Assembly: GCF_963664735.1 (NCBI RefSeq)
Contig: NZ_OY761553.1
Span: 2,185,303-2,249,302, forward strand
Source of the DNA: an uncultured Cohaesibacter sp.
Lineage (GTDB): Bacteria > Pseudomonadota > Alphaproteobacteria > Rhizobiales > Cohaesibacteraceae
Reading direction: 5' to 3'
Length of the DNA stretch: 64,000 bases
Made by a program: the position numbers and the translations under genes. A model generated the notes under the pieces. That model had not been told where the DNA came from. It ran no database searches and worked only from the letters and a program-made list of their open reading frames with translations. Below are positions 1 to 64,000 of this stretch, in pieces (the stretch's first letter is position 1; every line of letters starts with the position of its first letter).

Positions 1-434
1 GCGAACAGCTGCCAAGCATCAGCTCCGGTCTGATAGATTTGCCCGAAAACAGCCAGAAAGACCCCTGTCAGAACAGCAGCAGCCAAAAGCAGCAGCCTTC
101 CCGGCAAACTGGTGGTGGGCAAAAGCCATGCCCCGAAAGCTGCCAGCACAATTCCGGTCTCGATCAGAGCAAGTTTGGCCAAATCCGGAATTGAGGCCCA
201 GTTGAAGGCGAAGAAGAACGTGATGCCGGTCAAAACCAGCCCTGCACCAAAAGCCATCAGCATAACCATTGCCCAGCGAGCCCAGAGGTAGCCGGGATGA
301 AGCCAGCGTAGGCTGTTGATCCGCATTTCCGGATCGATCGAACCCCGCGAGGCCAATTCATCCATCAGGTAGCGATCAATCTTTATGCTCTTGAGCAACT
401 CAAGACTGGCCTGCCCATCAGGCTTTTGTTCCAT
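1..434 (-). CDS. DUF2157-type membrane protein, 5' part only
   Basis: The first 144 codons of a gene that runs off the left edge of the window. The start is the ATG at 434-432, preceded on the minus strand by a GAGG-type ribosome site. A hydrophilic N-terminus of about 50 residues is followed by several closely packed hydrophobic segments, with a pattern (FFAFNW, GQIYQTGADAW) that resembles DUF2157 integral membrane proteins. The FGQIYQTGAD stretch is what I recognise best. The function of the family is unknown and the neighbours do not suggest one. Everything beyond the fourth hydrophobic segment lies outside the window. Confidence 0.75.
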   Translation of the reverse strand, partial: MEQKPDGQASLELLKSIKIDRYLMDELASRGSIDPEMRINSLRWLHPGYLWARWAMVMLMAFGAGLVLTGITFFFAFNWASIPDLAKLALIETGIVLAAFGAWLLPTTSLPGRLLLLAAAVLTGVFLAVFGQIYQTGADAWQLF

Positions 435-544
435 AGCCGGGCGTTCCTCTCGTGATGATCTGGGATATCAACTCACTCATATTCACCCCAAGAATGGGGC
501 CTTTTCAAGATAAATCCCCATAACTGGCCCCAGCTTTATTCAGC

Positions 545-1843
545 TCAAACCGCTTTTCCAATAGCCCTGTCTTTACGATCACGCCAGCGCTCGGTCTGGA
601 AGACAATGACAAGGGAGATGGAACCGCACAGCAAGAAACTGCCAACCATCGCAATGATGGATCCGTCATATATCAACCCGGCAAGCGTCGCGATTGACAT
701 GGCGATGAGTGTTGAGACAGCGCCAATCCAGGCAGAGGCCAGGCCAGCAACAGAACCGACCTCTTCCATGGCCAGACTGTTCATGTTGCCGAACAGCAAG
801 CCGACACAAAAGAACATTGGGCTGAAGAGCAGGAACAAGAGCCAAAGATCGGGGACGAAGCCGAACGGCATGGTGCAGACGATGTTCAAGGCGGCCAGTG
901 CGAGCATCACATAAAGGGCGCGCCGAACCAAAAACCGCATGCCGAAGCGCAAGACCATGCGACTGTTCAAGAAGGACGCAAGCCCCATGGACAAGGCAAG
1001 ACCGGCAAACGCAAAGGGGAAAAGCGTTCCCATGCCATAAGTTGACTGGAAAAGGTCTTGAGCCGTGCTGAGATACAGCAGGAATGGCCCCTGCGCCAAG
1101 CCGGTAGCGACCATGTAACCAACGCAGCTGGGGGTGCTGAAAATCAGTTTCGTGCCTTGCCACAGGTTGGCGGGCGTGACACGGATGCGATTTGCGCTAT
1201 GCAGGGTTTCGTTCTGGCGCACCTGCAGCCAGATGGCGCCAATTGTCGAGAGAAGGATGAACGAGAAGAAGACTGATCGCCAGCCCGCTATTGCCATGAT
1301 TGCCTGTCCCGAAATCGGGGCCAAAGCTGGCACAAAGATAAAGACGCCCATGACGAATGACATGATGCGCGCCATTTCGCGCCCGGCATAAAGGTCGCGC
1401 ACCAGAGCAATCATAACAATTCTGGGGCCAGCCACGCCGAAGCCTTGCAGAAAGCGGCCCAGCAGCAACATTTCAAAGCTAGTCGAAAACCAGCTGATCA
1501 CATTGCCAACGATGAAGATAGCGATACCAATCGACATCCCTTTCTTGCGCCCGATCTGGTCCGATAGTGGGCCGTAAATCAATTGCCCTACTGCCAGACC
1601 GGCAAAGAAAATCGTGATAATCTGTTGCAGTTCCTGCGGTGTCGAGCGCCCGAACTCTTCTCCGATAACGCCAAATGCGGGCATAATGGAATCTGTGCAC
1701 AAGGCTGCCAGCGACATCAGCAGCGCCATGAGAATGATAAATTCCGCAAATGGCATATTCGGTTCGGCGATGTGGGTTCCTCTGGCAGATCGAGCCGGAC
1801 CGGCAGAGGTTTGAGCGCCTTGATGACCGTTTTCATTTGTCAT
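545..1843 (-). CDS. MFS drug-resistance-type transporter, Bcr/CflA family
   Basis: A 12-helix major facilitator of about 432 residues. The open frame extends to 1978, but the first 45 codons upstream look like non-coding sequence. The ATG at 1843 has an AGGAAA site 8 nt ahead and leads into a hydrophilic tail and then the first helix, so I start there. The first helix ends with TDSIMPAF, like the Bcr/CflA signature, and the helix 2-3 loop carries GPLSDQIGRKKG, the MFS motif A. Such proteins export drugs or amino acids by proton antiport across the inner membrane. The substrate cannot be read from the sequence. The gene is monocistronic or read with the DUF2157 gene 110 bp downstream. Confidence 0.85.
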   Translation of the reverse strand: MTNENGHQGAQTSAGPARSARGTHIAEPNMPFAEFIILMALLMSLAALCTDSIMPAFGVIGEEFGRSTPQELQQIITIFFAGLAVGQLIYGPLSDQIGRKKGMSIGIAIFIVGNVISWFSTSFEMLLLGRFLQGFGVAGPRIVMIALVRDLYAGREMARIMSFVMGVFIFVPALAPISGQAIMAIAGWRSVFFSFILLSTIGAIWLQVRQNETLHSANRIRVTPANLWQGTKLIFSTPSCVGYMVATGLAQGPFLLYLSTAQDLFQSTYGMGTLFPFAFAGLALSMGLASFLNSRMVLRFGMRFLVRRALYVMLALAALNIVCTMPFGFVPDLWLLFLLFSPMFFCVGLLFGNMNSLAMEEVGSVAGLASAWIGAVSTLIAMSIATLAGLIYDGSIIAMVGSFLLCGSISLVIVFQTERWRDRKDRAIGKAV

Positions 1844-2412
1844 TTGGAGTTTCCTAAACAACCCGCTATCGGGCACTTCCGAGAGGAGCAAGCAATAGAG
1901 TGATCTTGCAGCGAAGAGAAAGGGAAATTCCGCAGCAATATTCGGATTAAAGAGTATAAGGGTGCAAAATACTTGCAATTATAACGTCAACGCGACAGCT
2001 TCTTAGCATCGAAGATCTTTTGAAACCAGCCCTAATTGACCCACAGCACCCGATGGCAATGGCCCATATCCTATCTCTGCGACCATAGACATCGCCCAAC
2101 CTCTATCAAGGAGAGGATAAACTACCCAACGCGATTACGGTAAAATTTACCAGAATATCGTAAATATCGATAATTTTTTCAAATATAAATAATATTACAT
2201 CTTACATTCATATATTTATATTTGTGTTTTATTTATATAAATTTCCATTATATGTGTTATTACTATTGTATAAATGGAATTTAATCTGATTTTTTTACTT
2301 AAATTTTCAAATAATTAACTAGTTTTACCAATTCTTATAGCAATTCAAACTTGTCAATTTCTTCACTTCCCCAAATTTTGAATAGATTGACGATTGTCAT
2401 TGGAGGCCTGTT
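1844..2412. other. Intergenic region, AT-rich
   Basis: About 570 bases between the divergent MFS and chemoreceptor genes. The central 2140-2340 part is very AT-rich with many T and A runs and no convincing reading frame. It probably carries the promoters of both genes. I see no RNA gene or clear operator in it. Confidence 0.5.
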
Positions 2413-4179
2413 ATGCTTTCCCCAAATTCTTCCCTCTTGCCCCGATGGGCTCACAGCCTAACCGCAAAGATATACTCCATCGTCTTTCTCGCTGTCTTGG
2501 GTATTGGTGCGATAACCTTACAAGCCAGCATCTATAGCAAGATCGATCTTGAGAAATCCAAGGCCGAGGAGCTCCATCATTTGGTACAATCAGCGTTATC
2601 GACGATCTCTGCGTTGCATGACGATGCCAAAACGGGGCTGATAAGTGAGGAAAAGGCCCAAGACGTCGCCAAGTCTGTGCTCTCCAAATTACGCTATGAC
2701 GGAGGGAATTATTTCTGGATCAACGATCTGGACCACCGGATGATCATGCATGGCGCTAATCCGGAAGCGGAAGGCCAGAGCTTTGCCCAGACAAAAGACG
2801 CAAATGGTCTTTACTACTTTCAGGAATTTGTAAAACAGGGCAAAAAGCCCGGCGGTGGGGTGGTCCGATATTTAACACCCCGTCCCGGAGAAACCGAACC
2901 AACGTCTAAAATGTCCTATGTAGAGTCCTACGCGCCATGGGGCTGGATCATCGGCACGGGCACATATATCGATGATCTGGATGCATTGTTCTGGGATAAT
3001 CTCACTGACCTATTGACCAGCTCAACAGTCATTTTCCTCATTATCCTTGGTTGCTCCGCTCTGTTGGCAACCTCGATAACATTGCCAATTCGCAAGCTGG
3101 TCAAAACCATGCTGCAGTTGGCAGACGGCAAGCTCGAAGTCGACATTTCACAAAGCGCACGACAGGATGAGATTGGCGAAATGAGCAAGGCCATGATGGT
3201 GTTTCGCACCAATGCTGCAGAGAGAAAGCATCTGGAGATTGAACAAGCCAACCAGAAAGCCGAAGCCGAGGAACAGAGATGTCAAATGGTCAACGAACTG
3301 GCTGATGCATTTGATCTGAATGTCGGCTCGATCATCGAGCAGGTTCAACAGGCAGCAACCTTGCTTGAGGAAGAGTCAATCGGGCTGGCTGACAGATCGA
3401 TAGAAAACAATCAAAGACTGCATGCGGTTCACTCAGCCATGGAGGATTCAAGCCGCAATGTACAGACGGTTGCTTCCGCATCAGAAGAAATGACAGCCTC
3501 GATTTGTGAAATTTCAAATCAAGTCACCGATAGCGGCAAGGTTTCTCGCCATGCCATGGATGAGGTCAAGCGGGCAAACACCGTTATTTCCGAACTTTCT
3601 CAATCTTCCAACGCCATAGGCAAGATTGTTGGCCTCATTCAGGATATCGCAGCACAAACCAATCTGCTGGCCCTCAACGCCACGATCGAAGCGGCTCGCG
3701 CAGGAGAAGCAGGCAAAGGTTTTGCCGTCGTTGCGGCTGAAGTGAAAGACCTGGCATCACAGACCGGCAAAGCGACCGAAGAAATCTCTAGCCAGATTTC
3801 CGATATTCAAAATGGTATCGGAGATGCCGTCCATGCAGTGGGAGAGGTGGAAAATATCATCCATCAAATGACCGTTATTTCTGGCACCATTGCCGCCGCA
3901 GTGGAGCAACAGGGCATCTCTGCTGGAGAAATAAGTGAGAGTATTGTGCATACCGCAACGGGCACCAGAGAAATCGCAAATAATACAAGCGTGATGGGTG
4001 ACCTGGTACAATCGAATGCCCAGAGTGCCGAGACCATGTCTCACAATACCAATCATCTTAGCTCGCAGATCGAAGCACTCGCCCATCAGGTCCAGCATTT
4101 TCTTGATACGGTGCGCGCTGAAAGCAAGAAGAAGAACCACGCCCCTCACTTTGACAAAATATCAAATATGAATATGTAG
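2413..4179 (+). CDS. Methyl-accepting chemotaxis protein (Cache-HAMP-MCP)
   Basis: A 588-residue transmembrane chemoreceptor. An N-terminal helix (about 16-37) anchors it. A periplasmic single-Cache-type sensor follows (about 40-190), with the [11 protein letters not shown] and [13 protein letters not shown] signatures typical of such domains in MCPs. A second helix (about 200-222) leads into a HAMP domain. The signalling tip around residues 415-450 contains [20 protein letters not shown], the conserved hairpin that contacts CheA and CheW. It should relay binding of a small ligand, often a carboxylate in this family, to the flagellar motor. The ATG follows a GGAGG site at 2401-2405. A second receptor of the same architecture lies 3.4 kb downstream. 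Confidence 0.93.
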
Positions 4180-4221
4180 TTCCATAATCTCCACCAATAG
4201 TAAATTGCTAAAGATAAATAC

Positions 4222-4254
4222 AACTGCGTCCAATATTGGGCGCAGTTTTGTATT
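4222..4254 (+). terminator. Intrinsic terminator after the first chemoreceptor
   Basis: A 10-bp stem (AACTGCGTCC with GGGCGCAGTT, one wobble pair) with a 6-nt loop, followed by TTTT. It lies 43 bp after the chemoreceptor stop codon. Confidence 0.8.
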
Positions 4255-4443
4255 TTGACGACTAAAAGTTGCTTTACTTTATTTTATACTTATTTCAACT
4301 ATTTTCATCGAACATCGATTGAAAGATATCAGAATATATATTTGTAAACCATGACCAAAACTCATCCTTGCAAAATAATAGGTAGCAAGGCATGACGGTG
4401 ACAGCACAAGAAATGTGCCGCATGGACGGGAGCAGAAAGACCG

Positions 4444-7308
4444 ATGAAAGAGCTGTTTCGCAGAAGCCAGTTATTTTCTGTGTTTCTTATTGTATCTTCC
4501 GTCACTTTCCTCGACGAAGTCATTCTTGCCGAATTTATCCAACCAGATGAATTGGAAGAAACAAGCCTCCTGTTCAAAGGTTTCGCCCAGTATCTTTTGT
4601 TGATTGCTCTCTCTTTTGGTGTGCTGCTGATGTTTGGATACATAAACAGCCGTAAGCAAACCAAAATACTGATGCAAGAACGCGACAAATCCAGAAAGCT
4701 CGCAGCGCAGTTACGATCACACAAGCTTGGGATTGATGCTCACGCCATTGTTTCGATCACCACGCCCCAAGGCAAGATCACCTATGCGAACGAAAGCTTC
4801 TGCAAAATATCTCAATACAGCCTTTCAGAATTGATCGGGCAGGACCATAGGCTTCTCAGTTCCCGCGTTCATGATGTCTCATTTTTCAATTCCATCTACA
4901 AGACGATCGAAAATGGAAAGCCATGGTCTGGTGAAATCTGCAATCGCGCCAAAGACGGCTCGCTCTTTTGGGTTGCCACCACCATTATGCCCATTATCAG
5001 CGCTGCTGGAAAACTGGAAGAAGTCATTGCCATCAGAACTGACATCACGGACATGAAGCGCAAAGAGAGTGAGCTCAAATCCAGCAGCGATTTGCTGAAC
5101 TCGACTTTCGAAAATTTCCCCGGCGGTATCAGTGTATTCGATGCGGACAAGAATCTTGTCCTGGCAAACAAAGCCTACTACGAATTGCAGGGTAACTCTC
5201 CTGAAGCATTTCCCATTGGCAGTAACCTTGCGGATTTGCTGCGAAAAAATGTAAGAAACGGCCTATATGGCGAAGTTGATGAAGATAGCTTTATCGAAGA
5301 CAGCTTCAAAATGCTAGATCGTGGCCAACCCAACCAGTTTCTCATAACGGCAGCTAGCGGACGGGTCGTTGAGCTGAAAAGCTGGCCCCTTGAAGACGGC
5401 AGCATAGTACTGGCCCATTATGATGTCACTGAACGCCACAACATGCTGAAAGACCTCACCCGCAAGAATGAAGAAGCCAAAGCCAGCGCTGAAAAGCTGC
5501 TCGCCGCACAAAAAGCAGAAGAAGAAGCTCACAAGCGTTTGATAAACTCCATCAATTCAATGAGTGGAGGCTTTGCTTTATGGGATTCCAACGCAAGGTT
5601 GGTCATTGCAAACGCGTCATTCATTGAGCACCACAAGGAAATAAGCGACCTGATCCATCCCGGCGTCCCTGCCAGAGAACTGCTGGAAGCTGGCCACAAG
5701 GTCAATTTGTGGAATTGGAAGCGCTTTGAAAGCAACAAGAGAGTTGATATTTTCTACGAGATGTTTACCTCGGATGAAGATTTTTCGGAATCCGTCGAAA
5801 CGAGTGACGGGCACTATCTCAATCTCTATTGCACCAAGCTGCCAAATGGAGACATTACCACCAATTTCATTGATGCGACGGAAGACAGAAGACGCGAGGC
5901 AGAACTTCTACGCGCGCGTGATGCTCTGGCGCACATCGCCTATTATGATGCCCTGACCACACTGCCAAACAGGGCCAAAGGCCAGCAAGACCTTGAGACC
6001 CTGTTCGAAAACAAAAAATCAGGTGAACGATTTGCGATCATTCAGATCGATCTGGATAAATTCAAGCGCGTGAACGACACACTCGGACACGGCTGTGGCG
6101 ACCATCTCTTGCAGGAAATAGGAAATCGGCTCGCGTTTCTTTCTTCCAAAGTCACCAATTTCCAACCCTATCGCTGGGGTGGTGATGAATTTGTTGCAAT
6201 CGTGACCGATGTTCACAACGACCAGCTAGAGAGCCTGTGTCAGGAACTGACCGATCTGATCGCCATTCCGGTTCAATGCGAGGGCTCAACCATATGGCCG
6301 ACCGTTAGCCTTGGTGTCTCAATTTATCCTGATGACGCCAAGGATTTTCCGTCGCTTATGATGTATGCGGACCTTGCCCTATACAAAACCAAGGAAATGG
6401 GCAGGGACGGCTATCAATTCTTCTCCGCAGAAATGAAAGAAAAGCTTGATAGTGAAGCATCTCTGGAAAGTGATATTCGTTCTGCCTTGAAGAATGATGA
6501 ATTCGAAATGCACTTCCAGCCCCAAATCAGCACGCTGGATGAGAGCATAACAGGCATCGAGGCGCTCGTGCGCTGGAACCATCCTCACAGAGGGCAGCTA
6601 CCACCTGCGATGTTCATGGATATCATCGAAAGCAACGGCATGGCGGCGACGCTGGGCAATATCATCTTCGAGAAGGCCATGTGGGCTGCGCGCCAATGGA
6701 TCGATGAGGGGCTCTCCTTCGGTCGCCTGTCCGTCAATCTTTCGCCAGCGCATCTCAAGCGGAAAACGCTGGTCGACGATTTTTGCCACAATATGGAAAA
6801 GTATCAAATTAATCCGAATATGCTGGCGGTTGAGCTCCTTGAGGGAGTTCTGCTTGATGATGCCTATTCCAACATCAATGAGCTGTTTGAGATTCTTTCC
6901 GCAAAAGGTGTCCATGTCGAACTGGACGACTTCGGAACCGGTTATGCCTCCCTCTCCCACTTGTCCAACCTGCCCATCGACGGCATCAAGATCGACAGGT
7001 CTTTTGTCAATAATATCGTCGTCAACAAGAAGCAGAAGGCAATTGTTGGCGTGGTCATGTCCATGTCAAAACTGATGCAGTTGCGGGTCGTCTGCGAGGG
7101 CATTGAAACCCATCAGCAGCTTTCTACGGTGTCTCAGATCGCAAATTGCTCTGTGCAGGGATATCTCGTTTCCCGCCCGCTCAGCTTTACCGATATGACC
7201 AAATGGATCAGAGAAGAGCGTAACATTGGACAACTTTCCCCTGCTGGCCCAAGGCAAGTAAGAAAAGAGCATACCTCAATCGCATCCAATGCAGTAAATA
7301 CGAAATAG
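4444..7308 (+). CDS. Membrane PAS-GGDEF-EAL protein (c-di-GMP turnover)
   Basis: A 954-residue protein with two hydrophobic segments near the N-terminus (about 8-28 and 47-67), a clear PAS domain (about 93-205), two further PAS-like segments (about 215-335 and 360-480), a GGDEF domain and an EAL domain. The cyclase signature is intact (GGDEF at residues 579-583). The phosphodiesterase side also keeps its key groups: EAL before VRWNH, the Asn of SVNLS, DDFGTGY, KIDRSF, the Glu of EGIET and QGY. Both activities are therefore possible, with PAS input selecting the direction. It sits between two chemoreceptors on the same strand, which hints at linked control of motility, but intergenic gaps on both sides argue for its own promoter. 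Confidence 0.92.
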   Translation: MKELFRRSQLFSVFLIVSSVTFLDEVILAEFIQPDELEETSLLFKGFAQYLLLIALSFGVLLMFGYINSRKQTKILMQERDKSRKLAAQLRSHKLGIDAHAIVSITTPQGKITYANESFCKISQYSLSELIGQDHRLLSSRVHDVSFFNSIYKTIENGKPWSGEICNRAKDGSLFWVATTIMPIISAAGKLEEVIAIRTDITDMKRKESELKSSSDLLNSTFENFPGGISVFDADKNLVLANKAYYELQGNSPEAFPIGSNLADLLRKNVRNGLYGEVDEDSFIEDSFKMLDRGQPNQFLITAASGRVVELKSWPLEDGSIVLAHYDVTERHNMLKDLTRKNEEAKASAEKLLAAQKAEEEAHKRLINSINSMSGGFALWDSNARLVIANASFIEHHKEISDLIHPGVPARELLEAGHKVNLWNWKRFESNKRVDIFYEMFTSDEDFSESVETSDGHYLNLYCTKLPNGDITTNFIDATEDRRREAELLRARDALAHIAYYDALTTLPNRAKGQQDLETLFENKKSGERFAIIQIDLDKFKRVNDTLGHGCGDHLLQEIGNRLAFLSSKVTNFQPYRWGGDEFVAIVTDVHNDQLESLCQELTDLIAIPVQCEGSTIWPTVSLGVSIYPDDAKDFPSLMMYADLALYKTKEMGRDGYQFFSAEMKEKLDSEASLESDIRSALKNDEFEMHFQPQISTLDESITGIEALVRWNHPHRGQLPPAMFMDIIESNGMAATLGNIIFEKAMWAARQWIDEGLSFGRLSVNLSPAHLKRKTLVDDFCHNMEKYQINPNMLAVELLEGVLLDDAYSNINELFEILSAKGVHVELDDFGTGYASLSHLSNLPIDGIKIDRSFVNNIVVNKKQKAIVGVVMSMSKLMQLRVVCEGIETHQQLSTVSQIANCSVQGYLVSRPLSFTDMTKWIREERNIGQLSPAGPRQVRKEHTSIASNAVNTK

Positions 7309-7544
7309 AATCATTGGTTGTATTTTACATATACAAATATCTAAAGTAGATTTTCCAAGTAAATCCTTCATGCAATTCACATGACATCAGTTTTTATACG
7401 TATTTTTTGAGTTTGCACTGCACCTCTGCGCTACATATGCAAAATTATGCTTTGTTTTGTTTGAATATTTCAAAATATTAATGATTACTTAGGTTGTTTA
7501 CCTGAAAATTACCGTAATCATAATATGCGCAGGTCTGGATAATC

Positions 7545-9239
7545 ATGATATCAAAGCTCCCCCTCTCCTGGAAAATAGCAGCACCGACTATTGCCGTCTT
7601 TGTCTTTATGCTGGCACTCTCCGCGGTCAGCCTGACAAACTTGAAAAGTTCTATGCGTGCCGAACGCATAAACAGCCTGAAAGATATAACCCACGCAGCA
7701 CAAACCATCGCGCAATCATTTTACGCTTTGGAAAGCAGCGGCGAGCTTACGCGAGAAGAAGCGCAGGAACGCACCAAAGAAGCGATTAATGCGATCCGCT
7801 TTGATGAAGGTACGGGATATATCTTCGTCTATCAATATGATGGAACAAACCTTGTCTTGCCGAACAAGAAACTGGTTGGCAAAAATCTTCTCGACATGAA
7901 AGATCCAACTGGCCGCTTTCTGGTCAAGGACATGATCGACATCGCCAAACAGGGCGGTGGTGAATATTCATATTACTGGCCAAAACCTGGCAGCGACGCC
8001 GATATTGAAAAGCTGAGCTGGGCTGAGCCTGTCCCCGAATGGCAGTGGATGCTTGGAACGGGCGTCTATATCGACGACATGGACGCAGCCTTCCTCAGCC
8101 AAGCGATGATTGTTGGTCTGGCCACACTTATTGCCTTGGTCATTGCAGGCGTTGTATCCTTCATTGTCATCCGCTCAATCAACAGGCCTATAACCGGTCT
8201 GGTCGCCAACATGCGTTCTCTGGCAGATGGTAATTCAAACATTACAGTTGCCGATCAGAACCGTCACGATGAAATCGGACATATGGCACAGGCCATGCAG
8301 GTCTTCGTGGACAATGAGACCAGCCGCAAGAGTCTGATGGCCGAACAAGAGCAAAATCGAAACGAAGCTTTGCAGCGTGGTGAAAAAGTTCAATCACTGT
8401 GTAAGGCATTTGATGAAGAAGTTGCTCGCATGCTGGCCACTGTCGGGGATGCTGCAAAAGGCTTGCAGGACGCTTCCCAGATGATGAGTGCAGACGCTCA
8501 AAGCACATCTGCGCAAAGTGAGCAGGTATCAAGTGCGTCCGCTCAAGCTTCCAACAATGTGGAAGCGGTGGCATCAGCCGCAGAAGAACTTGCAGCCTCG
8601 GTAACTGAAGTTGCCCGTCAGGTGCAGTCCTCCAACGACATGGCCTTGAAGGCGTCATCAGAGGCAACCAGCACCAATGATCGTGTGGAAAGACTTGCCC
8701 AGGCAGCCAAGCAGATTTCCGAAGTCGTAACCCTCATTCAGGCCATTGCAGAGCAAACCAACCTTCTGGCACTGAATGCGACCATCGAAGCTGCCCGTGC
8801 AGGGGAAGCTGGCAAAGGCTTTGCTGTTGTGGCCGCAGAAGTCAAGGAACTGGCGAACCAGACGAGCAAGGCAACCGAAGAGATCGACAAGCAGATTTCT
8901 GAAATTCAGCACGAAACCAATCTTGCGGTAAGTGCCATCTCCGAAATCTCCGAGACGATCGAAAGCCTGAGCTCCATCTCTAGCCAGATTGCAGTTGCTG
9001 TTGATCAGCAGAGACTGGCAACTGAAGAAATTGCGACAAATGTCACGCAGGCTTCCCGTGTTACCCATGAGGTTTCCCAGAGCATTGGCAACGTGACACA
9101 AACGGCTGAGAAAACGCGCGAAACCTCCTCCGTGGTTCATAATTCCTCCCTGCAATTGCAGCAAGAGGCAGACCATTTGAGAAAACGCGTCAACGGTTTT
9201 CTTGATGACGTTCGCAAGCAATCCAGCACCGCCGCCTGA
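7545..9239 (+). CDS. Methyl-accepting chemotaxis protein (Cache-HAMP-MCP)
   Basis: A 564-residue receptor with the same plan as the one at 2.4 kb: an N-terminal helix (about 10-30), a Cache-type periplasmic domain ending in [13 protein letters not shown], a second helix (about 188-210), HAMP, and the MCP signalling domain with the same [20 protein letters not shown] tip. The Cache region differs clearly from the first receptor ([11 protein letters not shown] rather than [10 protein letters not shown]), so the ligand may differ. The 236-bp AT-rich gap upstream should hold its promoter, and a strong terminator follows 42 bp after the stop. Confidence 0.93.
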
Positions 9240-9280
9240 TGGCCAAAGGCTGATTGCCTGAAAGATCTGACGTAAAGATA

Positions 9281-9312
9281 AACGCCTGGACAAATTCTGT
9301 CCGGGCGTTTGT
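9281..9312 (+). terminator. Intrinsic terminator, second chemoreceptor
   Basis: A 12-bp stem (AACGCCTGGACA with TGTCCGGGCGTT, one wobble) with a 5-nt loop, ending in TTT. It lies between convergent genes and may also stop transcripts of the MFS gene that ends at 9380. Confidence 0.8.
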
Positions 9313-9379
9313 CATTTAGGCTCCCTGATGGGATTGGGCAATTTTTGGCAGCATCACGCCGTGATGGTGCCTTGAATAT

Positions 9380-10777
9380 TCAGGCATCACCTTTCTGGCT
9401 CGGCTCACCAGTATTATTATCTTCTGCTGTCGGGGCATCCTCCGGCGAGACTTTTTCCCCTTCATCGGATGCTGGTTCTGCTTCCTTGCTAACCTCTTCA
9501 TTCTCGTCAGAAGGCTCCCATTCTTCAGGCACCACAACGAAGCGATCTTCTTCGCTAAAGACTTCTGGCGAGACCACACCAAGCACGGCCGCCGTTGCGG
9601 CAAGATCGAAGTCTTCCTTGTGTTGCTCGAGCACAGCATCTTTCTGGCGAATGCGGATCAGCAAATAAACGGCAAGAACGACGAGCAGAATGCTAGGAAA
9701 CAGGAACAGGGCATCTGGCCCGTAAAACTGCATCAGAATAGAGATGATAGACGGACCTATGGCCGATCCCAAACCGTAGGAAACCAACAGTCCTGCGGCC
9801 ATTCGCACATATCCGCTTTCTTTTGCATTGTCATAACCATGAGCGGCAGCAAGCGAATAGGCGGGCTGAGTGAGCGCTCCGATAAGCGCGCCAACAAGCA
9901 GGAAGAGATAAAACGGAATATCGTGCAAGAAAGTAATGCCAATAGAGGCTGCTGCCCCCAAAATACTGATGACCAACAGCACTATACGGCGATCCATGCG
10001 ATCCGAAAAACGACCTAGCGGCCATTGACTAATAATGCCGCCCAACCCGAGCATGGCAGCAAACACGGGAGCCTGAGTGAGTGAATCATACCCCTTCTCA
10101 ACGGCATAAATAGGCGCAAAGGTTATCTGCGAACCAAGCACAACACCAATCAGAAAAGCCGAGATAATCGCCGCTTGCGAGGTTTTGAATACACGCCGAA
10201 GATCCAGCTTCACCATTGCGATGGGAGCTGGCTGGGCTGCCTTTGTCATGGCGACCGGCATGACCGCAACGGAAATGATGATCGATGCAATGGCGAACAG
10301 AAAATAGCCCTGAGGCTGCGCCAAGGTCACCATCAACTGGCCTGATGTAAATGCGGCATAGTTGACGATAATATAAGCCGACATAACCAAGCCACGATTT
10401 TCGTTATCGGCAAACTCATTCAGCCAACTCTCGATGATGAGATAGAGACCCGAAATACAAAAACCGGTGATAAAGCGGAACAGAATCCAGGCATGGGCTT
10501 CCGTGACCAACGGATGCAACAGTGCCGCAGCAGACATGGAGGACACCATAACGGCAAAGCCGCGGATATGCCCTGCCCTGACAACAACATGCGGGGTGAT
10601 AATGCCCCCCAGAACGAAGCCTGCGAAATAGGCCGACGCAGCCAAACCAATCAGAAAATTACTGAATTCATAGGCGCGTGAAGCCAGCGGAATGAGCGTG
10701 GTCTGCAAACCATGCCCCAGCAGCAGCAAGGTTACAGAAATGAGCAGAGAGGCAATCGGTGCAAATATCTTGGCCAT
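9380..10777 (-). CDS. MFS transporter, YcaD-like, with long acidic C-tail
   Basis: A 465-residue major facilitator with 12 predicted helices in residues 1-385. The N-terminus (LLGHGLQTTLIPLAS) and the loop GRFSDRMDRR resemble the YcaD-like group of uncharacterised transporters. After the last helix comes a tail of about 80 residues that is rich in Glu, Asp, Ser and Pro and likely disordered in the cytoplasm. Such a tail is not usual for the family. The substrate is unknown. The stop lies 67 bp from the terminator of the convergent chemoreceptor gene. Confidence 0.82.
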   Translation of the reverse strand: MAKIFAPIASLLISVTLLLLGHGLQTTLIPLASRAYEFSNFLIGLAASAYFAGFVLGGIITPHVVVRAGHIRGFAVMVSSMSAAALLHPLVTEAHAWILFRFITGFCISGLYLIIESWLNEFADNENRGLVMSAYIIVNYAAFTSGQLMVTLAQPQGYFLFAIASIIISVAVMPVAMTKAAQPAPIAMVKLDLRRVFKTSQAAIISAFLIGVVLGSQITFAPIYAVEKGYDSLTQAPVFAAMLGLGGIISQWPLGRFSDRMDRRIVLLVISILGAAASIGITFLHDIPFYLFLLVGALIGALTQPAYSLAAAHGYDNAKESGYVRMAAGLLVSYGLGSAIGPSIISILMQFYGPDALFLFPSILLVVLAVYLLIRIRQKDAVLEQHKEDFDLAATAAVLGVVSPEVFSEEDRFVVVPEEWEPSDENEEVSKEAEPASDEGEKVSPEDAPTAEDNNTGEPSQKGDA

Positions 10778-11215
10778 TGATACCGTCCTTGAAAGTGGTC
10801 CGCGAGATTTGCTCGTAAGCTAACAGTTGATCGTGGGATTTGAATTTCTGTTCCAATCTATCTTGGCTTGGAAAGCAAGAAAACAGGCTTTGGAACTTTG
10901 AATGTCGATGCCGCCACCCTTGGGGGAATTTGCCCAGTGATGCAAGGAAAAAATTGCTACATACATAGGGAATTCTGCTCCATGACAAATAGGCTACGCC
11001 TCATGGCTTCAGCCTTCACCCCTCCACTTTGCGCATATGTTTTCATACCGCGTGTTTATTTCGGCTCGATAACAGGCCATATTGAGAGAAGGCAGAGGCT
11101 GAGGCTAAACTACGCGCGATGATGGCCAGAAGATGACAGGCGATACAAAATTGGCAATTGAAGCGCTGAGGATACACCCTCGCGTCTTCGCCTGCACCTC
11201 TGTAGGAAACGAGCA
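10778..11215. other. Intergenic region
   Basis: 438 bases between the divergent MFS and SRAP genes. No convincing frame, hairpin or EcfG-type promoter was found. A GGAAC at about 10894 lacks a GTT at the right distance. Short ORFs here have no ribosome site or coding pattern. Confidence 0.4.
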
Positions 11216-11908
11216 ATGTGTGGAAGATTCATTCTGAAGGGATCGTGGGCAGATATCCACGAAATGTACAATCTCATTCGCCCCGAAGATCAACAGCGAA
11301 ACGTACCTGCCCGTTACAATATCGCGCCGACGCAGGACGTGCTTTATGTCACCGAACAAACCGGCGAAAGACGCCTTCATGAAGGGCGTTGGTGGCTGGT
11401 GCCTCATTGGGCCAAGGAACTGCAAAACAAGTATCCCATGTTCAACGCCCGCTCGGAAGAAGCACACAACAAGCCAGCCTTTCGCGATGCCTATAAAACG
11501 GGGCGCTGCCTCATCCCGGCTGACGGCTACTACGAATGGACGACCAGCAAGGCCGATGGCAAGAAGGATCCGCATCTTCTGCATTTGCCCAATTTCGAAC
11601 CCTTCGCCTTCGCAGGCCTGTCTAGCTACAATGCAACGCTGGATCTTTACAGCTGCACGATTTTGACAGCGCCTGCCGTCGATGAAATTCGCCAGATCCA
11701 CCCGCGCATGCCGGTCATTTTGAAGCCGGATGCATTTGACGCATGGTTAAGCACCGATACCGGGGTCAATGAAGCGCGGGATTTGTTGGAGCAGCATCGG
11801 GATCGGGAATTGATCTCCTATCCCGTGGACCGAGCCATAGGCAGCAGCAAAGCCTCTGGCGCCGATCTGATCGAGCCCGCGCCACCTGCCATCCCTACCC
11901 TGTTCTGA
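11216..11908 (+). CDS. SRAP-domain protein (HMCES/YedK family)
   Basis: A 230-residue protein covering the whole SRAP domain. Family members cross-link through Cys2 to abasic sites in single-stranded DNA and so shield them during replication. The expected pieces are present: MCGRF with Cys2 after Met removal, RYNIAPTQ, NARSEE, PADGYYEW with the active-site Glu, and HPRMPVIL with the active-site His. The length is typical. The gene stands alone on its strand, next to the stress-response block that starts just downstream. I see no LexA or EcfG site immediately upstream. Confidence 0.93.
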   Translation: MCGRFILKGSWADIHEMYNLIRPEDQQRNVPARYNIAPTQDVLYVTEQTGERRLHEGRWWLVPHWAKELQNKYPMFNARSEEAHNKPAFRDAYKTGRCLIPADGYYEWTTSKADGKKDPHLLHLPNFEPFAFAGLSSYNATLDLYSCTILTAPAVDEIRQIHPRMPVILKPDAFDAWLSTDTGVNEARDLLEQHRDRELISYPVDRAIGSSKASGADLIEPAPPAIPTLF

Positions 11909-12007
11909 GCAGAAAACGGGGGCCATGAAAATGGTTCCGTTCTGCGTTTCCTCCAACAGGATCCGAGCAGAGAGAGCGATCGGTCCCCCCTTGTCCAGGC
12001 AAAAGAG

Positions 12008-12033
12008 GGAACAATTTTCCGTTTTGAGGCGTT
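12008..12033 (+). promoter_or_regulatory. Candidate EcfG-dependent promoter (DUF992 gene)
   Basis: GGAAC at 12008-12012, then 17 nt, then CGTT at 12030-12033. This fits the EcfG consensus at its longer spacing and lies about 90 bp upstream of the DUF992 start. It is weaker evidence than the N16 sites elsewhere in the block because spacing differs by one. Confidence 0.55.
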
Positions 12034-12120
12034 AACCAATCGAACCAGATAGAAAGCCAATCACATTTCGTCCGGCTTTTTATCACGCTCTATACTTATC
12101 GCAATCTGGAGATTGATCCT

Positions 12121-12615
12121 ATGAAACGCTTTGTCAAATATCTATTTGTGGCAGCCATTCCGGCGCTGGTCTTTGCTGCTCCGGCCAAGGCCAAACAGAT
12201 TGATCGAGTGGAAATCGGGCATCTCGATTGTGCGGTAAAGGGTGGCGACGGCTTTATTTTCAAGTCGACCAAAGATCTTTCCTGCACCTTCACCTCGGCC
12301 AATCCGGACGTTCCAAAGGAAGCATACTTTGGCGCCATCAACAAATTCGGCCTTGATATCGGCAGTACCGATCACGGAGTCATTTCATGGTTGGTTCTGG
12401 CTCCGACCACAGACCGTTATCGCCCAGGTGCCCTTGCAGGGGACTATGCTGGCGTGAGTGCAGAAGCAACCGTTGGGGCAGGTGTTGGCGGCAACCTGCT
12501 GGTAGGTGGGTCCAATGAGACAATCACGCTACAGCCGCTGAGTGTTTCGGCGCAAACCGGTCTCAACTTTGCTCTGGCCATCAGTGAACTTCAGTTGCGC
12601 TCGCTGAAGGACTAA
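12121..12615 (+). CDS. Exported DUF992 protein
   Basis: A 164-residue protein with a Sec signal peptide (KRFVKYLF followed by a hydrophobic stretch, cleavage likely after FAAPAKAK). The mature part carries the DUF992 pattern: GHLDCAVKGGDGFI, DLSCTF, an alternating Gly-rich segment with YAGVSAEATVGAGVGGN, and a C-terminal LQLR. DUF992 proteins are exported proteins of Alphaproteobacteria whose role is unknown. An EcfG-type promoter candidate upstream and the surrounding stress genes suggest an envelope stress role, which is inference only. Confidence 0.85.
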   Translation: MKRFVKYLFVAAIPALVFAAPAKAKQIDRVEIGHLDCAVKGGDGFIFKSTKDLSCTFTSANPDVPKEAYFGAINKFGLDIGSTDHGVISWLVLAPTTDRYRPGALAGDYAGVSAEATVGAGVGGNLLVGGSNETITLQPLSVSAQTGLNFALAISELQLRSLKD

Positions 12616-12693
12616 GCCGGTCACATTCGGTTTGGCAGGCTCTGCTTGCCCGCCTCATTCTTTCTTTTTAGCGATTATCCAAAGGAGATCATC

Positions 12694-12888
12694 ATGTTTG
12701 CCGGTTACGGAATAATTGGCCTTATCATTCTTGTTCTTGATATCTACGCTGTCATCAAGGTGATTGGCAGCTACGAAAGCACAGGGGTCAAACTGCTATG
12801 GATTCTCGGGATTATCATCTTCCCGCTGTTAGGCCTGATTGTCTGGTTTTTCGCTGGCCCCGGAGGCCGTCGCCCTGCTCGCCTTTGA
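12694..12888 (+). CDS. Small membrane protein with PLDc_N-like helices
   Basis: A 64-residue protein with two transmembrane helices separated by a short charged turn (IGSYESTGVKLLW) and a Pro-Gly kink (IIFPLLGLIVWFFAGP), the pattern of the PLDc_N family of small membrane proteins. The open frame could begin at 12646, but AAAGGAG lies directly before the ATG at 12694, which fixes the start. It follows DUF992 by 78 bp on the same strand and may share its promoter. Its last 60 bases overlap the 3' end of the convergent CHASE-HWE kinase gene. Confidence 0.8.
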   Translation: MFAGYGIIGLIILVLDIYAVIKVIGSYESTGVKLLWILGIIIFPLLGLIVWFFAGPGGRRPARL

Positions 12889-14547
12889 TTTAGGCTTGAA
12901 GCGAGGCTCCGCATTCAGAGGAACCGAGATCTTGACGGTAAGCCCGTGCTCCTCAAAGATCCGCTCAATCGAGCCTCTCAATTCACCCCGGATATTGGCG
13001 TCAATGAGCTTGGTGCCAAATCCCTTATGATCAGGAGCGGCAACGGCGTCCTTGCTCTGTTCTTTCCAGACAAGGTTCAGAGTTTGGCCTTTGCCCTTTT
13101 GCTCCAGAGACCAGAATACGCTCAAGGCGGCATTGTCTTGAGCAACATCACTATATTTGAGGGCATTTGTTGCCAACTCATGGAATGTCAAGGCGAAGGC
13201 CTGAACGGTGGTTTCATCCAGATCCACTTTCGGACCGGAAATCTGACCGCCAAACTGCTCTTCCCCCAAAACCTGACCCAATTCCTTGGAAAGCAGATCA
13301 GACAGATCGGCACGCTGCCAATGGGATCGCGTTAAAGCGTCCTGCGCATTGGCCATGGCCTGAAGGCGCGCCGTGAAGCTTTCTGAAAAATCCTTGATCG
13401 TTTCGGAGTGATGCGCCGTCTGCCGCGCCATTGCCAGAATACGGGCAATGGAGTTCTTGATCCTGTGCTTCATTTCCTGCAACAGCAGGTCTTTCTCGAT
13501 CAGGTTCTTTTCCGAGAGCTGTTGCATGGTCTTGGCTGATCGTACAGCCTTGAGCTGGGAGTGGGTAATCCATGCAAGCATGATCGCCAAGAGCGAGAAT
13601 ACAATGAAAGAGACGTATGGAGCTGCAGTCTGCAAGGTCCAAGCGGCTTTGTTCTTTACTCTGATATCCAGAACCCATTTACGCCCAGCCACCTCCATGA
13701 CCCGCGTAACCTGTTGGCCGAAGGAGTCTTCCTGATCATATAACGCCGATCTATAAAGCGGGCGGCTTTTATCATCCAGATCCTGCACCTGAAGCGCGAC
13801 TGGCAAGTTCGGTTTTTCGGCAAGAGCCGTGGTGAAAAGATCCCCCGCCCTGAAGGGAGCATAAATCACGCCTTTTGCCGGTTTCTGACCGATAGATGGG
13901 GTCACATCTTCGGGGGGAATCTCGGTTTCATCATTCTCATATTTGGAATAGACCAGAAAACCGGCCTGTTTGATCGCGGTAATTTCCTGCACCAGTTGCA
14001 CGGGCCCGGATGCAACCATCTCACCGGTTTCATAGGCCTTTTGAATGGCGGCCCGGCGCGTGGGCTCTGAATACATATCATAGCCAATTGCGGCCTGATT
14101 TCGGTCCGTAAGGGGCTCCAGCACCATGATCACGGCACGCTCTGGCAGATCCGTCTGAGGCCACACCTTTGTTCCGCTACTATAATCTTCAGATAAAATT
14201 GCGTTGAGTGCCTCATCCTTGTCAGGCGAAATGGCTTCTGCAAAGCCAATGCCCAAAAGACCGGGATAGTTGTCTTTGAGATTGAAACCGGAAATATTCT
14301 TGCCAAACCGCTTGTGCCTGATACGGCTCGGCGTTGCCGAAAAGAAGGCATTTGTAGCGCGCAATAGTGCCAAATGCTGAGACAAACGCAAAGACACCCG
14401 GTCGACCACCTGGCCAGCTACATCCTCCGCATGCCTCTCGGTTGCCTGTTCGGCATTATTATAGAGCATCAGAGATGCGCCAGTACCAATGATCATGACA
14501 GTGGAGAAAACAATCGGAGCGATTAGTCTGTGCATGCGCGGTTCCAT
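12829..14547 (-). CDS. CHASE-domain HWE-family sensor histidine kinase
   Basis: A 572-residue membrane kinase: helix 1 (about 8-28), periplasmic CHASE domain (about 60-290), helix 2 (about 308-328), a short coiled region, and an HWE catalytic core. The phosphoacceptor is His361 in MKHRIKN, the N-box Asn is Asn461 in HELATNALKYS, and the diagnostic WxE is Trp494-Lys-Glu496. HWE kinases commonly phosphorylate PhyR in alphaproteobacterial general stress signalling. Only the 165-bp DUF1328 gene lies between this gene and phyR, so a PhyK-type role is likely. The last 60 bp overlap the convergent small membrane protein gene. No EcfG box is visible upstream. Confidence 0.9.
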   Translation of the reverse strand: MEPRMHRLIAPIVFSTVMIIGTGASLMLYNNAEQATERHAEDVAGQVVDRVSLRLSQHLALLRATNAFFSATPSRIRHKRFGKNISGFNLKDNYPGLLGIGFAEAISPDKDEALNAILSEDYSSGTKVWPQTDLPERAVIMVLEPLTDRNQAAIGYDMYSEPTRRAAIQKAYETGEMVASGPVQLVQEITAIKQAGFLVYSKYENDETEIPPEDVTPSIGQKPAKGVIYAPFRAGDLFTTALAEKPNLPVALQVQDLDDKSRPLYRSALYDQEDSFGQQVTRVMEVAGRKWVLDIRVKNKAAWTLQTAAPYVSFIVFSLLAIMLAWITHSQLKAVRSAKTMQQLSEKNLIEKDLLLQEMKHRIKNSIARILAMARQTAHHSETIKDFSESFTARLQAMANAQDALTRSHWQRADLSDLLSKELGQVLGEEQFGGQISGPKVDLDETTVQAFALTFHELATNALKYSDVAQDNAALSVFWSLEQKGKGQTLNLVWKEQSKDAVAAPDHKGFGTKLIDANIRGELRGSIERIFEEHGLTVKISVPLNAEPRFKPKSKASRATASGASEKPDNQA

Positions 14548-14708
14548 GTTGTCGTTTTAAAAACGATAATGCGAGAAGCGTACTATATACAAAAGCATAA
14601 AGGCTAGTACGGAATTCTAGCCCAAAACGGCAACCATCCCCCAAAACAAAACAAGCAAAACACACACGTAATAATTTACTGGCTCGCGGTAATTTTTCCC
14701 TGAGATTC

Positions 14709-14746
14709 AAAAAGAAAAGCGGCTCTGCTTTTCCAGAACCGCTTTT
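14709..14746 (-). terminator. Terminator of the DUF1328 gene
   Basis: On the minus strand a 14-bp stem (AAAAGCGGTTCTGG side against CAGAGCCGCTTTT, one wobble) closes a short A-rich loop and runs into TTCTTTTTG. It lies 29 bp after the DUF1328 stop and before the kinase start. Confidence 0.85.
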
Positions 14747-14774
14747 GATAATGAGCCTTCACTGACTTGTTCGA

Positions 14775-14939
14775 TTATCGTCCTCGCACGAGATGCATAA
14801 ACAGGGAAATAACCAGAAAAACCAAGAACAGGAAGAACAGGATTTGCGCGATTCCTGCCGAAGCGCCTGCTATTCCACCAAATCCAAGAACACCTGCGAC
14901 AATTGCAACAATAAAAAAAACGAAAGCATAGTAAAGCAT
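14775..14939 (-). CDS. DUF1328 small membrane protein
   Basis: A 54-residue protein with two transmembrane helices: [20 protein letters not shown], a Gly/Ala-rich turn ([11 protein letters not shown]), a second helix and a short basic tail (HLVRGR). This matches the DUF1328 family in sequence and length. The frame opens at 14960, but AAAGGAG lies just before the ATG at 14939. Members are often stress-induced in proteobacteria and their function is unknown. A good EcfG promoter lies 30-54 bp upstream and a strong terminator follows, so the gene is a monocistronic member of the stress regulon. Confidence 0.88.
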
Positions 14940-14968
14940 ATCTCTTCTCCTTTGTTCCACACTAATAA

Positions 14969-14993
14969 AACAATTCAGAGCAAAGATAGTTCC
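14969..14993 (-). promoter_or_regulatory. EcfG-type promoter of the DUF1328 gene
   Basis: Read on the minus strand: GGAAC at 14993-14989, 16 nt, TGTT at 14972-14969. Spacing equals that of the nepR promoter. The site lies 30 bp upstream of the ATG. Confidence 0.8.
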
Positions 14994-15010
14994 ATGCGAC
15001 AGCCATGTTT

Positions 15011-15796
15011 TTATTGCGCACTTTCGTCGAAAAACAGAGCCTGACTAATCAAAGCTTTCACCATGTCTTCGTTGAACGGTTTCGTGACGAGGAATGTCGG
15101 CTCAGGTCTTTCGCCCGTCAACAAGCGCTCAGGGAAAGCCGTAATGAAAATAACGGGAATGTCGCTGTCCTTGAGGATCTCATTGACCGCATCGATGCCA
15201 GAAGAACCATCGGCCAGCTGAATATCTGCAAGCACCATTTTGGGCTTGTCACTATTGTAGAGCTCGATTGCCTCGTCAAAGGTGCGCGCGATGCCAGTAA
15301 CGCGATGACCCAGGCTTTCCACCATCTGCTCTATGTCCATGGCAATCAGAGGCTCATCCTCAATGATCATGATATCGGTTGCGACCTGCTTGGAAATCAG
15401 CTCGGACGCTTCACTAAGAAGCCCCGCAACACTGTCGCTTTCAACGCCGAGAACGAGCGCGATCTCTTCGGGAGTGAATTCTTCAACCGAGGCCAGCAGA
15501 AATGCCTGACGCGGTGCCGGTGGCACATTCTGCAAGTTGGTCTGGGCACGGCTTTCCCAGCCGTAAGGCGATTTTGCCGGAAGGACTTCGACATTCGCTC
15601 TTCTATAAAGGTCGGAAAATAACTTATAGAGAGAAACGCGATCACTGCTGGTTTCGGGGAAAAGGGTGACATCTGAAATCAAAGCTTCCAGAGTGGCTGC
15701 CACAAAGGCATCGCCAGATGTTTGAGATCCTGTCACAGCGCGAGCATAGCGACGAAGATAGGGAAGATGCGCGGCAACTCTTGTAGAAAGCGTCAT
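15011..15796 (-). CDS. phyR: General stress response regulator PhyR
   Basis: A 261-residue protein with an N-terminal sigma-like (ECF) domain (about 1-130) and a C-terminal receiver domain (about 140-258), the domain order unique to PhyR. Receiver residues are in place: acidic pair Glu146-Asp147, phosphoacceptor Asp191 in LADIQLADG, Thr219 in [12 protein letters not shown], and Lys239 in TKPF. When phosphorylated, the sigma-like domain binds NepR and releases EcfG. It is divergent from nepR-ecfG across 164 bp, the canonical arrangement. Its own upstream region has a GGAAC at 15879-15875 but no matching GTT (ATT at the N17 position), so EcfG autoregulation of phyR is less clear than that of nepR. 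Confidence 0.97.
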
Positions 15797-15888
15797 CTAT
15801 AAACCTCTCCTTGATAGGTTCGACTTCAAAATCGAGACTGTAGTATGTCTATTCAATTCGCGAGACGAAAAAAAGTTCCGAGCCAACA

Positions 15889-15913
15889 GGAACTTTTTTG
15901 CGAATGAGGCGTT
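15889..15913 (+). promoter_or_regulatory. EcfG-type promoter of nepR-ecfG
   Basis: GGAAC at 15889-15893, 16 nt, CGTT at 15910-15913, an exact match to the alphaproteobacterial EcfG consensus. It is 47 bp before the nepR start, implying positive autoregulation of the sigma factor. Confidence 0.9.
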
Positions 15914-15960
15914 TTGATAGCAAGACCGAGACAAATCCTTGGCCTCTAAAGGTGTTCTAA

Positions 15961-16182
15961 ATGGTAAATGTAAAAGAAAAATCGGGCATTTTGAGCGCAT
16001 CCGACATGTTGGGGCGATCATTGCGACCCAACGAGGAGCTGGATCCCAATGATGCAATCGCGCAACAGCTGAAAGCGCTTTACACCCAGACCGAGCAAGA
16101 AGCCATTCCGGATCGTTTTCTGGATCTGCTTGAACGGCTGGATGAAGCTGAGCGTGCGGCCAACTCAATTGGTGAGAGGTAA
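15961..16182 (+). CDS. nepR: Anti-sigma factor NepR
   Basis: A 73-residue protein with the NepR core LKALYTQTEQEAIPDRFLDL followed by a second helix (LERLDEAERAA). Family members hold EcfG inactive by wrapping two helices around its sigma domains, and they switch partner to phosphorylated PhyR under stress. The N-terminal 30 residues are probably unstructured, as in known NepR proteins. It lies 9 bp upstream of ecfG on the same transcript, with an EcfG promoter in front. The size and position leave little doubt. Confidence 0.95.
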   Translation: MVNVKEKSGILSASDMLGRSLRPNEELDPNDAIAQQLKALYTQTEQEAIPDRFLDLLERLDEAERAANSIGER

Positions 16183-16191
16183 ACGCTCAAG

Positions 16192-16746
16192 ATGCAAAAA
16201 GCTGACAGTAGTTTCAAGCGGGAGATGCTCTCCATGCTCCCCAGTCTTCGCGCCTTCGCCATGTCACTCTGTGGGCAGCATGACCGCGCCGACGATCTGG
16301 TACAAGACACGGTGATGAAAGCCTGGTCCAAGCAGGAAAGCTTTGAACTGGGCACCAATATGCGGGCCTGGCTCTTTACCATCCTGCGCAACGAATTCTA
16401 TAGCCAGATGCGCAAAAGCGGGCGAGAAGTGCAAGACAGTGAAGGCACCTTCACTGAAAGCCTCAGCACACAACCGGCCCAGCACGGGCAGATGGACCTT
16501 CAGGATTTCCGCAAGGCGCTTGCCAAATTGCCAGACAATCAACGTGAAGCGATCGTTTTGGTTGGCGCTTCGGGCATGTCTTATGAAGAAGCCGCAGAAA
16601 TTTGCAATTGCAAGGTTGGCACCATCAAAAGCCGCGTCAACAGGGCAAGAGCTCATCTGCAAGAGCTGTTGTCGCTGGATGAAGATGGTACGTACCATCC
16701 AGACAGCTCGGCAGCCTCGGTTGTCTCCCAAGCCTTTGTTGGCTGA
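16192..16746 (+). CDS. ecfG: Extracytoplasmic-function sigma factor EcfG
   Basis: A 184-residue ECF sigma factor (ECF15-type). Sigma region 2 spans about residues 13-78 with CGQHDRADDLVQDTVMKAW, and region 4 spans about 110-160 with LPDNQREAIVLVGASGMSYEEAA and a helix-turn-helix ending VGTIKSRVNRAR. It directs RNA polymerase to GGAAC-N16/17-cGTT promoters, several of which lie in this window. Translation is probably coupled to nepR (9-bp gap). A clear terminator follows the stop. Confidence 0.96.
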   Translation: MQKADSSFKREMLSMLPSLRAFAMSLCGQHDRADDLVQDTVMKAWSKQESFELGTNMRAWLFTILRNEFYSQMRKSGREVQDSEGTFTESLSTQPAQHGQMDLQDFRKALAKLPDNQREAIVLVGASGMSYEEAAEICNCKVGTIKSRVNRARAHLQELLSLDEDGTYHPDSSAASVVSQAFVG

Positions 16747-16797
16747 GCAAAGCCCTCTGACCCAAATAATTTAAATTTACTCCTAGACTTCTATGTC

Positions 16798-16830
16798 ACC
16801 CGATGCGCTTTTGAGTGCATCGGGTTTTTC
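16798..16830 (+). terminator. Terminator of nepR-ecfG
   Basis: A 9-bp stem (ACCCGATGC with GCATCGGGT) with a 10-nt loop and a TTTTTC tail, 51 bp after the ecfG stop. Confidence 0.88.
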
Positions 16831-16982
16831 TTATTGTCCTTCGGCTTTGACATCTTGCATATCGCCCAGCCAGACTAATTTTTTACTTCAACTTTTACAC
16901 CACCGGTAAAGAAAAACTCCTTCACCGCTCTGTCAGAACGGGAAAGGAGTGAAGTGAGTTGGCTCAGCTTTGCTCTTGTTGA

Positions 16983-17492
16983 TCAATCGCTGATAATTGC
17001 CCGCAGCATCCAGAGCGCTTTCTCATGGAAGGTGAGCCGTGCAGTCAGCATGTCTTCGGTAACCAGATCGCCTGCATTGCCAGCTGCTTCGCCGGCGCGG
17101 CGCATTGTTCGGACCAGCTCTTCATGCATGGCGATAAGATCTTCGACCATATCCTGCGCCTTGAGATCAGACACCTCGCCACGTTCTGGCATGAAGTTAC
17201 CGAAGTTTGCACCCTTGACCGGAGCCAAGGCGTCCAGGGCACGAATACGCTCTGCGATTTCATCAGCGGCCGCGAACAGGTCGTTGTAATGCTCTTCCGT
17301 CAGTTCGTGGAGCGATTTGAACAAAGGCCCGACAACGTTCCAGTGGTAGATATGACTAACCACGGTCAGCTTGTAGGTCGCACCAAGAATATCAGACAGC
17401 GCTTCGGCCATATCCTTGCGGTAGGTTGCATCCAAGCCGTTGTTGATCTTGGATTCGCTTGGAGCAGTTTGCAATACAGCATGTACAGTCAT
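16983..17492 (-). CDS. dps: Dps-family ferritin-like DNA-protection protein
   Basis: A 169-residue Dps protein. The frame opens at 17606, but the ATG at 17492 follows AAAGGAT and begins the usual Dps N-terminus, so I use it. The ferroxidase residues at the dimer interface are visible: His50 in HIYHWNVVG, His62 in SLHELTEEHY, Asp77 and Glu81 in AAADEIAER. Dps oxidises and stores iron and can coat DNA, protecting against hydrogen peroxide. It is downstream of the DUF883 and holin-like genes, after a 131-bp gap. I found no EcfG box directly upstream, so control may come from the DUF883 promoter. Confidence 0.93.
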   Translation of the reverse strand: MTVHAVLQTAPSESKINNGLDATYRKDMAEALSDILGATYKLTVVSHIYHWNVVGPLFKSLHELTEEHYNDLFAAADEIAERIRALDALAPVKGANFGNFMPERGEVSDLKAQDMVEDLIAMHEELVRTMRRAGEAAGNAGDLVTEDMLTARLTFHEKALWMLRAIISD

Positions 17493-17623
17493 GGTAGAGA
17501 TCCTTTCTAAATTCGTTTCAATATCGGAAATTGGGTGGCTTGGAGTCGTGCATCCAATAGCGTCGACCATAGGGTTACTCTCCCTCTGGCACGCCAGATC
17601 ACTCATGCCTCATGGCCAAGGTT

Positions 17624-18046
17624 CTAGCGCTTGGCATCACGCTTGCGAGAAACGTAACCGGCAGCCGTTATGCCGAAACCCAGCGCCATCATCAGCAATG
17701 GAGAGGCACTGACAATCTTCAGCACGGCCTGCATCGTCGCAAGATCTGTGCTCGACGCGGCCCGAGCGGCGGCTTTTACCCGCGCTCTTTGACAACGCCG
17801 ACGAGCAAGCAGGTAAAGAACAATCGCACTGGCTAAAAATGCCAGCGCAGCCAGTATGATCGACGCCTCCAATGCGCCCAGATAGCGCTCCAGCGCAATG
17901 AACGAGGCCAGAAGCCCAAAGACTGAGCCGACGAGGCCTGCAAGGAAGGCTACTACAAAGAGCAGTCCGTCCTCAAGGCTGTCTTCAAGCTCTCGCTTGA
18001 TTCCCGGGCCAGCCAGTTGGGCCAAAATGGAGACAAGGGCGCCCAT
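17624..18046 (-). CDS. Putative holin-superfamily (phage_holin_3_6-like) membrane protein
   Basis: A 140-residue protein with two adjacent long hydrophobic helices (about 28-50 and 60-82), a very basic stretch (ARRRCQRARVKAAARAA), and a C-terminal hydrophobic helix (about 113-132). The layout resembles the chromosomal holin-like family often found beside YqjD/DUF883 genes, not a phage lysis gene. It starts 3 bp after the DUF883 stop, so the two are co-transcribed. The function is unknown. The neighbourhood suggests envelope adjustment under stress. Confidence 0.65.
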   Translation of the reverse strand: MGALVSILAQLAGPGIKRELEDSLEDGLLFVVAFLAGLVGSVFGLLASFIALERYLGALEASIILAALAFLASAIVLYLLARRRCQRARVKAAARAASSTDLATMQAVLKIVSASPLLMMALGFGITAAGYVSRKRDAKR

Positions 18047-18049
18047 GGT

Positions 18050-18370
18050 TTATTTACGCACCATCAAGGCGGCCAGAAAACCGACACCTGCAGCAAGGCC
18101 AACAGCGGCAAGCGGCTTCTTGCGAATTTCCAGCATCATGCGCGCTTCTGCACGACCTGCGTCTTCGCTGAGCTCGGACACTTTTTCCTGAGCCTTGGCA
18201 ACGGCGGTTTTGGCAACGCCTCGAGCCCGCTCCTGCAGATTGATGACATCATCGGATCCACGTTTTGACAACAGATCAGTAATGCTTGCGATGTCGGAAC
18301 GCAGCTCTTCGATCTGTTTGTTCAGGTCTGCATCAACGGTGGTTTCGCTTTTGTTATTGGCAGTAGCCAT
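18050..18370 (-). CDS. DUF883 / ElaB-YqjD-like membrane protein
   Basis: A 106-residue protein: a charged coiled-coil helix (about 14-80, with IEELRSDIASITDLLSKRG and AKAQEKVSELSEDAGRAEA) and a C-terminal membrane helix (LAAVGLAAGVGFLAALMVRK). This is the ElaB/YqjD plan; members are inner-membrane proteins, some of which bind ribosomes in stationary phase. The start at 18370 is set by AAAAGGAG 8 nt upstream; the longer frame to 18409 lacks a site. It is the first gene of a DUF883-holin-Dps run. GGAAC at 18438-18434 lacks a proper -10, so no EcfG promoter is claimed. Confidence 0.85.
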   Translation of the reverse strand: MATANNKSETTVDADLNKQIEELRSDIASITDLLSKRGSDDVINLQERARGVAKTAVAKAQEKVSELSEDAGRAEARMMLEIRKKPLAAVGLAAGVGFLAALMVRK

Positions 18371-18472
18371 AGCGTAATCTCCTTTTGTTTCGTATTCGTC
18401 AGACACCAAACCAATGTTTGCAAACCGGGCTTTGTTCCTGATTTTATTGAATATTTATATTTTTAATTTTCT

Positions 18473-18497
18473 GGAACCTTTATGCGTTCCATGCGTT
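18473..18497 (+). promoter_or_regulatory. EcfG-type promoter of the GAF-PAS-HWE kinase gene
   Basis: GGAAC at 18473-18477, 16 nt, CGTT at 18494-18497, an exact consensus match about 145 bp before the kinase start. Confidence 0.8.
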
Positions 18498-18639
18498 GGA
18501 ATAATGAATCGCTCGCGGGGCGCGTGCTGTTTCTCTCAGACCAGAAGCCACCAAAGTGATTTGGAAACACAACGACATGCGCGTTGGAAAACAAAATTCG
18601 AGAAACAAGGTCATTTGCTGTCTTGGGGCCTAAGTTGAA

Positions 18640-20118
18640 ATGATCAATTTTGAAATCATGCACAAAGATTTGCTTGCGTTGGTGCAGGATGAAAGACGAC
18701 TTCGGGCCGTTGAGATGGCTTGTGGTCTGGGTGTCATGCCAGACACGGACTTCGACACGATCATCGACATGATCAGAATGCAAACTGGCGCGGACACGGC
18801 CTTCATTGCAATTGTCAAACAGAACGAAGTTCTCTATCAGGCCTGCTCATCGGACGAAGCTCTACAAACCGATTTCACCGATGAAGTTGCGGTTTCCTGT
18901 CTTATGGAACGGGATGGCTGGGCTCTCGAACCTTTGCCAGAAAAACTCACAAAAGCCGGTTATGCTGGTCATGTTTGGGGCATTCCGATTATGGTTTCAG
19001 ACCATGCGATTGGTAGTCTCTGCCTCATGGATGAAAGCGGTCGGGCAGACGGATGGGCCGTTCTTGATGATGACCTGTTGGAACGATCTGCACGCCTTAT
19101 CGCTTCCATGTTCGAGTTGAAGCAAACCGCCCGCACGCGAACCATGTCCGAATTCGACCTGTCTCTGGCCAATGTGCGCTATGCGTTGGCGTTGAAGGCG
19201 GGGCAAGTAGCGACTTGGAGCTGGGATCAGGACGAACAGGTAATCGAGTGCGACCCGCTCATGCGCAAGATGCTTGGCCTCCAGGACGTGGGAACGGTGA
19301 CCGGCTCGCGTCTCTTTCGACAGATTGACCATGACGATCTGGTTCGCATTCGCAGTGAAGTCGATCAAGTCTACGGATCAGATGAGGATGTCACGGTCGA
19401 GTTTCGCGTAAAAAACACTGGCTGTTATGTCCTGGCGTTGGGTCATGTGTTCGAACGCGATGCTCAAGGCAAACCCAAGAAGATCCTTGGTGTGGCGATT
19501 GACCTTACAGATAGCAAACGCAGCGAAGAAAAAACACGCCTGTTGCTGCGCGAGGTGAACCATCGGGTCAAGAATATGCTGGCGATCCTGCAATCTCTTG
19601 CCAGTCAGACGCTGCGCCACGCCCAATCACCAGAGCGCTTCACCCGCGCCTTTTCGGGGCGTTTGTCAGCGCTCGCCACATCTCACAGTCTTCTGTCGGA
19701 TCAGGAATGGGAAGACATTGATCTGGTGAGCCTCATTCAAACACAGGTCAAGCCCTACGCCAGTCATTATGCCGAGCAGGTCACAATCGAAGCCAAACCC
19801 ATCGCAATCAATGCCGATGCGGCAATCGCTCTGGGGCTCGTCATTCACGAGCTGGCGACAAACGCCATGCAATATGGAGCTCTTTCACGCAGGGAAGGCA
19901 AAATCGACATTGCCATTAAACAGATCGACGGGGAGAGAGGACACAAGATGCTCTCCATTCTCTGGAATGAAACCGGAGGCCCTGCTCTCAGTGAACAGAG
20001 GCGCAACGGATTTGGCTCCATTCTGATAGAGAATAGCCTGAACAAGGTTATCGGCAGCAAGGTAAATATCAACTACAGAAAATCTGGGATTTCTGCCAAA
20101 ATCGAAATGCCGATATAG
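18640..20118 (+). CDS. Cytosolic GAF-PAS HWE-family histidine kinase
   Basis: A 492-residue soluble kinase: GAF domain (about 25-165), PAS domain (about 178-292, with ATWSWD and GVAIDLTD at its ends), then an HWE core. His308 in REVNHRVKN is the phosphoacceptor, Asn408 in HELATNAMQYG is the N-box residue, and Trp442-Asn-Glu444 is the WxE motif. It lacks membrane helices, unlike the CHASE kinase at 13 kb. An exact EcfG promoter upstream would make this kinase part of the response it is likely to trigger, giving positive or dampening feedback through PhyR. The ribosome site at the ATG is weak; a start at 18658 is possible. Confidence 0.9.
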   Translation: MINFEIMHKDLLALVQDERRLRAVEMACGLGVMPDTDFDTIIDMIRMQTGADTAFIAIVKQNEVLYQACSSDEALQTDFTDEVAVSCLMERDGWALEPLPEKLTKAGYAGHVWGIPIMVSDHAIGSLCLMDESGRADGWAVLDDDLLERSARLIASMFELKQTARTRTMSEFDLSLANVRYALALKAGQVATWSWDQDEQVIECDPLMRKMLGLQDVGTVTGSRLFRQIDHDDLVRIRSEVDQVYGSDEDVTVEFRVKNTGCYVLALGHVFERDAQGKPKKILGVAIDLTDSKRSEEKTRLLLREVNHRVKNMLAILQSLASQTLRHAQSPERFTRAFSGRLSALATSHSLLSDQEWEDIDLVSLIQTQVKPYASHYAEQVTIEAKPIAINADAAIALGLVIHELATNAMQYGALSRREGKIDIAIKQIDGERGHKMLSILWNETGGPALSEQRRNGFGSILIENSLNKVIGSKVNINYRKSGISAKIEMPI

Positions 20119-20158
20119 TATATTTTCAACATGTCAATTTATATTTCTTAAAAATTTC

Positions 20159-20183
20159 GGAACAATTCATATTCGCGCTCGTT
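20159..20183 (+). promoter_or_regulatory. EcfG-type promoter of the PRC-barrel gene
   Basis: GGAAC at 20159-20163, 16 nt, CGTT at 20180-20183, an exact match about 90 bp before the start codon. Confidence 0.85.
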
Positions 20184-20273
20184 TTCCTCGTACAAGCCGA
20201 GAGAAAATGAAACTAAACTTGATTATACTTCATTTTCTCTCATGTAACGATAAAATTTACGAGGAGAGGAATA

Positions 20274-21140
20274 ATGAATTACAAGCTCATTGCCACAACT
20301 GCTTTGGTTGCAAGTCTGTCTACCAGTGCATTTGCCATGGACAACATGCAAAAGCCAACAGACATGAACAAGGCATCTGGCAGCCCGCACATTGAATCGA
20401 GTGCGCCTGACAGTGAACTTGAAAAAGGCAAAGCCATGCTGTTCAGCGTGTTCTCCAAGATCGTATCACCGGGAGCAACCCACAACCAGAACGGCTATTT
20501 GACAGCTACGCCAGACCAGATGCTGGCAAGCGATCTGATTGGTAAAACAGTCTACTCTTCCGTCAAAGATGTTGACGGCGTACGCACCATCATCGGCGAC
20601 ATTAATGACATCGTGCTCAATGACAGTGGCTCGGTAGAAGCTGCAGTCATCGGCGTTGGTGGCGTTGTCGGCATCGGTGAAAAAGACATTGCGGTTGACT
20701 TCAACCGCCTGCAGTGGATGACCTGGGATAAGGAACGCCATCTCGTTATGGCTTCAACCATTACAGAGCTGGAACAGGCGCCGGAATTCAACCGCGAAGG
20801 CGTAACGACCATGGCTAATGCCGACCTGCTGATCATTGATCAGAACAAGCTGAGCACAGACCAGCTGATCGGAACCTCGGTCTATGGTGAACAGCTGAAT
20901 GAAATCGGCAAGGTCAGCGACGTCATTCTCGACTCCAAGAAACAGGTTGAGGCCTATATCGTTGATGTGGGGGGCTTCCTTGGCATCAATGCCAAGCCTG
21001 TAGAATTGGATGCAGACAAGCTCAATGTCTATGCTGGTGCAGAAGGCGCGTTGCATGTCTACACGCCATTTACCCAGAAGCAGCTGGAAAGCATGCCTGC
21101 CTACGAAGAAGAGAATGAGCAGATCAGCTTTCTGAAATAA
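20274..21140 (+). CDS. Exported protein with two PRC-barrel domains
   Basis: A 288-residue protein with a signal peptide (cleavage likely after STSAFA, residue 22) and two PRC-barrel domains, about 84-160 (LIGKTVYSSVKDVDG...IGDINDIVLN) and about 198-260 (LIGTSVYGEQLNEIGKVSDVILD). Each has the Gly-rich VDVGGFLGI / IGVGGVVGI strand. Exported PRC-barrel proteins are frequent in stress regulons of Hyphomicrobiales; their job is not known. AGGAGAGG precedes the ATG. It has its own exact EcfG promoter and ends in a terminator, so it is a single-gene unit. Confidence 0.85.
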   Translation: MNYKLIATTALVASLSTSAFAMDNMQKPTDMNKASGSPHIESSAPDSELEKGKAMLFSVFSKIVSPGATHNQNGYLTATPDQMLASDLIGKTVYSSVKDVDGVRTIIGDINDIVLNDSGSVEAAVIGVGGVVGIGEKDIAVDFNRLQWMTWDKERHLVMASTITELEQAPEFNREGVTTMANADLLIIDQNKLSTDQLIGTSVYGEQLNEIGKVSDVILDSKKQVEAYIVDVGGFLGINAKPVELDADKLNVYAGAEGALHVYTPFTQKQLESMPAYEEENEQISFLK

Positions 21141-21247
21141 TCCCGGAGAGGAAACACCCGGCGGGGAATGGGTGGCCAGACAAAACAAGCAGGCCACCCC
21201 GAACTATGGTTACGTCACAAACGCTCTCTCAATGTGATGTGCAACAG

Positions 21248-21284
21248 AAAGGCATCGTGCACTAACCGCACGGTGCCTTTCTTG
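21248..21284. terminator. Bidirectional terminator between PRC-barrel and reductase genes
   Basis: A 13-bp stem (AAAGGCATCGTGC with GCACGGTGCCTTT, one wobble) between convergent genes. A second stem without T-run (GGGTGGCC with GGCCACCC) lies at 21170-21199. Confidence 0.75.
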
Positions 21285-21319
21285 CATTTTCACTCTTCGA
21301 GCTTATTCTGTCTTCGCGT

Positions 21320-22273
21320 CTAAAGACCCGCTTCGGTCAGCTTTGCCATGTCATCGTCGCCAAGATCCAGCTCGACGGCTCGAACAAAGCTCTCGATCTG
21401 ACTGATGCTTGTGGCGCTGGCAATCGGGGCTGTCACCCCTTCGCTTCTAATGATCCAGGCGAGCGCAATCTCGGCCAATTTGGCGTAGTGACTGGCAGCA
21501 ACCTCATCAAGCACCTTCAACACATGCACGCCCTTTTCGTTATAAAACCGCTTGGCCATGTCGCCCCGTTTCGGGCCTTTGAAATCTTCTTCCTTGCGGT
21601 ATTTTCCGGTCAGAAAGCCAGAAGCAAGGCTGAAATAGGTCACGACCCCAATATTTTTGTCGACACAAAATTCTTTTAGCGGCGCTGAGAATTTCTCGCG
21701 GGAATTGAGGTTAAATTCCGGCTGAAGCACCTGATAGAAAGGAAGGTCTCCCTTCTTTGAGGCTTCAAGCGCACCGGTCATGAGGGCAAGATCATAGTTG
21801 GAGGCACCAATGGAGCGGATCTTTCCAGCCTTGAGCAGCTTGTCATAGGCACCAAGCGTATCCTCGTGGGTGGCATCAGGATCGGGCCAGTGCGAAAAAT
21901 AAAGATCAATATAGTCGATGCCAAGGCGTGAGAGAGAGTCCTCAACCGCCTTCAGAATCCACTCGGACTTAAGGCCCTTGTGCCCCGGAACACCCATGTC
22001 CGAGCCCACTTTCGTGAAGAGCTTTACCTTGTCACGCATGCCCGGACGAGCCTTGAACCACTTGCCCAGGATGGTTTCGGATTCGCCACCCTTGTTTCCC
22101 TCTGCCCAGCGGGAGTAGGCATCGGCGGTGTCTATCGTATCAAAGCCGTGATCGATGAAGGCATCCAGTATCCGAAAGCTTTCCTGTTCATCAAGGGTCC
22201 AGCCGAAAACATTTCCGCCAAACACGATCGGGGCGATTTCAAAGCCGGTATTTCCGAGTGCTTTCTTTTCCAT
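21320..22273 (-). CDS. Aldo/keto reductase
   Basis: A 317-residue TIM-barrel NADPH-dependent oxidoreductase of the aldo/keto reductase superfamily. The catalytic tetrad can be placed at Asp48 and Tyr53 (DTADAYS), Lys88 (FTKVG) and His128 (YFSHW), and the cofactor-binding region includes SIGASNYD. The sequence is closest in style to the YajO/Tas-like group that reduces assorted aldehydes and ketones. The natural substrate is unknown. It stands alone and convergent with the PRC-barrel gene. No EcfG site is seen on its strand. Confidence 0.9.
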   Translation of the reverse strand: MEKKALGNTGFEIAPIVFGGNVFGWTLDEQESFRILDAFIDHGFDTIDTADAYSRWAEGNKGGESETILGKWFKARPGMRDKVKLFTKVGSDMGVPGHKGLKSEWILKAVEDSLSRLGIDYIDLYFSHWPDPDATHEDTLGAYDKLLKAGKIRSIGASNYDLALMTGALEASKKGDLPFYQVLQPEFNLNSREKFSAPLKEFCVDKNIGVVTYFSLASGFLTGKYRKEEDFKGPKRGDMAKRFYNEKGVHVLKVLDEVAASHYAKLAEIALAWIIRSEGVTAPIASATSISQIESFVRAVELDLGDDDMAKLTEAGL

Positions 22274-22766
22274 GTGACAGTCTCTCCTGGGATTGGGGAT
22301 CAGACGGCCTCATCGTGACCTGATGAAAAGGGAAATGCATGGCCAAATGAGCCGCCGGGGTTGGTCTTGATTGTGAAATGGGCGGGAAATTGAGGCAAGA
22401 GCGTTGTCCTGTTTTGTATCCTGTTGGCCATTTTCTGCACCGGAAATTCTGAAAGCTGAAGGCGCTGCCATGCGGCTAGACAAAACCTTCCCTAAATCCC
22501 GTTAATAATGCCGAGAGTGGATGTGCTTTGCTATTTTTCAGGGAACTTTATGGCAGCCATTACGTTGGTTTTTTGTAAGACGGACACACTCTCTTTTAGA
22601 GTTGTGATCCTGGACTTTTCAAAGCGAACCGCTCTTTCGCTTCTCTGTCTTGCACCATCGTGACCTGCCCTCCCAAATCAGGGTTACGCTTTTCAGTTCA
22701 GTTTTCTGGTGTGGTTCAGATCGAAGCGCATGTGGAGCACCAAACAGCATATTGAGAGGATAACAA
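22274..22766. other. Intergenic region with one EcfG site
   Basis: About 490 bases between the divergent aldo/keto reductase and dehydrogenase operons. Apart from the EcfG-type site at 22542-22566, I see no gene, terminator or repeat. Confidence 0.5.
22542..22566 (+). promoter_or_regulatory. EcfG-type promoter upstream of the PQQ dehydrogenase operon
   Basis: GGAAC at 22542-22546, 16 nt, CGTT at 22563-22566. Exact consensus and spacing, 200 bp before the small membrane protein that leads the operon. The long leader leaves room for another promoter. Confidence 0.7.
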
Positions 22767-23165
22767 ATGGATATTCTACCCGATCGATACTCCTCGGGGC
22801 CATTGCTGCTCATTCTTGGAGCGGCTGCCGGGCTGGTTATCTCGATCTATTACTTCATCACACCGCTCACTGGCGTTAACGATACGATCGGTGCCGGACT
22901 GGTCATCTTTTCAACCGCGATCATGCTCATCGCAGCCCTCATTCATCCGATCCTGCCATCAGGCATGTTCCGGGCGACCGTCAAATTCCTCATCCTTGTT
23001 GATGCGGTTTGCACCATCGCTGCGGGTTATTTCCTGCATGAATGGTTCCTGATCGCCTTCATGGTCGTAGCGCTCGGCGGCGCAATCATCGATACGGTCT
23101 CAGGCATCTCCTCGGGAACTGGCTCGCCCAAATCAAACCTGAAAACACAGGGAGCGGCGGCATGA
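22767..23165 (+). CDS. Four-helix membrane protein, likely partner of the PQQ dehydrogenase
   Basis: A 132-residue protein with four predicted membrane helices (about 12-33, 42-62, 70-90, 95-113) and a short hydrophilic tail. GAGGA precedes the ATG. Its stop overlaps the start of the next gene by 4 bp (ATGA), so translation is coupled. Membrane glucose dehydrogenases such as Gcd carry a multi-helix N-terminal membrane domain of about this size fused to the PQQ domain. Here the fused domain is absent from the enzyme and this gene occupies its place, so I infer a separated membrane subunit. Direct sequence similarity to the Gcd helices is not evident by eye. Confidence 0.7.
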   Translation: MDILPDRYSSGPLLLILGAAAGLVISIYYFITPLTGVNDTIGAGLVIFSTAIMLIAALIHPILPSGMFRATVKFLILVDAVCTIAAGYFLHEWFLIAFMVVALGGAIIDTVSGISSGTGSPKSNLKTQGAAA

Positions 23166-25225
23166 AATATCTCACAGGGCTATTGTTATGCAGCACTCTT
23201 GGCTTTGCCGTAAGCGGAACCTCAGGGTTCGCACAGGAAGCGGCAGGCAATGCTGGCGGCGATGCTTCAGCCCACAGGGGCTATGTTGTACCGGCACCCA
23301 TAGAAGATATTGACAAAGCGGTGGTGTCACCCATTCTCAACCACACCCCACGACAACGCAAGGGCATCCCGCTTGTCCCCAAAGAGGCCACATGGGACAG
23401 CTTCCATGGGCAGCTGAACGCGCAGAAATATTCCCCCCTTGACCAGATCAACACCAGAAACGTGGGCAAGCTTGAGAAGGTTTGGGAAATTCATACCGGC
23501 GACGTTTCCGATGGTAGCGGTGACAAACCAGCTACCGTCTGGTCGGCAACGCCGATTTTCGCCAATGACACGCTCTATATCGGCACGCCCTTCTATCGCA
23601 TTCTGGCGCTTGATCCTGCCACAGGCAAAGAGAAATGGTCGTTCGATACCAAGTCGCGACTGGAAGCGCTGACGCAGCCTGCGCTCAAGAACCGCGGCGT
23701 TGCCTATTGGCAGGCTGAAAACCCGATTGCCGGTGAACCTTGCCAGAAAATCGTTTATATCGGCACCATGGATGCCCGCCTGTTTGCGGTTGATGCGGAC
23801 AGCGGCAAGGCATGCGAGGCATTTGGCGACCATGGCGCTCTGGATGTCAATCAGTGGAACACACGGCCTGATCGCTTTCCGCTTTCGCTCTTGCAGCCAC
23901 CGACCGTGGCAGGCAACCATCTGATCATGGGGTGGGCAGGCAAGGACTGGGAATTCTCCGAGGCCCCTCCGGGAGCTGTCTTCTCGGTTGATCCGCAAAC
24001 CGGCGATTTGCAGTGGGCCTTTAACACCATCCCTGAAAATATTCGCCGCCAGACCGGCACCGCCAACGTATGGACGGCCATGTCTGTCGACAAGGATCTT
24101 GGTCTGGTCTATTTGCCGGTTGCCTCGCCTTCACCCAACTATTGGGGCGGCAACCGCAAGCAACAGATCCCTTATGCCACATCGACAACGGCACTGGATC
24201 TGGAAACCGGCAAGGTCGTCTGGTCGCGCCAGTGGGTGCATCATGATATCTGGGATTATGACATTAACTCGGCCCCGACCCTGATGGACATCACCGTTGA
24301 CGGCAAAAAGATACCCGCGCTCATTCAGGCAACAAAAATGGGGTTTCTGTTTGTGGTCAACCGCGAGACGGGCGAAGACGTCTGGCCGATCGAGGAACGC
24401 CCGGTTCCGCAAGGAGACGGCACAGTCGAGGGCGAGGTTTATGCTCCGACCCAGCCATTCCCGACCAAGCCAGCCCCGCTTCTGGACCAGTCAAAAAAAC
24501 CTCAGGTCTGGAAGATCGCCGATATCGTTGGAGGTGGCTCCTGTTCGGCTCTATTCGACAAACTCAGCTATGAGGGCATGTATAGCCAACCGACCACCAA
24601 GGGCGAAGGTGTGTTGACCTATCCTGATAGCGCCGGTGGCGTACAATGGGGCGGTGTAGCCTTTGATCCGGAAAGCCAGACGGCCATCGTCAACACCTCC
24701 CATATCGTGCAGTATATCAAGCTCTATGCGCGCGAGCAGTATGACAAGATCAACAGTGACTCGGGCAATGAAAATGGCTTTTATCCGCAGAAGGGCGCGC
24801 CTTACGGCATGAGCCTGCTGAACGCCATGAACTGGCTGGGCATGCCTTGTTGGAAACCTCCGTTCGGAGAATTGGTCGCGCTCGACATGCATACTGGTGA
24901 TGTGAAATGGCGCAAACCGATCGGTTCGTCCCAGCGCTATGGTTTCTTCATGCCCGAAAGCATGGGCTCGCCAACAATCGGCGGTCCAGCGGTTACCAAG
25001 GGCGGTCTGGTATTTATCGGCGCCACCATGGATGCCAAGGCCCGCGCCTATGATCTCAAAACCGGCAAGGTCTTGTGGTCGGACCAGATGCAGGCTCCGG
25101 TCGTAGCCAACCCTGCTGTCTATGAATATAAAGGCAAGGAATATGTTGCCTTCGTTTCTGGCGGCAACTCCATTCTGAAACCTGCCGTAGGCGATCAGGT
25201 CGCGGTCTATGCCCTGCCTGATTGA
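23162..25225 (+). CDS. PQQ-dependent dehydrogenase, glucose/quinate/shikimate family, exported
   Basis: A 687-residue quinoprotein with a Sec signal peptide (cleavage near GTSGFAQ, about residue 25) and an eight-bladed PQQ propeller. The family features are clear: WDSFHGQLNAQKYSPL near the start, LDPATGKEKWSFDT, WVHHDIWDYDINSAPTL, and WGGVAFDPE. HHDIWDYD is the stretch shared with Gcd. It oxidises an aldose or cyclic polyol in the periplasm and passes electrons to quinone. It lacks the N-terminal membrane domain of Gcd, which the overlapping upstream gene may supply. No PQQ synthesis genes are in the window. The ATG at 23162 is chosen because a signal peptide follows directly. Confidence 0.88.
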   Translation: MKYLTGLLLCSTLGFAVSGTSGFAQEAAGNAGGDASAHRGYVVPAPIEDIDKAVVSPILNHTPRQRKGIPLVPKEATWDSFHGQLNAQKYSPLDQINTRNVGKLEKVWEIHTGDVSDGSGDKPATVWSATPIFANDTLYIGTPFYRILALDPATGKEKWSFDTKSRLEALTQPALKNRGVAYWQAENPIAGEPCQKIVYIGTMDARLFAVDADSGKACEAFGDHGALDVNQWNTRPDRFPLSLLQPPTVAGNHLIMGWAGKDWEFSEAPPGAVFSVDPQTGDLQWAFNTIPENIRRQTGTANVWTAMSVDKDLGLVYLPVASPSPNYWGGNRKQQIPYATSTTALDLETGKVVWSRQWVHHDIWDYDINSAPTLMDITVDGKKIPALIQATKMGFLFVVNRETGEDVWPIEERPVPQGDGTVEGEVYAPTQPFPTKPAPLLDQSKKPQVWKIADIVGGGSCSALFDKLSYEGMYSQPTTKGEGVLTYPDSAGGVQWGGVAFDPESQTAIVNTSHIVQYIKLYAREQYDKINSDSGNENGFYPQKGAPYGMSLLNAMNWLGMPCWKPPFGELVALDMHTGDVKWRKPIGSSQRYGFFMPESMGSPTIGGPAVTKGGLVFIGATMDAKARAYDLKTGKVLWSDQMQAPVVANPAVYEYKGKEYVAFVSGGNSILKPAVGDQVAVYALPD

Positions 25226-25245
25226 CAGGATTTGAACAAAGCTAA

Positions 25246-25283
25246 GAAAAGGGCACCAATTGTTACGATTGGCGCCCTTTTCT
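25246..25283 (+). terminator. Terminator of the PQQ dehydrogenase operon
   Basis: A 15-bp stem (AAAAGGGCACCAATT side with ATTGGCGCCCTTTT, one mismatch), tight loop, T-rich end. Confidence 0.85.
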
Positions 25284-25604
25284 ATGCCCAGCCTACGCCC
25301 ATAGCTCGCCAATCCTCTTTCCGCTTTTCTTTTCCCTGACCGAAAGTTTTTCTCTCTGCTTGGCTTTCCAGGCCATTTAACTCTCAGACATCCTAGCTCT
25401 GGTCTTGCCCTTCCCTTCTCATTTTCTCCTCCTCTAGCTGCGTCCCAAACCAGAGCGCGGCAGCTCATAGGTCTGTCTCTCTGTGTCTGGTGGTGTAAAG
25501 GGGGTAGATCTTGGCTCAAGACTGGAAAGAGGCAAAGAAAAAGCCGGGCTTAAGCCCGGCTTTTCATCCTCATCAATAACGCAAGCTTTAAGCCTTGGTC
25601 TCAC
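25284..25604. other. Intergenic region
   Basis: About 320 bases between convergent operons. It is pyrimidine-rich on the plus strand and holds the terminator at 25537-25565; otherwise nothing is recognised. Confidence 0.4.
25537..25565 (-). terminator. Terminator of the glucosylglycerol operon
   Basis: A perfect palindrome of GCCGGGCTTAAGCCCGGC flanked by A and T runs. On the minus strand it is followed by TTTTTCTTT, 40 bp after the synthase stop. Confidence 0.88.
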
Positions 25605-27119
25605 TCAGCCTATGGCAGAGTGAAAAGTGCGGCGGCGTTGGCTCGCCTTGTGAGCGGAGAATTCAGCTTCCAACTGATCGCCCCAGGCTTTTATATCGCG
25701 ACGGTTCACGGCATCACGCAGCAACTTCATGCGTGTGCGGCGTTCTTCTTCAGGCATATTCAACGCTGTCAGGATCGCTTCGTCCATAGAACGGTGCGAG
25801 AACGGGTTGGCTATGACGGCGGACCCCATTTCAACGGCAGCACCGGCAAATTCCGACAGAACCAAAACGCCATCGCCATCACTGCGGGAGGCTACATATT
25901 CCTTGGCAACAAGGTTCATGCCATCGACAAGTGGCGTGATCCATGCCACATCGGCGGCACGATAATAAGCAACCAGATCGGAGAACGGAATGGCGCGGGA
26001 AATGAGGGTCACCGGCTGCCAATCGAGTGTACCAAAGCGGCCATTGATGCGACCGGCGGCCGCTTCGATATCATTCTGGATTTCCCCATAAGCACTCATG
26101 TTTCGGTTGGCACTGACAGAGACATGCATCAGGCGCACCTTGCCGATCAGCTCCTTGTTGCTATCAAGCAGACGTTCGAAACTATCCAGCTGCTCGACAC
26201 CGCCCTTGGTATAGTCGGTTCGGCCAACCGAGAGGATAAGCTTTGTATCACCCATCTCTTCCATGATTTGATTGGCGCGGCTCACGTTGCGCGGATCGTT
26301 GACGCATTCCGAGATATAATCAACATCGACGCCAACAGGGGCAACAGAAATCCCGATCTCACGCCCTTCCCAGCCAAGCAAGGTTGGAACACGACGCTCG
26401 GTCAGAGCCGTTCCTTCAAAGATCATGTCTTCGCTGACCAGTTCGCGGCGCAACACGTCAACGTCCAGAAGGCTGCTTGCCGCGGAGACGAAGTTTGCGG
26501 CGTAGCGAGGAATATGGAACCCGACCACATCACATTGTAGCAGGCTCTCGATGATCTCCTTGCGCCATGGCAGAATATTGAACATATCTGCAGACGGGAA
26601 CGGGGTGTGATGGAAAAAGGCAATGCGTACATCGGGGCGCATCTTGCGCAGATAGCCCGGCACCAGCCAGAGGTTATAATCATGCACCCAGATCATCGCC
26701 CCTTCGGCTGCCTCAGCGGCTGCGGCTTCGGCAAAGGCCCAGTTCACCTCACGAAAGTTTGGCCAATCCACCGGATCATAATTATAGCGCTCACGAAAAC
26801 CGTGAAGGATTGGCCAGAAGGCCTCCTTGGAGGTAACGTGGTAGAATTGTTTCACCTGATGGGCTGAGAGCGGCAACCGAGAAACCGAATATTTGCCGTG
26901 ATCATCTTCCACTTCGATGACCTGTTCGAAATCCGGATTGGCGGGATCTTCTGCCAGTTTCCATGCCACCCAGGAACCATGGTCTACAGCTCCAAAGAAG
27001 CTCTTCAGGGTCGGCACAATTCCGTTCGGGCTTTTATTCTCCCGAAGCTCGGTCTTTCCGTTAACTTCAACTTCTTCATACGGTTGGCGATGATAAACAA
27101 TGACAAGATCAGAAGACAT
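25605..27119 (-). CDS. ggpS: Glucosylglycerol-phosphate synthase (GgpS-like, GT20)
   Basis: A 504-residue glycosyltransferase of family GT20 (OtsA fold). From memory, the N-terminus ([19 protein letters not shown]), [38 protein letters not shown] and [19 protein letters not shown] match cyanobacterial GgpS closely and differ from OtsA, which has a GGL loop after VVSNR. GgpS joins ADP-glucose and glycerol-3-phosphate to glucosylglycerol-phosphate. The upstream co-directional genes (a G3P dehydrogenase and a sugar-phosphatase) supply the acceptor and the final step, which supports this over trehalose-6-phosphate synthase. The ATG at 27119 begins the family N-terminus; the 24 codons before it do not fit. 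It is the last gene of the operon. Confidence 0.85.
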
Positions 27120-27198
27120 GGGTCTAGCTCTAGTTCCTTTTGTTTGAATTGAGAAATTTGCTTTGATAATTCGTGAGTTGGCACAAGCCATTGCCGGC

Positions 27199-27987
27199 TC
27201 AGACCTTCAGGGTCATCGCCGGATGCATGCCGAGTGAACGGATGGCCTCTGCAATGCCCGCAGCACCGATGGCCTCAGCAACATGGACATGGTCGAGAAA
27301 ACGTACCTTCTCCAAAAGCGGCTCTTCAGCCCCTCCAACAGCAACAGCCGGGACGCCACATTGCAGCATCGAGAGATCGTTGAGCGTATCTCCGGCGGCG
27401 AGCACGCGACTGGCATCAAGACCAAGATGGTCAATCAGCTTGAGCAGCGAAGGCCCTTTGGAAAAGCCCTTGGGTAATACGTCGAAAAATCTGTCGGCAG
27501 AGATGATCCAATCCAGCCCCATGGCATCAATGATGGAGCAGGCGGACGCATCAAAAAGCTTGGCATCCATGTCGTAGCTGACACGATAGCGGAAAGGCGT
27601 TGGCTGCAGGGTCAGGCCCTCAATATCGGCCAGAGCATCGCGCACCCGCTCGCCACTATCATTCCATGCACTGGCAATGTCATGTTCCAGCGCAGGAATA
27701 GGCTCGACATTCCCTTCGGCAGTGACCTTGGCGATGGTCGTGCCGATGTCGCCAACAACATATTCCGGACGCGGGACGCCTTGGCTTGATGTCAGTTCAA
27801 CGATGAATTCCGGGTCGCGACCAGTGACGAAAACAAGGCCGACGCTATCGCGATTGGCTTCGATCCAGTCATAAAGGGCCTTGCGATCTTCATCACTTCC
27901 GCCAAGGAAAGTGCCGTCCAGATCGGTTGCCAGAACAAAGCGTTTTTGGGCGATGTCCACCTTAATGTCTACTGTCATGTTGTTCAT
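27199..27987 (-). CDS. HAD-IIB sugar-phosphate phosphatase, likely glucosylglycerol-phosphatase
   Basis: A 262-residue HAD hydrolase. Motif I is ATDLDGTFLGG (the two Asp are nucleophile and acid/base), motif II is near FVTGRDPE, and motif IV is AAGDTLNDLSML. The cap is of the IIB type found in sucrose-, mannosylglycerate- and trehalose-phosphate phosphatases. Some bacteria fuse a phosphatase of this kind to GgpS; here it is a separate gene 80 bp upstream of it. I therefore infer dephosphorylation of glucosylglycerol-phosphate. It does not look like the cyanobacterial StpA phosphatase. GGAG before the ATG at 27987 sets the start, 47 bp after the dehydrogenase stop. Confidence 0.8.
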   Translation of the reverse strand: MNNMTVDIKVDIAQKRFVLATDLDGTFLGGSDEDRKALYDWIEANRDSVGLVFVTGRDPEFIVELTSSQGVPRPEYVVGDIGTTIAKVTAEGNVEPIPALEHDIASAWNDSGERVRDALADIEGLTLQPTPFRYRVSYDMDAKLFDASACSIIDAMGLDWIISADRFFDVLPKGFSKGPSLLKLIDHLGLDASRVLAAGDTLNDLSMLQCGVPAVAVGGAEEPLLEKVRFLDHVHVAEAIGAAGIAEAIRSLGMHPAMTLKV

Positions 27988-28034
27988 TTTGGCTCCAATG
28001 AATTGGTGAAATATCTTCGTTGCGATCAAGAGGC

Positions 28035-29327
28035 CTATTCAGCCGCACTTGCAAGGATTTCTTGCTCTTGCTGGCGTGCTGGATGGGAATAGGAAAGGTC
28101 CATGGCGCTCGGTTCAGCCTCAATGGGGCGCGACCACAACGCGGCAAAGGTCTCTTCGATATTGGCACCGTCATAAAGAATGCTGCGGACCGCTTCACAG
28201 ATTGGCATGGTCACGCCCAGTCTGCGTGCAAGGTCGGTAATGGAGCGGGCATTTGCCTCCCCTTCCACGACCATATGGTGACCGTCAAAACAGTCCTGCC
28301 TTGCGATCCCCTGCCCCAATTGCAGCCCGAGAGACATATTGCGCGAGGTGGGCGACGAGCAGGTTAGCGTGAGGTCTCCGACACCAGATAATCCTGCAAC
28401 GGTTTCTCGTCGTCCACCAAGCTTTTCGGCCAACTGCATCATTTCGTCGATACCGCGCGTGATGAGCGCTGCGCGGGTGTTCTCGGCAAATCCAACGCCC
28501 TGCATCATGCCGCAGGCGATGGCGACCACATTCTTGACCGCGCCACCGATCTCGACACCCACCAGATCATCGGACACATAAGAACGAAACGCTTCGGTGC
28601 TGAGTGTCATGGCAAAGCGCACAGCCGGGCTTTCTTCTGGCGTTAGGCGGTCGGCATAACTGAAAGGAAAGGCCGAAACGACAGCGGTTGGATGGCCAAT
28701 TGCGGTTTCTCGGGCGAAGGTCGGGCCTGACATGACCCCAACCGGATGCCCCACAAGCTCGGCTTCGGCAACCTGGGTCATCAAAAGGCCCGTATCGGCT
28801 TCAATGCCCTTGGCACATACGGCAACCGGTACGCCGCTGGCTATGTATTTTGCAACCTCGGCCGAGACTGCGCGAATGGCGCGAGAAGGCACGACAATCA
28901 TTACCGCGTCAGCATAGGCCAGAGCGGCGCGCATATTCGTTGTCGCTTTGAGATTATGCGGCAATGCGCAGTCTGGCAAAAACACCGAATTGGCATGCTT
29001 CTCATTGACTTCATTGACCACGCCTTCAGAACGCCCCCACAGGATGGTGCTTATGCCCGCTCGCGCAGCGGTGGTCGCCAGCGCAGTGCCCCATGATCCA
29101 GCGCCGATAACGGCGAGCCTGGAAAATGGATGGGCATGGTTTTTGTTACAATCGGGTTGCGAAACTTCCGGATCGGTTTCTGAAACAGGCGTTTCTGGTG
29201 TAGACACCGGAGAGGGCCTCTCCTCTTTTGGCGGAGTAAACTGGGAGAGTTGCACCCGTCTTCCCCCCATCTGCCAGCCTCCGAACAAGGCATCCCAAAG
29301 GGTTCGAACTGCAAAACCATCTCGCAC
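28035..29327 (-). CDS. gpsA: NAD(P)-dependent glycerol-3-phosphate dehydrogenase with N-terminal extension
   Basis: A 430-residue protein. From about residue 72 it is a complete GpsA: GAGSWGTALA Rossmann motif, LWGRS, PSRAIRAV, GPTFARETA, GGAVKNVVAIACG with the catalytic Lys, and LSGVGDLTLTCSSPTSRN. It reduces dihydroxyacetone phosphate to glycerol-3-phosphate, here the GgpS acceptor. The likely start is a GTG at 29327 with AAGGAG 7 nt upstream; upstream ATGs at 29354 and 29351 lack a ribosome site. About 70 extra residues precede the enzyme, a short hydrophobic/basic segment (WDALFGGWQMGGRRVQL) then a Pro/Glu/Thr linker. It may be a dedicated osmoprotection copy beside a housekeeping gpsA elsewhere. 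Confidence 0.88.
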   Translation of the reverse strand: MRDGFAVRTLWDALFGGWQMGGRRVQLSQFTPPKEERPSPVSTPETPVSETDPEVSQPDCNKNHAHPFSRLAVIGAGSWGTALATTAARAGISTILWGRSEGVVNEVNEKHANSVFLPDCALPHNLKATTNMRAALAYADAVMIVVPSRAIRAVSAEVAKYIASGVPVAVCAKGIEADTGLLMTQVAEAELVGHPVGVMSGPTFARETAIGHPTAVVSAFPFSYADRLTPEESPAVRFAMTLSTEAFRSYVSDDLVGVEIGGAVKNVVAIACGMMQGVGFAENTRAALITRGIDEMMQLAEKLGGRRETVAGLSGVGDLTLTCSSPTSRNMSLGLQLGQGIARQDCFDGHHMVVEGEANARSITDLARRLGVTMPICEAVRSILYDGANIEETFAALWSRPIEAEPSAMDLSYSHPARQQEQEILASAAE

Positions 29328-29915
29328 TGTATGTCTCCTTGAAACAATCATCATATGTTGCAAATATGCTCGTAAGTTCAGCTTTGATAACGTCAATAGG
29401 CCGCAGCACCTGAGGGCTGGGAGCCTTCAAATTAAGTCTTTGCGCTACACGACGGAAAAACAAAATGGCTTTAATCAAGACAATCGCCACATTGACCATC
29501 AATGGTAACGCTCCAATGACACAACGCATAAGGAAGGAATTAGTTTCAAAAATTTTTGAATAAATTTTTCAGGCTGGCTTTCTGACAAATCAAATATCAC
29601 TTACTAATGAAAAAATTAAAATATATCATAAATTAATATATGTCAATTTTAAACATACACATAAAAATTATAAATAATATATTATTTTTACTATATTTTA
29701 TATTTTAATCTTATATTGATTTCTTTATTTTTCAAAAATTCAATAAATCTATACTTCAAATAAACTAATAAAATTTTTCTCAATAATCTCCTTTAGGCAG
29801 TATCAACAAAGACTAGCCAAAGCAATAAACCGCAGCCGGTTTTTACACCAACTGCGGTTTTCCATGCCAAGATTCGGGTGCTGACGGGAGCCAAATCAGC
29901 CCGTAGCCCTACAGG
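29328..29915. other. Intergenic region, strongly AT-rich
   Basis: About 590 bases upstream of the glucosylglycerol operon. From 29530 to 29800 it is nearly all A and T with no reading frame, and must contain the operon promoter. A terminator for the glycerate kinase lies at 29827-29862. No EcfG site is seen. Confidence 0.5.
29827..29862 (-). terminator. Terminator of the garL-garR-glycerate kinase operon
   Basis: An 8-9 bp stem (AACCGCAG with CTGCGGTTT) with a 16-nt loop and a moderately T-rich tail, 53 bp after the kinase stop on the minus strand. Confidence 0.6.
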
Positions 29916-31178
29916 CTATTCAATCAGGATGGCTCGAAAATCATTCACATTCGTCATGGTCGGTCCGGTAATGACACTGTCTCCCAACACTTCGAAAAAT
30001 CCATGACCGTTGTTGTTGGCCAACTGCTGACTAGGGTTCATACCAAGCGCAAACGCTCGCCTGATTGTATCGGGCTCAATGATCGCCCCTGCAATCTCTT
30101 CCACACCATCAACCCCGTCCGTATCACCCGCCAGCGCATACACGCCATCAAGGCCGTTGAGCGCAACCGCCAGCGAGAGCAAGAACTCGACATTTCGCCC
30201 GCCGCGCCCATCGCCCCTCAAGGTGACTGTGGTCTCTCCACCAGAGAGCAGAAGGCACGGCTTATTAAGCGGTTGGTCTTTAAGAGATATTTGTCGCACA
30301 ATCCCGGCCATCACTTTACCGACGTCTCTGGCTTCGCCCTCCAGACTATCGCCGAGAATATAGGGGGTGACGCAAGCCTTCCGCGCAACGTCTGCTGCAG
30401 CTTCCAGAGCCAGTTGCGGCGCAGCCACAATGTGGTGGCTATTGCGCGCAAGACGCTCATCACCTGGCTTGATGCTTTCGCACCTGTCATCGGCCAGCAG
30501 CTTCATGACGCTTGCAGGTAGATCCAACTTATAGCGCTCGACAATTTCCAGAGCATCGGCTCGTGTGGTCAAATCGGCTACGGTTGGTCCGGAGGCGATA
30601 TCCATAGGATTGTCGCCCGGCACATCGGAAATCATCAGGGTTGTCAGTTTGGCCGGATAGCATTGCGCCGCCAGACGTCCCCCCTTGACCGCAGACAAAT
30701 GACGCCTGAGGCAGTTCATTTCGGTGATCGTCGCCCCTGAGGCAAGCAATGCCTTGTTCACCGCCTGTTTGTCTTCCAAGGCGATACCATCAAGGGGCAG
30801 AGATAAAAGAGCCGAGCCCCCACCCGAGATCAGGCAAAGAACCTCATCGTCTTCGCCAAGATCTTTCACATAATCCATTATGCGTCGGGCGGCCAATTGA
30901 CTGTTGGCATCAGGCACCGGATGGGCCGCCTCGACAATCTCGATATGCTTGCATGGCACGGAATAGCCATAGCGCGTAACCACCAGACCTTCCAGCGGTC
31001 CATCCCAATGATCTTCCACCGCGCGTGCCATGGCTGCGCTGGCCTTGCCCGCCCCGATGACGACAAAGCGTCCACGGGGCGGTTGCTGCGGGAGGAACAA
31101 CTCGACGCAACGGGAGGGCTGGGCAGACTCAATGGCCGCATCAAAGAGGGACCGCAAGAAAAATCTGGCGTCACGCAT
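29916..31178 (-). CDS. Glycerate 2-kinase (MOFRL family)
   Basis: A 420-residue kinase of the GckA/TtuD type with an N-terminal DUF4147 domain (FVVIGAGKASAAMARAVE, AAHPVPDANS, LISGGGSALLSLP) and a C-terminal MOFRL domain (LLLSGGETTVTLRGDGRGGRN, ALAGDTDGVDG). It phosphorylates glycerate to 2-phosphoglycerate, the last step of aldarate breakdown. The ATG at 31178 overlaps the stop of garR (TGATG), so the two are translationally coupled. The frame continues upstream to 31238, but that part overlaps garR and is not used. Confidence 0.93.
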   Translation of the reverse strand: MRDARFFLRSLFDAAIESAQPSRCVELFLPQQPPRGRFVVIGAGKASAAMARAVEDHWDGPLEGLVVTRYGYSVPCKHIEIVEAAHPVPDANSQLAARRIMDYVKDLGEDDEVLCLISGGGSALLSLPLDGIALEDKQAVNKALLASGATITEMNCLRRHLSAVKGGRLAAQCYPAKLTTLMISDVPGDNPMDIASGPTVADLTTRADALEIVERYKLDLPASVMKLLADDRCESIKPGDERLARNSHHIVAAPQLALEAAADVARKACVTPYILGDSLEGEARDVGKVMAGIVRQISLKDQPLNKPCLLLSGGETTVTLRGDGRGGRNVEFLLSLAVALNGLDGVYALAGDTDGVDGVEEIAGAIIEPDTIRRAFALGMNPSQQLANNNGHGFFEVLGDSVITGPTMTNVNDFRAILIE

Positions 31179-32059
31179 CAGGCTACCGTGTGGTTTGCAA
31201 GCATTTCGAGGGCCTTGACCATGGCAGAGTGATCCCATGCCTTGCCGCCATTGGCCGCACAGGCATTGAACAGCTCCTGAGCGGTTGCCGTATTTGGCAG
31301 GCTGATGCCCATGGCTTTGGCGTTGGAAAGAGCCAGATTGAGATCTTTCTGGTGCAATTCGATGCGGAAGCCCGGATCAAAGGTGCGTTTGATCATGCGT
31401 TCACCATGGATCTCAAGGATCTTGGACGAAGCAAAGCCACCCATCAGTGCTTCACGCACCTTGGCAGGATCGGCACCGGCCTTGGACGCAAACAGAAGCG
31501 CTTCACTGACAGCTTCGATATTCAGAGCCACGATGATCTGGTTAGCCACCTTGCAGGTCTGACCATCACCATTGCCACCGACGAGGGTGATATTCTTGCC
31601 CATCAGATCGAACAGCGGCTTGGCTGTTGCAAAGCCCTTCTCGGAGCCGCCACACATGATGGTAAGAGAAGCTGCTTTGGCCCCCACCTCACCGCCAGAA
31701 ACCGGAGCATCGACATATTCGCAACCCAAATCATTGATCTTTTTGGCGAATTCCTTGGTATCGACCGGAGAGATGGAGCTCATGTCGATTACGGTCTTGC
31801 CAGCAGAAATGCCTTCTGCCACGCCATTTTCCCCGAACAATACTGCTGCGACATGTGGGGTATCAGGCACCATGACGATAATGATGTCAGACTTCTCGGC
31901 GACTTCCTTGGAGGAAGCGGCCACTGTGGCCCCTTTCTGCTTCAGGCTTTCAGGAACACCCACAACATCAAAGGCAAGCACTTCATGGCCACCTTCCAGC
32001 AGATGCTCCGCCATTGGTGCGCCCATGATGCCCGTACCGATAAATCCTACTTTGCTCAT
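31178..32059 (-). CDS. garR: 2-hydroxy-3-oxopropionate (tartronate semialdehyde) reductase
   Basis: A 293-residue beta-hydroxyacid dehydrogenase. It has the N-terminal dinucleotide motif GFIGTGIMGAPMA, the substrate-binding DAPVSGGEVGA, the catalytic Lys in GDGQTCKVANQIIVALN, and the C-terminal KDLNLAL. It reduces tartronate semialdehyde, released by the aldolase encoded 81 bp upstream, to D-glycerate. AAGGAG precedes the ATG. It is the middle gene of aldolase, reductase and kinase, in pathway order. Confidence 0.95.
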   Translation of the reverse strand: MSKVGFIGTGIMGAPMAEHLLEGGHEVLAFDVVGVPESLKQKGATVAASSKEVAEKSDIIIVMVPDTPHVAAVLFGENGVAEGISAGKTVIDMSSISPVDTKEFAKKINDLGCEYVDAPVSGGEVGAKAASLTIMCGGSEKGFATAKPLFDLMGKNITLVGGNGDGQTCKVANQIIVALNIEAVSEALLFASKAGADPAKVREALMGGFASSKILEIHGERMIKRTFDPGFRIELHQKDLNLALSNAKAMGISLPNTATAQELFNACAANGGKAWDHSAMVKALEMLANHTVA

Positions 32060-32140
32060 AAGAAAAACTCCTTGTCTGGTGCGCCCGAAGGCGCCAGTTC
32101 AATTTGATTGATTATTGAGCGAGGCGTCTTCGCCTCGGGC

Positions 32141-32914
32141 TTACTTGAGCTCTGCCAATTTGGAGATTGCGGCTGCCCGCATAAGAGCAACTTCTGCACC
32201 CAACGCAACGAAGGTGTAGCCCCATTCCAGATAGCGCTTGGCATCCGCAGTAACCGGAGCCAGAGTACCGATCGGAATGCCTTTGGATTTACAGACATCG
32301 CAAAGATGCTTCATCATTTTCTGCACTTCTTCATGTGCAGAGTTGCCCAGATGGTTCATGCTGGCCGCCAGATCTGATGGACCGATAAAGACGCCGCCAA
32401 GATTCTTGACGTCACAAATCTGCTCGATGCGCTCAGCGGCACTGGCAGTTTCCACCTGAACCAGCGCACAAGCGCGCGCGTTGGCCGACTGGATATAGCC
32501 AGCTTCCGCGCCATAGGAACAGGACCGGTGCATGGTGGCCACGCCGCGCACGCCTTCTGGCGGATAGCGCATGGCGGCTACAGCCTCTTCCGCTTCTTTC
32601 TCGTCCTGAACATAAGGAAAGAGAATCGTGCGGAAACCGATATCCATGTAGCGCTTGATCAGAACAGGATCATTCCAGGTAGCCCGAACGACTGGCTCGC
32701 TCATACTCCCTCGGAGGGCCTGTAATTGCGGGATCAAAGTAGCCAGATCGTTCGGAGCATGCTCGGCATCGAGAACGAGCCAGTCATAGCCCACGGCCCC
32801 GATGGCTTCGGTCGCGATGTTACTGGTAAGCGCGAGCCACAAGCCAAGCTGTGTTTCGCCCTTCTTGATTGCTTCCATGAAGCGGTTTTCTGGTGGATTA
32901 ATGAGATTCGTCAT
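32141..32914 (-). CDS. garL: 2-dehydro-3-deoxyglucarate aldolase (HpcH/HpaI family)
   Basis: A 257-residue class II aldolase, the usual length for GarL. Key pieces are the base-bearing DAEHAPND, VQVETASAAERIE with the metal-binding Glu, and FIGPSDLAASMNHLG with the metal-binding Asp. It cleaves 5-keto-4-deoxy- or 2-keto-3-deoxy-D-glucarate into pyruvate and tartronate semialdehyde. It is first in the operon with garR and glycerate kinase. GGGGAGG precedes the ATG. A 17-bp near-palindrome about 235 bp upstream is a candidate operator for the divergent FadR-type regulator. Confidence 0.92.
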   Translation of the reverse strand: MTNLINPPENRFMEAIKKGETQLGLWLALTSNIATEAIGAVGYDWLVLDAEHAPNDLATLIPQLQALRGSMSEPVVRATWNDPVLIKRYMDIGFRTILFPYVQDEKEAEEAVAAMRYPPEGVRGVATMHRSCSYGAEAGYIQSANARACALVQVETASAAERIEQICDVKNLGGVFIGPSDLAASMNHLGNSAHEEVQKMMKHLCDVCKSKGIPIGTLAPVTADAKRYLEWGYTFVALGAEVALMRAAAISKLAELK

Positions 32915-33148
32915 TTCGTTTCCTCCCCTTTATGCAGCCAGTCACTTTCCGAGACACAGCTCAAAAGAGCGCAAGCTCGCAATGCAGGCGGTTTTCGAAC
33001 CGGCTTTGCAAAAGAGGGAAAAAGACAAACAGAGATCGGCGCAGCTTTCACCACAAGATCAACAGGCTTGTGAGGCCGAACCAAAATCGCGTGCAACTCC
33101 TCCCGAATCGCAAATGCGGCTCATCGTAATTTCAATATTCATCATATT

Positions 33149-33165
33149 AATTAATCTGATCTATT
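33149..33165. promoter_or_regulatory. Candidate FadR-type operator, garL side
   Basis: AATTAATCTGATCTATT agrees at 15 of 17 positions with the perfect palindrome at 33308-33324. Their centres are 159 bp apart in the region between garL and the regulator. Confidence 0.55.
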
Positions 33166-33307
33166 TTCAAGCAAAATCTCATATTTTGGGCCAACAAACG
33201 CAGCTTCACCGCATCATCCCTTAACTCATTCAAAATTATAGTGGAAATTTGTGGATATTGACCGTCTGGCGCGAGAAAAATACCCACACAATATGTTTCA
33301 TTAAAAT

Positions 33308-33324
33308 AATTAATCTGATTAATT
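33308..33324. promoter_or_regulatory. Candidate FadR-type operator, regulator side
   Basis: AATTAATCTGATTAATT is a perfect palindrome around a central T, about 70 bp upstream of the regulator start. Autoregulation together with control of garL is the natural reading. Confidence 0.65.
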
Positions 33325-33393
33325 TATTGCACCGATTGCACATATGTGCGAGTCTTTTCCTTGCAATTTTGCCTGCAAGGCGATCTAAAGACC

Positions 33394-34179
33394 ATGAACA
33401 TTCGGCGAAAGACCAATCTTGCCAAGACAAATGAGACTTTCATGCCTCTTGAAGACAGCAACATGATATCTGGCGGTTCGCTTAGTGACCGAACCGCAAG
33501 GCAAATCGAGCAAATCATTACAGAGCGTGGCTTGCAACCGGGAGATCGCCTGCCCACGGTGCAAGAGCTAAGCCAACGGCTCGGGGTTAGCCTGTCTGTC
33601 GTGCGCGAAGCAATCGCTTCGTTACGCGCAGGCGGTTCCATTCATACTCGGCAAGGAGCCGGCATCTTTGTTGCTGAGCCAAGTGCGGTTGATAATCGCG
33701 GTCTGTTTTTTGGAGATCTGTCGCAAATTTCGTCCATCGTCGAAATTCTGGAATTGCGTCTCGCCGTGGAAGTGGAAGCTGTCGCGCTGGCCGCCGAGCG
33801 CCATTCGATGGCTCAGGAATCGCGTATCTATGAAGCATTTCAAGAGATTGAACGCGCTATAAAGGACGGTGATACAGGAGAAAAGGAAGACTCCAATTTT
33901 CACATCGCTATTGCAGAAGCCACGAACAATCGCCGTTTTGCAGGCTTTCTGACCCAACTTGGCAATGCAATGATCCCGCGGAACAAACTTCGCCCTTTGC
34001 CAGCCTCTCGCGAAGAACATGTCGCGTTTCTATCTCAGCTACAGGATGAACATCGCATCATTCTGGACGCCATATCCAGAAGAGCCGCTGAGGATGCTCG
34101 CCTTGCCATGCGCAACCACCTTTCCCGGAGCCGGGATCGTTATCACAGCATGATCAAGGCCAAAACGACCTTGCGCTAG
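33394..34179 (+). CDS. FadR-subfamily GntR transcriptional regulator
   Basis: About 261 residues: a winged-helix domain (IEQIITERGLQPGDRLPTVQ, LSQRLGVSLSVVREAIASL, then a wing with TRQGAGIFV) and an FCD-type ligand domain with the metal-binding residue pattern (LELRLAVEVEAVALAA, NFHIAIAEATNN, DEHRIILDAI). FadR-subfamily regulators commonly respond to hexuronate or aldarate-derived acids. It is divergent from garL, with palindromic sites between them. The start is uncertain: ATG at 33346, 33394 or 33442 are all in frame and none has a strong ribosome site. I choose 33394, which leaves a basic N-tail. Confidence 0.85.
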   Translation: MNIRRKTNLAKTNETFMPLEDSNMISGGSLSDRTARQIEQIITERGLQPGDRLPTVQELSQRLGVSLSVVREAIASLRAGGSIHTRQGAGIFVAEPSAVDNRGLFFGDLSQISSIVEILELRLAVEVEAVALAAERHSMAQESRIYEAFQEIERAIKDGDTGEKEDSNFHIAIAEATNNRRFAGFLTQLGNAMIPRNKLRPLPASREEHVAFLSQLQDEHRIILDAISRRAAEDARLAMRNHLSRSRDRYHSMIKAKTTLR

Positions 34180-34205
34180 GTCGGGAAACAATCAAAATCA
34201 GTTTA

Positions 34206-34352
34206 TCAGAAGCGATAAAGATCTTGCAAATCAAGCTTTTTCAGATCCTCTATGGATGGCTCACTGCCCATCTCAACAGCATTGGCCACGCGAGAGGCGG
34301 CTGGCAGGCAGGTAATGAAAAGACGGGTGGCGTCGAATAACTCGTGGAACAT
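34206..34352 (-). CDS. Small ORF of unknown function, 48 aa
   Basis: A 48-residue frame starting MFHELFDATRLF and ending DLQDLYRF. A well-placed GGAGA site lies 6 nt before the ATG. The N-terminal half is amphipathic or weakly hydrophobic (DATRLFITCLPAASRVANAV), and the C-terminal half is acidic with a second short helix (IEDLKKLDLQDLY). It sits between the FadR-type and LacI-type regulators on the minus strand, 184 bp after the lacI stop. I do not recognise the family. The good ribosome site and codon use like the neighbours argue that it is real, but its size leaves doubt. Confidence 0.5.
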   Translation of the reverse strand: MFHELFDATRLFITCLPAASRVANAVEMGSEPSIEDLKKLDLQDLYRF

Positions 34353-34536
34353 GGACTATCTCCAACTCTACTTTATACTTTAGTAGAAAATAGTCCCAAC
34401 CGGACCCTCGTGAAAAGACCTAGTCTGCCACAGCAACCATGCAATAAGCGCATAACAAAATATGCACCGCACCCAACAGCGCATGATACAGCAAGATATT
34501 GATTGCACGGAATTTCAGCCCACACGGCCGGAACAG

Positions 34537-35586
34537 TCAGGCGGTTGCACGTTCGATGATCTCGAAGCCAACATCCAGCACAGGATGCTCAACGGGCTGT
34601 TCAGACAGGCGCGATAGCAAGGCACTCGCAGCCTCTCGGCCCATTGTCGCCCGGTCGATCCGCACCGTTGAGAGCGCCGGATAGGTATAGGCTGCAAAAT
34701 TCTGATCCCCGAAACCGACAATGGCGATGTCGTCGGGAATGGACAGACCTCGCGCCTGCACTTCAGTCAGCACACCATGCGCCAGAGTGTCAGAACTGCA
34801 AAAAACAAGAGAGCCCCGCAACCCCTCATCCAGCAGCTTTGCCACGCCTTGCCGACCCAAATGCAAATTGGAAATCCCCGGCACAATGCTGGTCGGCACA
34901 TCCGTTATGCCCTTCTCGGCCAGAGCCTTGAGAAAGCTTTCATTGCGGATGATGGCGCGCCGGTCTTCAGCCGAAACAATGGCGAATTTTCGATAGCCCT
35001 TGTCATAGAAATAGTTGGCCGTTTTCTTTCCAACGCTCTGTTGAGAGAAGCCCACGACAATATCCAGTGGCGTGGGTGTAACGTCCCAGGTTTCTACAAT
35101 GGGAATATTGGCTGCCAGCAACTGGCGGCGGCAATTGTTGGAATGATGAATGCCGGTAAGGAAGATGCCGTCCGGGCGACGGCTAAGAATGGCGGTAACC
35201 AGCTGTTCCTCTTCCTCAAGGGAATAACCAACCTCGCCCTGCAGAACCTGATAGCCAGCCTCTTTCATGGGTTTGGCAAAATGCTGCACGGTTTCTGCAT
35301 AAACGATATTGACCAGACTGGGCACAATTACGGCCACCAGCTTGCTCTTGTTGGAGGCAAGCCCCCCGGCTAGCATGTTGGGAACATAGCCGGTTTGTTC
35401 GATAATGGCATTGATCCGGTCGAGGGTCTTTTTAGCCACCTTGTCTGGATAGTTGAGGGCACGAGATACGGTGGTTGGCGCTACGCCTGAAAGCTTGGCG
35501 ACACTTTCCAAGGTTACGCGCTGCGAGCCTTGCCGCACTTTTCTTGTTTCGCCGGTAATCAGTTGCTCGTCAGAACTTTCTGCCAC
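34537..35586 (-). CDS. LacI-family regulator, gluconate/aldarate type
   Basis: A 349-residue repressor. The helix-turn-helix is at about 24-45 (VTLESVAKLSGVAPTTVSRA) and is followed by the hinge MLAGGLASNKSKLVAVIVP and a periplasmic-binding-protein-like effector domain (about 65-345). It resembles GntR/IdnR-type LacI regulators. Position 72 bp after garD on the same strand suggests it is the last gene of the tctCBA-garD transcript and controls aldarate uptake and dehydration. Another regulator, of the FadR type, serves the lower pathway. I could not identify its operator with confidence. Confidence 0.88.
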   Translation of the reverse strand: MAESSDEQLITGETRKVRQGSQRVTLESVAKLSGVAPTTVSRALNYPDKVAKKTLDRINAIIEQTGYVPNMLAGGLASNKSKLVAVIVPSLVNIVYAETVQHFAKPMKEAGYQVLQGEVGYSLEEEEQLVTAILSRRPDGIFLTGIHHSNNCRRQLLAANIPIVETWDVTPTPLDIVVGFSQQSVGKKTANYFYDKGYRKFAIVSAEDRRAIIRNESFLKALAEKGITDVPTSIVPGISNLHLGRQGVAKLLDEGLRGSLVFCSSDTLAHGVLTEVQARGLSIPDDIAIVGFGDQNFAAYTYPALSTVRIDRATMGREAASALLSRLSEQPVEHPVLDVGFEIIERATA

Positions 35587-35658
35587 GTACCCTTATCCTT
35601 CATTGCGAAACCTTGCCGGGTAGCCTTTTCAAAGTCGGCAGATCGGCACCGCATAATC

Positions 35659-37185
35659 TCATGTTATCGGAGCGGGATTAAACAGTACAAGATCATTTGT
35701 GATGCCCAGTTTATCGGCTGCGGTTTTGCAACGCCCGCTCGCCACATCCAAAATAAGCTTGAACAGCTCCCAGCCACCCTCTTCGACAGAAATCTCGCCA
35801 GTGGCAATCCGACCAGCATCGACATCCATGATATCAAACCAGCGCGAAGCCAACGTGCTGTTGGTCGCCACTTTGATGGTCGGCGTAGTCGGCAGATTAT
35901 ATGGGGTTCCGCGTCCCGTCGTAAATATGTGCAGGTTCATTCCGGCGGCCAGTTGCAGAGTTCCACACACAAAATCGCCTGCGGGCGTAGCTGCGAAAGT
36001 CAAACCCTTGCGTCTGAGACGTTCCCCCGGACCTATCACATCGACAATCGGGCTTGAACCGGACTTGGCAACAGAGCCGAGCGATTTTTCCACGATGCCA
36101 GAGAGACCGCCAGCCTTGTTGCCCGGTGTGGTATTGGCCGAGCGATCTGCGCCCCCCTTTGCCAGATAGGCATCATACCAGGCCATTTCTCGAACGAGCC
36201 CCTCCACCACATCGGCAGAGGCAGCACGAGGCGGAAGCAGATGAACAGAATCCCGAACCTCCGTTACCTCGGAGAACATGACGCTCCCCCCTGCCCGCAC
36301 GATCAGGTCGGCGGCAGCGCCGAGCATTGGGTTCGCAGTAATGCCGGAGAAGGCATCACTGCCGCCACATTGCATGCCAACCACCAGATCGGCAACAGAG
36401 CAGGTTTCGCGCTGGCGATTGTTGAGCCGCTCCAAATGCAATTTTGCTTGCAGAAGAATGTCATCCACCATGGCAGAGAAGCCCTGCAGACCTTCGTCCT
36501 GCAAATACATTTGGCTGGCCTTGTCATCCCCTGCTGTCATGATCATTTCTGGCCGAAGTTTCTCACACCCAAGCGAGACGACCATCACTTCGCCACCAAA
36601 ATTCGGATTAAGCGCTATATTCTTGATCGTACGAATGGGGATATAGGCATCCGTCGCATTGATGGCCACGCCGCAACCATAGGAATGGGTGAGAGCGACC
36701 ACATCATCGACGTTGGGATATTGGGGCAACAACTCTTCGCGAATGCGCTTGATCGCATGTTCCACCACGCCCGCCACGCACTGCACGCTGATGGAAATGC
36801 CCAACAGGTTCCGAGTTCCGACGCTGCCATCTTCATTGCGATAGCCCTCGAAGGTGTAACCTTCCAGTGGCGGCAAGGATTCGGGAGGCCGAGCTGGCGC
36901 CTTCAGCGTCTCAAGATGAGGCGCTTCAGGCAGCGCGATCATGTGTTCATTGACCCAAGCGCCTTTCTCCAAATCCTGCAAGGCAAGGCCAATGGTCACG
37001 CCATAGCGGATCACCGCCCCACCTTCGGGAATATCGGCCAACGCCACTTTGTGGCCAAAGGGCACATCATCCTTGAGGATAGCCCCCGTATCCAATTCCG
37101 TTCCTGCGGGCAGCCCCCCGGCGGTCAGGACGATGGAAACATTGTCATCAGAATGAACCTTCAGGCTCGGAACAGAATTGGACAT
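35659..37185 (-). CDS. garD: Galactarate dehydratase (UxaA/GarD family)
   Basis: A 508-residue protein with an N-terminal SAF domain (about 10-95), a linker, and the large UxaA domain. From memory it follows E. coli GarD closely: [62 protein letters not shown] and LGCEKL. GarD is iron-dependent and dehydrates D-galactarate to 5-keto-4-deoxy-D-glucarate. Alternative family members act on altronate, but the EGYRN-GSVGTRN region and the adjacent GarL, GarR and GudD genes favour galactarate. It lies 13 bp after tctA on the same strand. Confidence 0.9.
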
Positions 37186-37198
37186 TGCCGCCTCTTGC

Positions 37199-38701
37199 TT
37201 ACTTGTTGTTGCCGTTTTTCTTCTGCTTCACCATGCCATAAATCGAGAAGACGACTGATAGCAGAATGAAAACCCAAAGCACCATGGCAATCGGGCTTTT
37301 GGTAAAGAAAATTGTCAGAGTTCCAAAGGATTCGAGGCTCTTGACGAAATAAACCTCTGCCTGCTTGCCCAGAATGAAACCAATGATGAAGGGTGCCACT
37401 TCAAGGCCGACCTTCTGGCCCAAATATCCGAACAGTCCGAAGAATAGCAACGTCCAGACATCGAACATGATACCGAAGTTGATGGCATAGGCTCCCACCA
37501 CGCACATCATGATGATGCCGGGATAAAGCAGATATTTCGGGATGGTGATGACCTTGACGATATAGCGAATGGCAAAGAACATCACGAGGAACATCACGAG
37601 GTTGGCGAATATAACAGCCACCATCATGGTATTCCAAGTATCGAGATTGTTGCCGATAAATAGCGGCCCCAACTGAATACCCTGCAAGGTGAAGGCTCCG
37701 ATCAAGACGGCGGTCGTGGAATCTCCGGGGATACCAAGCGATAGCAGCGGAATGAGCGCACCACCGGTCAAGCCGTTGTTTGAAGATTCCGACGCTATGA
37801 CACCTTCAGGCGCTCCCTTGCCCAGCTTTTCTGGATGTTTAGAGAAGTTTTTCTGCTGGGTATAAGCCAAAACTGACGCAGCACTGCCGCCAACCCCTGG
37901 GAGCATACCCACGAATGTTCCCAGGCTGCTGGACCGCAGCAAATTGACAAACTGCCCCTTGAAGACCGACAGGCTGAAAGGCGTGCCACCATTGAGGTCA
38001 AGCTTCTGGCCTTTGCCAATCTCTTCCCTGATACCTTTTTCGGCCTCTTGCAAAATAGTCCCCAAACCAAACAGCCCGATCAACACCGGCAACAGGGAAA
38101 AGCCGCTTTCCAGAAAAGGAACCATCGCATCAGTCATCAGGCGATATTCACCGTTGCCGCCAGAGGAGATGTCATAAGAGCCGATCAGGCTGAACCAGAC
38201 ACCGAGGACACCACTGAAGATGCCCAGCAAAAGATTGCGGGATAAAGAAGCGATGACAGTGAGAGCGAACAGAATGATCAGGAACTTCTCGACATAGGAG
38301 AATTTGATCGCAAAGTCGGCCAGATATGGCGCAAAGAGAAATAGAATGATCGCGCTGAACAGCCCGCCGAAAAGGGATGATGTTATGCCGGTTTTAAGGG
38401 CGCGCTCGCCCTCCCCTTTCTGGGTCATCGGATAGCCATCAAATGTCGTGGTTATCGAGGATGGCGTTCCGGGAATATTCAACAAGATGGCAGGAACAAG
38501 CCCGCCGGAAATACCACCGACATAAAGCCCCAGCAACAAGGCCAGACCGTTTGTCAGGTCCAGCGCATATGTCATGGGCAGACACACGGCCACAGCCATG
38601 GTTGCGGTCATACCGGGGATGGCGCCAAAGATGATTCCAACGACGACGCCGAAACCGATCAGAGCGAAGAACATGGGAGATAGGTAACTTAGAAATTCCA
38701 T
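37199..38701 (-). CDS. tctA: Tripartite tricarboxylate-type transporter, large membrane subunit TctA
   Basis: A 500-residue protein of about 11-12 membrane helices. It has the TctA hallmarks [20 protein letters not shown] near the start, [19 protein letters not shown], and the repeat of the first motif, [21 protein letters not shown], plus [14 protein letters not shown]. The large subunit forms the translocation path of a secondary, binding-protein-dependent importer. Encoded between tctB and garD, it most likely brings in galactarate or glucarate in place of citrate. Gaps on either side are about 20 bp or less. Confidence 0.93.
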
Positions 38702-38723
38702 GATTCAGCCTATTGTTTCAGGG

Positions 38724-39164
38724 TCATGGCAGCGTGATGTTGAACATCTGCGCCAAAACATACCAGGCAACGGTTGGAGATATGATCGAACTGAGCGTGA
38801 TGGTTATGAACTCACGACGCCCCGGTGCATGCACATACAAGGTCGAGAGCAAGAACATGAAGGGAATAGAGGTGAACAGGAAACCAAACCCGGTGTTTGG
38901 GAAAAAGTCACCAACTGTTTCCATCAGGGAAAAGTAAATGATCGTCAACACCAGCGATCCCAAGAGGCGCACCCAATCGACGGGCTTTCGCTGCTGCTTT
39001 TTATCCTTTGTCTTTTCACGCAGCTTGCGCAGAATGTCAGGCCCGCTGGTCAGCAAGATCAGGACTGCCAAAATCAGCAGGATCCAGTGAATGATGTTGG
39101 GGAAGAAAAGGTGTGATTGACTGAAGTCGATCGACACCTTGAAGAGTGAATTTCCATCTGCCAT
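38724..39164 (-). CDS. tctB: Tripartite tricarboxylate-type transporter, small membrane subunit TctB
   Basis: A 146-residue protein with four predicted helices and a basic loop (RKLREKTKDKKQQRK) after the first pair, as in TctB. Sequence is poorly conserved in this family; the call rests on size, topology and position between tctC and tctA. The frame opens at 39257, but GGAGA lies before the ATG at 39164, which gives the normal length. Confidence 0.85.
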   Translation of the reverse strand: MADGNSLFKVSIDFSQSHLFFPNIIHWILLILAVLILLTSGPDILRKLREKTKDKKQQRKPVDWVRLLGSLVLTIIYFSLMETVGDFFPNTGFGFLFTSIPFMFLLSTLYVHAPGRREFITITLSSIISPTVAWYVLAQMFNITLP

Positions 39165-39290
39165 TTGGGTTTCTCCGAGAGGCCCCGGAAGCCGGACGAA
39201 CTGGTCGTCCGGCCACAGGATGCGGATAGAGTGCGGAGAGTCAGACCCTGCCCCCACTTGGGCATTCAGGGTCTGATAGAGATCTCAAGA

Positions 39291-40334
39291 TTAGTGGATG
39301 CTCTTGATGATCACTTCATATTTATCCATCTTGTCTTTCAGATAAGCGGCAGCTTCGGCAGATGGTTTGAAGTTTGGAATGAAGAAGGAATTCTTCTGAG
39401 TTTCCTGAATTTTCCCTTCAGCATAGATTTCACCCAAGGCCTTATCCAGAGCGTCGACGATCGCAGGATCCATCTTCTTGTTATAAAGGAAGAAGAATTC
39501 TTTATCGAAAGTGAAATCCTGTTTGCCATCGAGGGTGACAGAAACCTTTGGTGAGACAAAGTCGAGCAGATGCGCCTGAGTGGTGCTGCCCATGCCTTCA
39601 GGTTTGGTCTGTTTGATGGTTTCTTCGCGTGCGGTCAGCCAAACAAAACGCATGGCTTTCTGGTCTTCTGCGGGCAGTTGCGTATATTGTTCGTTGGCCT
39701 GAACAGAACCCTGAATGAGATCGGCCTGTCCATCAAACAGCAGCTGGTTTTTGTCCGACTGTGAGCCAGTATTTACCGCTACCAGATTGCCTTCCTTGCC
39801 AGGATAACGGAGCTTGATAGCGTTTTTCAGAGCTGAAAAGCCAATTTCGGAAACGCCGCCAGGCTGGATGGCTACACGGATCTTGGTATCATTTGCACAA
39901 GCCTGAATGATGTCTTCGATGGTTTTGTATGGAGATTTTTTAGGTACCAGATAGGCGTTGCCCGGATTGATCGCAACGGTTGGGCCGACTGTGAAATCTT
40001 CAAAAATGTTGAAGTAGCCTTTCACACCATAGAGATACCCAAGATAGGACTGATCGTGGAAAATCATGATCGTGCTACCGTTGGAAATGCGCGCCAAAGC
40101 CTTGAAGGCGGCGCTGGAGCCAACAGCATCAACCTTGACATTGTTGCCAAGCTTTTCGGCCAGAGCCTGAGCCACGATGGCCGAGTTCTGATAGGTATCA
40201 CCACCGGTCGATTTGGAACCGATCACAATTCGCAAATTTTTGGCGATTTGGGCATCAGCGGCCATAGTCTGAGATGCAGCCAGTCCCATGAAGGCAGCCA
40301 TGGCGACGGCAAGCCCGCTTTTCAGAAACTTCAT
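39291..40334 (-). CDS. tctC: TctC-type solute-binding protein
   Basis: A 347-residue periplasmic binding protein of the TctC (Bug) family. A signal peptide (KFLKSGLAVAMAAFMGLAAS, cleavage after QTMAA) is followed by the binding fold with IVIGSKSTGGDTYQNSAIVA, the loop that usually holds a carboxylate, and RVAIQPGGVSEIG. The frame opens far upstream at 40565; the ATG at 40334 is chosen because AGGGAGAG precedes it and a signal peptide follows. First gene of tctCBA-garD. In this context the ligand is probably an aldarate. Confidence 0.9.
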   Translation of the reverse strand: MKFLKSGLAVAMAAFMGLAASQTMAADAQIAKNLRIVIGSKSTGGDTYQNSAIVAQALAEKLGNNVKVDAVGSSAAFKALARISNGSTIMIFHDQSYLGYLYGVKGYFNIFEDFTVGPTVAINPGNAYLVPKKSPYKTIEDIIQACANDTKIRVAIQPGGVSEIGFSALKNAIKLRYPGKEGNLVAVNTGSQSDKNQLLFDGQADLIQGSVQANEQYTQLPAEDQKAMRFVWLTAREETIKQTKPEGMGSTTQAHLLDFVSPKVSVTLDGKQDFTFDKEFFFLYNKKMDPAIVDALDKALGEIYAEGKIQETQKNSFFIPNFKPSAEAAAYLKDKMDKYEVIIKSIH

Positions 40335-40786
40335 TTTTTCTCTCCCTAATTGAACGCCCAGACCGGTGCCCTGACAGACATTTGCCATGTCTTCGAGGGG
40401 CAAGACCACACGTTCTGATGTCGACGGAACACTGCGCCCGCCTTTCCTCCTTCGTTGGCAAATCTCGATCATTCCCTGCGCCTCATGCAGAACACATTTC
40501 GAGACCGCCGCAGCACCTTCAAATTTCCTCCAAATGAAAACGCTGTCATTTAATACTAAAATCACATTTTGCTCTCTGTCAAGCGGTGCATCGATCCCGC
40601 AGGGAAATTCACAATTTATGGCTATTTCTCTAGGAATTTAGTCTAATACAAGGGGATATCTTCACAAAGTCAGCTATGTTTCAAAAAAATGGTTGCGCTT
40701 TCATTATTTGTTTGTCGAAATAGACAGAAAGTCTCCGGAGGGAAGTCTAGCCTTCCGCGGAAACAACAATTGGGAGGAAAATCAAA
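40335..40786. other. Intergenic region between tctC and gudD
   Basis: About 450 bases between divergent genes of the aldarate locus, expected to contain both promoters and a LacI operator. I found no palindrome I would defend, and no gene. Confidence 0.4.
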
Positions 40787-42136
40787 ATGGTAGCGCCAGA
40801 AAGATTCGGAACGGGATCGCCGAAAATTACATCCATGCGGGTGGTGCCGGTTGCCGGACAGGACAGTATGCTGCTGAATTTGAGCGGAGCGCATGCTCCC
40901 TATTTCACGCGTAATGTTGTTTTGCTGGAAGACGAGACCGGCCGTGTCGGTCTTGGAGAAGTTCCCGGAGGCGAAAAAATCCGCCAGACGCTGGAAGACG
41001 CGTCTGCTTTGGTTGTCGGCAAACCGATCGCCAGCATGAATACGATTCTGAAGTCCATGAACGATACCTTTTCCAATCGAGATAGTGGCGGACGCGGCAC
41101 GCAGACGTTTGATTTGCGCATCACCATTCATGCGCTCACGGCTGTCGAGGCTGCATTGTTGGACCTGATGGGGCAGTTTCTCGATTTACCCGTTGCTGCT
41201 CTTCTGGGGGAGGGGCAACAACGGGACAAGGTTCGCATGCTCGGTTATCTTTTCTATGTAGCCGACCGCAACAAAACCAACCTCCCCTATCGCTCCGAGA
41301 CGGACGCCAAAGACGATTGGCTGCGTCTTCGCAACGAAGAGGCCATGACGCCTGAAGCGGTGGTCCGGCTTGCCGAGGCTTCCTATGAGCGCTATGGATT
41401 TGAGGACTTCAAGCTCAAAGGCGGTGTATTGGCCGGCGAAGAGGAAATGCTGGCCGCGGCAGCCCTAAAGCAGCGTTTCCCGAATGGGCGCATTTCTCTT
41501 GATCCCAACGGCGCATGGTCCCTTGAGGAAGCGATTGCTCTTTGCAAGGGCCAAGACCATATTCTGGCCTACGCGGAAGATCCTTGCGGCGCTGAAAATG
41601 GCTATTCAGGCCGTGAGATCATGTCCGAATTCCGACGGGCAACCGGCATGCAGACAGCCACCAATATGATCGCCACGGATTGGCGGCAGATGGGCCATTC
41701 CGTCATGCTACAATCGGTCGACATCCCTCTGGCAGATCCACATTTCTGGACCATGCAGGGGACAGTACGTGTTGCCCAGATGTGCCGCGACTGGGGCCTT
41801 ATCTGGGGGTCTCACTCGAACAATCATTTCGACATTTCGCTGGCCATGTTTACCCATGCCGCCGCAGCTGCTCCAGGGCGCATAACGCCGATTGACACCC
41901 ACTGGATCTGGCAGGATGGTCAGCGGCTGACAAAAGAGCCTCTGCCCATCAAGGGTGGTGAGATCGCGGTGCCTGATCGCCCCGGCCTCGGTATTGAAGC
42001 CGACATTGATGCCATCATGGCGGCCCATGATCTTTACAAGAAGAAAGGACTGGGTGCACGAGACGATGCTTTGGGCATGCAGTTCCTCATACCGAATTGG
42101 ACATTTGATAACAAACGCCCATGCCTTGTGCGCTAG
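40787..42136 (+). CDS. gudD: D-glucarate dehydratase
   Basis: A 449-residue enolase-superfamily enzyme, the usual GudD length. The catalytic and metal residues are in place: Lys in FEDFKLKGG, metal ligands Asp in SLDPNGAW, Glu in YAEDPCG and Asn in [10 protein letters not shown], and the His base in [14 protein letters not shown]. The N-terminal capping domain includes [12 protein letters not shown]. It removes water from D-glucarate (and L-idarate) to give 5-keto-4-deoxy-D-glucarate, the GarL substrate. It faces tctC, so uptake and both dehydratases can be induced together. GGGAGG lies 9 nt before the ATG. Confidence 0.95.
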
Positions 42137-42188
42137 TTAAAATCAACCGATAGCGCACAGGGATCTCGCTGCTGCCTTACTAAGATTT

Positions 42189-42222
42189 TGCCCCGAAAGA
42201 CTTGCTCTTTTCGGGGCATTTT
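42189..42222 (+). terminator. Terminator of gudD
   Basis: A 12-bp stem (TGCCCCGAAAGA with TCTTTTCGGGGCA, near-perfect) with a short loop and TTTTC, between convergent genes. Confidence 0.85.
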
Positions 42223-42249
42223 CACATTCTGCCAGCCTATGCAGGGTGC

Positions 42250-44082
42250 TTAATGCAAAGGGCGAGGACGCCCGTAAAGATATCCTTGCCCAACATCACA
42301 GCCGATAAGCTTGATCAGCTCATGCTGAGCCGGTTCTTCGACACCCTCAGCCACAATTGTTGTGTTCAGGCATTTGGCAAGTTTGATGATCATGACGATG
42401 ATCTTTTCGATCTTTTCATCACGATTCAGCCGATTAATGAAAAACTTGTCGATCTTGAGCTTGTCAAACTTCAGTGCCGCCAGATAGCTCAGGCTTGAAT
42501 AACCCGTACCGAAATCATCAAGCGCAATGGAAACGCCCAGATCGGCGATGGCGCGCAACTTTTTATTGACCGATTGAAAATCAGAAACCAGAGAGCCTTC
42601 TGTAATTTCGATCTCCAAGCGGTTTGACGCCAATCCACTTTTCGCAAGGGCATTTTCAATGATATGAGGAACATTCTGATTGCGAAACTGTAGGGGAGAC
42701 AGATTCACTGAAACAAACTGTCCTTCGTCCCATAGACATGCATCTTGGCAAGCCTGCATCAAAACCCATTCACCGATAGCGCTGATGAGGCGCGTTTCTT
42801 CGGCAATCGGAATGAAAACCCCTGGCGAGATGAGGCCTTTTTCCTTGTGATGCCACCTCAAAAGCGCCTCATGGCCAATGATCCGCCCGCTGTTCAAATC
42901 CACGAATGGCTGGTAGTAAAGCTCCAACTCATCGTTCGGCAGAGCATTTCTCAGGTCGGCAGCCAGTTGGAGACGCTCTAGGGCACGCGCATAGATTTTT
43001 TCGTCAAAGAAACAGATCTTGTTTTTGCCGCCCGCCTTTGCTTCATGCAAAGCCCAGTCGGCATATTGCTGCATGGTGATCGCCTTGCCATCTTCCGGAA
43101 TACCAATTGCGATGCCGAAGCTGTAGCTTAGTTGCAACAATTCCTCATTGACCAGCAAAGGCTCTGAAAGCTCTTCAAATAGCCTGTAGGCAAGATGCTC
43201 AACGTCATCCCGAGACGAAAGATCGTCGATCAGGATCATGAATTTGTCACCCGAAAGGCGCCCTGCAATGATATTTGACGCAAACATTTGCGAAATTCTT
43301 TTACCGACAGCCTGAATGCAGTTGTCGCCGTAAAGATGACCGCGCGTGTCGTTGATTTCCTCGAAGTCATCGATATCAACACAAATAGCAGCGAGTTGGC
43401 TCCCATTCTGCTCCGCCAGATAAATGGCTTCTTGTAATTTGGTCTGAATGAACAGGCGGCTGTAAAGCTTGGTCAAGGGATCATGGTCCAGAATTTCTTG
43501 CAAGTGCTCGGCAGAATTGCGGTACATAATCAAGGATTGGGCAACGATGTTAGACAGGTCGATAATGAAGCGTATGTCTTCGCCAGAAAAATCGTGGTGG
43601 GGGACTGTATCCATCAGACACAATGATCCAACGCGGACTCCGTTATCCAAAATAATCGGAGCACCAGCGTAAAAACGGAATTGTCTTCCTGCTGCAACCT
43701 GAGGCAAATCGCAAAAGCGTTCATCCTTGCTCAGATCCGGCACGATCAGTGGCTGATCGGAGGTGATCGCATAGGTACAAATAGATGACTTTCTCGGACA
43801 CTCTTCGTCTTTCAGTCCAATAGCCGCCTTGTACCAGTTTCGATCATAGTCGATTAGCGAAATCTTGCAGACCGGCATGTGAAAATGGCAAACTGCGAGC
43901 CTGACGATGCGCTCAAAGCGTTCATCACTGGGCGTATCCAAGACGTTCAAATCCCGAAGCAAGGAAAGCCGTTCGCGCTCGTTATAATCCATCAGCACGG
44001 AACGATCCGGGCTGCCAGCTTTTTCTTTTGGATCGAAACATTCCACCGCGCATTTCTTCTTAACTTGTGACGTAGGATGCAT
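42250..44082 (-). CDS. GAF-GGDEF-EAL protein with degenerate GGDEF, likely c-di-GMP phosphodiesterase
   Basis: A 610-residue soluble protein: GAF domain (about 50-190, with VGSLCLMDT), GGDEF-type domain (about 195-360) and EAL domain (about 370-600). The cyclase signature is SGDKF at 277-281 in place of GGDEF; the lost second acidic residue makes cyclase activity unlikely. The EAL side is complete: EAL at 405-407, NLSP, EITEGS, DDFGTGYSSL, KIDKFF, EGVEE and QGYLYGRP. It should hydrolyse c-di-GMP, with the GAF and degenerate GGDEF domains as regulators. It is divergent from an intact diguanylate cyclase across 480 bp, a plausible antagonistic pair. Confidence 0.9.
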   Translation of the reverse strand: MHPTSQVKKKCAVECFDPKEKAGSPDRSVLMDYNERERLSLLRDLNVLDTPSDERFERIVRLAVCHFHMPVCKISLIDYDRNWYKAAIGLKDEECPRKSSICTYAITSDQPLIVPDLSKDERFCDLPQVAAGRQFRFYAGAPIILDNGVRVGSLCLMDTVPHHDFSGEDIRFIIDLSNIVAQSLIMYRNSAEHLQEILDHDPLTKLYSRLFIQTKLQEAIYLAEQNGSQLAAICVDIDDFEEINDTRGHLYGDNCIQAVGKRISQMFASNIIAGRLSGDKFMILIDDLSSRDDVEHLAYRLFEELSEPLLVNEELLQLSYSFGIAIGIPEDGKAITMQQYADWALHEAKAGGKNKICFFDEKIYARALERLQLAADLRNALPNDELELYYQPFVDLNSGRIIGHEALLRWHHKEKGLISPGVFIPIAEETRLISAIGEWVLMQACQDACLWDEGQFVSVNLSPLQFRNQNVPHIIENALAKSGLASNRLEIEITEGSLVSDFQSVNKKLRAIADLGVSIALDDFGTGYSSLSYLAALKFDKLKIDKFFINRLNRDEKIEKIIVMIIKLAKCLNTTIVAEGVEEPAQHELIKLIGCDVGQGYLYGRPRPLH

Positions 44083-44564
44083 TTGGTAATCGACCTCTAA
44101 TTCTGGCGCAAATCAAAAGCGCCAAAACACTATAAATGAGAGTCATTTAAAAAACGGAAACAAAACAAATAATCGCCTGAAATTATAGCGTGTATATATG
44201 AAATTATTCAATTATCATATGAAATGACTATAGATATACTAGTAAAAACTATTACAAAAATTCATGGTTAAATTTAAATTTGACATTTTTACATACCACT
44301 TTATAGCGGCTTTATAGTGATTTAAATTGGAATATTTGGAGTTTAGACCCGAAATTAAACAAAATTTACACGATTTCCAATTACCTTCCAGTAATTACAT
44401 ATTCAAGAAGCAAGATGTTTTCTGAAGTCTCCCCGCACTTGATTACAAGTATCCCGCTGCTTGTTATCAAACTCAAACTTCTCAAGATTTCTTGCTCCAA
44501 TATGACCGGGTGCATTCCCAACCTGAGCCAGCATTTGAAATAGAATTCAGCCGAGGAACTGAGC
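44083..44564. other. Intergenic region between divergent c-di-GMP genes
   Basis: About 480 bases, AT-rich from 44100 to 44400, expected to hold both promoters. No gene, terminator or clear operator is seen. Confidence 0.4.
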
Positions 44565-46133
44565 GTGTATCATCGCCAACTGGATATCCTGATTGTGGGG
44601 TCGCAACCACAATTGGTAGCGACTTTACGGGCCTTGCCAGAGCAAGAAAACTTTTCTCATCATTTCCGACCTGAAAAATGTTTGTATGGTCTTGATCTGA
44701 GCAAATTTGCTATCGCAATTATCGATTTCGAAACGGCCCCGTCAGATGTTTGCGATCATATTCCGAGCATGAAAAAGAATGGCACCATCCTGATCGGGTG
44801 CTTTTCTGCAGCAAACTTCTCTTTGCTTTCCGAAATACATCACCACCTTGATCTGGTCTGGACCAAGCCATTTGATGAAGAGAAAGTCGTGGCTTCTTTT
44901 ACGAGCCTGCAAGAGCGCATAAAAAGGCAAGAAGATGCAGATCTTACCGAAGCCTATCTGGACACGCTGATCGACAGCCTGCCAGATCTGGTCTGGTTCA
45001 AAGACGCTCGAGGCTCTCACCTGAAGGTCAACGACAGCTTCACCAAGGCGGTAAACAAGAGCAAAGACGACATTCAAGGGCGCGGACATTATTACATCTG
45101 GGGGCTTGAGCCAGATGAATATGCGCAGGGGGAGTATATATGCCTTGAATCCGAAGAAATTGTGCTCAACAAAAGAGAAACCTGCCTTTTCGACGAAACG
45201 GTCAAATGCGGTGAAGAATTGCGCAAGTTCAAAACCTACAAATCACCGGTTTTCGATAAAACCGGAGACGTCATTGGCACTGTCGGCTTTGCGCATGATG
45301 TTACCGACCTGCAAAACCTCATGATCGAGCTGAATATTCTGGTTGAAAGCCTGCCCTTCGCAGTTCTGGTAACAGACAAGGAAAAAGTCATTACCAATGC
45401 CAATCAGAAATTCGTCGATATTTTTCTCAATGAGCGGTCAGAGCTGATTGGAAAATGCGTCGAAGATTTTCTCGATGAAAGCAAAAAATACAATCGGCGC
45501 AAGACCTGGGCATTCAACGAAGAAGATGGCTCGACCCTGATGCATTCCGACAACAGGGTTCTTGAACTGCATGACGAGAAACTGCTGGATATTTTTGGTG
45601 TTTTCACAGGTCATATCTATTTGTTCGTGGACATCACGCATGAGTATCAGTTCAAGAAAAAGCTTCAATCAGACGCGAATACAGATTACCTGACCAAACT
45701 GAACAATCGGCGCAACCTGCAGCATCAGTTGCGCATTCGCCCCCCAAAAGCAGACACCGCGCTGATCCTGATTGATTTGGACAGTTTCAAACAGGTCAAC
45801 GACAAGTTCGGCCATGACGAAGGAGACCGGGTTCTGGTGGAGTTTTCTCGCCTGTTGCGGAAAATCTTTCCCTTGGAGAGCCTTTTCAGACTTGGTGGTG
45901 ATGAATTTGCCGTTCTTCTACCAGAAGTTATTGATGTCTGTCAGCCGGACGAATGCGCAGAAAAGCTGCGCAAGAAATTCGATCAGTTCTTCAGTCAGCA
46001 GTTTGCTCACACAAGCATCACCGCAAGCATCGGTGTTGCAATCGGGCTTGAAGATTGCAGCGATTTCTCGGGCCTCTTTAAGCGGGCAGACATGGCGCTT
46101 TACAAAGAGAAAAGAACGAAAAAGGCCGCCTAA
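44565..46133 (+). CDS. PAS-GGDEF diguanylate cyclase
   Basis: A 522-residue protein starting at a GTG with GAGGA 8 nt upstream. Residues 1-125 look like a degenerate receiver fold (LDILIVGSQPQL at the start, WTKPFDEEKV near its end, no clear phosphoacceptor pocket). Two PAS domains follow (about 133-255, ending VGFAHDVTD, and about 262-370), then a GGDEF domain with an intact GGDEF at 444-448. It should make c-di-GMP from two GTP. There are no membrane helices. The divergent neighbour is a likely c-di-GMP phosphodiesterase. Confidence 0.9.
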   Translation: MYHRQLDILIVGSQPQLVATLRALPEQENFSHHFRPEKCLYGLDLSKFAIAIIDFETAPSDVCDHIPSMKKNGTILIGCFSAANFSLLSEIHHHLDLVWTKPFDEEKVVASFTSLQERIKRQEDADLTEAYLDTLIDSLPDLVWFKDARGSHLKVNDSFTKAVNKSKDDIQGRGHYYIWGLEPDEYAQGEYICLESEEIVLNKRETCLFDETVKCGEELRKFKTYKSPVFDKTGDVIGTVGFAHDVTDLQNLMIELNILVESLPFAVLVTDKEKVITNANQKFVDIFLNERSELIGKCVEDFLDESKKYNRRKTWAFNEEDGSTLMHSDNRVLELHDEKLLDIFGVFTGHIYLFVDITHEYQFKKKLQSDANTDYLTKLNNRRNLQHQLRIRPPKADTALILIDLDSFKQVNDKFGHDEGDRVLVEFSRLLRKIFPLESLFRLGGDEFAVLLPEVIDVCQPDECAEKLRKKFDQFFSQQFAHTSITASIGVAIGLEDCSDFSGLFKRADMALYKEKRTKKAA

Positions 46134-46223
46134 GGGTCTTGACCAGAAAGGGGGAGCGTTGTGACAACGCTCCCCTCCCCCACAGAGTGCCATTGATTTT
46201 ACACCGCCGGCACTCTGCCCACT

Positions 46224-46249
46224 ACCCGAAACGGGTCTTTTGTCTTTTT
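46224..46249 (+). terminator. Terminator after the diguanylate cyclase gene
   Basis: A short stem (ACCCG, AAA, CGGGT) followed by CTTTTGTCTTTTT. A stronger T-less hairpin, GGGAGCGTTG with CAACGCTCCC around TGA, lies just upstream at 46152-46175. Confidence 0.65.
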
Positions 46250-46484
46250 AGCCTTTCAGCCATCCTTCAAGCTTTGCTTCGTCTGGCAGCCCGCCGGCAT
46301 GCACCAGCTTGCCATCGACCGAAATACCAGGAGTTGACATGACACCCGCCATGGCTATCTCCTTGGGATCGGTCACCTTCACGACTTCAGCATCCAGACC
46401 CAGCCTTGCAGCAGCATCGCGCATCATTTGCGCGGTTGTTTCACAACGTTTGCAGCCCGGACCGTAGACTTTTACCTGTTTCAT
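46248..46484 (-). CDS. Thioredoxin-like small disulfide protein
   Basis: A 78-residue thioredoxin-fold protein (thioredoxin_3 / redox-active disulfide protein 2 type) with the active site GCKRC near residues 10-14 and the cis-Pro region VMSTPGISVDG. Family members are regularly encoded next to the permease that precedes it here (25-bp gap) and are thought to keep a metal(loid) or cysteine partner reduced. AGGAAAA precedes the ATG. It is the last gene of an arsR-permease-thioredoxin operon. Confidence 0.88.
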   Translation of the reverse strand: MKQVKVYGPGCKRCETTAQMMRDAAARLGLDAEVVKVTDPKEIAMAGVMSTPGISVDGKLVHAGGLPDEAKLEGWLKG

Positions 46485-46509
46485 TTTCAGATTTTCCTAT
46501 TTGACAGAC

Positions 46510-47595
46510 TTAGAATATCGCATTGAACAGAAAACCGACGGCCAAGATGCCGCAGCTGACCACTCCGATGAAAACTGCTATGAGGCGCAACGTCAGAACT
46601 TGTCTCAGGATCAGCATTTCAGGCAGGGAGAGCGCTATCACGCTCATCATGAAGGCAAGAACTGTACCCAGTGCCGCTCCCTTGCCAAGAAGCGCTTCAA
46701 CGATTGGGATGACGCCGGCGGCGTTCGTGTATAGCGGCACGCCCATGACGACGGCGACCGGCACCGACCACCAGGCATCGGCCCCCATGATGGAGACCAT
46801 CAGGTCTTGCGGCACATAGCCATGGATGACAGCACCAAGCCCGATACCAAGAATGATCCAGACCCAGACTTTGGAAAGGATTTCCTTCACCGCCACATAG
46901 CCCTGCTTGTAACGGTCGAACAGGGTCAGCTTTTCTTCGTCAAAGTCGGCTGAAGCGTTGGCTCCGGAATGAATTTCCCTCACCCAATCCTGAAGCCAGC
47001 CTTCCAGATGCAATTTGCCGATAACCCAGCCAGCCAGAATAGCCACCCCCAAGCCGAAAAAGAGATAGGTCAGTGCCACATTCCAGCCCACAAGGCCGAC
47101 CAGCAACACCAGGGCCACTTCGTTGACCATTGGCGCCGCAATCAGGAACGAGAAAGTAACGCCTAGAGGCACTCCAGCTGAAACAAAGCCGATGAACAAG
47201 GGAACAGCCGAACAGGAACAGAATGGCGTCAAAATGCCGAGACCGGCAGACATGACGTTGCCCACCCCTTCCCTTTTGCCGGACAACACGGCTCTTGTCT
47301 TCTCAGGGCTGAACCAGGAGCGCACGATCCCCATCGCAAAGACGATGAGAGTAAGCAGCATCAATACCTTGGGCACATCATAAAAGAAGAAAGCTATGGC
47401 TTCGCCTGCGTGGCTATGGCGCTCGACCGGGAAAAGCGCCGTGACGGCTTCCGAGAAAGGAATAAGCAGGCTGTAGATAATCCACCAAAGCGCAACTGCT
47501 ATCAGCGTGACCAGTATCAACGCTGTCGGACCGGGTGTTTTCAAACCGCCCAGAAAGGTGCTTTTGCCGCTTAATGCTGAGCTATTATCTGACAT
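46510..47595 (-). CDS. ArsP/DUF318-family permease
   Basis: A 361-residue membrane protein with 8-10 helices and the family Cys signature PFCSCSAVPLFIGF. A long cytoplasmic loop (about 195-225) divides it. Members include ArsP, which exports trivalent organoarsenicals, and others of unknown substrate. With an ArsR regulator upstream and a small thioredoxin downstream, export of a thiol-reactive metalloid is the best guess. The start at 47595 has GGAGA 8 nt ahead and overlaps the 3' end of arsR by 25 bp. Confidence 0.85.
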   Translation of the reverse strand: MSDNSSALSGKSTFLGGLKTPGPTALILVTLIAVALWWIIYSLLIPFSEAVTALFPVERHSHAGEAIAFFFYDVPKVLMLLTLIVFAMGIVRSWFSPEKTRAVLSGKREGVGNVMSAGLGILTPFCSCSAVPLFIGFVSAGVPLGVTFSFLIAAPMVNEVALVLLVGLVGWNVALTYLFFGLGVAILAGWVIGKLHLEGWLQDWVREIHSGANASADFDEEKLTLFDRYKQGYVAVKEILSKVWVWIILGIGLGAVIHGYVPQDLMVSIMGADAWWSVPVAVVMGVPLYTNAAGVIPIVEALLGKGAALGTVLAFMMSVIALSLPEMLILRQVLTLRLIAVFIGVVSCGILAVGFLFNAIF

Positions 47596-47954
47596 GCTTT
47601 GGTCTCCGTGAGATCCCATTTAACCGGCGGGCGCTCTACCGATTTCAACCGGCAACAATCCTTCTTGTAGACAGGATCGAGCTTGATGCCCTCTATGGCT
47701 GCTTGCAGGGCCTTATTCGCCCAATCGGGGGCATCTGTTGTGATCGAGTAAAGAACCCATTGAGCTTCCCTGCGGCTGACAACAAGTCCGGCCTCGCTCA
47801 AGGTACGACAGTGCCTGGAAATTTTGGGCTGCGGCAATTGAAGCGCCTGAACCAATTCACAAACACAGAGTTCACGTTCCTGTGCGATCAAGGCCAGAAT
47901 GCGTAAGCGGATCGGATCGGACAAAGCGCCGAATGCTGCTGTTATGTTATCCAT
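47571..47954 (-). CDS. arsR: ArsR-family metalloregulator
   Basis: A 127-residue winged-helix repressor. ALSDPIRLRILALI begins the fold, ELCVCELVQAL carries the Cys-x-Cys that binds As(III)/Sb(III) in classic ArsR proteins, and LPQPKISRHCRTLSEAGLV is the recognition helix with an extra Cys. A further CC pair is near the C-terminus (KKDCCRL). The ATG at 47954 is chosen over upstream ones because it starts the conserved fold and lies just downstream of three repeated motifs that look like its operator. It overlaps the permease gene, so the two are coupled. Confidence 0.9.
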   Translation of the reverse strand: MDNITAAFGALSDPIRLRILALIAQERELCVCELVQALQLPQPKISRHCRTLSEAGLVVSRREAQWVLYSITTDAPDWANKALQAAIEGIKLDPVYKKDCCRLKSVERPPVKWDLTETKACQIIAQH

Positions 47955-47961
47955 AATTGGT

Positions 47962-48003
47962 GCATATACACCTTTTCGCATATGCGCGTCAATGCATATG
48001 CGC
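47962..48003. promoter_or_regulatory. Three 16-bp-spaced repeats, likely ArsR operator
   Basis: GCATATACAC at 47962, GCATATGCGC at 47978 and GCATATGCGC at 47994, each 16 bp apart, directly upstream of arsR. The second and third contain the palindrome GCATATGC. The spacing of about one and a half helical turns is regular. Confidence 0.65.
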
Positions 48004-48421
48004 AAGATTGCATAAGAAAATTGATCTGCACTGCACAAGTGCCTAGTAATCCACTATCACCGCATTCACCAGCTTGTAGCAGCGCTAATCGTGTTTTTCG
48101 ATCAATATCTTGAAATGACCGCCTTTCAGCAGTGGCTTGAGATCTCCATCGATATGCCCGAACCTTACAAGACCACTGACTCTGGGAAAGGACTTATAGA
48201 AAATGGCAAGATTGCCCCAAGGCGCATAAATCAGTCGAAGTTCCAATCGCCCAGACCTCCATATATGATGTAGGATCATAACTGTAATTATTGGGACAAC
48301 ATTATTCACCCACTGGAATCTGCTAGATTCCACCACATCGTCCATGATGCATCGTGTAAGCCTGAAATTCAGGGCAAGACACTTCAGCCCCTTCCAGATA
48401 ACCGTTGTGAAAGTAGACAGA

Positions 48422-49363
48422 ATGTCAGAGAGAGATGATTTTTCAGGCCAACACGAACTGTCCCTGTTGCTGAGAGAAAATATCAATGACCTGATTGCGC
48501 TTGTGGCGGTGGCTGAAGAGCGCAGCTTCACGCGCGCGGCTGCGCGGCTCAATGTCTCCCAGTCAGCCCTAAGCCACACCATCAAGGCGCTGGAACAGAG
48601 GCTCGGTCTGCGCCTTCTTACCAGAACCACGCGCTCTGTTGCGCCGACTATACAGGGCGAAGAGTTGCTAACAACCGTAAAGCCCTGTCTGGAAACGATC
48701 GAGGGTCGCCTTTTCGAGCTGACGGAAAGCCAGTCCAGCCCGACGGGCATGGTGCGCATCGTGGCAACTGACTATGCAATCGAAACTCTGCTGTGGCCCA
48801 AGATTGCGCCAGTGATCAAGAACTATCCCGCGGTTCGGGTGGAGTTCGTCAACGATTATGGCTATACCGATCTTGCTTCGGCTCAATGCGACGCTGGCGT
48901 TCGTTATGGCGAGCAGGTAAGTGATGGGATGATCTCCATGCGCATCGGCCCGGACGAACGCATGGTTTGCATCGGCACACCGGCGTATTTTGCAGAGCGC
49001 GGCAAGCCGCAAACCCCCAACGACCTCTCAGAGCATGAATGCATAAATCTGCGCCTAGCAACACATGGGGCGCTTTATGCTTGGGAATTCGAAGACAAAA
49101 GCGGTCGCGAAATTCGTGTGAAGGTGCAAGGTCAGCTTTGCTTTGACACTGTCATGGCCATCTATCGCGCCAGCCTTGATGGACAAGGCCTCGCGCTGGT
49201 GCCGGAAAGACTGGTCGAAAAAGAGCTCGCCGAAGGGCGCCTTCAAATCTGCCTTGAGAACTATTCTCCCTATTTCGACGGTTTTCACCTCTACTATCCA
49301 AGTCGACAGAGGACCTCCTCTGCCTTTCAGGTGGTTCTTGATGCCCTGCGAGAACGCAGCTGA
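48422..49363 (+). CDS. LysR-family transcriptional regulator
   Basis: A 313-residue LysR protein with an N-terminal winged helix (FTRAAARLNVSQSALSHTIK, ALEQRLGLRLLTRTTRSVAPT) and a C-terminal effector domain (about 105-305). It is of the CrgA-like branch that often regulates a divergent or adjacent oxidoreductase. The next gene, 138 bp downstream on the same strand, encodes a carboxymuconolactone decarboxylase-like protein, a frequent partner. The start at 48422 is chosen for family length; the ATG at 48344 would add 26 unconserved residues. No strong ribosome site is seen at either. Confidence 0.88.
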   Translation: MSERDDFSGQHELSLLLRENINDLIALVAVAEERSFTRAAARLNVSQSALSHTIKALEQRLGLRLLTRTTRSVAPTIQGEELLTTVKPCLETIEGRLFELTESQSSPTGMVRIVATDYAIETLLWPKIAPVIKNYPAVRVEFVNDYGYTDLASAQCDAGVRYGEQVSDGMISMRIGPDERMVCIGTPAYFAERGKPQTPNDLSEHECINLRLATHGALYAWEFEDKSGREIRVKVQGQLCFDTVMAIYRASLDGQGLALVPERLVEKELAEGRLQICLENYSPYFDGFHLYYPSRQRTSSAFQVVLDALRERS

Positions 49364-49501
49364 CGCCAGATCGCCAAATCGGGATTAATCAAACAGCTTC
49401 ATAACTCTCTTCAGGCAGAGCGTCATTATTCTCCTTGCGTTACGCCCCCACATAAGGGGCGCAGCCATGTAGTCTTGTCCATTTCAAGGAGAACCTGTCT
49501 T

Positions 49502-50272
49502 ATGAAGCAAGTGAAATCCATTCTCACCGCGTCAGCTATAGCGTTGGCATCACCAGCGGCCTTTGCAGAAGAGGCAAAGAAAACAATTCCTGGCGCTGTG
49601 GCCAGCGTTTCACCTGCTTTGCAGGCTTACTCGGAAAATCACCTGATCGGCAAAGTCTGGGCGGATGAAACGCTTGCCGCTCGTGATCGAGCATTGATCA
49701 CCTTTGCCGCTCTCATGACCCGTCACGAAACAGAAAATCTGAGCCGATTTGTCGAACTGGCTCTGAACGCAGGCGTTACACCGCTCGAGCTTTCCGAAAC
49801 CATCACGCATCTGGCCTTTTACACCGGTTGGGGCAATGCGACGGCAGCCGCCGAAGCTGCTGCTCCCGTGTTTGAAGCGCGCGGCGTCAAAAGAGAAGAT
49901 CTGGCGCCAGTCGAGACAGACCTGTTGCCTCTTGATGAGGTCACGGAAGCCAATCGGCAGGCTTTTGTTTCCAGCACCTTTGGCGAAGTGAGCCTCGGTG
50001 TGGTTCGCGACACCGAAAAACTCTTGTTCCGCGATCTATGGCTCCGCCCGGGCCTCGCACCGCGAGACCGCAGCCTTGTTACCGTCGCGGCTCTGATTGC
50101 GGCTGGTCAGCCAGAACAGATGACCTTCCATCTCAACAAGGCCATGGACAACGGTTTGACCGAGGCAGAAGCAGGCGAAGTGCTCTCGCATCTGTCTTTC
50201 TATGCTGGATGGCCGAAGGTATTCTCTGCGATGCCTGTTGCAAAAGAAGTATTTGCATCCCGTTCCAAATAG
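49502..50272 (+). CDS. Exported carboxymuconolactone decarboxylase-family protein, two domains
   Basis: A 256-residue protein with a signal peptide (SILTASAIALASPAAFA) and two AhpD/CMD-like helical domains (about 40-125 and 160-250). Each contains the RDRALITFAALM / RDRSLVTVAALI helix and an HLAFYTGW / HLSFYAGWP segment. The first domain shows none of the CxxC of AhpD, so peroxidase activity of that type is unlikely. Such proteins are widespread beside LysR regulators and are probably involved in lactone or quinone chemistry, but the substrate is not known. AAGGAG precedes the ATG at 49502. Confidence 0.85.
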   Translation: MKQVKSILTASAIALASPAAFAEEAKKTIPGAVASVSPALQAYSENHLIGKVWADETLAARDRALITFAALMTRHETENLSRFVELALNAGVTPLELSETITHLAFYTGWGNATAAAEAAAPVFEARGVKREDLAPVETDLLPLDEVTEANRQAFVSSTFGEVSLGVVRDTEKLLFRDLWLRPGLAPRDRSLVTVAALIAAGQPEQMTFHLNKAMDNGLTEAEAGEVLSHLSFYAGWPKVFSAMPVAKEVFASRSK

Positions 50273-50336
50273 TCTTTCATGCCTCTGTTCGAAGTCAAAC
50301 CATCCTGTGGTGAGGTTCGTTGGATTTGCCAATATT

Positions 50337-51359
50337 CTAAAGGCTTCGCCGCCTGACGAGTTCAGGCTCAATCAGTAGTTTGGTTGGCACATCCCGCCCT
50401 TCAATGCGCTCCAGCAAGGTTTGGGCTGCGAGTTCACCTAGTTGAATCGCGTTCTGAGACACACTCGTCAGGCCGATGATCGGCAACCGAGCGAAGGGCG
50501 AGTTATCGTAACTGGCGATGGCAAGGTCTTCAGGGACACGCACCCCCCTCTCGAAAGCAGCATTGATGAGCGGTATGCCATGCAGGTCGCTCCAGCAAAA
50601 TACTGCTGTCGTCTCCCCTCGCTGCGAGAGATATTCGTTGGCGTCCTCGTGGGCGAGATTTGTCTCTTCGTGGCCATAGAAAATTTTGATGTGATCTTGC
50701 AGGCCAGCTTCCTTCATTGCAGCGCGATAGGCGTTCTCTCGAATGTGGACGACGTTTGAATCCATGTTGGGCCGAGTCATCAGGCTAAGCATGTCGATTT
50801 TTGTGTGACCAGCCTTCACGAAAGCATCAATGACAAGTTGGGTGCCCAGCCGATCATCCGAGTTGACGGTGTCGAAATTCATCGCGTTCGTTTCATGGTG
50901 GCCCACCACCACTATCGGGATCTGCTTGGCGTATTTCTCTAGATATTCTCCGGCAATACGCGGCCCAATGAGAATGAGGCCATCAAGGCGATAGTCGATC
51001 ATCGCATCTATCATGGCGGTTTCAAGCATGATTTTGGCGCGCCCGACGCCGATCATAGTCTGGTATTTTGCTTGTGCGAGAACGCCGTTTACCCCTTCGA
51101 TGACTTCTGGCAGGAAAGGATTGTCGATATTCACCAGCAACAGGCCGATTGTGTAGGTCTTGCCGCGCATGCCGCGAGCGGCGGTGCTGGGACGATAGCC
51201 CAACCGGTCAATTGATTCCTGAACCGTCTGGCGCAGGTTGTCGCTCACTCCATAGGCATTGCGCAACACTTTGGAGACCGCCGCAACGGACACGCCGGCA
51301 TCTTTTGCAACGGTTTTGATAGTGACTTTTACCGGCTTGATATCGTTGTCTTTTTTCAT
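50337..51359 (-). CDS. LacI-family regulator of the rhamnoside cluster
   Basis: A 340-residue LacI repressor: helix-turn-helix (about 12-35, VTIKTVAKDAGVSVAAVSKV), hinge (STAARGMRGKTYTIGLLL) and a sugar-binding effector domain. It is divergent from the alpha-L-rhamnosidase gene, and two overlapping operator-like palindromes lie between them. It most likely represses the GH78/ABC operon until a rhamnose-containing sugar is present. An A-rich stretch precedes the ATG and the ribosome site is weak. Confidence 0.88.
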   Translation of the reverse strand: MKKDNDIKPVKVTIKTVAKDAGVSVAAVSKVLRNAYGVSDNLRQTVQESIDRLGYRPSTAARGMRGKTYTIGLLLVNIDNPFLPEVIEGVNGVLAQAKYQTMIGVGRAKIMLETAMIDAMIDYRLDGLILIGPRIAGEYLEKYAKQIPIVVVGHHETNAMNFDTVNSDDRLGTQLVIDAFVKAGHTKIDMLSLMTRPNMDSNVVHIRENAYRAAMKEAGLQDHIKIFYGHEETNLAHEDANEYLSQRGETTAVFCWSDLHGIPLINAAFERGVRVPEDLAIASYDNSPFARLPIIGLTSVSQNAIQLGELAAQTLLERIEGRDVPTKLLIEPELVRRRSL

Positions 51360-51440
51360 TTTTTTCTCGTTTTGTACCGGAGCGTCGATTCATTCTTTTT
51401 GTTCAATTGTAAGAAATAATGCTTGCAAAGGAAACTGTTT

Positions 51441-51456
51441 TGTAGAATGTTCTATG
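51441..51456. promoter_or_regulatory. Candidate LacI operator, first of two
   Basis: TGTAGAATGTTCTATG, with perfect arms TAGAA and TTCTA around TG. It shares its last two bases with the second operator. Confidence 0.6.
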
Positions 51457-51470
51457 TAGAACGTTATACA
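51455..51470. promoter_or_regulatory. Candidate LacI operator, second of two
   Basis: TGTAGAACGTTATACA, a near-perfect 16-bp palindrome with the central CG usual for LacI operators. The pair is offset by 14 bp, about 80 bp before the rhamnosidase start. Confidence 0.65.
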
Positions 51471-51547
51471 AATTCAGGAATGACTCTGTATCCCACGCCA
51501 AGCTGGCGACATGAGGGACTGGAATTCCTGCGCAAGAGGGGGAGCTC

Positions 51548-53869
51548 ATGCGCGACGAGCATGAATTAATAACGGGCGGTCCGGCATCGCTTTGGCTGGC
51601 TGAGATGATCGCGCCCGTCTGTGACAAGGGGCAAGGAAGCCGCGCTTCTTTTGTGGCTACGGACTTTAATGTTGCAGGCGGCGGGGAGCGCATGGTGCTG
51701 AAGATTTCGGCACTTGGCCTCTACAGAGCTTTTGTCAATGGTGCCCGCGTGGGGGACGATCTTCTGACGCCCGGACTAACCTGTTATGACGACAGGATTT
51801 CCTATCTTGTTTACGATATTTCCGAGCTTGTTTCCCAAGGCAAGAACCGCATCGAGATCTGGTTGGCCGATGGTTGGTATCGGTCCCAGATCATGTGGGA
51901 GGGGAACAAGATCCTCAATTGCTGGGGCGACCGTATCGGTGCTATCGCTCAAATCGAGCACGGCGAAAAGATTGTCGCCAAAACAGATGCCAGCTGGCAA
52001 AGTGGTCTGCTGCCGGTCACGGCTTCGGGAATTTATTTCGGCGAAGATTATGATGCGCGGCTTGAAGCGCTTGATCCCGCCTTCGGTGTCGAGGCTCTTT
52101 GCTTTGACAGGGCCAAGCTGGTGCCACATGAAGCTGAACCAGTTAGGGCACTTGCTCCGCTGGATCCGATTGAGAGCTGGCAGGATGAGACAGGTGCTTT
52201 CCTCTATGATTTCGGCCAGAATTGCGGCGCGCAAATCCGCTTTACGGTCGTCGGGGAGGCTGGCGCGCAAGTGCGCGTTCAGCATTCGGAAATTCTCGGC
52301 CCCGGTAAAGCCTTTGACAACCGGAATTATCGCTCGGCGCGGGGCGAGGCTATCTATACGCTCAAGGGCGAAGGCGAGGAGAGCTATCAGCCGATATTCA
52401 CCTTCATGGGTTTCCGCTATGCGCGGGTGACGATCAGCGGGATTGCGAAGATCTACGCGATCCAGTCCGTGCCGGTGAGTTCGGTGCCGGAGGCGACGGC
52501 AGGCTTTGCTTGTAATGTGGATGCGGTTAATCGGCTGGTGCAGAACACGATCTGGTCCCAGCGTTCGAACTTTATTGAAATCCCGACTGATTGCCCGCAA
52601 CGGGACGAACGTCTGGGGTGGACCGGCGACGCGCAGGTCTTCGCGGGGACGGCCTGTTGGCTGGCCGATTCCGAGCGCTTTTTGCATAAATTCCTTTCCG
52701 ATGTGGAGCATGATCAGCGCCCCAATGGTGCAGTATCCCATTTTTCGCCGGATCCGACGCGGCTCCATCCCGATGCCGTGGAAGGCGACTGGGCTGGCTC
52801 CACCGGTTGGGGCGATGTGATTACCATCATGCCTTGGCAGCTCTATTTGCATTATGGCGATAGCGAGCATCTGGCGACCTATCTGCCTGCCATGCGCAAA
52901 TGGGTTGATTATCTGTGGGGACTTGATGATGGCCCCATCATTCACCCCAGTTCTGTCTGGGGCGGGCATGGCTTCAGCTTTGGTGACTGGCTTCAGCCTG
53001 TTGGTGACAACCGGAAGCCCCGTCCGACGGTTTCGGATGACTGTGCGGCTACCCTCTACCATTATATTTCGACGCACTTAACCGGCCGCATTGCTAAACT
53101 GCTCGGGGAGGCGGACATAGCCGACGGGCTTTTTGCCCGGGCCAAGGTCATCAAGGACGCCTTTGCTCACGAATATTTCTCGCCCTCGGGCCGTCTGGCG
53201 CACAATGACCAGACGTCCTATGCGCTGGCTTTCTTGCATGACCTGGTGCCGGAGATGCATTTCGAGGCGGCCAAAGCATATTTCCGTCGCGTAATTGAAG
53301 ACGCTAACTATCTGATCGGAACTGGCTTTATCGGTACGCCTGCGCTGCTGCCCGCATTGACCAAGCTTGGCATGACGGATCTGGCAGAGAAGGTCTTTTT
53401 GAATATGGATGTGCCCGGTTGGCTCTATCAGGTCAATATGGGGGCGACCTCCATTTGGGAACGATGGGATGCACTTGGCCCTGACGGGGAAGTGTATGAC
53501 CCGGATATGAACAGCTACAATCACTATGCCTATGGGGCGGTGTGTCAGTGGTTGTTTGAGGATGTGGCGGGCATCAAGCCCGTCGCTGACGCGCCTGCTT
53601 TCCGACGGGTTTTGCTCGATCCGCATGTTCTGCCAGCTCTGGGAGAGGTGTCCATGTGGCATCAGAGCCGACAGGGGCGGATTGAAGCTGGCTGGAAAGT
53701 GGTTGGCACATGCGTGACCTATAAAGTCCAACTGCCAGAAGGGTGTGAAGCCGTTATCGCTCATGATGCGATCATGCCCAATCTTAAAGTGGATGGAGAG
53801 ACGGTTACGCTCTCGGGCTCCGGGCTTGTGTTGGCAGGACGGGAGCACGAGATCACATTCGATCTTTGA
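51548..53869 (+). CDS. Alpha-L-rhamnosidase, GH78
   Basis: A 773-residue glycoside hydrolase. N-terminal beta-sandwich regions (about 1-300) are followed by the (alpha/alpha)6 catalytic barrel, with the hallmark DCPQRDERLGWTGD near residues 350-365 containing the general acid, a DWL/STGWGDV region, and a C-terminal beta-domain. No signal peptide is present, so it acts in the cytoplasm on imported rhamnosides, consistent with the importer genes that follow. It releases L-rhamnose from plant or algal oligosaccharides or glycosides. GGGGGAG lies before the ATG. It is first in a five-gene operon. Confidence 0.94.
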   Translation: MRDEHELITGGPASLWLAEMIAPVCDKGQGSRASFVATDFNVAGGGERMVLKISALGLYRAFVNGARVGDDLLTPGLTCYDDRISYLVYDISELVSQGKNRIEIWLADGWYRSQIMWEGNKILNCWGDRIGAIAQIEHGEKIVAKTDASWQSGLLPVTASGIYFGEDYDARLEALDPAFGVEALCFDRAKLVPHEAEPVRALAPLDPIESWQDETGAFLYDFGQNCGAQIRFTVVGEAGAQVRVQHSEILGPGKAFDNRNYRSARGEAIYTLKGEGEESYQPIFTFMGFRYARVTISGIAKIYAIQSVPVSSVPEATAGFACNVDAVNRLVQNTIWSQRSNFIEIPTDCPQRDERLGWTGDAQVFAGTACWLADSERFLHKFLSDVEHDQRPNGAVSHFSPDPTRLHPDAVEGDWAGSTGWGDVITIMPWQLYLHYGDSEHLATYLPAMRKWVDYLWGLDDGPIIHPSSVWGGHGFSFGDWLQPVGDNRKPRPTVSDDCAATLYHYISTHLTGRIAKLLGEADIADGLFARAKVIKDAFAHEYFSPSGRLAHNDQTSYALAFLHDLVPEMHFEAAKAYFRRVIEDANYLIGTGFIGTPALLPALTKLGMTDLAEKVFLNMDVPGWLYQVNMGATSIWERWDALGPDGEVYDPDMNSYNHYAYGAVCQWLFEDVAGIKPVADAPAFRRVLLDPHVLPALGEVSMWHQSRQGRIEAGWKVVGTCVTYKVQLPEGCEAVIAHDAIMPNLKVDGETVTLSGSGLVLAGREHEITFDL

Positions 53870-53914
53870 GTTTTCATGCACCGAGCAATCGGTGAATTGG
53901 TCAGGGAGGACATT

Positions 53915-55192
53915 ATGAAGACCAAACAACTGGCACTGGCGACAGTGTTCGCGTTAGGCATGGGGGGCATGGATGCGCAGGCCGTGACGCTTTCTGTGCT
54001 CATCGACAACAATCCGGACATGGTCAAAACGACCGAAGTGCTGACGGCGGGCTACACCAAGGCCAATCCGGATGTCACATTCGATATCGAGCTTCGAACA
54101 ACCGGGGGAGAGGGGGACAATATCGTCAAGACCCGTCTGGCAACCGGCGAGATGGCCGACGTGTTTGGCTATAATTCCGGGTCACTGTTTCAGGCCCTTA
54201 AGCCTCAGCGCACCATGGTGCCGCTTGATGATCTCCCGAACATGAAAAATGTTCTGAGCAGCTTCACGTCCACTGTCACCGGTCCGGATGGCAAAGTTTA
54301 CGGGATACCCGCACAGCCTGCCATGGCTGGCGGCATCTTCTACAATATTCCGCTTTATGAAAAGCTCGGCCTGTCTATCCCGAAGAGCTGGGATGAGTTC
54401 ATGGCAAACAATGAAAAGATCGCCAAGGAAACAGATGCTGCGCCGGTAGCGCAAACCTATCGCGATACATGGACGTCGCAATTGTTTGTGCTGGCTGATT
54501 ATTTCAACGTTCAGGCCGAAGTTCCTGACTTTGCGGAAAAATACACCGCCAACGAAGCCAAATATGCAACGACACCGGCTGCGATGCGCGGGTTTGAATT
54601 GTTGCAAAAGACATTTGAAGCTGGCTATTTCAATAAGGATTTCGGTGCCGCGACCTATGCCGATGGCTTGCGTATGGTTTCCTCCGGTGAGGCTGCTCAC
54701 TATCCAATGCTGACCTTCGCAATCAATGCAATCCAGCAGAATCAACCAGATAAAATCAAGGATGTCGGGTTCTTTGCGCAACCAGGTCCAAGCGCTGACA
54801 AAAACGGTCTCACCGTGTGGATGCCGACCACTTACTATATAGCGAAAACCAGCGATCATGTTGATGAAGCCAAAGCCTTTCTCAATTTTGTAGCAACGGT
54901 CGAGGCGTGCAACCTCGTGACCGAATCTGTTGGAGCGTCCGGCCCATATCTGATCAAGGGCTGCACTTTGCCTGATGATGTTCCTCCGGCTGTGGCGGAT
55001 ATGCTCCCTTATTTCCAGGAAGAGGGCAAAACGGCCCCGGCACTGGAATTCCTCTCTCCGGTCAAAGGGCCTGCTCTTGAGCAGATCACGGTAGAGGTCG
55101 GCTCAGGCATTCGCGACGCGAAGTCGGCCGCCGAGCTTTATGACCGCGACGTGGAAAAACAAGCCAAACAACTCGGACTGCCTAACTGGTAA
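53915..55192 (+). CDS. ABC sugar transporter, solute-binding protein
   Basis: A 425-residue family 1 extracellular binding protein (MalE/UgpB-like). A signal peptide (TKQLALATVFALGMGGMDAQA) is followed by the two-lobe fold with VLTAGYTKANPDVTFDIEL, YNSGSLFQALKPQ and the aromatic-rich YGIPAQPAMAGGIFYN hinge region. It captures a di- or oligosaccharide, likely rhamnose-containing given the rhamnosidase 45 bp upstream. AGGGAGG precedes the ATG at 53915; the frame upstream of it overlaps nothing conserved. Confidence 0.9.
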   Translation: MKTKQLALATVFALGMGGMDAQAVTLSVLIDNNPDMVKTTEVLTAGYTKANPDVTFDIELRTTGGEGDNIVKTRLATGEMADVFGYNSGSLFQALKPQRTMVPLDDLPNMKNVLSSFTSTVTGPDGKVYGIPAQPAMAGGIFYNIPLYEKLGLSIPKSWDEFMANNEKIAKETDAAPVAQTYRDTWTSQLFVLADYFNVQAEVPDFAEKYTANEAKYATTPAAMRGFELLQKTFEAGYFNKDFGAATYADGLRMVSSGEAAHYPMLTFAINAIQQNQPDKIKDVGFFAQPGPSADKNGLTVWMPTTYYIAKTSDHVDEAKAFLNFVATVEACNLVTESVGASGPYLIKGCTLPDDVPPAVADMLPYFQEEGKTAPALEFLSPVKGPALEQITVEVGSGIRDAKSAAELYDRDVEKQAKQLGLPNW

Positions 55193-55208
55193 GGCGCCGA
55201 GGGAAGAA

Positions 55209-55251
55209 GTGGCTCTGCTCCCAAGAGTAATGATGCGGGGAGCGGGGCCAT
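55209..55251 (+). other. Intercistronic stem-loop after the binding-protein gene
   Basis: A 14-bp stem (GTGGCTCTGCTCCC with GGGAGCGGGGCCAT, using wobble pairs) in the 107-bp gap between the binding protein and first permease, without a T-run. Similar elements elsewhere keep binding-protein mRNA more abundant than permease mRNA. Confidence 0.6.
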
Positions 55252-55300
55252 TTGAGCCTATCCATTCACCGCAATGCACGCATGAAGTGGAGAATGCCAC

Positions 55301-56173
55301 ATGGCGCGTCCAATCAAGCGAAAGTCGCCGTATCCCTACTGGTTTCTGGCACCGGGGCTGACGATCTATATCGTGCTGTTTCTGGTGCCGACGGTGGCGT
55401 CCATTTGGTTCAGCCTGACCCGCTGGGATCTGTTTGATGCCGTCTTCATCGGCCTTGATAACTATGTCCAGTTTTTCCGCGAGCCTTTCCTCATTCAGGG
55501 TATGGTCAATACCGTGATATTCGCTGCGGTGACCTCGGCGACCAAGTCCATTATCGGATTGTTGTTGGCGGTATTGCTGACCTCCGGCCTGCGCACGCAA
55601 GGGCTGCTTCGAACCTTGGTGTTCTTTCCCGTGCTGGTCTCGACCATCGGAGTCGGTATCACCTTTGCGCAGTTGATGCACCCCACGCGCGGAGCGATCA
55701 ATGTGGCCTTGTCCTTTTTCGGAATCCCGGGGCCAGGCTGGCTGACCGATCCACAATTGGCGCTCTATTCTGTGGCCTTTGTTGATCTTTGGCGCGGGGT
55801 CGGGCTGGCGACCGTGATCTATATTGCAGGTCTCGCCTCGATCAGCCAGTCCTACTATGAGGCGGCAAGGATCGACGGGGCAACGAAGTTGCAATTGTTC
55901 TGGCGGGTGACTGTGCCATTGGTGCGCCCTGCCACGGTGACAGTGGTCACGCTTTCGCTGATTGGTGGCTTGCGCTCCTTCGATATCATCTGGGCGATGA
56001 CGCGGGGCGGACCGGGCTTCTCCTCCGACGTGCTCGCTTCCGTTATTTACAAGCAATATCAGGCCGGGTTCTATGGCCTCTCCACGGCGGGCAACGTGAT
56101 CCTGTTTTTGCTGGTGGCGTTGATCATCGTGCCGCTTGTCTTCTGGTTCAATAGACGGGAGGTGGATCTATGA
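55301..56173 (+). CDS. ABC sugar transporter, permease 1
   Basis: A 290-residue inner-membrane subunit of the MalF/UgpA type with six helices. The cytoplasmic EAA loop reads YEAARIDGATKLQLFWRVTVP. The N-terminus has a basic start (ARPIKRKSPYPYWF) before helix 1. GGAG precedes the ATG. Its stop overlaps the start of permease 2 by 4 bp (ATGA), so the two subunits are made together. Confidence 0.92.
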   Translation: MARPIKRKSPYPYWFLAPGLTIYIVLFLVPTVASIWFSLTRWDLFDAVFIGLDNYVQFFREPFLIQGMVNTVIFAAVTSATKSIIGLLLAVLLTSGLRTQGLLRTLVFFPVLVSTIGVGITFAQLMHPTRGAINVALSFFGIPGPGWLTDPQLALYSVAFVDLWRGVGLATVIYIAGLASISQSYYEAARIDGATKLQLFWRVTVPLVRPATVTVVTLSLIGGLRSFDIIWAMTRGGPGFSSDVLASVIYKQYQAGFYGLSTAGNVILFLLVALIIVPLVFWFNRREVDL

Positions 56174-56994
56174 GACGCCGTCCATTATGGGCAGATGCTC
56201 TTGCTCTTGCTTTCTTTTTCTTCTTCTTCGTGGTGCCGTTCATCTTCATCTTTCTGATCGCGGTGAAATCGCCCAGCGAGGCTTCTCTGCTGGATTTCTC
56301 CCTGCCATCGGAATGGTTCTTCTGGAACAATCTGGTCGAGGTGGTCAAAGCGCGCAATTACATGCTTTTGCTGGCCTACTTCAATTCGATCGTGATCACT
56401 GTCGGGGCCATGACCATTCTCGTCATTTGCGCGGCAATGATCGGCTATATCTTGCAGCGGCGCAACTCGGCCTGGAATCGCTTTATCTATGCGATGGTGC
56501 TGGCTGGTCTCATGATTCCGCCAGCGGTGGTGCCAACCATCTGGCTGTTGCAACAGCTGCATATTTTCAAAACGCTCTATAGCATGATCTTCATTCAGGT
56601 GGCTTATGGCCTGTCGTTTGCGGTGCTGCTGTTCCGGGCTTTCATCGCGACCATCCCGCGGGATCTGGATGAAGCGGCGATTGTGGACGGCGCCAAGCCA
56701 TGGCAGGTATTTTTCCGGGTGGTGTTGCCCCTGCTCAAGCCGGTTACGGTGACCGTGATCCTTGTGCAGTCGGTGACAATCTTCAACGATTTCACCAACC
56801 CGCTTTACTATTTGCCCGGTCGATCGAATGTCACCGTGCAATTGACGCTCTATAATTTCCAGAGCCAGTTTTCCCAGCAGATGAACCTGCTGTTCATGAA
56901 TATCCTATTGGTGACGATCCCGCCGCTGATTGCCTTCATCTTCTTCAATCGTCAAATCATTGCCGGCATGACCGCCGGTGCAGTCAAGGGGTGA
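56170..56994 (+). CDS. ABC sugar transporter, permease 2
   Basis: A 274-residue subunit of the MalG/UgpE type: six helices with an unusually Phe-rich first helix (FFFFFFVVPFIFIFLI) and the EAA loop DLDEAAIVDGAKPWQVFFRVV. It forms the second half of the translocation pore with permease 1 and contacts the ATPase encoded 4 bp downstream. Confidence 0.92.
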   Translation: MRRRPLWADALALAFFFFFFVVPFIFIFLIAVKSPSEASLLDFSLPSEWFFWNNLVEVVKARNYMLLLAYFNSIVITVGAMTILVICAAMIGYILQRRNSAWNRFIYAMVLAGLMIPPAVVPTIWLLQQLHIFKTLYSMIFIQVAYGLSFAVLLFRAFIATIPRDLDEAAIVDGAKPWQVFFRVVLPLLKPVTVTVILVQSVTIFNDFTNPLYYLPGRSNVTVQLTLYNFQSQFSQQMNLLFMNILLVTIPPLIAFIFFNRQIIAGMTAGAVKG

Positions 56995-56998
56995 CATC

Positions 56999-57991
56999 AT
57001 GGCCCGAGTTATTCTCAAGGATATTTGCAAGAGCTTTGGCGCGGTGCGTGTCATCAAGAATGTCAATCTGACGGTCGAGGACGGTGAATTCTGCGTCTTT
57101 GTCGGCCCGTCCGGCTGCGGGAAATCAACGCTTCTGAGGATGATTTCGGGGCTTGAATTGCCCACCTCCGGCGAAATCCTGATTGACGGGGCGGACGTGA
57201 CCAACGAGGAGCCTTCCAAGCGGGGCATCGCGATGGTTTTCCAGTCCTATGCGCTTTATCCGCATTTGACGGTGCGCGACAATATCGGCTTCGGGTTGAG
57301 CCTTGCCCATCGGCCCAAGGCTGAGATTGCGGAGAAGGTCGGCGAAGCTGCGCGGGTGTTGCAGTTGGAGCCTCTCTTGGACCGTAAGCCTAAGGCTCTG
57401 TCCGGTGGGCAACGCCAGCGGGTTGCCATCGGGCGAGCGATTGTGCGCGATCCCAAGGTGTTTCTGTTCGATGAGCCGCTTTCCAACCTTGACGCAGCTC
57501 TGCGTTCGCAAATGCGGATCGAGCTATCTGATCTGCACGCCCATCTCAAGGCGACGATGATTTATGTGACCCACGATCAGGTGGAAGCCATGACCATGGC
57601 GGACAAGATCGTCGTGCTCAACGGCGGGGTTGTCGAACAGGTGGGCAGTCCGATGGATCTTTACAACCATCCTGCGTCTCCGTTCGTGGCCGGCTTTATC
57701 GGCAGCCCGAAAATGAATCTGTATGAAGGGGCGCAAGTGGGAGAGGATTGCAAAACCTACGGCATCCGCCCCGAGCATCTGACCCTGTCCTACGCGAAAG
57801 GCCGTTGGGAAGGTAAAGTGCGCCATGTTGAGCGGCTTGGCGCGGATACGCTGGTCTATCTGGATGTGCCCAAGCTGGAAACGCTGGTTGTACGGGTTGC
57901 CGAAGATATCGATGTCCATGTGGGAATGACGCTTTGGGCTGATCCTGATCCCAAGTGGGAGCATCGCTTTTCAAAAATGCAGGAGGAATAA
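56999..57991 (+). CDS. ABC sugar transporter, ATPase (UgpC/MalK type)
   Basis: A 330-residue nucleotide-binding subunit. Walker A is GPSGCGKST, the signature is LSGGQRQRVAIGRA, Walker B is VFLFDEPLSNLD and the switch His is in VTHDQVEA. A C-terminal TOBE-type domain follows (about 240-325), as in MalK/UgpC proteins that may serve several importers. The ATG at 56999 is preferred over 56978 because it begins the domain and has AAGGGG upstream. Last gene of the operon. Confidence 0.94.
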   Translation: MARVILKDICKSFGAVRVIKNVNLTVEDGEFCVFVGPSGCGKSTLLRMISGLELPTSGEILIDGADVTNEEPSKRGIAMVFQSYALYPHLTVRDNIGFGLSLAHRPKAEIAEKVGEAARVLQLEPLLDRKPKALSGGQRQRVAIGRAIVRDPKVFLFDEPLSNLDAALRSQMRIELSDLHAHLKATMIYVTHDQVEAMTMADKIVVLNGGVVEQVGSPMDLYNHPASPFVAGFIGSPKMNLYEGAQVGEDCKTYGIRPEHLTLSYAKGRWEGKVRHVERLGADTLVYLDVPKLETLVVRVAEDIDVHVGMTLWADPDPKWEHRFSKMQEE

Positions 57992-58313
57992 GACCGGTGC
58001 CAACAGGTTACTTTCCTGAAACGTCAGCATCCACCCGCCCGATATTGCGAATGGCCCATGGATTAGCCGATAGCCCGAAATGGGAACAAATCACTTGTTT
58101 CTTCCATCATCCCGTTCGGGATGTTGATAGCCGTGTCTTTAATCCTATGGCACCTTTCGTCCCGTTCGGGTCTTTTCGTGCTTTTCCAACTGCGTTGTGC
58201 AGAATTCGTCCCTAAAGGAATAGAGCTGCTCTTTCTGTCTGAATGCCCAGCAAGAGGCCCCCTACCCTGATGCATTGGCACGGTCTTTCTTTTCGGGATT
58301 GCTGGTAGATGAG

Positions 58314-58454
58314 CGTGCGCAAAAGACTGGCTGCCTTCACATCAGAACACAGATGAAGGAGATGGGCATAGAGGCGATTTACCGTCGCCCCAACATATCC
58401 AAGCCCGCACAGGAGCTTGGCGAGACAAAGTCTTTGTCGAACGGCAAGCCATAG
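58314..58454 (+). pseudogene. IS3-family transposase (OrfB) relic
   Basis: An open stretch reads GCLHIRTQMKEMGIEAIYRR followed by PNISKPAQ, then unrelated residues and a stop at 58452. This matches the segment of IS3-family OrfB just before the catalytic core (typically VGRxHVxTLMxxMGIEAIYRxPNTSKP). The match covers about 35 residues only. The DDE core, N-terminus and terminal repeats are missing and no ribosome site is present, so this is a decayed fragment marking an old insertion between the ABC operon and the esterase gene. Confidence 0.7.
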
Positions 58455-58492
58455 ACAAAAAAAGTCCATCCCTTATGAAGAGATGGACAAAA
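58454..58492 (-). terminator. Terminator of the MFS-esterase operon
   Basis: On the minus strand GTCCATCTC pairs with GGGATGGAC around a short loop and is followed by seven T. It lies 27 bp after the esterase stop. Confidence 0.88.
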
Positions 58493-58518
58493 CTCAATGT
58501 TTCAATGCTGGGAATAGC

Positions 58519-59454
58519 TTAGCTATTCAGAAATGAATTCATTTTGTCATAGACCAGCTCGCATTCTTCCTTGACCAGATCTTCCATATTCATGAAAGTA
58601 TGGATCATGTGGTCCATATTGAGGTGCTGAGCCGGAACACCAGCAGCAACAAGCTTGTCGTAATAGGCCTTGCCCTCGTCACGCAGCGGGCAGAATTCCG
58701 CCGTTACAACAAAGGTTTCAGGCAGCCCGCTGGTGAAATCCCAGAACAATGGGGAAGCTGCCTTGCGGCATTCGCCATTCTTGAAATAGTTGTCGAAATA
58801 CCAGGCAACCTTGCCCGTCTGAAGAAGATATCCGACAGCATTCTCGGTGATGGACTGGCCCGACATGGTATAGTCGAGGCTTGGATAGATCATGAACTGC
58901 TTCTTGATCTTGACGCTGAAGTCATACTGGGCCAGACCGGCGACAGCACCGCAGAAGGCTCCGCCACCGGAATCACCGGCAATGGACACTTCGCGTTTGA
59001 ACTTCATGCCACGCCCGGCGAGAACCGCAAATGCACCTTTGAGGGTGGCATAGGCATCGTTGACACCTGCCGGATAAGGGCATTCAGGAGCCAGACGATA
59101 TTCAGGCGCAATCACGATATGGCGGGTGGCAAGAGCGATCTTGCGGCAGATCGGGTCATAGACCGTGACGCTGCCAGCCATGTGGCCACCACCGTGATAG
59201 TAGACGAGAACCGGCAGCTCTTCTTCAGGAGCCGGGTTGTAGATGCGAACCGGAACATTGTAGCCCTCGGCCATCACCAGATCGTCCTGAATGAGGGCAA
59301 CATCGGGAATATTGGTGACGTAAGTCTTGGTCAGATTGGCCAGACCTTCGCGTGCGTTGGTTGCGTTGGGCTTGAAGCCCGCAGCAACAAGCTTGGCAAC
59401 TGTTGCATTCAGATCATCAAGATATCCGGTAAGATTTGGACTGACTTCGCGCAT
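58519..59454 (-). CDS. Alpha/beta hydrolase, HSL-type acetyl esterase
   Basis: A 311-residue esterase of the hormone-sensitive-lipase group. The oxyanion-hole motif HGGGH is near residues 90-94, the nucleophile elbow is GDSGGG (Ser about 158), the acid is likely the Asp in a C-terminal strand before DEGKAYYD, and His is in the HMIHTFMNM segment. It hydrolyses short acyl esters in the cytoplasm. It is co-transcribed with an MFS transporter 27 bp upstream, so the carrier may import the ester or export the product. AGGAGG lies 6 nt before the ATG. Confidence 0.9.
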   Translation of the reverse strand: MREVSPNLTGYLDDLNATVAKLVAAGFKPNATNAREGLANLTKTYVTNIPDVALIQDDLVMAEGYNVPVRIYNPAPEEELPVLVYYHGGGHMAGSVTVYDPICRKIALATRHIVIAPEYRLAPECPYPAGVNDAYATLKGAFAVLAGRGMKFKREVSIAGDSGGGAFCGAVAGLAQYDFSVKIKKQFMIYPSLDYTMSGQSITENAVGYLLQTGKVAWYFDNYFKNGECRKAASPLFWDFTSGLPETFVVTAEFCPLRDEGKAYYDKLVAAGVPAQHLNMDHMIHTFMNMEDLVKEECELVYDKMNSFLNS

Positions 59455-59481
59455 TTTTTCCTCCTAATCTGATACGTACGC

Positions 59482-60672
59482 TTATGCCTTGGCTTCTGCT
59501 TCTGCTTTTTTCTTGCTTGGTTCAGGCAGCAGGAAGCTGGCAACAAACAGGGTTGCGGAGCAAATGATGGCGAAGACGGCGGAGATCATGATATCGCCGG
59601 TGGCGTCTGCAATGCGGCCGGAAATATACATCAGGATCGTTTCGATGATGTAGGAGATGGACCAGAACATGGCGAAGACAACGGCAATACGGCCCGGATT
59701 CATGCCCGGCAGCTCATACGGCAGGGTGACAAGGCTTGTCATCGGCACGAACATGAAGAAACCGGCAAGGAATGCACAGCCGTAAGCGATGGCAGCATTG
59801 CTGGTGAATGCCATGATGGCAGCAAAGATGGTCATGAACAGACCGCACCAGCGCAGAACCGGAACACGTACGGTGAAGCGTTTTGCGACAATGATACCGA
59901 CAACCGTGCCGACCATGCCTGCACCGATCATGATCGAGGACAGATATTTGGCTTCAGCGGCAAAGTTCGGAACCATCGGGAAAATGGCAAAGACCGAGAT
60001 GTAGCAGAAGAGCACACCCGAATAGGCGAAAGGCAGGAACCAGTTGACTGCTTCCTTGGAACCATCGGCCAGAGTGTAAGCCTTCTTGGCTGCGCCGTCC
60101 TTGGAGCCGGACAGCTCGAAGTCTTCGGAAATGATCATCCAGATGACCAGCAGAATGAAGCTGACAACGGAAATGCCCATAACAACATTCTGCCAAGTGC
60201 CGAGCTGTGCGAGCAGCGAGCCGGTGAACAGAATGGCCAGAAGGTTACCCGTATTGAAGGCCGCGGCGTTGATGCCGTTGACCAGAGGCAGTTCTTCCTT
60301 GGCAAAATAGTTCATGACGACCGGGTTCATGTAAACGATGACAAATGCACCGCCGAAGCCCATGATCAGGCGCGTGACAACATACATCGGGTAGCCGGTG
60401 GCGAAGGCACCAAGAACACCAGCAACAATGAGAATTGAAGCGAAGGCAAAGGCCTTTTTAGCGCCCAATCTGGTCAGGAACCAAGCGGCGCAAAGGTTAC
60501 CGATGATTTTCGCGATGGTGATGGCGTTTGTCATCCAGGTTGCTGCCGTCACGCCTTCAACGTGATAGAAGGCCATGATGTCTTTGGTCATCATGTTACC
60601 CGCAACCCAGGACATAGCGAAAAGCGCATATGTCATAAAGACAACAAACTCAATTACTGATTTTCGGAGCAT
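59482..60672 (-). CDS. MFS transporter, substrate unknown
   Basis: A 396-residue major facilitator with 12 predicted helices and a short Lys/Glu/Ala tail (KKKAEAEAKA). The helix 2-3 loop is WFLTRLGAKKAFAF, a relaxed motif A. The large polar stretch between the halves (about 185-205) is typical. I cannot assign a substrate. It precedes the esterase gene in one operon with a 27-bp gap. The ribosome site (GGGAGG about 8 nt before the ATG) is good. Confidence 0.85.
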   Translation of the reverse strand: MLRKSVIEFVVFMTYALFAMSWVAGNMMTKDIMAFYHVEGVTAATWMTNAITIAKIIGNLCAAWFLTRLGAKKAFAFASILIVAGVLGAFATGYPMYVVTRLIMGFGGAFVIVYMNPVVMNYFAKEELPLVNGINAAAFNTGNLLAILFTGSLLAQLGTWQNVVMGISVVSFILLVIWMIISEDFELSGSKDGAAKKAYTLADGSKEAVNWFLPFAYSGVLFCYISVFAIFPMVPNFAAEAKYLSSIMIGAGMVGTVVGIIVAKRFTVRVPVLRWCGLFMTIFAAIMAFTSNAAIAYGCAFLAGFFMFVPMTSLVTLPYELPGMNPGRIAVVFAMFWSISYIIETILMYISGRIADATGDIMISAVFAIICSATLFVASFLLPEPSKKKAEAEAKA

Positions 60673-60820
60673 TGGGGAGCCTCCCTAGACTTTCTTCCGA
60701 TTTATTTAGAGTTGATGACGTATTCTTATCTTAAATTTTCGAGGCTCATTTTCCCGATTTTGGGAAAGTCCATTGCCAAAACAGCAAATATTAATAAGTT
60801 CTAGGTACAAACAACAAGAA

Positions 60821-60848
60821 GAGGCCTTGCTTCGCAGCAAGACCTCCT
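60821..60848 (-). terminator. Terminator of the CoA-transferase/MaoC/FabV operon
   Basis: An 11-bp stem (GAGGCCTTGCT with AGCAAGACCTC, one mismatch) with a TCGC loop. On the minus strand it runs into CTTCTTGTTGTTTG, 35 bp after fabV. Confidence 0.65.
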
Positions 60849-60882
60849 ACTTGATAAATATTGCTCTTTAAATCAAGATATT

Positions 60883-62079
60883 TCACATAGACTTCAACTG
60901 ATCTATGTCCACGTCTTGATCATAGTCAACTTCACCAAGACCGAATCCGTTCAACTTGAGAAAATCATTCTTATAGCCGTCATAGTCACCCAGTTCAGTA
61001 AAGTTTTCCGGGGTCATCTTGGCAAGGATAGCACGCACCTTTTCTTGCACATCGGGACGAAGTTCCAAATCGTCCACACGGACAAGACGTTTTTCGTCCG
61101 TAGCAATAGTGCCACTTTCGGAATAAACACGATCTCCGTAAAGACGCTGCATTTGCTCAATGCATCCTTCGTGCAGTCCCAAGTCTTTCATGACACGGAA
61201 AAGAGCAAGAATGTAGGGAGAAAAGGCGGGAATAAATACGCTAGCCTTGGTAACAAGAGCCTTGCAGACAGCAACATGCGCCTGTCCATCAATGGCACTT
61301 AGCTGCCTATCCAGCTTATCAGCCGTCTGTTGCAGATGGGTTTTGGCACGGCCCAACGTTCCCTCGTGATAAATGCGATAGGTAATGTCGGACCCGATAT
61401 AAGAATAGGCAAAAGTCTGACAGCCTTTTGCCAGAACCCCCTCGTCCGACAGGAAGTTGATCCACTCTTCCCAGTCTTCACCGCCCATGACTTTTACAGT
61501 ATCTTCGATTTCCTGTTCTGTCGCAGACTCGAGCGTGCTCTCTTCGAAGCAATCCTTCTCAAGATTGACCGTATAGCCCACGAGCGGCTCACCGATCGTT
61601 TTGATCGAAGAGCGGATCAGGGTGCCCGTCTGGGGATCGGGGCGCACACCGGTCGCCAGAGAATAGACGACCAGATCTACGCTACCACCGAATTCGGACT
61701 TGATATAGTCAACGACAGCTCTGCGCATATCTGGAGAAAAGGCATCCCCGACAAAGTTCTTTGCAATCAGCCCCTCTTTTTCCGCCTCTTGCTGAAAGGT
61801 GATCAGGTTATACCATCCCGCTGTTCCAACACCTTTTTCTGACGGACCACGCTCGAAGGCGACACCGATCGTATCCGCTTTGGCACCGCCGAATGCCAAC
61901 GAGATACGGGAGGCAAGGCCGAAACCGGACGAGGCACCAAGAACAAGCACTTTTTTGGGACCATTGGCAATCTGCTTGGCATTGCGCACATAGGTAATCT
62001 GGTCTTCCACGGCCTTTGCGCAGCCGATTGGATGGCAGGATTTGGCCACCTGACCCTTGATGATTGGTTGAATAATCAT
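60883..62079 (-). CDS. fabV: Trans-2-enoyl-CoA reductase (FabV/TER family)
   Basis: A 398-residue single-domain reductase, the normal FabV length. It begins MIIQPIIKGQVAKSCHPIGC, has the NADH fold VLVLGASSGFGLASRI, and the catalytic Tyr-x8-Lys as YHEGTLGRAK. It reduces enoyl-CoA (TER) or enoyl-ACP (FabV) with NADH. The frame opens at 62289, but the 70 codons before 62079 are not coding-like. Operon partners, a MaoC hydratase and a CoA-transferase, favour a CoA-bound substrate such as crotonyl-CoA. It would also be resistant to triclosan, as known FabV enzymes are. Confidence 0.93.
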   Translation of the reverse strand: MIIQPIIKGQVAKSCHPIGCAKAVEDQITYVRNAKQIANGPKKVLVLGASSGFGLASRISLAFGGAKADTIGVAFERGPSEKGVGTAGWYNLITFQQEAEKEGLIAKNFVGDAFSPDMRRAVVDYIKSEFGGSVDLVVYSLATGVRPDPQTGTLIRSSIKTIGEPLVGYTVNLEKDCFEESTLESATEQEIEDTVKVMGGEDWEEWINFLSDEGVLAKGCQTFAYSYIGSDITYRIYHEGTLGRAKTHLQQTADKLDRQLSAIDGQAHVAVCKALVTKASVFIPAFSPYILALFRVMKDLGLHEGCIEQMQRLYGDRVYSESGTIATDEKRLVRVDDLELRPDVQEKVRAILAKMTPENFTELGDYDGYKNDFLKLNGFGLGEVDYDQDVDIDQLKSM

Positions 62080-62125
62080 GATCTTCTCTGATGTTGAGCG
62101 GTTAAATCTGTAAGCAAATGAGCCA

Positions 62126-62545
62126 TCAGGAATTTCGAGGAGGACGTACGGTTGCCAGTCCCTCAATGACAACCTTGCCATCCTGATTTGTACTTGTCGT
62201 CTTGAGCTTGACGATCTTCTTCTCGGCGAGGATCTCAACGACCTCGACTTCGGCGCGAATGGTATCTCCGATATAGACCGGTGCCACAAAGCGCAACTCC
62301 TGCCCCATGTAGATCGTACCCGGCCCGGGCAACTGCATGCCCAAAACAGCAGAGGTCAGCCCGGAGACGAGAATGCCATGTGCGACGCGCTTGCCGAAGA
62401 CGCTGTGCTCGGCAGCAATTGAACTGATATGAACGGGATTGATGTCACCACTGATCCCGCAAAACATCTGGATGTCAGCTTCACAGATCGTTTTTTCAAA
62501 CGAAGCTGCCTGACCGACAGAAAGCTGTTCCAAAGTGTAACTCAC
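62126..62545 (-). CDS. MaoC-family enoyl-CoA hydratase (PhaJ-like)
   Basis: A 139-residue hot-dog protein. The hydratase motif lies in FCGISGDINPVHISSIAAE with the catalytic Asp and His, followed by VAHGILVSGLTSAVLG. Size and motif match (R)-specific enoyl-CoA hydratases (PhaJ). It interconverts (R)-3-hydroxyacyl-CoA and trans-enoyl-CoA. Encoded between a CoA-transferase (99-bp gap containing a hairpin) and an enoyl-CoA reductase (46-bp gap), it can feed the reductase. Confidence 0.9.
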   Translation of the reverse strand: MSYTLEQLSVGQAASFEKTICEADIQMFCGISGDINPVHISSIAAEHSVFGKRVAHGILVSGLTSAVLGMQLPGPGTIYMGQELRFVAPVYIGDTIRAEVEVVEILAEKKIVKLKTTSTNQDGKVVIEGLATVRPPRNS

Positions 62546-62577
62546 TGGAAGCCTCTTGATTGTATGAGTGAAAATTC

Positions 62578-62635
62578 CATCGGGAAGTTCCAGTCCTTGG
62601 GGGGGGAGGAGGAAGATAGACGGAACTTCCCGATG
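62578..62635 (-). other. Long hairpin between CoA-transferase and MaoC genes
   Basis: A perfect 14-bp inverted repeat (CATCGGGAAGTTCC with GGAACTTCCCGATG) around a 30-nt loop with a run of eight G on the plus strand. It starts 10 bp after the CoA-transferase stop. There is no T-run, so it is a processing or attenuation element more than a full terminator. Confidence 0.6.
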
Positions 62636-62644
62636 CCTGCCATG

Positions 62645-64000
62645 CTAGATGGACAGAGAAGGGCGCAGTGTTAGTCCGATCGGTTCATCCTTAAACAGAC
62701 GTGCGTCCATTTCTTTGAGATCAGAACTCACTTTTGGTTTGAATGCCATCTGATCCAGAACATCCTTCTGCAAGTCGACACCCGGTGCGATTTCGATCAA
62801 CTCGATCCCTTCCCGCACCAGTTTAAAAACCGCGCGTTCGGTGATATAGAGCACATGCTTGTCATTCTGACGCGCCTGCTCACCGGAAAACGTGATTTGC
62901 TGCACCTTGTCGAGAAACTTCTTGATCCGGCCTTCCTGCGTAATTTTTAAGGTTCCGTCGCCGGTCTCGAACTTGAAACCGCCAGCCGTGAAGGTTCCAC
63001 AGAAGCACACTTCCTTCGCATTCTGCGTAATATTGATGAAACCGCCACAACCGGCAATTGTCGGACCGAAACGCGAAACGTTGATGTTGCCTTCCTCGTC
63101 GGCCTCAGCCAATCCGAGGAAGGCCTGATCAACACCACCACCGTCGTAAAAATCAAACATTTGATCCTGTGTAATCACAGCATCCGGGAAGGCCGCCGCA
63201 CCGAAGCTGAGACCACCTGCAGGCGTACCACCGATAGCCCCCGGTTCGACGGTCGCAATCATCTTGTCGGTCACGCCTTCTTCATCGGTTACTTCGGCAA
63301 TCACCTCAGGAACCCCGATGCCATAGTTCAGCACTGCACCTTCCCGCAATTCCAGAGCGGCGCGGCGAGCGATGATTTTCTTGGCGTCGAGTTTGCGTGG
63401 CTTGGCCTTTTCCCCGCCGCGCGTTCCACGACCGCAATAGGCAGGATTCAGCGTCTCCGCAAAGGTCTGCATATGCTCGTCGCCACTGGCAATGACCACC
63501 GCATCAACCAGAATGCCGGGAATACGGACCTGCTGTGGGTCCAGCTCACCATGTTCGACAAGGCGCTTGACCTGCACGATGACCTTACCACCCATGTTGG
63601 AGACAAGCTGGGCTGCGGCGAGGTTCTCAAGGAAAAGACACTCGTCTTCCATGGTGATGTTGCCATGCTTGTCAGCGGTCGTTCCGCGCAGCAGGGCAAC
63701 CGTCGCATCAATCCGATTGTAGAAAAGATAGTCCTTACCGGCAATCTCCATCACCGATACGATATCTTCCTTGGTTGCCTCATTGATTTTGCCACCCTCT
63801 ACACGGGGATCGACAAACGTTCCGAGTCCCACATGGGACAGAGTTCCGGGCTTGCCAGCGGCACTGTCACGAATGAGCTGGGCAATCACGCCCTGCGGAA
63901 GATTGTATGCTTCGATGACGTTGCGATTGGCCAGATCCTGCAGCTTCGGGATAAGACCCCAGTGGCCGCCAATGACCCGCTTGACCAGCCCTTCATGAGC
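62645..64000 (-). CDS. Acetate/propionate-type CoA-transferase, 5' end outside window
   Basis: The last 451 residues of a family I CoA-transferase in which alpha and beta domains are fused (YdiF/Pct type, normally about 520 residues). The sequence continues in frame to the right edge (KRVIGGHWGL at the visible start). The catalytic Glu is in ATVEPGAIGGTPAGGLSFG. NYGIGVPEVIAE and the C-terminal ELIEIAPGVDLQKDVL are typical. It exchanges CoA between short-chain acids such as acetate, propionate or butyrate. It leads the operon with MaoC and FabV-type genes as far as can be seen. Confidence 0.92.
   Translation of the reverse strand, partial: AHEGLVKRVIGGHWGLIPKLQDLANRNVIEAYNLPQGVIAQLIRDSAAGKPGTLSHVGLGTFVDPRVEGGKINEATKEDIVSVMEIAGKDYLFYNRIDATVALLRGTTADKHGNITMEDECLFLENLAAAQLVSNMGGKVIVQVKRLVEHGELDPQQVRIPGILVDAVVIASGDEHMQTFAETLNPAYCGRGTRGGEKAKPRKLDAKKIIARRAALELREGAVLNYGIGVPEVIAEVTDEEGVTDKMIATVEPGAIGGTPAGGLSFGAAAFPDAVITQDQMFDFYDGGGVDQAFLGLAEADEEGNINVSRFGPTIAGCGGFINITQNAKEVCFCGTFTAGGFKFETGDGTLKITQEGRIKKFLDKVQQITFSGEQARQNDKHVLYITERAVFKLVREGIELIEIAPGVDLQKDVLDQMAFKPKVSSDLKEMDARLFKDEPIGLTLRPSLSI

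Follow-up and report, generated by a model that had tools for sequence, protein, structure and literature searches.

The window, by which we mean the whole 64,000-nt stretch of DNA analysed, belongs to a 4.9 Mb contig of an uncultured Cohaesibacter sp. In the list of open reading frames it holds three ORFs that all read from the minus strand of the chromosome: gpsA, then a gene for an HAD-IIB phosphatase, then ggpS, with a strong hairpin after them (Table 1). The row of three genes with a single terminator had already been recognised from the letters alone, and the observation is upheld, the hairpin being a probable terminator.

Table 1. Coordinates of the genes and of the terminator-like element, as positions in the window
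Feature	Position	Strand	Assignment and basis
gpsA	28035-29396	-	NAD(P)H-dependent glycerol-3-phosphate dehydrogenase; NF000942, PF01210, PF07479; start uncertain
HAD-IIB phosphatase gene	27199-~27987	-	probable glucosylglycerol-3-phosphate phosphatase; PF05116 S6PP
ggpS	25605-~27119	-	glucosylglycerol-phosphate synthase (GT20); TIGR02398, tree
Perfect palindrome, 26 nt	25539-25564	-	probably an intrinsic terminator that could act in either direction; fold score

Boundaries and signals of the locus

Measured from the first plausible ATGs, the gaps between the genes are ~47 nt (gpsA to phosphatase gene) and ~79 nt (phosphatase gene to ggpS), and the folds of both are nothing unusual. In the transcribed strand, the 51 nt surrounding the palindrome have a folding energy of -22.2 kcal/mol (z -4.18), with none of 200 shuffles as good. 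A consensus terminator scan of the region returned five terminator-like sites, where 5.4 are expected, and the palindrome was not among them; the probable reason is that the stem contains its T run. At the other end, the locus had been taken to reach to 29327, which does not hold: this position is an internal GTG, and no stop interrupts the gpsA frame up to a TTG at 29396. Judged by the N-termini of congeners, translation may instead start at an ATG near 29351-29354.

Sigma-70-like sites are numerous (10 in 25200-29900, against 3.3 expected), but nearly all fall in the AT-rich stretch 29618-29735, and we do not take them as promoter evidence. The general-stress promoter consensus GGAAC-N15-18-CGTT was searched for in the 600 nt that lead up to the GpsA domain. 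Of 84 trio loci, the G-numbered Cohaesibacter genomes of our set being left aside, 14 contain it there, compared with 34 of 1680 random 600-nt stretches from the same loci (Fisher p 1e-8, a value that is too small since the loci are related). No such pattern occurs in the window, in Dinoroseobacter shibae or in Falsirhodobacter.

Family assignment of the synthase and the phosphatase

The synthase scores 666.6 bits against TIGR02398 (GgpS), above the equivalog cut-off of 569, and falls below the cut-offs of the OtsA models TIGR02400 (418.7 bits, cut-off 564.85) and PRK14501 (466.6 bits, cut-off 634). In a tree of 50 GgpS rows, none of them cyanobacterial, and 12 OtsA-family rows, five of which pass the OtsA cut-off, it lies on the GgpS side of a split with support 100/100. 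The sequence-only reading, which saw GgpS and not OtsA motifs in this protein, is thus upheld, and the grouping inside OtsA that it had named as its refutation was seen neither in the family scores nor in the tree. The OtsA/OtsB system shares with the trio the logic of a GT20 synthase paired with a phosphatase, but belongs to another clade and uses another acceptor. A trehalose-6-phosphate synthase accompanied by an OtsB-like phosphatase might still be read into the locus, given that both synthases are GT20 enzymes, that the solved proteins scoring best against ours are trehalose-phosphate synthases, and that PRK14501 does give a sizeable score. Against this stand the family scores and the tree split, on which we reject it as exceedingly improbable, as well as the presence of a separate OtsA-family gene in 4 of the 10 unfused ggpS-positive genomes searched (G075, G088, G242 and G093) and the family of the phosphatase, described below. 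The Cohaesibacter genome itself has no second synthase homologue at an E-value of 0.001. A feared misreading of such loci as trehalose synthesis applies to annotation by OtsA/OtsB similarity; it does not extend to the public records of D. shibae and Falsirhodobacter, where the synthase is already named ggpS.

The phosphatase matches PF05116 S6PP (1.6e-40), and no trehalose phosphatase family is among its domain and family matches. It scores 121-165 bits against the N-terminal domain of five fused GgpPS proteins, whereas a sucrose phosphatase, which scores highest among solved proteins, gives 44 bits. Its identity to four of these N-terminal domains is 37-40%, and the catalytic motifs are kept. 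By sequence, it is the unfused counterpart of the GgpPS N-terminal phosphatase domain. In the Cohaesibacter genome it is encoded separately from ggpS, the two ORFs being divided by a stop codon and the intergenic gap, and an 885-aa open frame in G088 that resembled a fusion was rejected, since the HAD domain lies in another frame and the genes therefore overlap. The proposal that acceptor supply, synthesis and dephosphorylation are entrusted to separate genes is borne out, with the phosphatase in a free-standing form of the GgpPS domain.

Conservation of the trio and the proposed origin of its gpsA

The three genes occur in the same order in all nine other Cohaesibacter genomes with ggpS (10/10 with the present one). 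Among the best 80 named loci, the phosphatase gene directly precedes ggpS in every case; the sequence extends far enough in 78 of them to score gpsA as well, and 69 of these have the full gpsA-HAD-ggpS order, so that the arrangement is not due to chance. The search of other genomes that the sequence-only reading had proposed found the order widely across Alphaproteobacteria; the layout is common to many marine relatives and not peculiar to the Cohaesibacter genome. One stretch among the viral contigs matched the search pattern, and none of these contigs encodes a relative. In the remaining nine of the 78 loci the pair stands without gpsA, and a crude ORF list inspected by eye, partly of antisense frames, gave no obvious replacement G3P enzyme upstream; gpsA is thus not required. 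Over 94 loci, the pairwise distances of GpsA, HAD and GgpS correlate with r of 0.84-0.90 (largest value in 1000 permutations, 0.24), a correlation that shared host descent alone would also yield.

The operon GpsA is a clear member of its family (NF000942, 368.4 bits, cut-off 257; domains PF01210, PF07479 and PF20618) and carries an N-terminal extension of 70-90 aa. A second gpsA of the same genome lies at G000:C1:3411252-3412280. Two copies are found in 10/10 ggpS-positive Cohaesibacter, and a single one in 6/6 ggpS-negative relatives searched. The non-operon copy adjoins tsaD, and the two Cohaesibacter GpsA proteins fall in separate supported clades. In our trees, the operon type is the sole gpsA of other alphaproteobacteria, including ggpS-negative relatives of carriers. 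From this we infer that in Cohaesibacter the operon gene is a dedicated second copy and not the ordinary gpsA of the cell; this operon gene would have arrived together with the HAD gene and ggpS from a lineage where its GpsA type is usual.

Is gpsA more than a housekeeping gene placed by coincidence before the HAD-ggpS pair, with no special role in glucosylglycerol (GG) synthesis? Several observations favour a mere neighbour: beside the named carriers, 13 others that belong neither to Cohaesibacter nor to family f65 were searched, and in 12 of them no gpsA but that of the operon was found (G403 has two); in the ggpS-negative relatives the single gpsA is also of this type; within one genus, G326 has an ssb-gpsA arrangement and no pair, while in G229 the pair follows further downstream; and the nine loci lacking gpsA also fit. 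However, Cohaesibacter and 30 of 37 named carriers possess a separate gpsA (in the other seven the operon copy is the sole one detected) and have kept the operon copy, which co-diverges with ggpS (r 0.90), and gpsA travels with the pair on the plasmids of D. shibae (pDSHI02) and Falsirhodobacter. On balance we consider a mere neighbour unlikely, and the trio very probably a GG synthesis operon with a dedicated gpsA, as homology, gene order and conservation indicate. More tentatively, and with somewhat less than even confidence, we suggest that the housekeeping gpsA of several marine alphaproteobacteria was displaced by that of the osmolyte operon. A single operon linked to salt would then make all glycolysis-derived glycerol 3-phosphate, both for GG and for membrane lipids, and Cohaesibacter would represent the two-copy stage before displacement. 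If so, phospholipid and osmolyte synthesis would share one jointly controlled step.

Proposed pathway and comparison with known systems

The steps of the GG pathway are established for GgpS and GgpP. In the proposed scheme the three genes would be co-expressed: GpsA, as a dedicated acceptor supply, would convert dihydroxyacetone phosphate to glycerol 3-phosphate, GgpS would couple this acceptor to the glucose of ADP-glucose, and the resulting GG-phosphate would be hydrolysed by the HAD enzyme to GG, a compatible solute. A glgC for donor supply is present in the genome (487.9 bits, cut-off 424.9). The operon could instead make a different but related heteroside, such as an isomer or some other glucosylated derivative of glycerol, in place of 2-O-alpha-glucosylglycerol, given that the tree sets the GgpS of alphaproteobacteria apart from the fused GgpPS and that the literature searched, available in part, yielded no enzymology of a member. 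We hold this to be quite improbable, since an operon that includes a G3P-forming enzyme is in keeping with glycerol 3-phosphate as acceptor, the equivalog model TIGR02398 is passed, and D. shibae is reported with alpha-glucosylglycerol (PMC9062515).

The closest parallel is the D. shibae trio (DSHI_RS19325-19335), with the same genes, order and strand and a GgpS 69% identical, although it lies on a plasmid beside general-stress-response genes whereas that of Cohaesibacter lies on the chromosome. In cyanobacteria, GgpP (StpA type) is a phosphatase of another family than the operon HAD, which matches S6PP. Cyanobacterial synthase and phosphatase genes are separate, as in Cohaesibacter (a comparison by description), and the Fig. 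6 legend of PMC6753628 includes gpsA and glpD in its list for cyanobacterial ggpS loci. Fused GgpPS proteins are described in Stenotrophomonas, Pseudomonas, Azotobacter and Marinobacter (PMC10873239); in such proteins the HAD phosphatase precedes GgpS, as in our operon, but within one polypeptide. The operon proteins are homologous to the domains of the five fused proteins compared here, which come from proteobacterial genomes, and no gpsA was found in the stretches examined around these five loci (~13.5 kb each, one of 4.9 kb).

Given that the same gene set is common to many marine relatives, the trio is an unusual gene arrangement of a known pathway and not a new pathway. With cyanobacterial two-gene and fused GgpPS layouts, gpsA-phosphatase-synthase forms a third genetic layout for GG synthesis; the partial literature search returned no description of the alphaproteobacterial trio, and Kleist 2017 may describe the D. 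shibae genes. Carriers with two gpsA, with the operon copy alone detected, or with the pair but no operon gpsA constitute a natural experiment on acceptor supply, so that whether G3P limits osmolyte formation, and whether lipid and osmolyte compete for it, is testable in culturable marine bacteria. With its three genes, the trio also offers a ready-made cassette for producing glucosylglycerol.

In favour of GG as the product, alpha-glucosylglycerate/alpha-glucosylglycerol use is reported for D. shibae, a carrier of the trio (Kleist 2017, cited by PMC9062515); against it, the organism is said to prefer glucosylglycerate over GG under nitrogen limitation (PMC9062515). As GHL5 had a match in 0/16 Cohaesibacteraceae genomes, the present one included, its support is used for relatives only: of the 114 loci examined, 7 have a protein of this family, that of the cyanobacterial GG hydrolase Slr1670 (PMC5002435), in the vicinity of the trio.

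Layout, synthase and phosphatase of the operon

The window is part of a 4.94 Mb genome assembled as one contig, and its three probable genes for glucosylglycerol (GG) synthesis, namely gpsA (G3P dehydrogenase), a HAD-IIB phosphatase gene and ggpS, follow one another with gaps of about 47 nt (gpsA–HAD) and 79 nt (HAD–ggpS); we infer one transcript common to all three. The palindrome after ggpS, folded with its surroundings (51 nt), reaches -22.2 kcal/mol (z -4.18; 0/200 shuffles equally good), and is absent from the list of the consensus terminator scan. Upstream of the operon, on the same strand, 29916-32914 holds a row of glycerate 2-kinase, 2-hydroxy-3-oxopropionate reductase and GarL/HpaI-type aldolase matches, among which only the reductase passes its model cut-off, perhaps a sugar-acid degradation set.

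Features of the operon and its neighbourhood (window positions)
Feature	Position	Strand	Remark
ECF sigma factor gene	16192		PhyR sigma2 domain match
Ferritin-like gene	16986
HWE histidine kinase	18640
PQQ dehydrogenase family gene	23042-25225		convergent, next gene downstream of operon
Perfect palindrome, 26 nt	25539-25564		after ggpS
ggpS	25605-27119	minus
HAD-IIB gene	27199-27987	minus
gpsA	28035-29396	minus

The window synthase scores 666.6 bits against TIGR02398 (GgpS, cut-off 569) and 418.7 bits against TIGR02400 (OtsA), below the cut-off of 564.85, in agreement with the sequence-only reading, which had called it GgpS-like, with GgpS-specific and not OtsA motifs. In a 62-row tree it falls inside the 50-row GgpS side, which is without cyanobacterial GgpS, and 12 OtsA-family rows, 5 of them above the OtsA cut-off, split off at 100/100. 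The synthase domains of five fused phosphatase-synthases (GgpPS) cluster by themselves (98/90), and the 45 unfused rows make up a separate group (100/99); of these, 44 are alphaproteobacterial and the exception is locus L064. The genome has no second match to the window GgpS (E 0.001, 7 candidates scored), and glgC, for ADP-glucose, is present.

The phosphatase matches the S6PP family (1.6e-40), with no NCBIfam equivalog above cut-off, and the best-scoring solved protein is the sucrose phosphatase slr0953 (44 bits). With the window phosphatase as query, the N-terminal domains of the five fused GgpPS score 121-165 bits, and identity to the four that were aligned is 37-40%; their domain order, phosphatase then synthase, equals the gene order of the trio (gpsA-HAD-ggpS). 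In an alignment of 13 sequences, the DLDGT motif, K and GDTxND are conserved, and motif II T is replaced by S in one; we take these to have the HAD motif roles.

Distribution of the trio

The enzymes and pathway of GG synthesis are already known, the trio genes of Dinoroseobacter shibae are already named in public annotation, and gpsA is among the genes listed at cyanobacterial ggpS loci in an excerpt of PMC6753628. In the literature searched, covering few subscription journals, neither the alphaproteobacterial trio nor its gpsA as a distinct, transferred copy was found described, and no account turned up of carriers in which the operon gpsA is the only copy detected (sole-copy).

Among 61 sampled relatives, GgpS was found in 10 genomes (E 1e-100), every one Cohaesibacter, corresponding to 10 of the 18 genomes of the genus; one of the remaining eight is just 64% complete. 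All nine other ggpS-positive Cohaesibacter keep the trio order; at L012, L013 and L014 the gpsA-side flank is different, and L019 has no PQQ dehydrogenase gene beside it. In evenly drawn samples, own genome counted, GgpS was present in 14/385 genomes of the class and 12/398 of the phylum (E 1e-150). The order gpsA-HAD-ggpS was seen at 15 of 16 other alphaproteobacterial loci read, with a gpsA-HAD gap of ~380-730 nt at L053, depending on the start chosen; the sixteenth, L055, ends at a contig edge, and gpsA, HAD and the start of ggpS are on another contig of that genome (L281). Six other proteobacterial loci, with no gpsA in the stretches read, comprise five fusions and one locus where ggpS is unfused and accompanied by a partial HAD frame. 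At the latter (L064:5709-7530, genome G446, same phylum, another class) the partial frame lies upstream of ggpS, and the phosphatase gene is perhaps broken or frameshifted.

A scan of named genomes gave at least 567 relatives; the 80 highest-scoring ones were used, and these are no random sample. Within these best 80 of at least 567, HAD directly precedes ggpS in 80/80 (slight overlap in six), and gpsA lies within 500 nt before HAD in 69/80, or 69/78 of those scorable, since two of the 11 loci without gpsA (L136, L185) are short of upstream sequence. One record (L166) is titled Enemella evansiae, which we take to be an actinobacterial name; its ggpS and gpsA (L260) cluster with alphaproteobacterial ones, and the record is probably mislabelled or contaminated. 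Five plasmid records carry ggpS (E 1e-100), three from D. shibae, one from Falsirhodobacter and one from Tistrella, and the trio is annotated in the two records inspected, D. shibae DFL 12 and Falsirhodobacter algicola.

Copy number and history of gpsA

All ten ggpS-positive Cohaesibacter have two gpsA, the second one of the window's genome adjoining tsaD, and a single gpsA was found in five of the eight ggpS-negative Cohaesibacter, those included in the count, and in one other family member. Two PF07479 matches are uncommon in the class sample (16/385 genomes, counted from the listing). In 47 of the best 80 named carriers gpsA copies were searched: among the 37 that have an operon gpsA, two copies were found in 30 and a single copy in 7, and the ten without a visible operon gpsA, including L136 with its upstream cut off, have one each. 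By coordinates, the seven single matches are the operon copies (L131, L147, L148, L179, L194, L197, L203). The operon gpsA is also the only copy in 12 further carriers outside Cohaesibacter and f65, a family taken to belong to Rhodobacterales; three f65 carriers have two copies, as does genome G403.

In a 65-row GpsA tree, operon copies are set apart at 100/99 from native copies, those outside the operon. Ten native copies, five from named carriers and five from f65, form a Rhodobacterales-type clade (100/100), and five from Cohaesibacter form their own (100/100). The only gpsA of four ggpS-negative genomes (G326, G219, G307, G272) is itself of the operon type and nests within that group. A 111-row quick tree places five such genomes there, so that the label 'operon' needs five changes.

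Forcing the seven sole-copy Rhodobacterales, a grouping chosen in view of the first tree, to group with the native copies of Rhodobacterales type was rejected (lnL 185.8 worse, p-AU 0.0012); thus in these carriers the operon type is found and the native type undetected, although any of them might have a further copy on a contig absent from the assembly. Displacement of the native gpsA by the operon copy is best supported in Palleronia (L179), whose gpsA is sister to that of a two-copy carrier (100/96). Those of L131, L147 and L148 likewise group with two-copy carriers, at lower support. The gpsA of Albimonas (L194), Thermohalobaculum (L197) and Limibaculum (L203) branch basally, so their sole operon-type copy may simply be inherited. 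Within one genus, ssb-gpsA occurs with the HAD-ggpS pair farther downstream in G229 and without the pair in G326, an arrangement compatible with insertion of the pair as well as with its loss.

The simplest reading, in which the direction of transfer is inferred, would be that the pair first joined the ordinary gpsA in a single alphaproteobacterial lineage, and that the trio would afterwards have spread to Rhodobacterales and Hyphomicrobiales, Cohaesibacter among them. Protein distances over 94 loci, with a few genomes counted twice, correlate at r 0.85 (GgpS-HAD), 0.90 (GgpS-GpsA) and 0.84 (HAD-GpsA), against a maximum of 0.24 under 1000 permutations; shared host descent also yields correlation.

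The Cohaesibacter operon GpsA bears an N-terminal extension of 70-90 aa (29110-29396 in the window) with a variable linker, not seen in the two native copies inspected. A conserved stretch within it, ~RTLWDSLxGGWQMGGR, occurs in 8/10 Cohaesibacter, and L012 and L013 carry a shorter, different version of it.

Possible stress control and candidate degradation partners

The sigma factor, ferritin-like and histidine kinase genes lie with GGAAC-N-GTT motifs at 16192-22566, 3-9 kb from the operon; the window holds 11 such motifs vs 6.0 expected, and as many in 4/100 shuffles. The D. shibae locus (L232) has NepR, a similar sigma factor and a PhyR-type regulator close to the trio. An EcfG-like motif, GGAAC-N15-18-CGTT, is absent from the 600 nt before the GpsA domain in the window, and occurs in that interval at 14/84 trio loci vs 34/1680 random stretches, a pattern suggesting general-stress control of the trio in some carriers.

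The trio carrier D. shibae is said, in an excerpt of PMC9062515 citing Kleist 2017, to use alpha-glucosylglycerate and alpha-glucosylglycerol, and to prefer the former when nitrogen-limited. GHL5 is the family to which the GG hydrolase Slr1670 belongs, and homologues of it in alphaproteobacteria have already been noted (excerpt of PMC5002435). GHL5 proteins stand beside the trio at L054 and L197 (Pfam-confirmed), and by similarity in the stretches of 7/114 loci. Whole-genome searches found GHL5 in 7/19 ggpS-positive and 1/12 ggpS-negative alphaproteobacteria other than Cohaesibacter, and in 0/10 ggpS-positive Cohaesibacter, 0/6 ggpS-negative Cohaesibacteraceae and 0/5 others. An excerpt of PMC10873239 states that no gghA homologues are found in heterotrophs with the GgpPS pathway; as excerpted, that statement concerns this pathway, and the alphaproteobacterial split type is a separate matter. 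A GH13 alpha-amylase-family gene, divergent beside the trio at seven alphaproteobacterial loci (L043, L045, L047, L048, L049, L050, L051) and near it at four named ones (L152, L160, L165, L198), is a possible candidate for a glucosylglycerol-degrading partner.
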